Assembly: GCA_903891095.1 (NCBI GenBank)
Contig: CAITDI010000001.1
Coordinates: 1 to 32,432 of the forward strand
DNA length: 32,432 nucleotides
Origin: an uncultured bacterium
GTDB taxonomy: Bacteria; Planctomycetota; Phycisphaerae; Phycisphaerales; SM1A02
Direction: 5' to 3'
The notes beneath the pieces were generated by a model. The model worked only from the letters and a program-made list of their open reading frames with translations, made no database searches and was not told where the DNA came from. Numbering within the stretch: position 1 is the first letter of the stretch; every line of letters starts with the position of its first letter. The position numbers and the translations under genes are program-made. This document shows, piece by piece, positions 1 through 32,432 of the stretch.

Positions 1-432
1 CCGCGAAGGCCAGCGAGGTCTGCTGCCGATGCGCGGGTACCGATCATTCACATTTCTCGGGCCGCGGTAGAGGCGCTTCATCGAGAGTCGCTCGCGGAGC
101 ATGGCGGGCTTGACGGACTTCGCGATGAGGGGCTTCTCGAGTCCGCACTGGGTCGATGCGTGAACAAGGCGGCCTATGAACCCGAGTCCTCGCTTGCGGC
201 GCTAGCGGCTTCTCTCGCATTTGGGCTCGCGAAGAACCACGCATTCAACGACGGCAACAAGCGCATCGCGCTCATTGCGGCTTTCACGTTCCTCGAACTG
301 AATCGTGTGCGCGTCACCGCCACCGAGGCTGAAGCGTACGCCGCGATCTATGCGCTCGCTGCGGGTGAGCTCTCCGAGTCCGCGCTGGCGGAGTGGTTCG
401 AGCAACACTCGAAGGCACGCCGTGCGCGCTAG
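1..432 (+). CDS. doc: Doc/Fic-family death-on-curing toxin (5' truncated by window edge)
   Basis: The frame is open from base 1 to the TAG at 430-432. No ATG lies in frame in the first part, so the true start is probably upstream of the window. The Doc signature HAFNDGNKR is encoded at about 238-264, matching the HxFx(D/N)xNKR nucleotide-binding loop of the Fic/Doc fold. The segment before it (EHGGLDGLRDEGLLESAL, then NKAAYEP) is the usual Doc N-terminal region. Known Doc proteins are toxins that phosphorylate EF-Tu and are held in check by a Phd-type antitoxin encoded just upstream; any such antitoxin gene would lie outside the window. The next gene starts 11 bases before this stop codon, so the two are probably co-transcribed. 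All motif residues are present, so the toxin should be active. Family assignment is confident; the true start is not visible. Confidence 0.88.
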   Translation, partial: PRRPARSAADARVPIIHISRAAVEALHRESLAEHGGLDGLRDEGLLESALGRCVNKAAYEPESSLAALAASLAFGLAKNHAFNDGNKRIALIAAFTFLELNRVRVTATEAEAYAAIYALAAGELSESALAEWFEQHSKARRAR

Positions 433-838
433 GGTTGCCGTCGGAAGGTCCCACCCCCTCTCCACCCTCGCAAACGTCGGCAAGGCCACGCTCGCCGACT
501 TCGCAGTGCTCGGCATCCGCACGCGCGCGCAGCTTGCGCGGCGCGATGCGTACCGGCTGTACGAGAAGCTCTGCGCCGTCACCGCGCAGCGGCACGATCC
601 ATGCGTGATCGATGTCTTTCTCGCGACGATCTCCGAGTGCCGCGGGAATCGGCCGCGCGACTGGTGGCTGTTCACGCCCGAGCGCAAGAAGGCGCTTGCG
701 GCCGATCCATCGCGCGCGCCGACGGCGACGCGGATCGCTACTCGAACCGCAGATGCTTCACGCTCTCGCCCGAATCGCGCAAGTCGCGCAGCGCGTCCAG
801 GCCGATCGCAAGGTGCTGCGCGACGAAGTTCGCGGTGA
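422..838 (+). CDS. Helix-hairpin-helix protein, Cdd1/mitomycin-resistance-like
   Basis: The GTG at 422 overlaps the end of the toxin gene by 11 bases and has an AAGG 6 bases upstream. Residues of about 14-40 (LSTLANVGKATLADFAVLGI and following) form a helix-hairpin-helix. The segment DAYRLYEKLCAVTAQRHDPC followed by DWWLFTPERKKAL matches the small Cdd1-like family seen beside many bacterial genes, whose biochemical role is not settled; DNA binding is likely from the fold. Family proteins normally end soon after the WW-x-ERK segment, at about codon 90. Here the frame runs on for about 45 Arg/Ala/Ser-rich codons to a TGA at 838, about 100 bases into the convergent AMP nucleosidase gene. That tail has the look of antisense reading through a high-GC gene, so the normal stop may have been lost. 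Core assignment likely; the 3' end as a functional extension is doubtful. Confidence 0.7.
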   Translation: MRARVAVGRSHPLSTLANVGKATLADFAVLGIRTRAQLARRDAYRLYEKLCAVTAQRHDPCVIDVFLATISECRGNRPRDWWLFTPERKKALAADPSRAPTATRIATRTADASRSRPNRASRAARPGRSQGAARRSSR

Positions 839-1508
839 CCGTGCGGTCGCTCTCCGCGCTCTTCACACCTTCGGGCGTCATCGGATTGTCGGAGACGAGC
901 AGCAGCGCGCCCTTGGAGATTCCGTTGGCAAAGCCGACGAGGAAGATCGTCGCGGTCTCCATGTCGATGCCGATCGCGCGGATGCGCAGCAGGTATTCGC
1001 GCACGCTTTCATCGTGCTCCCACACGCGGCGGTTGGTGGTGTAGACCGTGCCCGTGAAGTAGTCGCGGTTGTGGCGGATGATCGCCTCGCTCACCGCGCG
1101 CTGCAGGCGGAACGACGGCAGCGCGGGCACCTCGGCCGGCATGTACTCGTTGCTCGTGCCTTCGCCGCGGATCGCGGCGATCGGCAGCACGAAGTCGCCG
1201 ATCTTGGTCTTCTTGAGGCCGCCGCACTTGCCGAGGAAGAGCACGGCCTTGGGCGCGACCGCGGAGAGCAGGTCCATCGTGGTCGCGGCCATCGCGCTGC
1301 CCATGCCGAAGGAGAGGATCGTGATGTTCTCCGCGGTTGCCGAGAGCATCGGCTTGTCGCGGCCGACGACGGGCACGCCGAAGCGCTCGGCGAACATCTC
1401 GACGTAGTTCGAGAAGTTCACCAGCAGGATGTACTGCCCGAACTCGTCGAGGCGGCGCCCGGTGTAGCGGGGGAGCCAGTCGCGCACGATCTCGTCCTTG
1501 GTCTTCAT
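738..1508 (-). CDS. amn: AMP nucleosidase
   Basis: A 256-residue protein that hydrolyses AMP to adenine and ribose 5-phosphate in purine salvage, in the cytoplasm. It matches the short AMP nucleosidase form known from Bacteroidetes nearly end to end: MKTKDEIVRDWLPRYTG at the start, FGMGSAMAATTMDLLSA, then FLGKCGGLKKTKIGDF, then RGEGTSN. DMETAT (residues 182-187) is the purine/ribose-binding Met-Glu segment of the nucleoside phosphorylase fold, and the Asp of LLLVSDNPM (about 207) is the usual catalytic Asp. The start at 1508 is chosen because MKTKDEIV is the family's N-terminus; an upstream ATG at 1541 would put 11 extra codons inside the terminator of the neighbouring gene. It lacks the extra N-terminal domain of the E. 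coli Amn. Its 3' end overlaps the convergent helix-hairpin-helix frame. Confidence 0.95.
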   Translation of the reverse strand: MKTKDEIVRDWLPRYTGRRLDEFGQYILLVNFSNYVEMFAERFGVPVVGRDKPMLSATAENITILSFGMGSAMAATTMDLLSAVAPKAVLFLGKCGGLKKTKIGDFVLPIAAIRGEGTSNEYMPAEVPALPSFRLQRAVSEAIIRHNRDYFTGTVYTTNRRVWEHDESVREYLLRIRAIGIDMETATIFLVGFANGISKGALLLVSDNPMTPEGVKSAESDRTVTANFVAQHLAIGLDALRDLRDSGESVKHLRFE

Positions 1509-1529
1509 GCGCGCAGCGTAGCGATTGGC

Positions 1530-1565
1530 TGAAAAACACACGGACCCGCGCGAACGCGGGTCCGT
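1530..1565 (-). terminator. Rho-independent terminator after the PEP-CTERM-like gene
   Basis: Bases 1540-1550 and 1555-1565 form a perfect 11-bp G/C-rich stem. On the minus strand the loop is TTCG, and the 3' arm is followed by GTGTTTTTC, a usable U tract. It lies 25 bases after the stop codon of the gene ending at 1591 and directly before the AMP nucleosidase start, so it separates the two transcripts. Confidence 0.85.
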
Positions 1566-1590
1566 GGAACTGTCCCGTGAGTGGTTGGAA

Positions 1591-2487
1591 TCAGCGACGG
1601 CGACGACGCGCCGCCAATCCGCCGAGCGCGAGCAACGCCGCTCCGCACGGTGCGGGAACCGAGGTCACCTGGAAGGTGAGCGCCTCCGACGCGGCATAGA
1701 TGCCGTTCACGTCGTAGACACGCATCGTCACCTCATAGGTGCCAAGGCCGTTGATGAAGTACCCCCAGCCGTGGAAGTGATTTCCGTAGCCGAGGAAGAT
1801 GCTGCGGTCTGCGAGCGATCCGCCGCCGGACTGGCTCGCGTCGTACATCCCGAACACGTCGAGGCCCGCATTCTGCGTGAGCAGGCGGCGGTTCCCGTCG
1901 GGCTCGGTACCTGTTGACTCGACCATGCCGATCGCGAAGCTCGACGGCGATGAACCGTTGAGCGCCGTGACCGACATGATTTCCCACGCGAAGCTTCCGC
2001 CGGTCAGCGTGCCGGTGGCGACGAACGCATCGGCGCCGGTGAAGTTGGCCGTCTGGCGCGTGGTCAGTGGATTCGCCGTCATGCTCGAAGTCGCGCGCCA
2101 GCCTGCGACAGCCGATGCGCCGCCGCCCACGAGGAGCGAGTTCGTCGACGGTGCATCGGAGAAGAGGTTGAAGCTCGCGATGTCCCAGCTTGCGTTGGGG
2201 TTGTCGGCGTAGCGCTGCGTTCGAGTCTGCAGCTGGCCGCCTGCGGTTCCGTTCTGGAATCGCCACGCCCACTGCTCGCTTTCGGGAGCGCCCGAGGTGC
2301 CGTAGCCGGTCTGCAGCTGAAGCTGCTGGCCAGCCTGGCCGCTGATGGTGTTGAAGCCCACGTGCGTTCCGCGGAAGGCCGTGGCCTGCGCGGATGCGAT
2401 CGAAACAATGAACATAACCGAAGTGATCGCCACGCAGGTGGCGGTCTTGGTGGACAGAACTTGCATTACTTGCATTGTCGGAGTCAT
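1591..2487 (-). CDS. Secreted protein with PEP-CTERM-like tail, choice-of-anchor-M-like ectodomain
   Basis: A 298-residue exported protein. From the ATG at 2487 (AGAAAG upstream) the N-terminus has a signal peptide with hydrophobic core VAITSVMFIVSIASA and cleavage after AQA. The C-terminus is VPAP, a hydrophobic stretch GAALLALGGLA, then ARRRRR, which is the PEP-CTERM-type sorting tail in its planctomycete form; such tails are recognised by an exosortase and the protein ends up at the cell surface. The region YGNHFHGWGYF followed by GTYEVTMRVYDVNG resembles the H-x-H...W.F..G.Y.V pattern of choice-of-anchor-M-type surface domains. The next gene upstream (3341-2592) is a full-length paralogue with a different C-terminus. 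No catalytic motif is seen; metal binding through the HxHG segment is an inference. An ATG at 2475 is a weaker alternative start. Confidence 0.8.
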   Translation of the reverse strand: MTPTMQVMQVLSTKTATCVAITSVMFIVSIASAQATAFRGTHVGFNTISGQAGQQLQLQTGYGTSGAPESEQWAWRFQNGTAGGQLQTRTQRYADNPNASWDIASFNLFSDAPSTNSLLVGGGASAVAGWRATSSMTANPLTTRQTANFTGADAFVATGTLTGGSFAWEIMSVTALNGSSPSSFAIGMVESTGTEPDGNRRLLTQNAGLDVFGMYDASQSGGGSLADRSIFLGYGNHFHGWGYFINGLGTYEVTMRVYDVNGIYAASEALTFQVTSVPAPCGAALLALGGLAARRRRR

Positions 2488-2533
2488 CTTTCTGCCGCTG
2501 TCGGAGTCGCAAGCGGCGTGCGACACCGCGCTG

Positions 2534-2563
2534 GCGGAGCGGCGTCCGAAGACGCCGCTCCGC
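2534..2563 (-). terminator. Stem-loop after the dockerin-tailed gene
   Basis: Bases 2534-2546 pair perfectly with 2551-2563 (13 bp). On the minus strand the loop is TTCG. It sits 29 bases beyond the stop of the gene ending at 2592. No T tract follows, so it may stop transcription only partly or protect the 3' end of the message. The stem design and TTCG loop match the hairpin at 1540-1565. Confidence 0.55.
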
Positions 2564-2591
2564 GCGCGGGGATCAATCGATGGATGTTGGA

Positions 2592-3341
2592 TCAGCCCCA
2601 GCTGCTGAGCAGCATGGCCATGTCAGCGCCGTCGGTCGTGCCGTCGCCGTTGATGTCGGCGCCGGGGGTACCCCACGCGCCGAGCAGGGCGCCGAGATCA
2701 GCCGCACCCACCGTGCCGTCCTGGTCGAGGTCGGCGAGGTTGAGGTGCGAGTCGATGATCATCGTGAACGGACGCGAGTCGGCGAACACGCCGTTCGCAT
2801 CCCACGCGACGAAGGTGACCTTGTAGAGGCCTTCCGCAGAGCACGCGCACAGCTGGCCGTGCGGGTGACCGCCGATGCCGACGTGGATGCTCTGCGCGAT
2901 GCGGCCGTCGCCGTTGTTCGCGCCCTCGATGGTGATGCCGCCGGTGTCGGGGTCGGTCGAAGCGATCGACATGACGCAGTCGGCGCCGTCGAGGGTCTGC
3001 ACGTTGGTGATCTGGTAGTAGAAGTCGCCGCCGTTGAGCAGGCCCGTCTGGGCGTAGTAGTCGCTCGTGAACGAGAAACCCGTGCCCGTGTGCTGGCCCG
3101 CGAGGACGCCAGCGCTGAAGGTGGCTGGGAGGTTGAGGTTGAACGCAGCGCCGCCGTCGAGAAGGTTGCCCTTCTTGCCGATCGACATGTCGGCCTCATC
3201 GGGGTAGTAGCCGACGACGACCTGGATCTGCTCGCCCGGCGTGCCGGTCGGAGTCTTGACGGTGACGTGGTGGTGATGCGCAAGCGCCGCGGAGGTGAGC
3301 GTGAGGGCGGCGAGAGAGACGATCGTGTTGAGATTCTTCAT
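2592..3341 (-). CDS. Secreted His-rich protein with dockerin/EF-hand-like C-terminal module
   Basis: A 249-residue exported protein. The signal peptide is MKNLNTIVSLAALTLTSAALA, after which the mature chain would begin with HHHHVTVKTPTG. The last ~45 residues hold two short calcium-binding loops, DLDQDGTVGAADLGALLGAWG and DINGDGTTDGADMAMLLSSWG, the duplicated dockerin-like pattern common at the C-termini of Phycisphaerae secreted proteins. The ectodomain aligns with the protein encoded at 1591-2487: TGTPGEQIQVVVGYY against SGQAGQQLQLQTGY, and IGGHPHGQ followed by GLYKVTFVAWDANGVFADS against GNHFHGW followed by GTYEVTMRVYDVNGIYAAS. The two are therefore tandem paralogues with different tails. 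The CAC motif in HGQLCACSAEG adds possible metal ligands. Function unknown; a metal-handling or surface role is inferred from His/Cys content and the family pattern. Confidence 0.8.
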   Translation of the reverse strand: MKNLNTIVSLAALTLTSAALAHHHHVTVKTPTGTPGEQIQVVVGYYPDEADMSIGKKGNLLDGGAAFNLNLPATFSAGVLAGQHTGTGFSFTSDYYAQTGLLNGGDFYYQITNVQTLDGADCVMSIASTDPDTGGITIEGANNGDGRIAQSIHVGIGGHPHGQLCACSAEGLYKVTFVAWDANGVFADSRPFTMIIDSHLNLADLDQDGTVGAADLGALLGAWGTPGADINGDGTTDGADMAMLLSSWG

Positions 3342-3396
3342 GGTGTTCTGCTTTTCGAATTGGAATAAAGGTGCCGTTCAATGCGGCATGGGTCAC

Positions 3397-3421
3397 GCTG
3401 TGGACGCGGCGCGTCCGCAGC
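3397..3421. other. Stem-loop upstream of the dockerin-tailed gene
   Basis: Bases 3397-3407 pair with 3411-3421 (11 bp, one G-U pair, 3-base loop). A run of six A's follows on the plus strand, i.e. six T's precede it in the minus-strand transcript, which is the wrong side for a terminator. It could be a 5' leader hairpin of the gene starting at 3341 or a processing site. No convincing promoter was found around it. Confidence 0.3.
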
Positions 3422-3479
3422 GAAAAAATCGATGGAAACGAGATTGGAAAGGGAAACGACGCAGCAGCTGATGCAGTGA

Positions 3480-4238
3480 TCAGCAGGCGTGCGACGGCCG
3501 CGGAGGCGGTGCGTCGGCGTCAAGCGTGCGTGACGGCCCTCGGAGGGCGTCGGGAATGCATGCGCGTTGCGCGGCGGGTCCAGAGGTGAGGTACGACGGC
3601 GCGCCCGCGAGTTGCGAGGGCGGCAGCGGCGTCGCAAACAGCGGCGTCTTGCCCTTGCAGGTACCGGGCGACATCAGCGGAAGCGCGCGGGGCGGCTTGT
3701 TCGACGCGCTCGCGACCTTCGAACAGCATTCGCCGCTCTTGCCTGACGCGCAGCAGTCGCCAGCTTCGCTGGCGGCTTCATGCACGGGCTCGGCATCGCG
3801 CGTTGCGCAGCACGACATCGTGGCGCGTTCGGCGCGCGTGCCTTCGGCGCGTTCGAGCGCGACGCCGAACGTCAGGCCGGCGACGATGCGCTCGACGCAT
3901 GCATCGCAGGTCGCGCTGCCGGGGCGAATGTCGTTGGCCGCGGCCATCCAGCGCGCGCGGGCGATGCTGGGCGCTCCTGGCGGGAGCACGCCGTGTTCAA
4001 GCGCCCAAACCAGACGCTGGTGCGGCGTGTTGCAGCAGCAACTGTTCCAGCATTCGCGTGCGCTGCCGCAGCCGCACATGCTGTGTTCGCAGGGATATCG
4101 CTCGTTGGAGCCGAGGCCGAGCCAGGTCGCGATCTTGGTGGGCGTTGGCAGTACGCCGATCGACGCCACAGCAAACGAGAGCATCAGCACCATGCTCACG
4201 AATCGATTGGTACGGAGATGCGGACGACGACGATCCAC
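3480..4238 (-). CDS. Cys-rich membrane-anchored or secreted protein of unknown function
   Basis: About 252 residues from a GTG at 4238; an ATG at 4193 is the alternative start. The basic N-terminus (DRRRPHLRTNR) and hydrophobic segment MVLMLSFAVASIGVLP look like a signal peptide or signal anchor. Cysteine is extremely frequent: CEHSMCGCGSARECWNSCCC, then CDACV, then MSCC, DCCASGKSGECCS and a late TCKGK. The first cluster, followed by NTPHQRLVWALEHGV, resembles a motif I associate with uncharacterised planctomycete proteins, but I cannot name a domain. The many CC and CxC pairs suggest metal binding or a disulphide-rich fold. It is the upstream member, on the same strand, of the set containing the two His-rich surface paralogues, so a shared metal-related job is possible. 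The coding frame is supported by the signal segment and the Cys clusters; the function is open. Confidence 0.6.
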   Translation of the reverse strand: MDRRRPHLRTNRFVSMVLMLSFAVASIGVLPTPTKIATWLGLGSNERYPCEHSMCGCGSARECWNSCCCNTPHQRLVWALEHGVLPPGAPSIARARWMAAANDIRPGSATCDACVERIVAGLTFGVALERAEGTRAERATMSCCATRDAEPVHEAASEAGDCCASGKSGECCSKVASASNKPPRALPLMSPGTCKGKTPLFATPLPPSQLAGAPSYLTSGPAAQRACIPDALRGPSRTLDADAPPPRPSHAC

Positions 4239-4348
4239 CGTGGGCGAAACATAGCGCGGGTTCGCGCGAAGGCAAGTGCGCGGTCGGCTGCCATGTATTG
4301 AATAGACAAGTCTTTGCGATCGCGGTCTCCGAAGCCGACGGTAGCGCG

Positions 4349-4426
4349 ATGCGGAGGATCTCCGCATGGTTGGCGGTGGGCATTTCGATACTCTTCGGGC
4401 TTGCGTACGGGTCGTGTCTGACCCGT
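4349..4426 (+). promoter_or_regulatory. Two stem-loops in the leader of the RutE-like gene
   Basis: Bases 4349-4356 pair perfectly with 4360-4367 (8 bp, 3-base loop) and bases 4407-4413 pair with 4420-4426 (7 bp, 6-base loop). The second ends just before the AGGAG ribosome-binding site at 4433-4437. They could be operators or leader structures acting on translation. The same DNA also reads in frame with the downstream gene as a hydrophobic extension. Confidence 0.35.
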
Positions 4427-4444
4427 GACAACAGGAGTCCATCC

Positions 4445-5032
4445 ATGCCCAAGCTTCCGCAGCCCTCCCTCGATCAACTCTTCTTTCAGGCGCGCACCTA
4501 CGGCAGTTGGCTGCCGAAGCCCGTGTCGGATGACACGCTGCGCGAGCTGCACGACATGCTGCGCTGGGCTCCGACGAGCGCGAACAGCTGCCCGATGCGC
4601 GTGGTGTTCGTCAAGTCCGCCGCCGCGAAGGAGAAGCTCCTTGCGTGCGTCGCGCCCGGCAATGTCGAGAAGACGAGGGGCGCGCCGGTGACGGCGATCA
4701 TTGGCATGGACATGGAGTTCCACGAAAAGCTCCCGAAGCTCTTCCCGCACGCGGATGTGCGCGCTGGATACGTGGGCAATGCTGCGGCGATCGAGGCTGC
4801 TGCGGTGCAGAGTTCGACCTTGCAGGGCGCGTATCTGATCCTCGCGGCGCGCGCGCTCGGGCTCGACTGCGGGCCGATGGGCGGCTTCGACAAGGACAAG
4901 GTCAACGCAGCGTTCTTCGCTGGCACGACGCATCGCGTGAACTTCCTGTGCAACCTCGGGTATGGCGATCCGTCGAAGCTCCATCCGCGGCTGCCGCGGT
5001 TTGAGTTTGACGAGGCGTGCGTGGTCGTCTGA
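4445..5032 (+). CDS. rutE: RutE-like malonic semialdehyde reductase, nitroreductase fold
   Basis: A 195-residue FMN-dependent reductase. It follows E. coli RutE closely: FFQARTYGSW, PVSDDTLRELHDML, RWAPTSANSCPMRVVFV, GNVEKTRGAPVTAI, FHEKLPKLFPHADVR, AYLILAARALGLDCGPMGGFD, FFAGTTHRVNFLCNLGYGDPSKL and RLPRFEFDEAC. RutE reduces malonic semialdehyde to 3-hydroxypropionate in the Rut pyrimidine-degradation pathway. No other rut gene is near, so here it may act as a stand-alone aldehyde or nitro reductase. The ATG at 4445 has AGGAG 7 bases upstream and starts where the family starts. An in-frame ATG at 4349 would add 32 residues that look like a hydrophobic leader; family length argues against it. 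A 12-bp hairpin follows the gene. Confidence 0.9.
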   Translation: MPKLPQPSLDQLFFQARTYGSWLPKPVSDDTLRELHDMLRWAPTSANSCPMRVVFVKSAAAKEKLLACVAPGNVEKTRGAPVTAIIGMDMEFHEKLPKLFPHADVRAGYVGNAAAIEAAAVQSSTLQGAYLILAARALGLDCGPMGGFDKDKVNAAFFAGTTHRVNFLCNLGYGDPSKLHPRLPRFEFDEACVVV

Positions 5033-5075
5033 TGGTCGTGTGATCGCGCCCGTTTGCGGAGCGACGACAGAAACA

Positions 5076-5103
5076 ACAACGCCGCGCGGTTGCGCGGCGT
5101 TGT
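5076..5103. terminator. Stem-loop between convergent genes
   Basis: Bases 5076-5087 pair perfectly with 5092-5103 (12 bp) around a GGTT loop. It starts 43 bases after the RutE-like stop codon, between convergent genes. There is no long T tract on either side, so it is a probable but not textbook terminator and may serve both directions. Confidence 0.55.
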
Positions 5104-5137
5104 CGTAGGTGTTCAGGCAGGACTGGTGCAGCTCAGG

Positions 5138-5188
5138 CCCTGATGTGCTTCAAGCCCTGATGTGCTTCAAGCCCTGATGTGCTTCAAG
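5138..5188. repeat. Three perfect tandem copies of a 17-bp unit
   Basis: The unit ccctgatgtgcttcaag occurs at 5138-5154, 5155-5171 and 5172-5188 without a mismatch. The last copy contains the stop codon and final codon of the EF-hand gene (stop at 5184-5186), so the repeat looks like a duplication of that gene's 3' end. The perfect identity points to a recent slippage event. Confidence 0.95.
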
Positions 5189-5561
5189 CCTTCGGGGCCG
5201 GCGGCGGGGGCGGCGGGGTCGGCGAACCGGGCTTCGGGCCGTCGCCACCGGGGCGCGGGCCGTCGCCACCCGGACGCGGGCCGGGCTGGCCGAACTCGTC
5301 CTTCGAGATCTGGCCGTCGTTGTTCTTGTCGCGCTTCTTCAGGCGCTCCCACTGCTCCTTGGTGACTTCGTCCTCGGTGATGAAGCCGTCCTTGTTCTTG
5401 TCCATGTCCTCGAACTTGGGACGCTGGCGCTTCGGGGCGTCGCCACCCGGCTTCGGGCCGTCGCCACCGGGGGCCGGCGGAGCGCTCTGGGCGAGCACGG
5501 GAGTTGCGAGCGCGAGGGCGAGCAGGGTGCTCGACAGGAGATTGGTACGGGTCAACTTCAT
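5184..5561 (-). CDS. Secreted EF-hand protein with Pro/Gly-rich repeats
   Basis: A 125-residue exported calcium-binding protein. The start at 5561 has AAGGAAG upstream and gives a clean signal peptide (MKLTRTNLLSSTLLALALATPVLA). Two EF-hand loops follow: DKNKDGFITEDE and DKNNDGQISKDE, both with the expected acidic ligands and central Gly, about 23 residues apart. They are flanked by repeats of the type PGGDGPKPGGD and a C-terminal PPPPPP stretch, which look like flexible linkers. Planctomycetes carry many small secreted EF-hand proteins of this kind; no enzymatic role is visible. An in-frame ATG at 5666 would add 35 residues without family support and would bury the signal peptide. The stop codon lies inside a 17-bp tandem repeat. 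Confidence 0.85.
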   Translation of the reverse strand: MKLTRTNLLSSTLLALALATPVLAQSAPPAPGGDGPKPGGDAPKRQRPKFEDMDKNKDGFITEDEVTKEQWERLKKRDKNNDGQISKDEFGQPGPRPGGDGPRPGGDGPKPGSPTPPPPPPAPKA

Positions 5562-5710
5562 TTCGGGAGCTTCCTTTCGGTTGCTGCGGATTGGACGTCC
5601 CGCGGTTGGCGGGACACGGACTGGCAGAAGTGCTGACATTTTGCCGCGGAGGATCCGAGGCGCCATTCAACGCCTGCACGATCGGACGGATTGCGGCATT
5701 CGGCGCACAA

Positions 5711-5755
5711 TCTTGAGGGACCGCATCTTGAAGGACCGCATCTTGAAGGACCTTG
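5711..5755. repeat. Three near-perfect tandem copies of a 15-bp unit
   Basis: The unit tcttgaaggaccgca occurs at 5711-5725 (one change), 5726-5740 (perfect) and 5741-5755 (last three bases differ). It lies in the 245-base gap between the divergent EF-hand and methyltransferase genes, about 50 bases before the methyltransferase start. The unit is unrelated to the 17-bp repeat at 5138. Nothing shows whether a regulator binds it. Confidence 0.9.
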
Positions 5756-5806
5756 GGGGCGGTGGGCTCTCATTCCGCGCCGCCTGCATGCCGATAGAGG
5801 GGGACT

Positions 5807-6526
5807 ATGCGGGAGTCGGCCCAGTTCACCTCCGAGGAGCCTGTCGACATCGCGGGGATCGCGCGCGCGTTGTTCGCTGACGGGCCGGCGTTTGCTCGAT
5901 TCCTGCAGCACCATCGTCATCGCATCGCGCCGGTCGGCCGTTTGGTCGAGCTTGTGCCGCATGGGTCGGATGTCCTCGATGTCGGCTGCGGGGGAGGGCT
6001 CTTCGTGATGTGCCTCGCGGCCAGCGGGCGGGCGGCGCGTGCGCACGGGGTTGACGCTTCCGCCAATGCGATCGCTGCGGCTGAGGCCGCGGCGCGTCGT
6101 CTGCGAGGCCAGGGGAGCTCGGCCACGATCGTGTTCGAGCACCGGGAGGTGCAGCAGGGCCTGCCTCAGGGCGAGTTCGGCGTCGTTTCGATGATCGACG
6201 TGATGCACCACGTGCCGGTCGCAGCGCAAAGGCGCGCGTTCGACGACGCTGCCTCGCGCGTGCGCGCGGGCGGGTTCTTCCTCTACAAGGACATGTGCGA
6301 TGCGCCGGTGTGGCGGGCGGGCATGAATCGCCTGCATGATCTCATCATGGCGCGGCAGTGGATCCGATACGTTCCCATCGAGCGCGTCGACGGGTGGGCC
6401 GCGGAGGCCGGGCTTGTCGCCGAGCGCGCGGAGGAGCATCGCATGCTTTGGTACGGACATGAACTGCGCGTGTACCGCAGGCCTGAAGGTCGCGCAGCGT
6501 CGACGGCGCGCGGAGTCAACGCGTGA
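5807..6526 (+). CDS. Class I SAM-dependent methyltransferase
   Basis: A 239-residue cytoplasmic methyltransferase. The ATG at 5807 follows AGAGGGGG. Motif I is VLDVGCGGGLFVMCLA (about residues 56-71), the acidic ribose-binding residue is in GVDASANAI, and the later motif is FGVVSMIDVMHHVP, typical of the Methyltransf_11/25 group. The segment RVRAGGFFLYKDM is the usual post-motif strand. The substrate cannot be read from the sequence. The stop TGA (6524-6526) overlaps the GTG start at 6523 of a polytopic membrane protein with Alg10-like motifs, so the two are translationally coupled. This suggests that a lipid-linked or glycosylated compound is modified by the pair, but that is inference. Confidence 0.9.
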   Translation: MRESAQFTSEEPVDIAGIARALFADGPAFARFLQHHRHRIAPVGRLVELVPHGSDVLDVGCGGGLFVMCLAASGRAARAHGVDASANAIAAAEAAARRLRGQGSSATIVFEHREVQQGLPQGEFGVVSMIDVMHHVPVAAQRRAFDDAASRVRAGGFFLYKDMCDAPVWRAGMNRLHDLIMARQWIRYVPIERVDGWAAEAGLVAERAEEHRMLWYGHELRVYRRPEGRAASTARGVNA

Positions 6527-7929
6527 GCGCGCCGGTTGGCGGACCGTCCGACCGCTGGCGTGGCGCGATGCGCGCGGCGGCGTTTGCGGCGATGGCGATC
6601 GCGTTGCCGGCGCTGTACCTGATCCTGACCGGCAACAACGTCGGGCGCGCGGCGTACGACGCGACGGCGTACCACCTGCGGTTCATCCGCGAGCTTGCCG
6701 AGGCGTTCCCCAACTTTGATCTCTCGAATCCGCTGACGGCGACGACGCCGGCGTATCACATCGTGCTGGCGACGGTCGCGAAGGCGGGAGCGTCGTCGCT
6801 CGAGGCGCTGCGCATCGCGAGCATGCTGATCGGCTGCGCGTTTGCCGCGCTGGTCGCGGGTTGGTGCGCGCTGCGCGTCGGTGCGCGCGGTGCGATGCTG
6901 CTCGTGCTGCCGCTCGTGTGCTCGATCTATGTCGTCGGTTCGGCGGCGTGGACGGTGCCCGACAACGCGGCGTGGATCTGCGTTGCGGGCATTCTGTTTC
7001 TCGCGCTGCGGCAACCGCTGCGGACGCGCGATATCGCGATGGCCTCTGCGCTGCTGGTGCTGCTGGTCTGCACGCGCCAGATCCATATCTGGGCGGCGTC
7101 GGTGATCTGGATTGCGGCGTGGCAGCGCGCGCGGGAAGGGGACCCCGCGCGCTCGATCATCGGCGCAGCGATCGCGTCGATCCCCGCGGTGCTGGCGACG
7201 CTGCCTGCGTTCTTGGTGCTCGTGCTGTTCATGCGGCACTGGGGCGGACTCACGCCGCCGCGGTTTCAGCATGACCTCGTCGGCGTCAACCTCGCGACGC
7301 CGGCGTTTGTCCTGCTGCAGGTCGCGGTGCTTGCGATCGGCTTCTTGCCGTGGTTTGGCGGCGCGATCCGCGACGCGTGGCGCACGCATCGCCGCTGGCT
7401 GATTGCAGCTGCGGTTGTCGCGCTGATCCTCGCGGTCGCGCCCGAGACGACGGCGAAGTTCGAGAAGGGCCGCTTCTCGGGCTGGTGGGGTTTGATCGAG
7501 CGCATGCCTGTGATCGCGGGACGCACGAGCGTGGTGATGCTGCTTGCGGCGCCAATCGGCGCGGTCGTGCTCACGGGCGCGATGCTCGGCATCCCCAAGC
7601 GTGCGCGCGTGATCCTCTCGGTCGCGCTGCTGGCGTTTGTCGCGGCGCTGACATCGAACTACAACTGCTGGCAGCGCTATCACGAGCCGTTCCTGCTCGT
7701 ATTGATGGCGGTGATCGCCTCGCTGCAGGTCGCGCGGCGCGACGATGCGGCCGCGCGGCGCGCGCAGCTGGTCGCTGCGATCGTGCTTGCGGTGATTCTC
7801 GGCACTGCGACGGTGCTGGGCCTGCGTGGCGAGCCTTGGCCGGCCGATGCGATGCCCGACAAGGCGCATATCGCACCTGGCGAAGTCTTCGCTGCGCCCG
7901 CGAACAACGCGCCGCACAGTGCGCAGTGA
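6523..7929 (+). CDS. Polytopic membrane protein, possible Alg10/GT-C-type glycosyltransferase
   Basis: A 468-residue membrane protein starting at a GTG that overlaps the methyltransferase stop (GTGA). I count roughly ten to twelve hydrophobic segments. After the first one comes DATAYHLRFIRELAEAF then DLSNPLTATTPAYHIV. This resembles the first extracytoplasmic loop of DIE2/Alg10 alpha-1,2-glucosyltransferases (D-E-x-x-H, later D-P-x-I-T-T-x-P-x-x-Y). CTRQIHIW resembles their RQTNIIW motif, and NCWQRYHEPFLLVLMA sits like the late Y-x-x-W/HP-F-LLADN region. Enzymes of this GT-C class use a dolichyl- or polyprenyl-phosphate sugar donor and an acidic loop residue as catalyst. The short soluble C-terminus (EVFAAPANN...) is Ala/Pro-rich. 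It could also be a generic PMT/ArnT-like (GT39/GT83) protein. Membrane nature is certain, the Alg10 link is tentative. Confidence 0.65.
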   Translation: MSAPVGGPSDRWRGAMRAAAFAAMAIALPALYLILTGNNVGRAAYDATAYHLRFIRELAEAFPNFDLSNPLTATTPAYHIVLATVAKAGASSLEALRIASMLIGCAFAALVAGWCALRVGARGAMLLVLPLVCSIYVVGSAAWTVPDNAAWICVAGILFLALRQPLRTRDIAMASALLVLLVCTRQIHIWAASVIWIAAWQRAREGDPARSIIGAAIASIPAVLATLPAFLVLVLFMRHWGGLTPPRFQHDLVGVNLATPAFVLLQVAVLAIGFLPWFGGAIRDAWRTHRRWLIAAAVVALILAVAPETTAKFEKGRFSGWWGLIERMPVIAGRTSVVMLLAAPIGAVVLTGAMLGIPKRARVILSVALLAFVAALTSNYNCWQRYHEPFLLVLMAVIASLQVARRDDAAARRAQLVAAIVLAVILGTATVLGLRGEPWPADAMPDKAHIAPGEVFAAPANNAPHSAQ

Positions 7930-8477
7930 GTTCAAGCGCACGCGTTCGTTCGAATCGCGAGCTCATTTGGCCGCGACATGTATCTCGGAAGTGCTGGCGG
8001 GATCTTGCTGAGGCGACTCCCTTCCGAATCGGCTTGATCTCCAGGTTCGGAAGTGCACCCCGGCGTGACGACCGCGCGAGTCCATGCTTACCGCCCGCTG
8101 GCGCGCCCACTCGGCGCCCGCGGGCGGTTTGCCTTTTTTCCCCGCAGCGAAATTTCTCCCAGAGCTCCGTGCCAGCGCATCCGGGGGCCGAATCGACGCT
8201 GCGAGGCGCTGCACGCTGTAACTCTCGGTCCTGACGCGCATTTACGGGTCGTGCGGTCTGGTTCAAATGTGGCGATTACACCGTCTATTTCACTTGCAAC
8301 GTATCAGCGTGGTGGCATGGTGCTCTTGTTCGTCTGTGGGCATCTCCCTGCCCCACAGTCGGTTCAGTGCATTGTGTCTTAACGGATGCCGCGCACTTTC
8401 GTCGTCCACTACCCGTGCCAGTGCTGTCACAAGTCGTCCTTGAACAGCGCAGGCCGGAATATTCTCGAGGTTTTGAA
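7930..8477. other. 548-base intergenic region without a convincing gene
   Basis: Short frames here have no recognisable motif. Three items stand out. A stem of 9 bp (8090-8098 with 8120-8128, GC-rich 21-base loop) is followed by TTGCCTTTTTT and probably ends the methyltransferase/membrane-protein transcript. Bases 8334-8340 pair with 8352-8358 (7 bp), a likely leader hairpin of the next gene. From about 8225 to 8400 the base composition is more AT-rich than the neighbouring genes, as expected of a promoter region; TTCAAA near 8263 and TCTATT 16 bases later is the best promoter-like pair I found, and it is weak. Confidence 0.6.
8090..8140 (+). terminator. Probable terminator downstream of the membrane-protein gene
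   Basis: Bases 8090-8098 (accgcccgc) pair with 8120-8128 (gcgggcggt). The 21-base loop can itself pair in part. The 3' arm runs into TTGCCTTTTTTCCCC. The hairpin is about 160 bases past the stop at 7929 and ahead of the leader of the gene at 8478. Confidence 0.65.
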
Positions 8478-9860
8478 ATGCGCTTCTCTTCTGTCATGGC
8501 ATGTGCGGCAGCACTGCTCACCGCTAGCGTTGCGATGGCCCAGTCGGCGATTCTCGCCGATGGCACCGTCGTCACTCTCAAGATCGACCCCGCCACGGGC
8601 GGTCCGATCACTCTCGGCGTCGAAGGCCCGCTCTGGGACATCGACCTGGTCAACAAGACCGCGACCATCGCCGGTATGAAATGGACCGTTCCTCGCAGCG
8701 TGAACGGCGAGATCGTCACGATCGGCGGAACGATGAAGACGAACTCCAAGAACACGAACCTCGGCGAGTTCACCGTCGATGATCTTGCTCGTCTGAGCGA
8801 TCAGCGCGCGATCACGTCGTCGAGCACCGGCGGCGACGTCATCGCGACGCGCGTCGGCAACGGCGGACCGATCCGCTCTGGCGCGGTGCGCAGCCAGTTC
8901 AGCGCGTCTGAAGGCGCTGCTCCCGCAGGCGACCCTGCGCTCGATCGCTGGCCGACCGACGGCGTGACGATCCAGGACAACTACTTCTTCCAGGTTCGCA
9001 ACGCGGCCACGCAGTACCCGGCGGGTACGCTCCCGACCGACTTCCTCGGTCGCGTGGGTTTCCGTACGGCGACTGGCGCGTACACGACCGACACCAACAT
9101 CGCCAACCGCCGCAACTGGCGCTACCCGACGACCATGGGTGACACGGTCACCTTCCAGGGCAGCGTGTATGTCGGGCCGAACGGTCAGGAGTACCTGATC
9201 CCCGATGCGCCGGTCAAGGGCTTCCTCGTTGGCTGGATCCACTCTGAGAACGTCGCGATCGCGCCGCTCACCGCTCGTCGCCTCGGCAACTTCAATACGC
9301 CGAACTCGCTGGTCATGGGCGAAATGCTCCTGATCATGAACCAGGATCCCCGCATGTTCACGCGTCTCTACGGCGCCGGCAATGCGGATCTCAATCAGGA
9401 CTTCTTCTTCACCTCGGCTCCGATCGGTACGGAAATCGCCGTCGTCGGTCACATGATCGGTGAGCACGTGATGTTCGGTGAAGACGTCGAAGCCGCCTCG
9501 GTCGTTGATCCGGCTGCGGACGTCCACATCGGCCTGTTCGATCAGAACACCCAGGCTGACCTTGCTCGCAGCACCGTCCGCTTCCGCGGCGAAGTCGTGG
9601 GTCGTCCGAACGGCAACTTCACGGTCACCGCGCAGTTCCAGGTCAGCAATGTCCCGGGCTCGCCGACCACTGGCCAGTCGTTCAACGTGCCCTTCGTCGT
9701 CGATCCGGTGACGGGCATCGCGACCGTCGCTCCGCGTCTGACCGGCGTGAACCTCGCTGGTGTGACCACCATGAAGCTCACCGTCCGCGCCACCGGCGGC
9801 AACGCGAATGCTCCGGCCCTCGCGACCCTCTACTACGACCTGACGCCGTACTTCCGCTGA
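8478..9860 (+). CDS. Secreted protein of unknown function, probably abundant
   Basis: A 460-residue exported protein. The ATG at 8478 follows GAGG and opens a signal peptide (MRFSSVMACAAALLTASVAMAQS). The mature chain has no cysteine that I can see, many Asn/Thr/Gly residues, and strand-like repeats such as DTVTFQGSVYVGPNGQEY and ADVHIGLFDQNTQADLARST, which suggest a beta-rich extracellular fold. I recognise no domain and no C-terminal anchor: it simply ends YYDLTPYFR. Codon use is smoother than in neighbouring genes, with AAC, TTC, AAG and CGT/CGC favoured and little of the GCG/CGCG stutter seen elsewhere, which suggests strong expression. A long leader lies upstream and a textbook terminator follows at 9918, so it is a single-gene transcript. 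Envelope or matrix protein is a guess. Confidence 0.8.
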   Translation: MRFSSVMACAAALLTASVAMAQSAILADGTVVTLKIDPATGGPITLGVEGPLWDIDLVNKTATIAGMKWTVPRSVNGEIVTIGGTMKTNSKNTNLGEFTVDDLARLSDQRAITSSSTGGDVIATRVGNGGPIRSGAVRSQFSASEGAAPAGDPALDRWPTDGVTIQDNYFFQVRNAATQYPAGTLPTDFLGRVGFRTATGAYTTDTNIANRRNWRYPTTMGDTVTFQGSVYVGPNGQEYLIPDAPVKGFLVGWIHSENVAIAPLTARRLGNFNTPNSLVMGEMLLIMNQDPRMFTRLYGAGNADLNQDFFFTSAPIGTEIAVVGHMIGEHVMFGEDVEAASVVDPAADVHIGLFDQNTQADLARSTVRFRGEVVGRPNGNFTVTAQFQVSNVPGSPTTGQSFNVPFVVDPVTGIATVAPRLTGVNLAGVTTMKLTVRATGGNANAPALATLYYDLTPYFR

Positions 9861-9917
9861 TCGCGGAGTAGGGCAAGAGTGAGTACGACAGAGAGTGTGA
9901 CAAAGTAGGAACCTCAA

Positions 9918-9957
9918 CGGGCGGGCTGCCCAAAGCAGCCCGCCCGGTTTCATTTTT
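9918..9957 (+). terminator. Strong rho-independent terminator
   Basis: Bases 9918-9929 pair perfectly with 9935-9946 (12 bp, loop CCAAA), followed by GTTTCATTTTT. It lies 57 bases past the stop of the secreted-protein gene and before the cyclophilin gene at 10012. It is among the clearest terminators of the window. Confidence 0.93.
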
Positions 9958-10011
9958 GCCACGCGCGCGGCGCGCGCGAAAGCGGGGGGCTTCGCGTATC
10001 CTGTTCGCCCT

Positions 10012-10446
10012 ATGTCGAAAGCAACCATCAAGACCGTCAAGGGCGACATGGTCGTCGAGTTCTACGACGCCGAAGCCCCGAACACCGTGGCCAACTTCCG
10101 CAAGCTCGCGGGAGAGGGCTTCTACAACGGACTCACCTTCCACCGCGTGATCCCGAACTTCGTGATCCAGGGCGGATGCCCGAACGGCTCCGGCACCGGC
10201 GGCCCGGGCTACAAGATCAAGTGCGAGGTCTCGGGCGGCAAGCAGTACCACGACCGCGGCGTCCTCTCGATGGCGCATGCGGGGCGCGATACGGGCGGCT
10301 CGCAGTTCTTCGTGTGCCACAGCCGCGCGAACACCGCGCACCTCGACCGCAACCACACCTGCTTTGGCAAGGTCGTGCAGGGCCTCGAGGTGATCGACGC
10401 GATCAAGGCGGGTGACAAGATCACCGAAGTCGTGCTCGCCGACTGA
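10012..10446 (+). CDS. ppiB: Cyclophilin-type peptidyl-prolyl cis-trans isomerase
   Basis: A 144-residue single-domain cyclophilin without a signal peptide, so a cytoplasmic folding catalyst that isomerises Xaa-Pro bonds. All hallmark segments are present: [20 protein letters not shown], then the catalytic Arg45 in [13 protein letters not shown] with Gln53, then [19 protein letters not shown], and [19 protein letters not shown] near the C-terminus. The length matches the compact bacterial PpiB form. The ATG at 10012 is the family start. The gene stands between two terminators (9918 and 10470), so it is probably transcribed alone. Confidence 0.96.
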
Positions 10447-10469
10447 CGCCGAAACGCAGCAACCGTTCG

Positions 10470-10502
10470 CCGCCCCGGTCTCGGCCGGGGCGGTGTCTTT
10501 CG
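10470..10502 (+). terminator. Terminator after the cyclophilin gene
   Basis: Bases 10470-10478 pair with 10485-10493 (9 bp, all G/C) around the loop TCTCGG, followed by TGTCTTTCG. The T tract is short. It lies 24 bases past the cyclophilin stop and 26 bases before the next start. Confidence 0.7.
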
Positions 10503-10527
10503 AACTCTTCCCGTACGCTCCCACACC

Positions 10528-11376
10528 ATGGCACTCATCGGCCGCAAGAACACGCTTTCCGTCGTCCGCGAGACGCAGTCGGGCTTCTACCTCGACGGCG
10601 CCGAGCTGGGCGAGATCCTGCTGCCTGGCCGCTACATCCCGCGCGGGCTCGGCGTGGGCGGCGCGATCGAGGTGTTCGTGTACTCCGACTCGGAGGACCG
10701 TCTGGTCGCGACCACCGAGACGCCGCGCGCGTGCGTGGGCGAGTTCGCGAGCATGCGCGTGAAGGACATCCACGAGCGCGCGGGTGCGTTTCTCGACTGG
10801 GGGCTGCCGAAGGACCTGTTGCTGCCGTATCGCGAGCAGGATCCGAAGGTCAAGGTCGGGCAGGATGTCGTGGTGTTCGTGCGGCTCGACGAGGAGACCA
10901 AGCGCATCTACGCGAGCGCGCTGGTGAATCGGTTCCTGAGCCGCGAGCGGCCGCAGTTTGCCGATGGGCAGCCGGTGGACCTGCTCGTGTACGAGCAGTC
11001 GGATCTCGGATTCAACGCGATCGTCGACGGCAAGTTCCGCGGGCTGCTCTACAACTCGAACCTCGCGGCGCCGCTGCGGATCGGCGCGCGCACCAAGGGC
11101 TACGTCAAGACCGTGCGCGAGGACGGCAAGATCGACCTGAGCCTCGACCCGTCGGGCTACTCGCGCGTGGCGCCGCTGACCGATGTGATCCTCGAGCAGC
11201 TCGAGCGCGCGGGCGGCCGGCTCAACTTCGACGACAGCAGCGATCCCGAGGACATCCGCGCGCGCTTTGGCGCGAGCAAGAAGGCGTTCAAGCAGGCGCT
11301 CGGCGCGCTGTACCGCGCGCGGAAGATCGTGTTCCTCAATCCCGGCATCCAGTCGGTGGAGCGAGGCGCGCGATGA
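10528..11376 (+). CDS. cvfB: CvfB/YitL-like S1-domain RNA-binding protein
   Basis: A 282-residue cytoplasmic protein of the CvfB family (Staphylococcus CvfB, Bacillus YitL): several S1-type OB folds followed by a winged helix. Visible landmarks are GEILLPGRYIPRGLGVGGAIEVFVYSDSEDRLVATT, then a second S1-like segment GAFLDWGLPKDLLLPYREQ, then a third, GFNAIVDGKFRGLLY, ending in GYVKTVREDGKIDLSL. The C-terminal winged helix spans about 225-275 (FGASKKAFKQALGALYRARKI). In firmicutes CvfB influences virulence gene expression and binds RNA; in this organism a general RNA-related role is the most that can be said. The stop TGA overlaps the ATG of the next gene (ATGA), so the downstream membrane protein is coupled to it. 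Confidence 0.92.
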   Translation: MALIGRKNTLSVVRETQSGFYLDGAELGEILLPGRYIPRGLGVGGAIEVFVYSDSEDRLVATTETPRACVGEFASMRVKDIHERAGAFLDWGLPKDLLLPYREQDPKVKVGQDVVVFVRLDEETKRIYASALVNRFLSRERPQFADGQPVDLLVYEQSDLGFNAIVDGKFRGLLYNSNLAAPLRIGARTKGYVKTVREDGKIDLSLDPSGYSRVAPLTDVILEQLERAGGRLNFDDSSDPEDIRARFGASKKAFKQALGALYRARKIVFLNPGIQSVERGAR

Positions 11377-11711
11377 CGGAGCAGCGACGCCCGACGCGCG
11401 TCGAGCGCGCGGAGCAGAACCTCGCGCACTGGCGCGAGCAGGCCGCGCTGGTCGAGCGCGAGAGCGCGGGCATGATCTGGATCCCGCGCGTCGGGCTGCC
11501 GATCGGCGCGGTGGTCGCGTTCGCGGCCAAGTGGTGGATTGGACTGGGCATTGCGCTGCTCACGATGGTCGCGTGGGCGATGGGCCGCTACATGATCATC
11601 GTGCGCCGCGCGGAGTTCGCGCATCATGTGCGCGACGCCGAGGCGGAACTCGCCGCCGCGCGGCGCAACGCCGGCAGTGAGACGAAACAAGAAGGAGATT
11701 CCAATGGTTGA
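11373..11711 (+). CDS. Small two-TM membrane protein
   Basis: A 112-residue protein. The ATG at 11373 overlaps the cvfB-like stop by 4 bases. Residues 1-30 are a charged, probably helical cytoplasmic segment (RVERAEQNLAHWREQAALVERE). Two hydrophobic helices follow, about 35-51 and 54-71, separated by a short KWW turn, then a second charged helix (RRAEFAHHVRDAEAELAAARR). This hairpin-like layout with coiled-coil flanks has no motif that I recognise. Its stop (11709-11711) overlaps the start of the osmC gene at 11704, so three cistrons are overlapped in a row. Confidence 0.75.
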   Translation: MTEQRRPTRVERAEQNLAHWREQAALVERESAGMIWIPRVGLPIGAVVAFAAKWWIGLGIALLTMVAWAMGRYMIIVRRAEFAHHVRDAEAELAAARRNAGSETKQEGDSNG

Positions 11712-12114
11712 GATCGCCGTCCGCTACGAAGGCCAGCTCCGTTGCAAGGCAGAGCATGGACCGTCGCACACCACGCTGTTCACCGACGCGCCCGTCGACA
11801 ATCACGGCAAGGGCGAGTCGTTCTCGCCGACCGACCTCGTGGCCACGGCGCTGCCGTCGTGCCTGATGACGATCATGGGCATCTACGCCGAGCGCCACGG
11901 GATCAGCCTGACGGGCATGACCGCGCGCACGGTCAAGGTGATGACCAAGGAGCCGCCGCGCCGCATCGCGAGCCTGCGCACGGTCGTTACCGTTCCGCTG
12001 GCCGCGAACCACGAGGCGCGCGCGGCGCTTGAGAACGCTGCGCACACCTGCCCCGTGCACAAGAGCCTTCATCCCGACATCGATGCGGCGATTGAGTTCG
12101 TGTACGTGGGTTGA
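11704..12114 (+). CDS. OsmC-family peroxiredoxin-like protein
   Basis: A 136-residue protein of the OsmC/Ohr superfamily, thiol-dependent enzymes that reduce organic hydroperoxides in the cytoplasm. The two reactive cysteines are in place: Cys53 in ALPSCLMTIMG and Cys116 in HTCPVHKSL. The segment GESFSPTDLVATAL is the conserved substrate-pocket region. The ATG at 11704 has AAGGAG 8 bases upstream and lies inside the end of the preceding gene, so it can be translated both by coupling and by its own site. The CPVHKSL form is nearer to the YhfA/OsmC-like branch than to Ohr. The stop is 20 bases from the convergent cytochrome gene. Confidence 0.93.
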   Translation: MVEIAVRYEGQLRCKAEHGPSHTTLFTDAPVDNHGKGESFSPTDLVATALPSCLMTIMGIYAERHGISLTGMTARTVKVMTKEPPRRIASLRTVVTVPLAANHEARAALENAAHTCPVHKSLHPDIDAAIEFVYVG

Positions 12115-12134
12115 GTGCGTGGCTTGATCGCGCC

Positions 12135-12941
12135 TCAGTCGGTCTCAGGATCGGTGCGGGTGTCGCGCGCGGCCGGCGTTTCTGGTTGCTCGCCGAGCTG
12201 GAGCTCGGTGCCGATGAGCGGCACGCGCAGCATCTTGGTCGTCGAGTTGTAGTTGCCCACCAGCGCGATGGTCCAGGCGGCGGCGAGGGCCACGCCGAGG
12301 AGCGCGACGAGCGGCTTGGGCGACACGATGCCTTCGGCGAGCGGGACGGCCTTTCGGCCGTGGACCATGCTGCCGATGATGTTCTCCTTGCGCTTGACCA
12401 CATGCACGATCACGCCGAGGACATGCAGCGCGATGAGGCCGAGCATGCTGTAGACGAGGACGGAGTGGACCGTCGCCCAGCCTTCGTTGCCGCGCGCGCG
12501 CATGATGCCGGTGAAGGCGATCGCGAGCACGAGCGCGAGCATCGCGAAGATGCCGATCGACGCGCCTGGATTGTGCCCCGTGTAGCTCGGGCCGCCGCGC
12601 TTGGTGAGGCTGCCCATGTACTGCGCGACCGACGACGGGCCGAAGCTGAACGAGCGGAAGCGCGCGTACGTCGTGCCCATGAAACCCCACACGATGCGCA
12701 GGACGACGAGCATCGCGATCACCATGCCGATGATCGCGTGATACGGAAACGCCTCGCTCTCGCTACCCAGCATGAGCGTGATCACCGCCGCCGAGCCGAA
12801 CCCGAGGATGAGCGAGAAATGGAAGAGGCGCGTGGGAAGATCCCAGACGAGCGTGCGCGCGGGAGTCGCGGCTTCGCGGAGTTCGAGGCGGCGCGTGGTG
12901 GTCGTGGACGTGATCGGAGGGCTGGTGGTGCTCGGCGTCAT
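12135..12941 (-). CDS. Cytochrome b561-like di-haem membrane subunit (hydrogenase b-type)
   Basis: A 268-residue integral membrane cytochrome. The start at 12941 has GGGAG upstream; the Thr/Ser-rich first 20 residues precede VWDLPTRLFHFSLILGFGSA, the opening typical of Ni/Fe-hydrogenase-type b cytochromes. Likely haem ligands are His41 (LFHFSL), His68 (PYHAIIG), His159 (ATVHSVLVY) and His173/His180 (ALHVLGVIVHVVKRKENI). A fifth hydrophobic segment (PLVALLGVALAAAWTIALVG) follows the core. Proteins of this group pass electrons between the quinone pool and a periplasmic partner such as a c-type cytochrome or reductase. No partner gene is adjacent, so the electron route is unknown. The 203-base gap upstream of it holds nothing I can name. 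Confidence 0.88.
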   Translation of the reverse strand: MTPSTTSPPITSTTTTRRLELREAATPARTLVWDLPTRLFHFSLILGFGSAAVITLMLGSESEAFPYHAIIGMVIAMLVVLRIVWGFMGTTYARFRSFSFGPSSVAQYMGSLTKRGGPSYTGHNPGASIGIFAMLALVLAIAFTGIMRARGNEGWATVHSVLVYSMLGLIALHVLGVIVHVVKRKENIIGSMVHGRKAVPLAEGIVSPKPLVALLGVALAAAWTIALVGNYNSTTKMLRVPLIGTELQLGEQPETPAARDTRTDPETD

Positions 12942-13144
12942 GGCGGTGCTCCCGTGTCGTGTGTCTTGTGGGATTGGCGTGCGGGATTGGCGGTGTGGCG
13001 TCGAACAAGGCGACGCACACCGCGCCGCGCAGGAACAAAGTTGCGCGTGCAAGGCGACAGTAGTCGCGCGAGTCGATGGCTCCGCGAAGGGAGATGTGCT
13101 GCAACGCCGTGGTTGGCGCGCGCTGGAGAGGACGCGTTCGCGCG

Positions 13145-14650
13145 TCAGTTTGCCTGCGCGGTGGAGGACGCCGTGTCGTTCCAGCCGCCGCCGAGGGCCT
13201 TGTAGATCGACACGAGATGCTCGGCGATCTGCCGCTCGCTGCGGGTGAGCGACTCCTGGTTGACGAGCAGGACGCGCTCGGCGGTCACGACGTTGAGAAA
13301 GTCCGTGCGGCCCGACGCGTACAGCGACGAGGCGAGCGAGACGGCGTCCTTGCCTGCGTCGACCGCGCGCGCGAGCGACGCGTGGCGCTGCTGCTCGTTG
13401 GCGAAGTCGGTGAGCGCGACCTCGACCTCGCGCAGCGCGACGAGCACGCGCTGGCGGTACTGGGCGAGCGCGGCGTCGGTCAGCGACTTCTGCAGCTCGA
13501 TGTTGGCCTTGATGCGGCCGCCGTCGAAGATCGGCATGGTCGCGCCTGCGCCCGCGGCCCAGTAGTTGGTGGCGAAGCTCGCGAACTCGCCCGCGTCGGA
13601 GTTGCGCGTGCCGATCGCCGCGCTGAGCGAGAAGCGGGGGAACTGGTCGGCGACGGCGACGCCGATGCGCGCCGTCGCGGCGTGGAGCTCGGCCTCGGCG
13701 CGGCGGATGTCGGGGCGGCGCTGCAGGAGTTCCGACGGAATGCCGACGGGGATCTGCGCGGGCAGCGCGGGAATCGGCGCGGGTGGCGCGAGTTCCGCCG
13801 CGAGCGACGAGGGGTCGCCGCCGAGGAGGACGCCGAGCGCAAGGGTCGCGTCCTTGGCTTCGGACTCGTAGACCGGCAGGCGCGCGCGCGTCGACTCGGC
13901 GAGCGCGCGCGCGTTGGCGAGGTCGAGCGCGCCGGCGAGGCCGCTGTCGTGGAGCTTCTGGATCACCTCGAGCGCGGCGTCTTCGGCGGCGATGTCGCCG
14001 CGCGCGATCGCGAGCTGCGCCTGTGCCGCGCGAAGGCGCAGGTAGTTGCTGGCGACTTCGCCCGCGAGCGTGACCTGCACGTCGCGCAGGTCGAATTCGG
14101 CGACCGCGACATCGGCGTCGGTCGCCTCGACGATGCGACGCGTGCGGCCGAAGATGTCGAGCTCCCAGGTCGCGTCGAACCCTGCCGCGAACAGCGAGTC
14201 GTTGTCCATGAACGGCGAGCTCGTGCTCTTGAAGTCAGGCTGGCGGCCGGCGAAGCCGTTGGCGTTGACCTGCGGGAGCTCGGCACCGCCGGCGATCGCG
14301 CGGCGCGCGCGCGCGGCGCGGATGCGCGCCTCGGCCGCGGCCATGTCGAGATTGCCCGCGATGGCGCGCTCGACGAGCGAGGTGAGCGTGGGGTCGTTGA
14401 AGCTCGTCCACCAGCGCGCGATCTCGGCGGCGCCCGCGGTGGCTTTGCTTGGATTGCCCGGAGTAGACGCGTTGCCGTCGAGCGAGCTCCACCGCGCGGA
14501 AGGCGATGTCTCAGGCGACTTGGTCTCGGGCGGCGCGAAGTTCGGGCCCACGGTGCAGCCGCTGATGAAGGTGCTGGCGCTGATCAAGGTGCTGGCGAGC
14601 AACGCCGCAGGCAGCGCGGGCGAAAGCGGATGGAGCATGCGCGCGCTCAT
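13145..14650 (-). CDS. Outer-membrane efflux lipoprotein, NodT/OprM type
   Basis: A 501-residue outer-membrane factor of a tripartite efflux pump. The start ATG at 14650 overlaps the tetR stop (ATGA). The signal peptide ends in a lipobox, ISGC, with Cys at about 32, followed by TVGPNFAPPETKSPE, the usual NodT opening. Two repeated halves with long helical hairpins follow: WTSFNDPTLTSLVERAIAGN with DMAAAEARIRAARARR in the first, and RPDIRRAEAELHAATARIGVA with QFPRFSLSAAIG in the second. These build the TolC-like trimeric channel. It is expressed with the tetR gene, while its permease and adaptor are on the opposite strand; the operator between them should control all four. Confidence 0.94.
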   Translation of the reverse strand: MSARMLHPLSPALPAALLASTLISASTFISGCTVGPNFAPPETKSPETSPSARWSSLDGNASTPGNPSKATAGAAEIARWWTSFNDPTLTSLVERAIAGNLDMAAAEARIRAARARRAIAGGAELPQVNANGFAGRQPDFKSTSSPFMDNDSLFAAGFDATWELDIFGRTRRIVEATDADVAVAEFDLRDVQVTLAGEVASNYLRLRAAQAQLAIARGDIAAEDAALEVIQKLHDSGLAGALDLANARALAESTRARLPVYESEAKDATLALGVLLGGDPSSLAAELAPPAPIPALPAQIPVGIPSELLQRRPDIRRAEAELHAATARIGVAVADQFPRFSLSAAIGTRNSDAGEFASFATNYWAAGAGATMPIFDGGRIKANIELQKSLTDAALAQYRQRVLVALREVEVALTDFANEQQRHASLARAVDAGKDAVSLASSLYASGRTDFLNVVTAERVLLVNQESLTRSERQIAEHLVSIYKALGGGWNDTASSTAQAN

Positions 14651-15354
14651 CGCTTGCCTCGCGATGCGGTGCGGGCGGCTGCGGGAAGAAGCGATGAAAG
14701 CATGGAAGCGAGTCCTTCGGCGAAGGCCTGGTCGGGCGAGATGCGTGAGAAGGTTGCGGCGAGGCGGCGGGTCTCGGGGAACTCCGCGGCGTCGAGCGCC
14801 TTGACCTCGGCGAGCGATGCGGGCTGCAGCGTCGCGTCGCTCGCGCGCCAGCGGCCTGCGGTGAATCCGCCGATTTCCCACAGCAGATACCCGCGCACGA
14901 AGCTCAGGAACACGCGCTGCGAGCGGATCGCGCGCTGGTCGCTGAGCCCCGCGTCGAGGAACGCCTGCAGCGCGATCTCGGTCGGACGCACGGCCGCGCG
15001 CATGTCGAGCGGCGCGAGCACGACCAGCGGAAACACCGCGGGATGCGCGTGCGCCGCCTCGCGCAGGTCGGTCGCGAGCCGCTGCAGCCGCTTGAGCGGC
15101 GGAAGCGTGCGCGGCGGGATGTCGATCGACTCCATGACATGCGCGGCCATGAGGCCGAGCAGGACTTCCTTGCTCGGGACGTGCGAGTAGAGCGACATCG
15201 CCTCGACGCCAAGCGCGCCGGCGAGCGCGCGCATGGAGAGCGCGTCGGTGCCGTGCGCGTTCGCGATGCCGACGGCCGCGCGGACGACGCGCGCTTGATC
15301 GAGCGTCGCGCGTGCGGGCTTTCGCGAGGAGCTGCTTGCGGTCGTGCGCGGCAT
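14647..15354 (-). CDS. TetR-family repressor of the efflux locus
   Basis: A 235-residue transcription regulator. The N-terminal helix-turn-helix is ALSMRALAGALGVEAMSLYSHVPSKEVLLGLMA (about residues 40-72), which is canonical TetR. The C-terminal ligand domain (PLKRLQRLATDLREAAHAHP and the WEIGGFTAGRWR segment) fits the TetR_C group found on efflux regulators. The start at 15354 is chosen because the putative -10 sits directly upstream; the ATG at 15390 would fall inside the promoter and operator. If that promoter is real, the message would be leaderless or nearly so. The stop overlaps the start of the outer-membrane factor gene. It most likely represses both divergent transcripts and is released by a pump substrate. 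Confidence 0.93.
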   Translation of the reverse strand: MPRTTASSSSRKPARATLDQARVVRAAVGIANAHGTDALSMRALAGALGVEAMSLYSHVPSKEVLLGLMAAHVMESIDIPPRTLPPLKRLQRLATDLREAAHAHPAVFPLVVLAPLDMRAAVRPTEIALQAFLDAGLSDQRAIRSQRVFLSFVRGYLLWEIGGFTAGRWRASDATLQPASLAEVKALDAAEFPETRRLAATFSRISPDQAFAEGLASMLSSLLPAAARTASRGKR

Positions 15355-15390
15355 CGCGTACAAACTAACCTTACGCTGTAAGGTCGGCAA
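15336..15390. promoter_or_regulatory. Divergent promoter region of tetR and the RND permease
   Basis: Minus strand: TTGCCG (15385-15390), a 17-base spacer, then TAGTTT (15362-15367); initiation would fall at or next to the tetR ATG at 15354. Plus strand: TTGCGG (15336-15341), a 17-base spacer, then TACAAA (15359-15364); initiation would be near 15371, inside the palindrome. Each hexamer matches the sigma-70 consensus at only three to four positions. The exact 17-base spacing on both strands is what makes the pair credible. Confidence 0.5.
15368..15384. promoter_or_regulatory. TetR operator, perfect 17-bp palindrome
   Basis: The sequence accttac-gct-gtaaggt is a perfect 7-bp inverted repeat around a 3-base centre. 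It lies between tetR and the divergent permease gene. It fills the spacer of the putative tetR promoter exactly and covers the expected start site of the permease promoter, so one bound dimer could silence both. The GTAAGGT half-site type is common for TetR/AcrR regulators. Confidence 0.85.
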
Positions 15391-15428
15391 GGCTGCCGTC
15401 GCTTTCGCGGCAAAGTTCGAGCATCGCC

Positions 15429-18400
15429 ATGTGGATCGTCCGCCTCGCCCTTCGACGCCCGTACACCTTCGTGGTCGCCGCGATGGTGGTCGCGCTGCTC
15501 GGCATCGTGTCGATCCTCCGCATGCCGACCGACATCTTTCCCGAGGTCGACATCCCCGTCGTGAGCGTGATCTGGTCGTACGGCGGCATCTCGCCCGAGG
15601 AGATGGAGCGCCGCATGACGATGATCAGCGAGCGCGCGATGACCACGACGGTCAACGGCATCGAGCACATCGAGAGCACCTCGCTGTCGGGCGCGGCGGT
15701 GATCCGCGTGTATTTCCAGCCGGGCACGAAGATCGAGGCCGCCGTCGCGCAGATCACGGCGATCAACCAGACGCTGCTGCGCATCATGCCGCCGGGCACG
15801 ACGCCGCCGTTCGTGATCCGCTACTCGGCGAGCAACGTGCCGATCCTGCAGATGGCGCTCAAGAGCGACACGCTGGGCGAGCAGGCGGTGTACGACCTCG
15901 GGCTCAACTTCATCCGCACGCGGCTCGCGACGGTGCAGGGCGCGCAGGTCCCGCTGCCGATCGGTGGGAAGCCGCGGCAGGTGATGGTCGATCTCGATCC
16001 CGAGCTGCTGACCGCGCGCGGGATTTCGCCGGCGGACGTGAGCCTCGCGCTCAACGCGCAGAATGTGATCCTCCCCGCGGGCAACGCGCGCTTTGGGCAG
16101 ACCGAGTACACGGTGCGCCCGAACAGCAGCCCCGACGCGGTCGACGACCTCAACGACCTGCCGATCAAGAAGGTCGGCGACACGACGATCTACCTGCGCG
16201 ATGTCGCGCAGGTGCGCGACGGTTTCGCCACGCAGACGAGCATGGTGCATGTCGACGGCGCGCGCAGCGCGCTGCTCACGGTGCTCAAGTCGACCGGCTC
16301 CTCGACGCTCGAGATCGTGCAGCGCGTGAAGGACGCGCTGCCGCCGATCCTCGCGACGCTGCCGGCCAAGGTCGATGTCACGCCGCTCGTGGACCAGTCG
16401 GTGTTCGTGCGCGCCGCGGTCGAGGGCGTGGCCAACGAAGCGGTGCTCGCGGCGGTGCTCACGGGACTCGTGATCCTGCTCTTTCTCGGCTCGTGGCGCT
16501 CGACGCTGGTGATCGCGATCAGCATCCCGTTGTCGATGCTGGTGTCGGTGATCTGCCTCTGGTCGCTCGGGCAGACGCTCAACACGATGACGCTCGGCGG
16601 CCTCGGCCTCGCGGTCGGCATCCTGGTCGACGACGCGACGGTCGAGATCGAGAACATCCACCGCAACATGGGCATGCGCAAGCCGCTGCTGCAGGCGATC
16701 CTCGATGGCGCGCAGCAGATCGCGGTGCCGGCGTTCGTCGCGACGCTATGCATCTGCATCGTGTTCGTGCCGGTGTTCTTCATCAGCGGCGCGGCGAAGT
16801 TTCTCTTCGTGCCGCTGGCGATGGCGGTCGTGTTTGCGATGCTCGCGAGCTACGTGCTGAGCCGCACGCTGGTGCCGACGCTTGCGCGCTACCTGCTTGC
16901 GCCGGAAGCCGCGATCTACGCGCACGGCGGACACGAGGACGGACACGAGGGCGGCAGCGGGGGCGGACACGAGGGCGGCAGCGGGGGCGGCAGCGGGGTG
17001 GTGTGGGCGGTTCACCGCTGGTTCAACCGCGGCTTCGAGCGGCTCGCGGCGTGGCATGCGCAGGCGACGGACTGGGTGCTCGACAACCGCAAGGCGACGG
17101 TCGCGGGTTTCGCGCTGATCGTGGCGCTTGCGGTGGGTGCGGGTTGGTTCGTCGGGCAGGACTTCTTTCCGAGCGTGGATACGGGGCAGATGCGTCTGCA
17201 TGTGCGCTGCGCGCCGGGCACGCGCATCGAGGAGACCGAGCAGCGATTTTCCGATGTGCAGCAGGCGATTCGCGAGATCATTCCGCCGGGCGAATTGCAG
17301 CTGATCCTCGATTCGATTGGCCAGCCGTCGGGCGGCGTCAACCTCGCGTTCAGCGATTCGGCGACGGTCGGTTCCTTCGACGGCGAGCTCATCGTGAGCC
17401 TCACGCCCGAGCGCACGCGCACGGCCAACGAATACTCCGCGCTGCTGCGCGAGAAGCTGCCCGAGCGGTTTCCCGACCTCGAGTTCTTCTTCCAGCCCGC
17501 GGACATCGTGAGCCAGATCCTCAACTTTGGCCTCGCGGCGCCGATCGATGTGCAGGTGACGGGTCCGTCGCGGCCCGACAATCTGCGCATCGCGCGCGAG
17601 ATCGCGGCGCGCTGCGAGAAGATCCCCGGCGCCGCCGACGTGCATCTCCACCAGGTGCCGTTCGCGCCCGAGATGCGCGTGAACGTCGACCGCACGCGCG
17701 CGCTTGACCTCGGCATGACGCAGCGCGATGTCGCGACGAGCATGCTCACCTCGCTCAGCGGAACCGCGCAGGCGGCGCCGAACTACTGGCTCAATCCCAA
17801 GAACGGCGTGAACTACTCGGTGGTCGTGCAGACGCCGACCGGCCGCATCGAGAGCCTCGACGACCTGCAGGCGACGCCGTTGCGCGGCACGGCGGGTAGC
17901 GGATCGAGCGGCAACGCCGACGGCACCGCGCAGCAATTGCAAAATGTGGCGAGCGTCGAGCGCACGCAGTCGCCCGCGGCGATCAGCCACTACAACGTGC
18001 AGCCGGTCAACGACGTGCTCGTGTCGGCCGCAGGCGCGGATCTCGCGTCGGTCGGCGGGCGCGTGCAGGCGATCGTCGCCGAGATGCAGAAGGACGCGCC
18101 GAAGGGCACGACCATCGTCATGCGCGGCCAGTACGACTCGATGCGCTCGAGCTTCATCGGCCTCGCGATCGGCCTCGGCGCGGCGATCCTTCTGGTGTAC
18201 TTCCTGATGGTGGTCAACTTCCAGAGCTGGCTCGATCCGTTCATCATCATCTTCGCGGTGCCGGGCGCGCTGGCGGGCGTGGTGTTCATGCTCAGCTGCA
18301 CGCAGACCACGTTCAATGTGCCGTCGCTGATGGGCGCGATCATGTGCGTGGGCGTCGCGACTTCGAACTCGATCCTGGTGGTGACCTTCGCGAACGATTG

Positions 18401-18680
18401 CCGCCGCGAGGGCCTTGATGCGCGCGCCGCTGCGTACCGCGCGGCGACCACGCGACTGCGGCCTGTGCTCATGACCGCGTCGGCGATGGTGATCGGCATG
18501 GTGCCGATGGCGCTCGGCGTTGGCGAAGGCGGCGAGCAGAACGCGCCGCTCGGCCGTGCGGTGATCGGCGGGCTCGTGGTGGCGACCGTCGTCACGCTGC
18601 TCGTGGTGCCCGTGATCTACGCAATGCTGCGCCGCACGGCGCCGCGCGACTACAGCGTGCTTGAAGAAGTTTCCGCGTGA
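15429..18680 (+). CDS. RND-family efflux permease
   Basis: A 1083-residue inner-membrane proton-driven exporter of the HAE-1/AcrB class. TM1 is at about 11-31, followed by MPTDIFPEVDIPVVSVIWSY. TM4 holds the proton-relay acids in GILVDDATVEIENIHRN. The second half has GQDFFPSVDTGQMRLHVR and, in TM10, MCVGVATSNSILVVTFAND. The Lys that AcrB carries in TM10 (SKNAIL) is replaced by Ser here, as in a sub-branch of these pumps. The cytoplasmic loop between TM6 and TM7 (about residues 497-530) holds a His/Gly-rich stretch (HGGHEDGHEGG and following) encoded by a tandem DNA repeat. The start at 15429 (MWIVRLALRRPYTFV) is the family start. The adaptor gene follows 36 bases downstream. Confidence 0.95.
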   Translation: MWIVRLALRRPYTFVVAAMVVALLGIVSILRMPTDIFPEVDIPVVSVIWSYGGISPEEMERRMTMISERAMTTTVNGIEHIESTSLSGAAVIRVYFQPGTKIEAAVAQITAINQTLLRIMPPGTTPPFVIRYSASNVPILQMALKSDTLGEQAVYDLGLNFIRTRLATVQGAQVPLPIGGKPRQVMVDLDPELLTARGISPADVSLALNAQNVILPAGNARFGQTEYTVRPNSSPDAVDDLNDLPIKKVGDTTIYLRDVAQVRDGFATQTSMVHVDGARSALLTVLKSTGSSTLEIVQRVKDALPPILATLPAKVDVTPLVDQSVFVRAAVEGVANEAVLAAVLTGLVILLFLGSWRSTLVIAISIPLSMLVSVICLWSLGQTLNTMTLGGLGLAVGILVDDATVEIENIHRNMGMRKPLLQAILDGAQQIAVPAFVATLCICIVFVPVFFISGAAKFLFVPLAMAVVFAMLASYVLSRTLVPTLARYLLAPEAAIYAHGGHEDGHEGGSGGGHEGGSGGGSGVVWAVHRWFNRGFERLAAWHAQATDWVLDNRKATVAGFALIVALAVGAGWFVGQDFFPSVDTGQMRLHVRCAPGTRIEETEQRFSDVQQAIREIIPPGELQLILDSIGQPSGGVNLAFSDSATVGSFDGELIVSLTPERTRTANEYSALLREKLPERFPDLEFFFQPADIVSQILNFGLAAPIDVQVTGPSRPDNLRIAREIAARCEKIPGAADVHLHQVPFAPEMRVNVDRTRALDLGMTQRDVATSMLTSLSGTAQAAPNYWLNPKNGVNYSVVVQTPTGRIESLDDLQATPLRGTAGSGSSGNADGTAQQLQNVASVERTQSPAAISHYNVQPVNDVLVSAAGADLASVGGRVQAIVAEMQKDAPKGTTIVMRGQYDSMRSSFIGLAIGLGAAILLVYFLMVVNFQSWLDPFIIIFAVPGALAGVVFMLSCTQTTFNVPSLMGAIMCVGVATSNSILVVTFANDCRREGLDARAAAYRAATTRLRPVLMTASAMVIGMVPMALGVGEGGEQNAPLGRAVIGGLVVATVVTLLVVPVIYAMLRRTAPRDYSVLEEVSA
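16927..16998 (+). repeat. In-frame tandem repeat coding a His/Gly-rich loop
   Basis: A 24-bp unit coding GHEGGSGG occurs at about 16942-16989 in two nearly perfect copies, preceded by a degenerate copy (GGHEDGHE) and followed by GGSG. All units keep the reading frame. The segment lies in the cytoplasmic loop between TM6 and TM7 of the RND permease. Confidence 0.8.
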
Positions 18681-18716
18681 CGATGTTTCCACCGTTTGCC
18701 TGAGGCTTTGATCCAC

Positions 18717-19952
18717 ATGACGCAGCACGAAACCGAGACGACTCCGAATCATCCGCGCAGCAAGGCCGTTCCGTTCGTGCTGGTCGCGGCGGTCGCGGGC
18801 ATTGCGGCGGTTGTCCTGTTTGCGGGCATCATTCCCGCGCTGCGCCGCAGCAAGGCGCTGGCCGAGGAGACCGCGGCGCGCGGCGCGGCGATGCAGAAGG
18901 TCGTCTTCGTCGAGGCCACGGCCGCGCCCGCGACGGCACGCGTGTCGCTGCCCGCGCGGTTGGCGGCGCAGCAGGAAACGGCGCTCTTCGCGCAGACGGG
19001 CGGCTATCTCGGCGCGATGCAGGTCGATGTCGGCGACGCGGTCAAGGCGGGGCAGTTGCTCGTCGAGATCGCGACGCCCGTGCTTGACCGCGAGATCGAG
19101 CAGAGCGCCGCAGCAATGAAGGTCGCGCAGGCGAAGATCGAGCTCGCGCAGGCGAAGCTCGAGCTCGCGCACGCGAGCCTCGAGCGCCTTCGCCGCGTGG
19201 GCGACGCGCGCGCGGTGAGCCAGCAGACGCTCGACGAGGCCGCGGCCAACGAGAAGAGCGACGCCGCCACGCTCGCCGCCGCGCGCGCCGACCTCGCGTC
19301 GGTCGAGGCGGCGGGGCGCAGGCTGGAGGCGCAGAAGTCGCTCGCGCGCATCGTCGCGCCGTTCGACGGCGAGATCACCGCGCGCGGCTTCGACGCGGGC
19401 GCGCTGATCGTGGCCGACCGCATCGATGTTGCGCGGCCGATCTTCCGCGTGACGAATCGCGATGAGATCCGCGCGTTTGTCGATGTTCCGCAGTCGTTCG
19501 CCGCGTCGATCGCGGCGGGGCAGTCCATCGACCTCACGGTGCGCGAGCTCGCGGGGCGGCACTTCGAGGCGAAGATCGTGCGTGCCGCGCCCGAGCTCGA
19601 CCGCACCACGCGCACGCGCTTGGTCGAGGCGCGCATCGCGAACGCGGATCACGCGCTGCTGCCGGGAATGTTCGCGGAGGCCGCGGTCCAGAGCGTGCGC
19701 GCGGCGGGCACGACGATGGTTCCCGGCGAGGCGATCCTCATTCGCGACGGCAAGCAGGCGCTCGCGGTGATCGACGCGCAGGACACGCTGCACTACATCG
19801 TCGTCACGCTCGGGCGCGACAACGGCGCGCAGGTCGAGGTGCTCGGCGGCGCCGCGAGCGGCGTGCCCGTGGGCGCGCGTCTCGCGGTCGGACTCTCGCG
19901 GCAGCCTGCGGATGGCGCGAAAGTCGCGCCGGTTGCGCGCGCGACGAAGTGA
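18717..19952 (+). CDS. RND efflux periplasmic adaptor (membrane-fusion protein)
   Basis: A 411-residue adaptor linking the permease to the outer-membrane channel. A single N-terminal membrane anchor (FVLVAAVAGIAAVVLFAGII, about 20-39) is followed by the lipoyl half-motif GGYLGAMQVDVGDAVKAGQLL. A helical hairpin follows, rich in KVAQAKIELAQAKLELAHAS repeats, then RIVAPFDGEITARGFDAGALI, the second lipoyl half, and beta-barrel segments (RVTNRDEIRAFVDVPQSFA). The ATG at 18717 follows GAGG and keeps a short charged N-terminus; a TTG at 18696 would add seven residues. The stop is 10 bases from the stop of the convergent secreted-protein gene. Confidence 0.93.
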   Translation: MTQHETETTPNHPRSKAVPFVLVAAVAGIAAVVLFAGIIPALRRSKALAEETAARGAAMQKVVFVEATAAPATARVSLPARLAAQQETALFAQTGGYLGAMQVDVGDAVKAGQLLVEIATPVLDREIEQSAAAMKVAQAKIELAQAKLELAHASLERLRRVGDARAVSQQTLDEAAANEKSDAATLAAARADLASVEAAGRRLEAQKSLARIVAPFDGEITARGFDAGALIVADRIDVARPIFRVTNRDEIRAFVDVPQSFAASIAAGQSIDLTVRELAGRHFEAKIVRAAPELDRTTRTRLVEARIANADHALLPGMFAEAAVQSVRAAGTTMVPGEAILIRDGKQALAVIDAQDTLHYIVVTLGRDNGAQVEVLGGAASGVPVGARLAVGLSRQPADGAKVAPVARATK

Positions 19953-19961
19953 TGGCTCGGG

Positions 19962-20714
19962 CTACTTCGCGGCCGGCGCTGCTGCCGTCGTCGTGCCCGG
20001 CGCGAAGTTCGTGTCCAGGTCAGGCTTGGTCGTCCAGCGGCGCTTGGCGTCGGGCTTCTCGATCTTTTTGCGGAAGAGCACCGTGTTGTCGAGGTCGAGA
20101 TCGCCCGACCAGATCCACTTCGCGCCCTTGAAGTCGTGCTCGAAGAACGGCTGCTTGGGGTCGATCCGCTCCTGCGTGTACTCGGTGGCGTTGTCCCACT
20201 TGGAGTCGTCGAAGTCGACGGCGAACCAGTTCTCGGGGAGCGGCTCGCTGCGCACCTTGGGGTTCGCGGTGTCGCGGTCGATCGGGCCGTGGAAGATGCA
20301 CTTGGCCTTCCACGACGCGTCGGTCACGGTGCCGTCGGCGAACTTGAGCACGATGCCGCCGTCGCCGATCGAGCGACCGTACTCGCAGCCGGTCTTGGGA
20401 TCGGCGTTGTCCTTGGCGATCACGGCGATCGTCATCGGATACTCGGGCAGGATGTCGAGCGACACGACGTTGTGCGGGAGGAAGTCGATCGAATCGACGG
20501 CGATCAGCTTGCCGTTGATGTACATCGCGAACCAGTTGTCGGCGTAGACGCTGCCGTGGATGGTGTCGCTCATCGCGGGCTTGACGATGCCACCTTGGCC
20601 GTCCTGCGGCGGCTTGCGGCGGCGGGGCTGCTGCTGGTCCTGGCGCGGCTGCTGCTGTGCGGCGATGGCGAGGATGCAGAGCGGAACGGCGATGAAGGGG
20701 AGGAGGCGTGGCAT
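19962..20714 (-). CDS. Secreted jelly-roll-like protein of unknown function
   Basis: A 250-residue exported protein. The signal peptide MPRLLPFIAVPLCILAIAAQ is followed by a Gln/Arg/Pro-rich linker (QQQPRQDQQQPRRRKPP). The globular part starts at about 50 with YADNWFAMYINGKLIAVDS, which resembles the carbohydrate-binding jelly-roll folds of glycosidases (N-W-x-x-Y-x-N-G). Near the end comes GAKWIWSGDLDLDNTVLFRKKI, a W-I-W...FRK pattern seen in rhamnosidase-type N-terminal domains. Two cysteines (CEYGR and CIFHG) may form a disulphide. No catalytic domain is attached. It is on the same strand as the giant YHYH/phosphoesterase gene but 343 bases away, so co-transcription is possible, not proven. 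A role in ligand binding is inferred from the fold only. Confidence 0.7.
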   Translation of the reverse strand: MPRLLPFIAVPLCILAIAAQQQPRQDQQQPRRRKPPQDGQGGIVKPAMSDTIHGSVYADNWFAMYINGKLIAVDSIDFLPHNVVSLDILPEYPMTIAVIAKDNADPKTGCEYGRSIGDGGIVLKFADGTVTDASWKAKCIFHGPIDRDTANPKVRSEPLPENWFAVDFDDSKWDNATEYTQERIDPKQPFFEHDFKGAKWIWSGDLDLDNTVLFRKKIEKPDAKRRWTTKPDLDTNFAPGTTTAAAPAAK

Positions 20715-20777
20715 GGTGGGGGAGTTCGAGTGCGTGATGGATGCGGTTTGCGTGAATGCGGTCGCTTGGGTGAATGC

Positions 20778-20858
20778 CCGTGGGCGCGAGCCCGCGGCAC
20801 GGGTTGCGTGGGGATTTCGAAGGCTGGCGTCTGGTGTGCCGCAGGCTTCCGCCTGCGG
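20778..20858. repeat. Two REP-like extragenic palindromes
   Basis: First: 20778-20785 pairs with 20790-20797 (8 bp, one G-U, loop GCGA). Second: 20839-20846 pairs with 20851-20858 (8 bp, loop TTCC, sequence ccgcaggc-ttcc-gcctgcgg). Both have an 8-bp GC stem with a 4-base loop. The second type (gcaggctt..gcctgc) looks like dispersed palindromes I associate with planctomycete genomes; copy number cannot be judged from one window. Confidence 0.6.
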
Positions 20859-20960
20859 GCATTCATGGTTTTAGGGCAATCATGAGTTCTGTGGGCTCAC
20901 GGCTTTTGGGCGTTCATGGCTTTCGGGCGTTCATGGCTTTCGGGCATCCATGATTTCCGT
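20858..20960. repeat. Degenerate tandem repeat, 17-bp unit
   Basis: The unit cgttcatggctttcggg is perfect at 20911-20927 and 20928-20944. Variant copies lie on both sides: gcattcatggttttaggg from about 20859, caatcatgagttctgtggg, ctcacggcttttggg, and catccatgatttccg from 20945. This makes about six copies with increasing divergence away from the centre. Confidence 0.85.
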
Positions 20961-21011
20961 AGGGTTACGTTGTCGTGGTCTTCTCGTCGTGCCTTCTGGT
21001 CGTGGCCGTCT

Positions 21012-21048
21012 CTTCGTGGCCGTAGCTTCGTGGCCGTAGCTTCGTGCC
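21012..21048. repeat. Tandem repeat, 14-bp unit
   Basis: The unit cttcgtggccgtag is perfect at 21012-21025 and 21026-21039, with a partial third copy to about 21048. It lies just beyond the stop codon of the giant secreted fusion gene (21058-21060). Confidence 0.9.
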
Positions 21049-21057
21049 TTCGCGTGG

Positions 21058-24000
21058 TCACTTGATCTCGTACGAGTCGACGATCGTGCCGTTCTTATCG
21101 CGGGCGTTGCCGTCGAGCGCGGATCGCACGAACTCGATCTTCGCTGCGCCGTCGGCGCCGAGCTTGACGCGGAGATACCCAGGGCTTCCGAGGATCGTCC
21201 CCGACGCGTAGCCGTACTCCTCGGCGCTGCGCGTTCCGCCTGCTGCGTTGCCAGGCTGCGGCACGCACTGGTACACGACGCCGTCCTTGGACGAGTGCAC
21301 ATACAGGTGATCATGCCCGTGGAACACCGCTGAAACGCCGTGTTTCACCAGCAACTGGTGGATCGGCATCGGCCAGCCCGGACGATGCTCGGCGAAACCA
21401 TCGCTGCCGTCGGCGTTCTTGCCGCCCCACTCAAAGAACGGCGCGCTCTCCACGCCACCGCGCGCGGCGGGGCCGCCGATGCCGCCGACGAGGTGATGGA
21501 TGAACACGAACTTGCGCTTGGCCTTGGACTTTGCGAGCGTGTCGGCGAGCCAGTCGTACTGCGCGCGGCCGAGCGTGCGCGACCAGCTCGCGTCTTGCGG
21601 CTCGAGCTGCTTGACATCAGGTCCGCCGCCCGCGCCGCCGCCGCCGCCGCGCATGCGCTCGGTCGCGAACCAGAACGGATCGAGCACGACGCACAGCGCG
21701 TCGCCCCATTCGAACGCGTAGTAGTTCGCGCCGCGGCCGTCCTTCATCGCGGTGGCGCCGGTGAACATCTTGCCGTCGATCACGGGCGCGGGAAATCGCG
21801 CGGTGCGCTGCTTGTACGACCACTCGCCCATGCCTCGGCCCTGTGCTCCATTCTCGTCGCCCTTCTCGCCGTCGTGGTTGCCGAGCACCATGAAGAGCGG
21901 GGCGGTGTCGCACGCGATGCCGAAGTAGTAGCGCTGCGCGTCGTACTGCGGAAGCGCGCGCTCGTAGTCCTGCCCGCGCTTGTCGGTCATGAACGTGTCG
22001 CCGAGGTCGACGAAGAAGTCGGGCTTGTCGGCGCGGACATTGCGGAGCGTCTGCTCGTAGACCTTCGGATCCATGTTCGCGTCGAGATGCGAGTCGGCCT
22101 GGATGTCGAAGGTAAAGGAGCTGCCGCTCGCGCGCGGAAGCTGAAAACGCGCGGTCTCGCCCCACGCGGGCGCCTTGTCGCCGTCGCGCTTGAGGCCGAC
22201 GCGATAGAGGTATTCGCTTGCCGGCTGGAGTTCGGTCAGCTCGATCGTGCCGACGCCGTCGGCTGCGATGGCAACGGGCTTCGACTGCAGCTTGCGCGGT
22301 GCGCGCTCAGTCCAGTACTCGACGGTTGCTTCGGCGGCTTTGGCGAGATCGATCGACAGCGTGATCGAGTTGCTGGTCGGGCGCACGAGGACGACATCGA
22401 TGTCGTGCGCGGGGACCTCGGTGTGGAACGCGGTCATGCGCGCGAGAAGACCGCCGCCGCCACCGCCTCCTCCGCCGCCGCCGCCGCCGCCACCTTGGCC
22501 GCGACCACCTTGGCCACCGCGGCGCCCGCCGCCTTGTCCGCCGCCGCCGCCACCTGCGCCGCCGCCACCACCGCCCTGGCCTCCACCCTGCGCACCACGC
22601 TGTCCGCGCGGCGGGGGAGCGTCATCGCTCGAGCCCTGACGCGCGTAGCGCAGGTCGACGCTCGCGGTGCCGAGCGTGGTCTTCTCGATCGCCTTGAGGA
22701 GCTGGGCGCGCGTGACGCCTTCGCGGCCTGCCTCGAGTTTTGGCGCTTCGGAGAGCGCGTACACCGTCACGGTGTAGACCTTCTCGCCAGGGCCCTTCGA
22801 GCAGGGCGGCGTGTATTCGCTGCGGCGATTGACGGTGTTCACGCCCCAGCTGCCGATGTCGTGCGCGCCTTCCTTGAGCCCCGCCGTCGACGCGGGGATG
22901 CCGAAGACGACCATGTAGACATGCGGCTCCTCGGCGTCGGGCGGAATGTGGTGCATCACCACGGCGATGCTCTTGGTGTCCTTGGGCAGACCCGACCAGT
23001 TGAGCGCGGGCGAAAGGCTCGCGCCGTCGCAGGTGCAGCGCATGTCGAGCAGGCCCTTCGCGTCGAGCGAGGCGCAGTCGAGGTTCATGCCGGGCGTGTT
23101 CGCGAGCTTTGGCGGCGGGGGAGATGCGTTGTCGTCGCGCGGCGGGTTGTCATCGCGTGGCGGCGGCGGGCGATCGCCGCCACCTTGACCCTGACCACCA
23201 CCGCGGCGTCCGCCGCCGCCTCCACCACCGCCACCCTGTCCTTGTCCCTGTCCTTGCCCCTGTCCTTGGCGAGGCGGACGACCCGCGCCGCCGCCCTGAC
23301 CACCGCCACCGCCACCGCCGCGTTCACCGCGCGCGGTGTACGTCTCCTTCGTCACCTTGCCGTCGGCGTCGGTGAACACGAAGTTCGCCTTGCCGTCGGG
23401 CAGGACCTCGTACGCGATCGTGCCCTTCTTCGCGCCGCCGATTTGGTACTCGAGCGACCACGACTTCTCGCCGGTCTGCTTGAAGCCGACGATGCGCGCG
23501 CCGCGCAGCACCTGCAGCGCAGGACGCATCGGATTCGCGTGTGCCTGCGGCACGACTTCGTTCTCGGGGCCGGGGCCGGAGAGCTCGGCCTTGCCGCGCA
23601 GACCGCCGTTGATGTACGGGAACGACTTCGACGCGTGGTAGTGGTACGAGCGCGTGCCGCCGCCGAAACCTTCGCCCTTGGGCAGTTCGCAGAAGTGACC
23701 GTTGAGCTCGTCGAGCTTGTCGTGCGAGCCGCACGGGCACACGCCATCTTCGCCGGCCTTGGCCGCGGGATCGAACAGCCCGTAGATCGGGAAACCGTCG
23801 AGCGCGTACGCGATCGGCTTGCCCTTGCCGACGATCTTGGCGAGCGCGAGCGGTGCGGCGTGGTAGTGGTAGTCGTCGGCGCGTCCGCAGTGGCCGCCGA
23901 ACTCGTCGAGCTCGCCGATCGAGAAGCTGTCGACGCCGCGGTTGTTGAGCGCGTTGAAGATCGGGATGCCGTTGGCCGCGAGCGCGACCGCGCCCTTCAT

Positions 24001-24618
24001 GAGGTTCGACTTGCCGAGGATCGGCTTGTCGGCGAGCTCGGGCTTGAGCGGGATCTGCCAGGCGTTCGCGCCTTCGTACTTCTGCGGGAGCGGGACCTGC
24101 TGCTGCCACGCGGTGATGCCGACCATCATCGTCATCTCGAGCGGCTTGTGCGGCAGGCCGTCGCTCTCGATGTAGAGCCAGCGCTCGTCGGCGCGCGTCT
24201 TCACAAACGGCGCGAAGGCGTCGAAGATCGCGGCTTGCGCGGGCTTGCCGGTTGCGGCCGACTGCGTTGCGGCGGACTGCGGCGCGGCGTTGTCCTTCGC
24301 GGCCGCTTGTTCGACGCGCGATTCGTTGAACGCGCGGATCGCGGCGATGCGCTGCTCGGCCTCGCTGCGATCGGGCGCGGCCAGGTCGTCGAGCGCGATG
24401 GTCGCGAGTTCGCCCGACGCCGTCGCGATCGCGACCTTGCCCGAGCGCGCGAAGAGGAACGAGCCGTCGACGACTTCGCCCGTGCGCGCGTTGGTCCACG
24501 CACGGGAGGAGGCCGCGTTGAACTCGTCGGGCGGATGCGCGTGCGCGTGCGCGGTTGCGGCGGCGACGACGACGGCAAGACTGTGTGCGGCGAACGCGCG
24601 GATGGTGTGGAGTTTCAT
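21058..24618 (-). CDS. Giant secreted SHD1-YHYH-PEBP-Fn3-metallophosphoesterase fusion
   Basis: A 1186-residue exported protein, start MKLHTIRAF at 24618, signal peptide to about 27. Domains in order: SHD1-like (about 35-90, [20 protein letters not shown]); YHYH domain (about 215-365) with YHYH at 250-253 and again at 325-328, plus several Cys; Gly/Gln-rich linker (432-482); YbhB/PEBP domain (510-660, [15 protein letters not shown], then [21 protein letters not shown]); poly-Gly linker (670-723); Fn3-like purple-acid-phosphatase N-domain (735-830); metallophosphoesterase (835-1150). The last has DSH (842-844), GDTF (873-876), GNHD (913-916), HH (1041-1042) and HGHDH (1100-1104), the full dinuclear-metal set, so it should be a phosphatase or phosphodiesterase. 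YHYH has no settled function. It is 37 bases from the sulfatase gene in the same operon. Domain calls are firm for YHYH, PEBP and phosphoesterase, tentative for SHD1. Confidence 0.87.
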
Positions 24619-24655
24619 GTGTGGGTCGTCCGTTGGTGCTTCGTCTGTCGGTGAT

Positions 24656-26299
24656 TCAGTTGTTGTTGCCGTTGCCGTTCTTGCCGCCGCCGCCGCCGCC
24701 ACCGCCGCGCTTCTTGCCGTTGGGCTTCTTGGGCTGGTTGTCGTCGGGCGGCGTGGTGTCGGCAGGCTTGCTGTCGGTCGCGGACTTGCCGCCTTCAGGC
24801 GATGGCGACGGCGCAGGCGCGGGCGTCGGCATCTGCGCGTTGACGGCCTTGAGGTACGCGTCGAGCTTCGCCTCGAGTTCCTTCACGCGCTCGGGCATCG
24901 ACGCGGCGAGATCGTTCGACTCGCCGGGATCCTTGCGAATGTCGTACAGCTTGACGGTCTTGGTGTCGTAGTTGCGCACGAGCTTGTGATCGCCGAGGTA
25001 GATCGCCGACGCAGGCCCGCCGTTGTTGAGGTCGTAGTGGGGGAAGTGGATCACGATCTCCTCGTGGGAGCGCGCGATCGCGCCTTCGCCGGTCTTCGAC
25101 TTGAGCACGGGCACGAGGCTGCCGCCTTCGACCGCGGTGCGCGCGTCGGGATTCTCAGGCTTCGCGAGCGGCGCGCCCGCGAGATCGCGCATCGTTGGCA
25201 GGAGATCCATGCCGGTCGCGCGAACACGGCTGATGGCGTTGGCCGAAATGCCAGGGCCGATCACGATGAACGGCACGCGGATGCCGCCTTCGCTCACGCT
25301 GCCCTTGGCGCCAGCGAAGGGAGGATTTGCGGCGCGCGCGTTGCGTCCGCCGCCGCCACCGCCCGCGCCGCCGCCACCGCCACCACCACCACCACCGCCA
25401 CCACCTTGCGCGCCATGATCGGCGCTGAAGAAGATGTACGTGTTGTCCGCGACGCCCATCTCGGCGAGCGCTGCGCGCACTCGGCCGATCTGCACATCGA
25501 CCGTGTGCTGGCCAGCGATCGCGCCCATCGGCTTGCCGCTCACGCCGGGGACGAGCGACTTCGCGAGCGCGAGCGACTCGGGCGTCGCTTCTTCTTCGCT
25601 GCCGAAGCCGTAGTGGGACATCTGCACGAAGAACGGCTTGCCCGCCTTGATCTGCGCGCGCATGAACGCGATGCCCTTGTCGGTGATCATCGCGGCCTGC
25701 TCGGGATTGGGCGTGCCGTCGTGGTCGGGACCCTGGTTCGAGTTCGGGCCATCGGAGTCGTCGAAGCCGTTCGCCTTGGGGTCGTAGCGGCCGACATGCC
25801 ACTTGCCGTAGTGCGCGGTGCCGTAGCCGAGTTCGCGCAGCACATCGCCCGTGGTCGTGACGCCCGCGGGAATCACCGTGTCTGGCGTCGGCGCGACCAT
25901 CTTGAGCAGCTGGTACTGCGAGCCGTTGCCTTGCTCGCGGCGGTTTGCGCCGCCCTCGTTCTGGTAGGTCATGTGCAGCTTCGCGGGCGAAATGCCCGTC
26001 ACGAAGCTCGCGCGCGACGGCGTACAGCGCGGGCACGACGCGTAGAAGTCGCTCAAGCGCATGCCCTCGGCGGCCATCTTCTCGAGATTGGGCGTGAGGC
26101 CCGCGGGGCGCGCGTGCGACGGCGGCTGGCCGTCCATGTCGACGGAGGTGCTCGACCATCCCGTCGCCTCGGCTTGGATGAAGACGAAGTTCGGCTGCTT
26201 CTTCGCGGGCGTTTCGGCCTTCTTGGCGGGCGCGGCGGTCTGCGCAGGCGTTGCAGACTGAAGAAGCAGGAGGGCGATGGTGAGCAGTGCGCGGATCAT
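24656..26299 (-). CDS. Secreted formylglycine-type sulfatase with poly-Gly insertion
   Basis: A 547-residue exported sulfatase. The signal peptide is [21 protein letters not shown]. The active-site signature [11 protein letters not shown] puts Cys92 in place for conversion to formylglycine. YGKWHVG (Lys166, His168) and the Asp294-His295 pair in FFSADHGAQ are the later catalytic and metal positions. The first metal-binding pair, normally two Asp in an ADDxGW segment, reads AEATGW here (Glu44, Ala45). Right after SADHGAQ there is a run of about 19 Gly (299-318, one Ala), and the C-terminus is a Pro/Ser/Thr/Lys-rich tail ending in Gly and Asn. It should cut sulfate esters from polysaccharides outside the cytoplasm, if the altered metal site still works. 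Spacing of 21 bases to the regulator gene upstream and 37 bases to the fusion gene downstream indicates one operon. Confidence 0.9.
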
Positions 26300-26320
26300 G
26301 ATGTCGGTTGTGTGCTGGTG

Positions 26321-27310
26321 TCAGCGTTCGCGGATCACTTGCCGCTCGGGCTCGTGATGGAAGTCGTGGGTGAAGAACGCCGCCTCGAGCGGCGAATTGC
26401 CGACAAGTTCGAGCTCGACCGAGCGCGGGCCGCCCTGCGCCTGGGGGAGATTCTCGAGGAGCATGCGGTGGATCTCGGCGGTCTTGGTGTCGTAGGTGAT
26501 CGTGATGCGCTTTGGTCCGCCGCGCGCGTCTGCCTTGCGCACGGCCTCGAGGATCGACTCGCCGCTGCGGACGAGCGGCACGCGCATCGCGAGGTCGTAG
26601 GACTTGGCGAGTTCGGCGAGCCCGTCGCGCGGGTCGAGGAACGACACGTTGCGCTGGCTTCCCGGCAACGCGCCGCGGAATCGCAGCGGATCCGAGCTCA
26701 CGCGCACCGCGCCGCGATTGGGAACGATCCACGCGGTGGCGCCGTCGCTGCCGGTGACGACGCGCGCGCCGGTTTCATCGGTGCGAATGAGCACGTAGCT
26801 GTTTGCGCCGCGAACGAAGAACTGCGCGCCGTCGATCGCGGAGGGGGTGGGTGCAGACTTGTCGTGGGAAATAGCGTGGATCACGTAGCTGCGATCACGG
26901 CTTCGATCGCGGCTGGGCGCGCCGACCTGCTCCAGCGCGCGGCTCGCCGCGACGACGCGCGCGAGCTCGCTCTCGGCCGCAACCGCGGTGGACGCGGGAA
27001 TGCCGAACCAGATCGCGAGCGTCGCCGCAAGGAGGATCGTGGCCGCGAGGAGCACGCGGCGCGTGCGGTGGATCCAGATCACGCGGCGCGCGGCGCTGCG
27101 CCCAGTGGCGACGACGACACTGAACTCGCGCTCGATCGCGTCATGCAGCATCGCGGCGCGCGCGAATTCGCGCGCGCGCGCGGGATCGGCGGCGATCGCG
27201 GCGTTGAAGCGCGCGCGGGCGAATTCGTCGAGAGTGTCGTCGAGCGCGCCGTGCAGGAGCGCGTGCCAGTCGGCGTCGCGCGACGAATCGTGTTGCGTCG
27301 AGTCGGTCAC
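26321..27310 (-). CDS. Membrane-anchored anti-sigma-like regulator with LolA/RseB-like outer domain
   Basis: A 329-residue single-pass protein from a GTG at 27310 overlapping the sigma stop (GTGA). The N-terminal 65 residues (LLHGALDDTLDEFARARFNAAIAADPARAREFARAAMLHDAIE) match the cytoplasmic helical part of planctomycete anti-sigma/FecR-like regulators, without a zinc-binding HxxxCxxC. One TM helix lies at about 86-106 (VLLAATILLAATLAIWFGI). The extracytoplasmic part (about 115-329) has strand patterns like FFVRGANSYVLIRTDETG and GATAWIVPNRGAVRVSSDP. These recall LolA/RseB-type folds, which bind lipid, but I am not certain. It probably binds and inhibits the sigma factor until the outer domain senses an envelope or substrate signal. 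Confidence 0.7.
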   Translation of the reverse strand: MTDSTQHDSSRDADWHALLHGALDDTLDEFARARFNAAIAADPARAREFARAAMLHDAIEREFSVVVATGRSAARRVIWIHRTRRVLLAATILLAATLAIWFGIPASTAVAAESELARVVAASRALEQVGAPSRDRSRDRSYVIHAISHDKSAPTPSAIDGAQFFVRGANSYVLIRTDETGARVVTGSDGATAWIVPNRGAVRVSSDPLRFRGALPGSQRNVSFLDPRDGLAELAKSYDLAMRVPLVRSGESILEAVRKADARGGPKRITITYDTKTAEIHRMLLENLPQAQGGPRSVELELVGNSPLEAAFFTHDFHHEPERQVIRER

Positions 27311-27831
27311 GCGCCGCCCTCCGCGGCCACGCGTTGCTCGATGCACGCACGCAGCTGCTCGCGCATGCGCTGCAGCGACTTGGCGGCGGTGTTGGGCTGG
27401 ATGCCGAGGATTTCCGCGATGCGCGCCGGCCTGAGCCCGCGGCGATAGCGGAGTTCGCAGATCTCGCGCGTCTGTCCCTCGAGCTTGGCGATGCAGTCGG
27501 CGAGGTGCGCCATGCGCGCGCGCTCGACCTCGGCGACCTCGGCGATCGCGGCGGCCAGCGCGTCCGCCGCCTCGGGCTGGAGAAGCAAGGGACGCCTGCT
27601 CCTTCGGCGCACCGAGTCGGCGGCAACGCGTTGGGCGATCCCCATCACCCAAGGCAGGAACGGCCGCGATGGGTCGTAGCCGTCGTACGACTCCAGCACC
27701 GCCATCGCGACCTCCTGCATGCAGTCATCGCGCTCGGCCCCCGAGCCGACGAGTGCATGCAGAAACGCCGAGACCGCAGGCTGGGCCTGGGTCCATTGGG
27801 CAAACGCGCGGCGGGTCGATTCGTCCATCAC
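27307..27831 (-). CDS. ECF RNA polymerase sigma factor
   Basis: A 174-residue sigma-70-family factor of the extracytoplasmic-function class. Region 2 runs from about 18 to 75: DDCMQEVAMAVLESYDGYDP then RPFLPWVMGIAQRVAADSVRRRSRR, the usual DNA-melting and -10 recognition helices. Region 4 (about 115-165) holds LEGQTREICELRYRRGLRPARIAEILGIQPNTAAKSLQRMREQL, the -35-binding helix-turn-helix. There is no region 3. The pattern fits the planctomycete and verrucomicrobial sigma factors that sit beside FecR-like regulators. The gene directly precedes and overlaps its presumed regulator, and the sulfatase and fusion genes follow, so these are the likely targets. A promoter it recognises cannot be read with confidence. 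Confidence 0.93.
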   Translation of the reverse strand: MMDESTRRAFAQWTQAQPAVSAFLHALVGSGAERDDCMQEVAMAVLESYDGYDPSRPFLPWVMGIAQRVAADSVRRRSRRPLLLQPEAADALAAAIAEVAEVERARMAHLADCIAKLEGQTREICELRYRRGLRPARIAEILGIQPNTAAKSLQRMREQLRACIEQRVAAEGGA

Positions 27832-27915
27832 GGCGAGATCCTGCGCGGTGTATTCCCGCGTCGCTGCGATTCGTGACCGACAAAGTGCGCGGATTGGTGC
27901 AAATCGCCCGCGCGG

Positions 27916-28560
27916 TCACTTCGCGCGCTTGAGCGTCATGTCGATCACGACCGGCTTGGTGACGGCCTTCGTCAAAGCACCGTCGCCCTCGCCTTGCTTG
28001 ACGGGCTTGGACTCGATGCGCATGGCGAGCGTATCGGCGTCCTTGAGCGAGTAGGTCACGCTGGCGAGGTCGCCCGCGTTGGCCTTGGCCGCATCGTCGA
28101 CGGGCACGAAGACCGCGACATTGTCCTTGGCCGACGAAAGACGAAGGTTCATCGCCTCCTTGCGGCGCGGGTCGGCCTCGAAGTTGCCGTGGACGTGCAT
28201 CTGGCGGAGGAGCACGTCGCCGTTGGCGCCGACCACGACCTGCGTGAACTCGAAGAACGCGGGCGTGCCGTCGGGGCGCGTCTGGCGGAAGCTGCCGAGC
28301 ATCGACTTGCCGCGCGCGGGCATCCAGAGTTCCTCGCTGACCATGCCGTTGGGGAGCTCGGTGACCCAGTGGCCCGCGATGAAGGCGAGCGGCGCGAGTT
28401 CGGCGGCCGTCGGGGCGGGGGTGCGCGCAGCGGGCTTGGTCGCGGGCGCCGGAGCCGCGGCGGGCGCAGCAGCCGGAGTTGCGGCGGGCGCTGGCGGGTC
28501 GGCGGGAGCGTTGAGCGAAAGGGCGGCGGCGGCGATGGTCGTGAGCATGAAGTCGAACAT
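27916..28560 (-). CDS. Exported DUF6265-family protein
   Basis: A 214-residue protein. The first residues MFDFMLTTIAAAALSLNAPA form a short signal peptide, followed by an Ala/Pro-rich linker. The core starts at LAPLAFIAGHWVTELPNGMVSEELWMPARGKSMLGSFRQTRPDG, the W-G-x-x-E-W..P.G.s.lG..R pattern of DUF6265, a lipocalin-like beta-barrel family of unknown function. The rest (DVLLRQMHVHGNFEADPRRKE) continues that pattern. The same frame stays open upstream to 29250, but that is antisense to the DUF2071 gene and is rejected; the ATG at 28560 gives the signal peptide. It is 84 bases upstream of the sigma gene on the same strand and may or may not belong to its transcript. Confidence 0.8.
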   Translation of the reverse strand: MFDFMLTTIAAAALSLNAPADPPAPAATPAAAPAAAPAPATKPAARTPAPTAAELAPLAFIAGHWVTELPNGMVSEELWMPARGKSMLGSFRQTRPDGTPAFFEFTQVVVGANGDVLLRQMHVHGNFEADPRRKEAMNLRLSSAKDNVAVFVPVDDAAKANAGDLASVTYSLKDADTLAMRIESKPVKQGEGDGALTKAVTKPVVIDMTLKRAK

Positions 28561-28617
28561 GGGGCGGAGAGGGTAGCGCAGCGGGGGCGATCTGCGATCA
28601 TCGCCGTCGAGAATCCC

Positions 28618-29397
28618 ATGCAGTACTTCGCGCCGCACCCCGCGCTGCCCACGCCCGGAACGCCCAGCCAACGCCCGTGGCCAGAGCCCGCGCGCGCGTG
28701 GTCGGTCACGATGGCGTGGGAGGACCTCGTGTTCCTGCACTGGCGCGTCGACGCGCAGGCGCTCGCCGCGCACATCCCGCCGGGGCTCGAGCTCGAGACC
28801 TTCGATGGCAGCGCGTGGCTCGCGGTCGTGCCGTTTCGCATGGCGCGCACGCGGTTTCGCTGGATGCCGCCGGTGCCGACGACGCATGCGTTTCCGGAGC
28901 TCAACGTGCGCACCTATGTTCGCGCGCAAACGCGCGGGGGCGCGGTGCGGCCGGGCGTGTGGTTCTTCAGTCTCGATGCGGTGAGCAGGCTTGCGGTGGA
29001 AGGCGCGCGCGTGACGTTCGGATTGCCGTACTTCGCGGCGCGCATGCGCTGCGCGTCGCGCGACGGACGCACGACCTACGCAAGCGAGCGCGTCGATCGG
29101 CGCGGTCCTGCCGCGCGATTTGAGGCGAGCTGGCGCGTCGCGGGCGAGCACGCGCGCGCGGTGCCTGGCACGCTCGAGCACTGGCTCGTCGAGCGCTACT
29201 GCCTGTACGCGCTGCGGCGCGGGCGGCTCGTGTGCGGCGAGGTCGCGCACAAGCCGTGGGAGGTCGCGCCGGTGGATCTGCGCATCGAGGCGTGCGAGAT
29301 GACGCGCCTTGTTGATTGCGAGACGCGCGGCGCGCCCGCGTCGGCGCTCGCGGCGCGTGCGGTGGAAGTCGCCGCGTGGTCGCCTGTGGCGGTGTGA
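28618..29397 (+). CDS. DUF2071 (YqjF-like) protein
   Basis: A 259-residue cytoplasmic protein of the DUF2071/YqjF family. Characteristic stretches are WEDLVFLHWRVDAQALAAHIPPGLELETFDG, AWLAVVPFRMARTR, FPELNVRTYVR, GVWFFSLDAVSRLAVEGAR and LVERYCLYALRRGRLVCGEVAHKPW. No enzymatic activity is established for this family. The ATG at 28618 fits the family start (an alternative lies at 28711); the open frame upstream of it is antisense to the divergent DUF6265 gene. The divergent spacing is only 57 bases. Confidence 0.9.
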   Translation: MQYFAPHPALPTPGTPSQRPWPEPARAWSVTMAWEDLVFLHWRVDAQALAAHIPPGLELETFDGSAWLAVVPFRMARTRFRWMPPVPTTHAFPELNVRTYVRAQTRGGAVRPGVWFFSLDAVSRLAVEGARVTFGLPYFAARMRCASRDGRTTYASERVDRRGPAARFEASWRVAGEHARAVPGTLEHWLVERYCLYALRRGRLVCGEVAHKPWEVAPVDLRIEACEMTRLVDCETRGAPASALAARAVEVAAWSPVAV

Positions 29398-29398
29398 T

Positions 29399-29456
29399 CC
29401 GATTTGGTGAGGCGATTTGGTGAGGCGATGTGTTGAGGCGATGTGGTGATGCGATG
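29399..29456. repeat. Four and a half tandem copies of a 13-bp unit
   Basis: The unit gcgatttggtgag occurs at 29399-29411 (one change), 29412-29424 (perfect), 29425-29437 and 29438-29450 (two to three changes each), with a partial copy to 29456. It starts directly after the DUF2071 stop codon and ends 38 bases before the methyltransferase start, so it fills most of the gap and could influence expression of the gene at 29495. Confidence 0.9.
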
Positions 29457-29494
29457 AAGCGCCTCCGCCGCGCGCCAGGCGCTAAGGTGCGGCG

Positions 29495-30316
29495 ATGCTG
29501 GACTACCTCGCCATCAACCGCGCCAACTGGGATAGCCGCGTACCCAAGCATCTTCAGGGTTACGCCCTCGATCGGTTTCGCAGCGATCCCGGCTTTCTGT
29601 CGGGCGTTGTCCGCTTCGACATGCCGCGGCTCGGCGATGTCCGCGGTCGTTCGGGAGTCCATCTGCAGTGCCACATCGGAACCGACACCATGTCGCTCGC
29701 GCGGCTCGGCGCGACCATGTGCGGTCTCGATCTGTCACCTGCGTCGATCGCCGCCGCGCGGAGGCTCGCGGGCGAATTCGGCCACGCCATCGAGTTTGTC
29801 GAGAGCGATGTGTATCGCGCGGTCGATGCGCTCGGTCCCGTCCGATTCGACTTCGTCTACACCGGCGTCGGCGCGCTTTGCTGGCTCCCCGATGCGCGGC
29901 GCTGGGCGAAGGTGATCGCCGATCTCCTCAAGCCCGGCGGCTGGCTCTTCATTCGCGACGGACATCCCGCGCTGCATATGTTCGCCGACCCGAGGCCCGA
30001 CGGATTGCTCGTCGCGGAGTTCGACTACTTCGAGAATGCGGGCACGCACTACCGAAACGAGACGACCTACGAGGGAGACGGCACGCCGGTCGCTTCGCCG
30101 GAGATGGTCTTCTTCAATCACGGGATCGCGGAGATACTGGCGGCGGTACGCGAAGCAGGGCTCGAGTTGGAGTTGCTCGAGGAGCACGACTCGGTGCCGT
30201 GGAATCCGTTTGCCGAATCCTGCGAGCAGTTCGGCGAGCTCGGCGAGTGGCGGATGAAGCCGGGAAGACCGCGGATCCCGATGAGTTTCTCGCTCCGCGC
30301 GCGAAAGCCGCTGTGA
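29495..30316 (+). CDS. SAM-dependent methyltransferase
   Basis: A 273-residue methyltransferase. Motif I appears as GVHLQCHIGTDTMSLARLGA (about 54-73), the LQCxxGxDT form used by one subfamily in place of the usual DxGxGxG. The acidic ribose-binding residue follows in CGLDLSPASIAAARRLA. The later core has FDFVYTGVGALCWLPDARRWAKVIADLLKPGGWLF, and the C-terminal half holds FDYFENAGTHYRNETTYEGDG, typical of that group. The substrate is unknown. It is unrelated in detail to the methyltransferase at 5807. The ATG at 29495 gives the family start MLDYLAINRANWDSR. It converges on the TPR gene, with a small imperfect hairpin (30332-30345) between the two. Confidence 0.9.
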   Translation: MLDYLAINRANWDSRVPKHLQGYALDRFRSDPGFLSGVVRFDMPRLGDVRGRSGVHLQCHIGTDTMSLARLGATMCGLDLSPASIAAARRLAGEFGHAIEFVESDVYRAVDALGPVRFDFVYTGVGALCWLPDARRWAKVIADLLKPGGWLFIRDGHPALHMFADPRPDGLLVAEFDYFENAGTHYRNETTYEGDGTPVASPEMVFFNHGIAEILAAVREAGLELELLEEHDSVPWNPFAESCEQFGELGEWRMKPGRPRIPMSFSLRARKPL

Positions 30317-30350
30317 CGGATCGCGCGTTTGCCGACGTTGGTCGGAACCG

Positions 30351-31376
30351 TCACGCCGTGCCGGCGCCGCCCGCGCCGCCCGCGCCGCCGTCGACGATCG
30401 CCTTCAGATGCAGCGAAAGCCTGTCGTTGGGATTGATCGCGAGCGCGCGGCAAAGCGGCTCGCGAGCCGCCTCGTACTTGCCCGCCTGCACGAGCACCGA
30501 CGCGAGGTTTGCCCAGCTGCGGAAGTCCTTGCCGTCGACCTCGACCGCGCGCCGCGCCGCGACCTCGGCGAGGTCGAGCTTGCCCGACTCGCCGCGCACG
30601 CGCGTGAGCTCGAGCCACGGGTCGAGCGCGAACGGCGCAAGCCGCGCCGCCTCGAGAAACGCGCGCTCCGCCGCATCGGGCCCGCGCAGGATGCGGCACA
30701 CCGTGCCCTGCGCGTGCCACGCCTCGGCGGCGCTCGACGCGGGATCGTCGAGCATCGCGTCGAGCTCCTGCTCGAGCGACTTGAGCTGCGCGTAGATCGC
30801 GTGGAGCCGCTCGGTGTCGTCGTCGGCGCGCGCGGCGTCGCTCTGCTCTTCCAGCGCGAGCAGTTCTCGTACGATCGCGACCGCGCGTTCGCGTGCGGCG
30901 TCGCTTGCCTTCGTCGTCGATTCGTCCGTGGTGGGCGATGTCACGCGCAGCGTCACGGGCCCGTGGTTGCGCTTGTTCGCCTCGGCCTGCGCGCGGCACA
31001 TCACGATCGCGCGCTCGAGGTACTGGATGACCTCGGGCGAGGTGCGCCACGCGTTCCACGCCTCGCAGTCGTCTTCGGACCAGCCGTGCGGCGCATCGGT
31101 CTTGTCGAGCGTCATGCCCGTGAGGCACGACTGCGAGTCGCCGTACATCTCGACCACCTGCACAAAGCGCTCCGCTTCGGCGGGCGTGGTCGGGCAGGGT
31201 GCGTGCACGAAGTCGCAGATGATCTGCTGCTCGGGCTGGAACGGCGGCGCGTTGAGCACGAGGTCGGGCGTCTGGTACCAGAAGTGGCCTTCGGGGCACT
31301 CGAACCACTTGGTCCCGGGCTCGAGGATGTGGCTGGTGGTGATGCCGAACTTACGGCCGCTCGGGAGAGTGGGCAT
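30351..31376 (-). CDS. Tetratricopeptide-repeat protein with unknown N-terminal region
   Basis: A 341-residue protein without a signal peptide, so probably cytoplasmic. The C-terminal third (about 220-325) has TPR-type helical pairs: AAEAWHAQGTVCRILRGPDA, FALDPWLELTRVRGESG, DFRSWANLASVLVQAGKYEAAREPL and CRALAINPND. A likely coiled-coil stretch precedes it (about 165-215, rich in Glu/Ala/Arg). Residues 1-140, with several Cys, Trp and acidic positions (GTKWFECPEGHFWYQTPDLVL, then CLTGMTLDKTDAPHGWSEDDCEAW), match nothing I recognise. The very C-terminus is a short Gly-Gly-Ala repeat. TPRs usually mediate protein binding; the partner is unknown. Confidence 0.82.
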   Translation of the reverse strand: MPTLPSGRKFGITTSHILEPGTKWFECPEGHFWYQTPDLVLNAPPFQPEQQIICDFVHAPCPTTPAEAERFVQVVEMYGDSQSCLTGMTLDKTDAPHGWSEDDCEAWNAWRTSPEVIQYLERAIVMCRAQAEANKRNHGPVTLRVTSPTTDESTTKASDAARERAVAIVRELLALEEQSDAARADDDTERLHAIYAQLKSLEQELDAMLDDPASSAAEAWHAQGTVCRILRGPDAAERAFLEAARLAPFALDPWLELTRVRGESGKLDLAEVAARRAVEVDGKDFRSWANLASVLVQAGKYEAAREPLCRALAINPNDRLSLHLKAIVDGGAGGAGGAGTA

Positions 31377-31446
31377 GGGTGCCTCCGATGGTCGCTGGTC
31401 AGAGCTCGCGTCGAACGCGGCTCCACCATAGGCACCGCTCCACGCG

Positions 31447-32277
31447 TTAGCCCGCCTTCGTCGCCGTATTCTTGGCGATCGTCTCGAGGAGGCCGCGCAT
31501 CTTCTCGTCGGAGTTCGCGTCGCGCTGGTCGCCCGACTGCATCGACACCGTCGGCTGCACGTGCGATTCGCCGCAGATCACGACGAGGAGGTTGGAGACG
31601 AGACGCGCTTCCTCGCCGGGCTGGAGCTTGTGGCCCTTCTCGCCGAGGAGCTCGATCGCGTGGTGCACGATCTGCACCGCGCCGTCGACGATCACCTTGC
31701 GCGCATCGACGAGCGCCTGCGCCTGTTGGCGCACCAGCATGGAGCGTGCGATCTCGGGCGCGTAGCTCAGGTCGCTCAGCTCGAACGACGCGACTTCGGC
31801 GCCCGCGGCGACGACCTTCGACTGCAGCAGTTCGCGCATCTGCTTGGCGATGTCGGAAGTCTCGCTCTTGAGGCTCATCTCGTGCGTCGCCGATTCATAC
31901 GGGTAGCGCGACGCGACCTGCTTGAGCACCGCCATCGCCTGCGTGCGCACGAACGCGGGCGCATCCTCGACCTCGAGCGCCGCGCGCTTGGTGTCGACAA
32001 AGCGAAAGGTCACGACCGCCGCGACGACGATCGGGTTGCCGTTGCCGTCGGCGACGACGGTGCGGTGGACCTCGATCGCCTGCTGCTTGGTCGAGATGCG
32101 GATCGCGCGGCGGCCCCAGACGTTGACCCACGACATGCCGGGCTCGCGCACGAGCTTCGAGAACTTGCCCCAGCGGAGCAGCACGACTTCTTCCTGCGGC
32201 GAAACCACGATCCACGAGGCGAGCAGCGTGACCGGGAAGAACAGAATGCTGAGGACGGTGGTCAGGATGATTTCCAT
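31447..32277 (-). CDS. SPFH/band-7 membrane protein
   Basis: A 276-residue single-pass membrane protein. The start at 32277 has AAAGGA upstream and gives MEIILTTVLSILFFPVTLLASWIV as N-terminal anchor. The SPFH domain begins at SPQEEVVLLRWGKFSKLVREPGMSW and continues through STKQQAIEVHRTVVADGNGNPI, VVAAVVTFRFVDTKRAALEV and MRELLQSKVVAAGAEVASFELSDLSYAPEIARSMLVRQQAQALVDARKVIVDG. The last part is the helical segment with which stomatin/prohibitin-type proteins oligomerise. Such proteins organise membrane microdomains and often work with a protease or NfeD partner, but no NfeD gene is next to it. An upstream in-frame ATG at 32421 adds an implausible Arg-rich stretch. Confidence 0.92.
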   Translation of the reverse strand: MEIILTTVLSILFFPVTLLASWIVVSPQEEVVLLRWGKFSKLVREPGMSWVNVWGRRAIRISTKQQAIEVHRTVVADGNGNPIVVAAVVTFRFVDTKRAALEVEDAPAFVRTQAMAVLKQVASRYPYESATHEMSLKSETSDIAKQMRELLQSKVVAAGAEVASFELSDLSYAPEIARSMLVRQQAQALVDARKVIVDGAVQIVHHAIELLGEKGHKLQPGEEARLVSNLLVVICGESHVQPTVSMQSGDQRDANSDEKMRGLLETIAKNTATKAG

Positions 32278-32408
32278 GGGGTTTCCTTTGGCCTTCAGTC
32301 TTCGGGGTGTGTCGAGAGGACGCGTGGCGCGCATGGTACGCAGGGGGCTGTGCACGAAGGCGGGTTGAAAGTCGATGGATTTGTCAGGCGCCCTGTAGGA
32401 TCCCCGCC

Positions 32409-32432
32409 ATGAACCTCGCAACCCGCGCCTCG
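32409..32432 (+). CDS. First codons of a gene running off the window (tentative)
   Basis: An ATG at 32409 begins a frame (MNLATRAS) that is open to the end of the window, divergent from the SPFH gene. Eight codons are too few to name a product. The 131-base divergent gap before it contains TAGGAT near 32397, but no matching -35 at good spacing was found. Confidence 0.3.

Follow-up and report, generated by a model that had tools for sequence, protein, structure and literature searches.

The window analysed here is a stretch of 32,432 nucleotides from an uncultured planctomycete. Its minus strand carries a fusion gene (21058..24618) whose 1186-aa product joins SHD1-like, YHYH, beta-tail, PEBP, Fn3-like and metallophosphoesterase (MPE) parts. 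Among the relatives compared, the sequences show a core made of a YHYH domain with two His triads, a beta tail and a specialised PEBP-like domain; an Fn3-MPE unit, a sulfatase of S1 type and a protein resembling CBM67 accompany this core, either within the chain or as neighbouring genes. This architecture is firm; the chemistry is what we infer. Our leading reading, to which we give slightly less than an even chance, is that the fusion is one of several joined versions of a modular, exported and lectin-aided system that would strip extracellular glycans of their sulfate and phosphate esters.

The fusion gene forms a single open frame of 1186 codons plus a stop, with its ATG at 24618 and its stop at 21058. 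A preliminary description made from the sequence alone had reported this continuous frame, which is present, and had given no strand; the frame belongs to the minus strand, and the plus-strand reading of 21058-24618 is interrupted by a stop. A Pfam search over the 1186 aa bears out the claim that three families share one chain, in the order originally given and all above curated cut-offs: YHYH (PF14240; E 3.2e-15, 57 bits against a cut-off of 25, with the better of two stretches at residues 187-282), PBP/PEBP (PF01161; E 6.3e-18, 65.9 bits against a cut-off of 24, residues 524-658) and Metallophos (PF00149; E 3e-10, residues 841-1105). The count of five domains in that description is thus secure for these three, while the Fn3-like domain corresponds to a Pur_ac_phosph_N match at residues 744-826 (E 0.0038, 18.2 bits) that falls below its cut-off of 30, and the SHD1-like domain is recognized through relatives. 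In the window protein itself, SHD1 has no Pfam match at E<=1. A profile made from this part of the window protein together with six relatives aligns to residues 78-151 of relative L087; in that protein Pfam assigns SHD1 to residues 82-140 (24.6 bits, cut-off 23.7), so the label is fair. Searches of NCBIfam return only PEBP and sulfatase names, all of them below cut-off.

Along the chain, the YHYH domain (residues 128-345; 23584..24237, minus strand) contains both of the YHYH motifs noted earlier, at residues 250-253 and 325-328. It is followed by a beta-strand tail module at about residues 355-440 (23299..23556, minus strand), which is conserved in relatives and has five predicted strands. The PEBP-like domain occupies about residues 501-665 (22624..23118, minus strand), and the Fn3-like and calcineurin-like phosphoesterase region extends over residues 735-1186 (21061..22416, minus strand). 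Linkers described as poly-Gly and Gly/Gln are found as Gly/Gln/Arg-rich stretches at residues 428-505 and 660-728. The chain looks exported, as had been proposed, with a signal peptide judged by eye.

Low-complexity linkers of this kind raise the concern that separate genes were joined during assembly. The YHYH/tail/PEBP/Fn3/MPE chain is encoded as one frame in 11 further genomes (G002, G003, G004, G007, G012, G032, G065, G082, G096, G108 and G383), in six of which the SHD1-like part was also detected. Since the chain is kept across these genomes while its linkers vary in length, the fusion is neither a product of chance nor an assembly join, and the latter explanation is ruled out.

The fusion gene sits within a tight minus-strand run of five genes. 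The first encodes an ECF sigma factor (27307..27828; Pfam Sigma70_r2 5.7e-13 and Sigma70_r4_2 5.7e-7), relatives of which occupy the same place in loci L098, L099, L101, L102 and L109. It overlaps by 4 bases with the gene for a 329-aa protein (26321..27310) that has no Pfam match and a single hydrophobic stretch near residues 84-112, predicted to span the membrane. From its position, which is the same in relatives, we infer that this protein is an anti-sigma factor. Next is an S1-type sulfatase of 547 aa (24656..26299; Pfam Sulfatase 1.4e-36), whose export was judged by eye and whose gene ends 37 bases before the fusion. The run continues through the fusion to a secreted lectin-like protein of 250 aa (19962..20714) with an N-terminal hydrophobic stretch. 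This gene order is repeated in L098, L099, L101 and L102. The 3.6-Mb genome that holds the window encodes 11 sulfatases above cut-off, and its sole lectin-like gene, PBP match and Fn3-MPE all reside in this run.

The recurrence of these parts was assessed in the best 80 of at least 557 relatives, which were ranked by likeness to the window and are therefore not a random sample. These loci also appear to overlap with the multi-genome survey, as contigs of identical length occur in both (for example 88066, 455372 and 117484 bases), so the two sets are not independent. A partner counted as near if it shared the strand and fell within the retrieved locus, which reaches at most 7 kb to either side. 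The parts recur in several bacterial phyla. PEBP is within the YHYH chain in 56 of these best 80 loci and elsewhere on the same strand in six. A sulfatase is in the chain in three loci (L134 being doubtful) and elsewhere in the locus in 34; the corresponding counts are 16 and 12 for MPE and 4 and 23 for the lectin-like protein. At least one of these three partners is present in 58 of the 80 loci, and in 37 of the 49 that have at least 3.5 kb on both sides. None of the three was seen in the other 22 of the 80, several of which are not truncated (for example L125, L126, L133, L142, L149 and L168). The ECF sigma factor and membrane-spanning anti-sigma-like protein precede the run in the window and in a minority of relatives. 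A same-strand match to the ECF profile occurs in 12 of the 80 loci, those in L158 and L161 being weak and lying at a distance of roughly 3 kb or greater; L100, L105 and L110 are without the sigma part, and a nearer contig start accounts for this only in L100. The seven Bacteroidota loci have no sulfatase or lectin-like match, and MPE is present in two of them. A Bacteroidota MPE relative bears a secretion-tail domain. Cultured relatives are represented by Arsenicibacter rosenii SM-1 (L167), in which two MPE genes, a YHYH gene and a PEBP gene adjoin one another, and by Adhaeretor mobilis HG15A2 (L156), which has YHYH and the lectin-like gene. In L136, L148 and L174, the counted sulfatases are thousands of bases away. 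The apparently frame-shifted L121 and L076 were kept unaltered, and A4 and A5 hold 24 rows each, taken from the listed rows.

A sulfatase gene is often found beside the YHYH-PEBP core. Planctomycetes are commonly rich in sulfatases, and adjacency of a sulfatase alone is weakened as evidence for this reason. The parts also occur as separate genes or as fusions in differing order. In L112 a sulfatase is joined to the core, in L109 both a sulfatase and the phosphoesterase, and in L107, L111, L146 and L162 the lectin-like domain; one chain among the fusions reads sulfatase-YHYH-PEBP-Fn3-phosphoesterase. On the YHYH tree, these arrangements require at least six changes for MPE, four for the lectin-like part and two for the sulfatase, a count that excludes the in-chain match in L134 as a fragment. 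Such repeated fusion and splitting is evidence that the parts work together.

The same arrangements bear on a simpler explanation, in which the system scavenges phosphate, the phosphoesterase is the sole catalyst, and YHYH and PEBP are metal- or substrate-binding appendages. The intact phosphoesterase ligands, the single chain in the window and its relatives, and the Fn3-like/MPE layout with its sub-threshold match to the purple acid phosphatase N-domain are all consistent with this possibility. However, MPE is in the same chain in 13 of the 56 loci with YHYH and PEBP in one chain, the core is fused elsewhere to a sulfatase or a lectin-like domain, and in the window a sulfatase gene lies directly ahead of the fusion. 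We therefore consider phosphate scavenging of this form unlikely. The related proposal in the preliminary description, that YHYH and PEBP are specific accessory modules of a phosphatase, is likewise not upheld, and the whole multi-part system is the better unit of function.

In such a glycan ester-removing system, the anti-sigma protein, where present, would sense an envelope signal and free the sigma factor, which would switch on the gene run. The lectin-like protein might then dock the system proteins onto an extracellular glycan, from which the sulfatase would take off sulfate esters and the phosphoesterase phosphate mono- or diesters. YHYH may bind metal through His116/His124/His126 and Asp111/Asp147, with a second triad at 181/199/201 that is particular to the class, and might either perform a third hydrolytic step or hold metal for the other enzymes. 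The remade His/Tyr/Lys pocket of the PEBP-like domain could take up a ligand that is anionic or a sugar. Polysaccharide utilisation loci offer a partial parallel, as a sulfatase adjoins a lectin-like protein and some loci include an ECF sigma factor. A conserved backbone-degrading enzyme or glycan transporter would be expected of such a locus; here, no other family occurs in more than six of the 80 loci (BLASTP 1e-8 among locus neighbours). Because no further conserved gene family was found, the likelier product is freed sulfate and phosphate, a form of nutrient scavenging, or an altered surface polymer, with the sugar backbone less probable. No description of the system was found in the literature searched, from a library short of most subscription papers. 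The cluster supplies one YHYH class with recurring partners of known chemistry, and with them a testable context of glycan sulfate and phosphate ester removal. If the reading is correct, an exported nutrient or surface system is added to those of planctomycetes and their relatives.

A changed surface polymer would suit another explanation, in which the system remodels a surface matrix or stalk by altering a sulfated or phosphorylated exopolymer that belongs to the cell itself and does not scavenge nutrients. The ECF and anti-sigma-like genes, the lectin-like partner and the lack of further conserved families all fit, as does a paralogue in the same genome that joins YHYH to Lcl_C and dockerin domains. 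Given the spread of the parts over several phyla with differing envelopes, and with no tie to polymer synthesis genes, we view this alternative as rather improbable.

The best-matching stretch of the window's YHYH domain covers positions 2-110 of the PF14240 profile. In the numbering of the modelled segment, the first His triad (H116/H124/H126) is invariant in all 71 tailed frames and in 23 of 23 classical frames, the latter selected for a DG-x-[PA] motif among the frames of 31 loci. D111 is equally conserved in both sets (71/71 and 23/23). D147 is present in all 71 tailed frames and also in all 23 classical frames, although the motif used to select the latter includes D147. In contrast, the second triad at positions 181, 199 and 201 is retained in 67, 69 and 69 of the 71 tailed frames and is missing in 22 of the 23 classical frames compared, and this triad and the beta tail are particular to the window class. 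For YHYH, a jumbo-phage survey (PMC7824862) predicts a Zn site of three His and one Asp and proposes that the domain is a hydrolase; this prediction is all that the literature searched offers, where YHYH is otherwise a domain of unknown function. The residues shared by the window class and PF14240 members, including phage tail YHYH proteins (H116/H124/H126 and D111), are consistent with that predicted site as the text of PMC7824862 describes it. A metal-handling role for YHYH is plausible.

These residues also invite the suggestion that the domain is a peptidoglycan- or protein-directed hydrolase, as for the tail-associated, metal-dependent hydrolase proposed for phage YHYH. The predicted Zn site and suggested hydrolase (PMC7824862) and the invariance of the His triad in the window class speak for it. 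However, the partners in this system comprise ester hydrolases together with a lectin-like protein, no peptidase or muramidase family recurs among the 80 loci (BLASTP 1e-8), and no close phage relative was found. Specifically, a profile of the tailed class gave 19 pattern matches in viral contigs, none of them a relative, tblastn against phages revealed no relative of this class, and Foldseek against BFVD gave no match at E<=0.001. Such a target is very unlikely in our estimation. A bolder version of the ester-removal reading, which we regard as doubtful, makes YHYH with its two His triads a third metal-dependent hydrolase beside the sulfatase and phosphoesterase, with the remade PEBP domain presenting the anionic glycan, in an undescribed surface machine. 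If true, a chemistry would be assigned to the YHYH family for the first time, and a new PEBP subfamily would be defined.

A model of YHYH plus tail has a pLDDT of 93.5 and places the tail strands at model residues 247-301. Foldseek of this model against the PDB gives a best E of 0.045, and the YHYH profile searched against solved chains reaches a best E of 0.069; the lack of a match does not imply a new fold. The VIA rows for the model mostly concern the tail (residues 243-305).

The PEBP-like domain is recognized by Pfam PF01161 and has 3n08 as its best solved chain, yet its pocket is changed throughout the class. We take the DPDxP, WVHW and GxHxY motifs to hold the canonical PEBP pocket residues. 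In the window class, the WVHW His is replaced by Tyr and the GxHxY His by Lys in 62 of 62 rows (L152 was dropped under a minimum of 110 residues), and the first Asp of DPDxP is replaced in every row as well (His in 61 and Thr in one). Four stand-alone PEBP controls retain all three canonical residues, whereas the window class retains none. This pattern shows a putative PEBP subfamily with a remade pocket that is tied to this cluster.

For the phosphoesterase, the earlier observation that its metal ligands are intact is confirmed in relatives. The calcineurin-like motifs D-x-H, GD, GNH, H and GHxH are kept in 32 of 32 rows, each of at least 300 residues. All metal-ligand motifs are shared with PhoD and purple acid phosphatase-like MPEs, and in the window a Pur_ac_phosph_N-like domain stands in front; the PhoD match is below its cut-off. 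Purple acid phosphatases have a D-x-G first motif and a GDxxY tyrosine, whereas the window MPE has ADSH (D-x-H) and GDTFM and so lacks the purple acid signature.

The closest solved chain to the sulfatase is 9fo1 (4.4e-57), named as a k-carrageenan sulfatase of S1_16. The two share the fold family and the C-x-P-x-R core, which reads CTPSR in the window; the C/S-x-P-x-R formylglycine motif is present in 41 of the 43 listed sulfatase frames. The N-terminal Asp pair of 9fo1, presumably part of the S1 metal site, is replaced by EA in the window, and E-A or E-G stands at this place in 15 of the 37 readable cluster frames, including the window (43 listed). Sulfatase activity is uncertain because of this replacement.

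The lectin-like protein has no Pfam match and 25 relatives at 31-76% identity. Its model resembles the CBM67 and Pleurotus ostreatus lectin folds (Z 10.3 and 9.7, respectively), with 120 aligned residues and an rmsd of 3.3 for CBM67 3w5n in VIA and an E of 7.3e-4 for the Pleurotus lectin 6t1d. Its sequence similarity to CBM67 is not significant, as the profile gives E values of 0.35 (2okx) and 6 (3w5m) against solved chains, no better than the unrelated top match. According to PMC4690510, CBM67 is a calcium-dependent carbohydrate-binding module, described with rhamnose bound. The 250-aa protein and its relatives stand alone or are fused to the YHYH-PEBP core, not to a rhamnosidase.

The fusion was described as a single frame of 1186 codons, and this frame is present on the minus strand, with an ATG at position 24618 and a stop at 21058. 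YHYH, PEBP and Metallophos, all named in the preliminary description, scored above the curated cut-offs in a Pfam search of the window protein. Both YHYH motifs were likewise located, at residues 250-253 and 325-328, as were linkers rich in glycine at 428-505 and 660-728; the signal peptide was assessed by eye. The Fn3-like domain is partly supported by a match to Pur_ac_phosph_N that is sub-threshold in Pfam. The SHD1-like assignment is reasonable: the window protein itself gives no SHD1 match in Pfam, and a profile of its N-terminal domain matches the region of a compared locus (L087) where Pfam calls SHD1 slightly above the cut-off.

Another possibility was that the fusion is an artefact of assembly joins. 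This was ruled out by recurrence, as domain profiles identified one frame carrying YHYH, beta tail, PEBP, Fn3-like and metallophosphoesterase (MPE) domains in further genomes (loci L026, L028, L030-L033, L070-L073 and L088), with linkers of unequal length. A protein search with the fusion gave matches in 32 of 61 genomes, the window's own among the 61, where many weaker matches cover only the glycine-rich linkers. Among 121 genomes of the family, YHYH is found in 65 and PEBP in 45, with both in one frame in 14 (counted from coordinates). The corresponding counts for 294 genomes of the phylum are 46, 61 and 5, two of these five also being in the family survey. On these one-frame counts, most genomes that have YHYH or PEBP lack a fusion of the two.

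By our gene calling and Pfam, the fusion gene lies in a run on the minus strand. An ECF sigma factor gene (27307-27828; Pfam) overlaps by 4 bases with a gene for an anti-sigma-like protein with one membrane span (26321-27310), which is followed after 21 bases by a sulfatase gene (24656-26299), after another 37 bases by the fusion gene (21058-24618), and 343 bases later by a gene for a 250-amino-acid lectin-like protein with no Pfam match (19962-20714). This five-part order is repeated in L098, L099, L101 and L102. The sulfatase, fusion and lectin-like genes occur without the sigma and anti-sigma-like genes in L100, L105 and L110. The contig of L100 starts within the sulfatase gene; for L105 and L110, 3 to 5 kb of upstream sequence contained no match to either of the two absent genes. 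Adjoining the run are genes for a TetR regulator, an outer-membrane efflux protein, an AcrB-type pump and an HlyD-type adaptor (13145-19952), and, next to the sigma factor gene, DUF6265 (27916-28560) and DUF2071 (28618-29397) genes. The window's own genome has 11 sulfatases above the cut-off in 3.6 Mb; therefore, by our own arithmetic and with this genome alone as the baseline, roughly 1% of genes would be expected to have a sulfatase within about 1 kb. Its one lectin-like gene, one Fn3-MPE and one PEBP match all reside in the run.

Searching named genome contigs with an alignment of the YHYH domain and tail yielded at least 557 relatives, of which the best 80 were kept. By record titles, which may be wrong for metagenome-assembled genomes, these 80 loci comprise 52 from Planctomycetota, 11 from Verrucomicrobiota, 7 from Bacteroidota, 2 from Armatimonadota, a single locus apiece from four further phyla, and 4 that are unassigned. 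PEBP shares a chain with YHYH in 56 of the 80 and lies elsewhere on the same strand in 6. Sixteen loci have the MPE in the chain and 12 have it near; the corresponding counts are 3 (L134 doubtful) and 34 for the sulfatase, and 4 and 23 for the lectin-like protein. ECF genes are near in 12 loci, two of them weak and distant (L158 and L161), and on the opposite strand in one more. Of the 80 loci, 58 have a sulfatase, an MPE or a lectin-like protein, or more than one of these (37 of the 49 with at least 3.5 kb on both sides), and none of the three was detected in 22. At a BLASTP threshold of 1e-8, any further family is shared by at most 6 of the 80 loci.

These parts and their linkage are directly observed, and the linkage varies. 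L109 encodes sulfatase, YHYH, PEBP, Fn3-like and MPE domains as a single chain, L112 a YHYH-PEBP-sulfatase chain, and L107, L111, L146 and L162 YHYH-PEBP-lectin chains. A sulfatase-Fn3-MPE chain adjoins an SHD1-YHYH-PEBP chain in L104, and two Bacteroidota loci (L165 and L167) carry two MPEs, YHYH and PEBP as separate neighbouring genes. The YHYH tree (79 rows) requires a minimum of 7 changes for PEBP, 6 for MPE, 4 for lectin and 2 for sulfatase. That one set of parts has been repeatedly fused and split is our main argument for their acting together.

Within the double-triad YHYH class, residues H116, H124, H126, D111 and D147 (numbered within the modelled YHYH-plus-tail segment) are present in 71 of 71 members. 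The three histidines and D111 are kept in all 23 classical frames (other PF14240 frames), as is D147, which is part of the motif by which those frames were chosen. This invariant triad and Asp fit the Zn site of three His and one Asp that a passage of a jumbo-phage survey (PMC7824862) predicts for YHYH. A second triad (H181 in 67, H199 in 69 and H201 in 69 of 71 members) is lacking in 22 of 23 classical frames. The four members that depart from it group in a single clade (support 95). No PEBP was detected in three of them, and the fourth is cut short. The YHYH-plus-tail model, which is confident (pLDDT 93.5), gave no convincing match among solved chains except a half-barrel-like resemblance of the tail. 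Every part is a member of a known family or resembles one, YHYH with a function that is only predicted and a fold that might be new.

Compared with a small control set of four stand-alone survey PEBPs, the 62 aligned cluster PEBPs have a pocket that is coherently remade rather than randomly decayed. The WVHW His is Tyr and the GxHxY His is Lys in 62 of 62; the first Asp of DPDxP is His in 61 and Thr in one, and the second aligns to Asp in only 6.

The phosphoesterase ligands are conserved in 32 of 32 rows, and a Bacteroidota relative has a secretion tail domain. The window sulfatase carries CTPSR, and its nearest chain, one named k-carrageenan sulfatase, has DD where the window protein has EA. 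The N-terminal Asp-pair stretch is readable in 37 of 43 listed sulfatase frames, with E-A or E-G in 15 and DD in 22. Fourteen of the 15 are in loci that also have the phosphoesterase, compared to one of the 22 DD frames (L146). The E-A and E-G sequences form a sulfatase subfamily whose chemistry may be altered. The lectin-like model (pLDDT 85) resembles a Pleurotus lectin (E 7.3e-4) and the CBM67 of a rhamnosidase (Z 10.3), and a sequence search against the same proteins gave no significant match (E 0.35 to 6). A passage of PMC4690510 describes CBM67 as a carbohydrate-binding module that depends on calcium and has rhamnose bound.

As to its activity and substrate, whether it is exported and the order in which its parts act, we tentatively favour a system that would be exported, stand in the window under the ECF sigma factor, dock onto extracellular glycans and strip sulfate and phosphate esters from them. 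YHYH would be a third, metal-binding component and PEBP a ligand-binding one. Because no further conserved family was found, the product is more likely to be the ester groups, or a changed polymer, than the sugar backbone. The closest known kind is the exported sulfatase/phosphatase gene run, of which the fusion system would be a variant. The searched literature yielded no description of this combination of parts, of a YHYH class with two triads or of a PEBP class with the His/Tyr/Lys pocket.

Other YHYH arrangements were also observed. The window's own genome encodes a paralogue (L005:4667-7162, contig C19) whose domains are SHD1-like, YHYH, Lcl_C in two stretches, and dockerin; a sulfatase gene (L005:2343-3824) lies about 840 bases away on the same strand, with an opposite-strand gene between. 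YHYH is joined to sulfatase via EF-hand-like stretches, without PEBP, in L081, L082 and L092. YHYH-Fn3-MPE chains without PEBP occur in L090/L115 and L091/L113, and an EF-hand stretch occupies the expected place of PEBP in L090.
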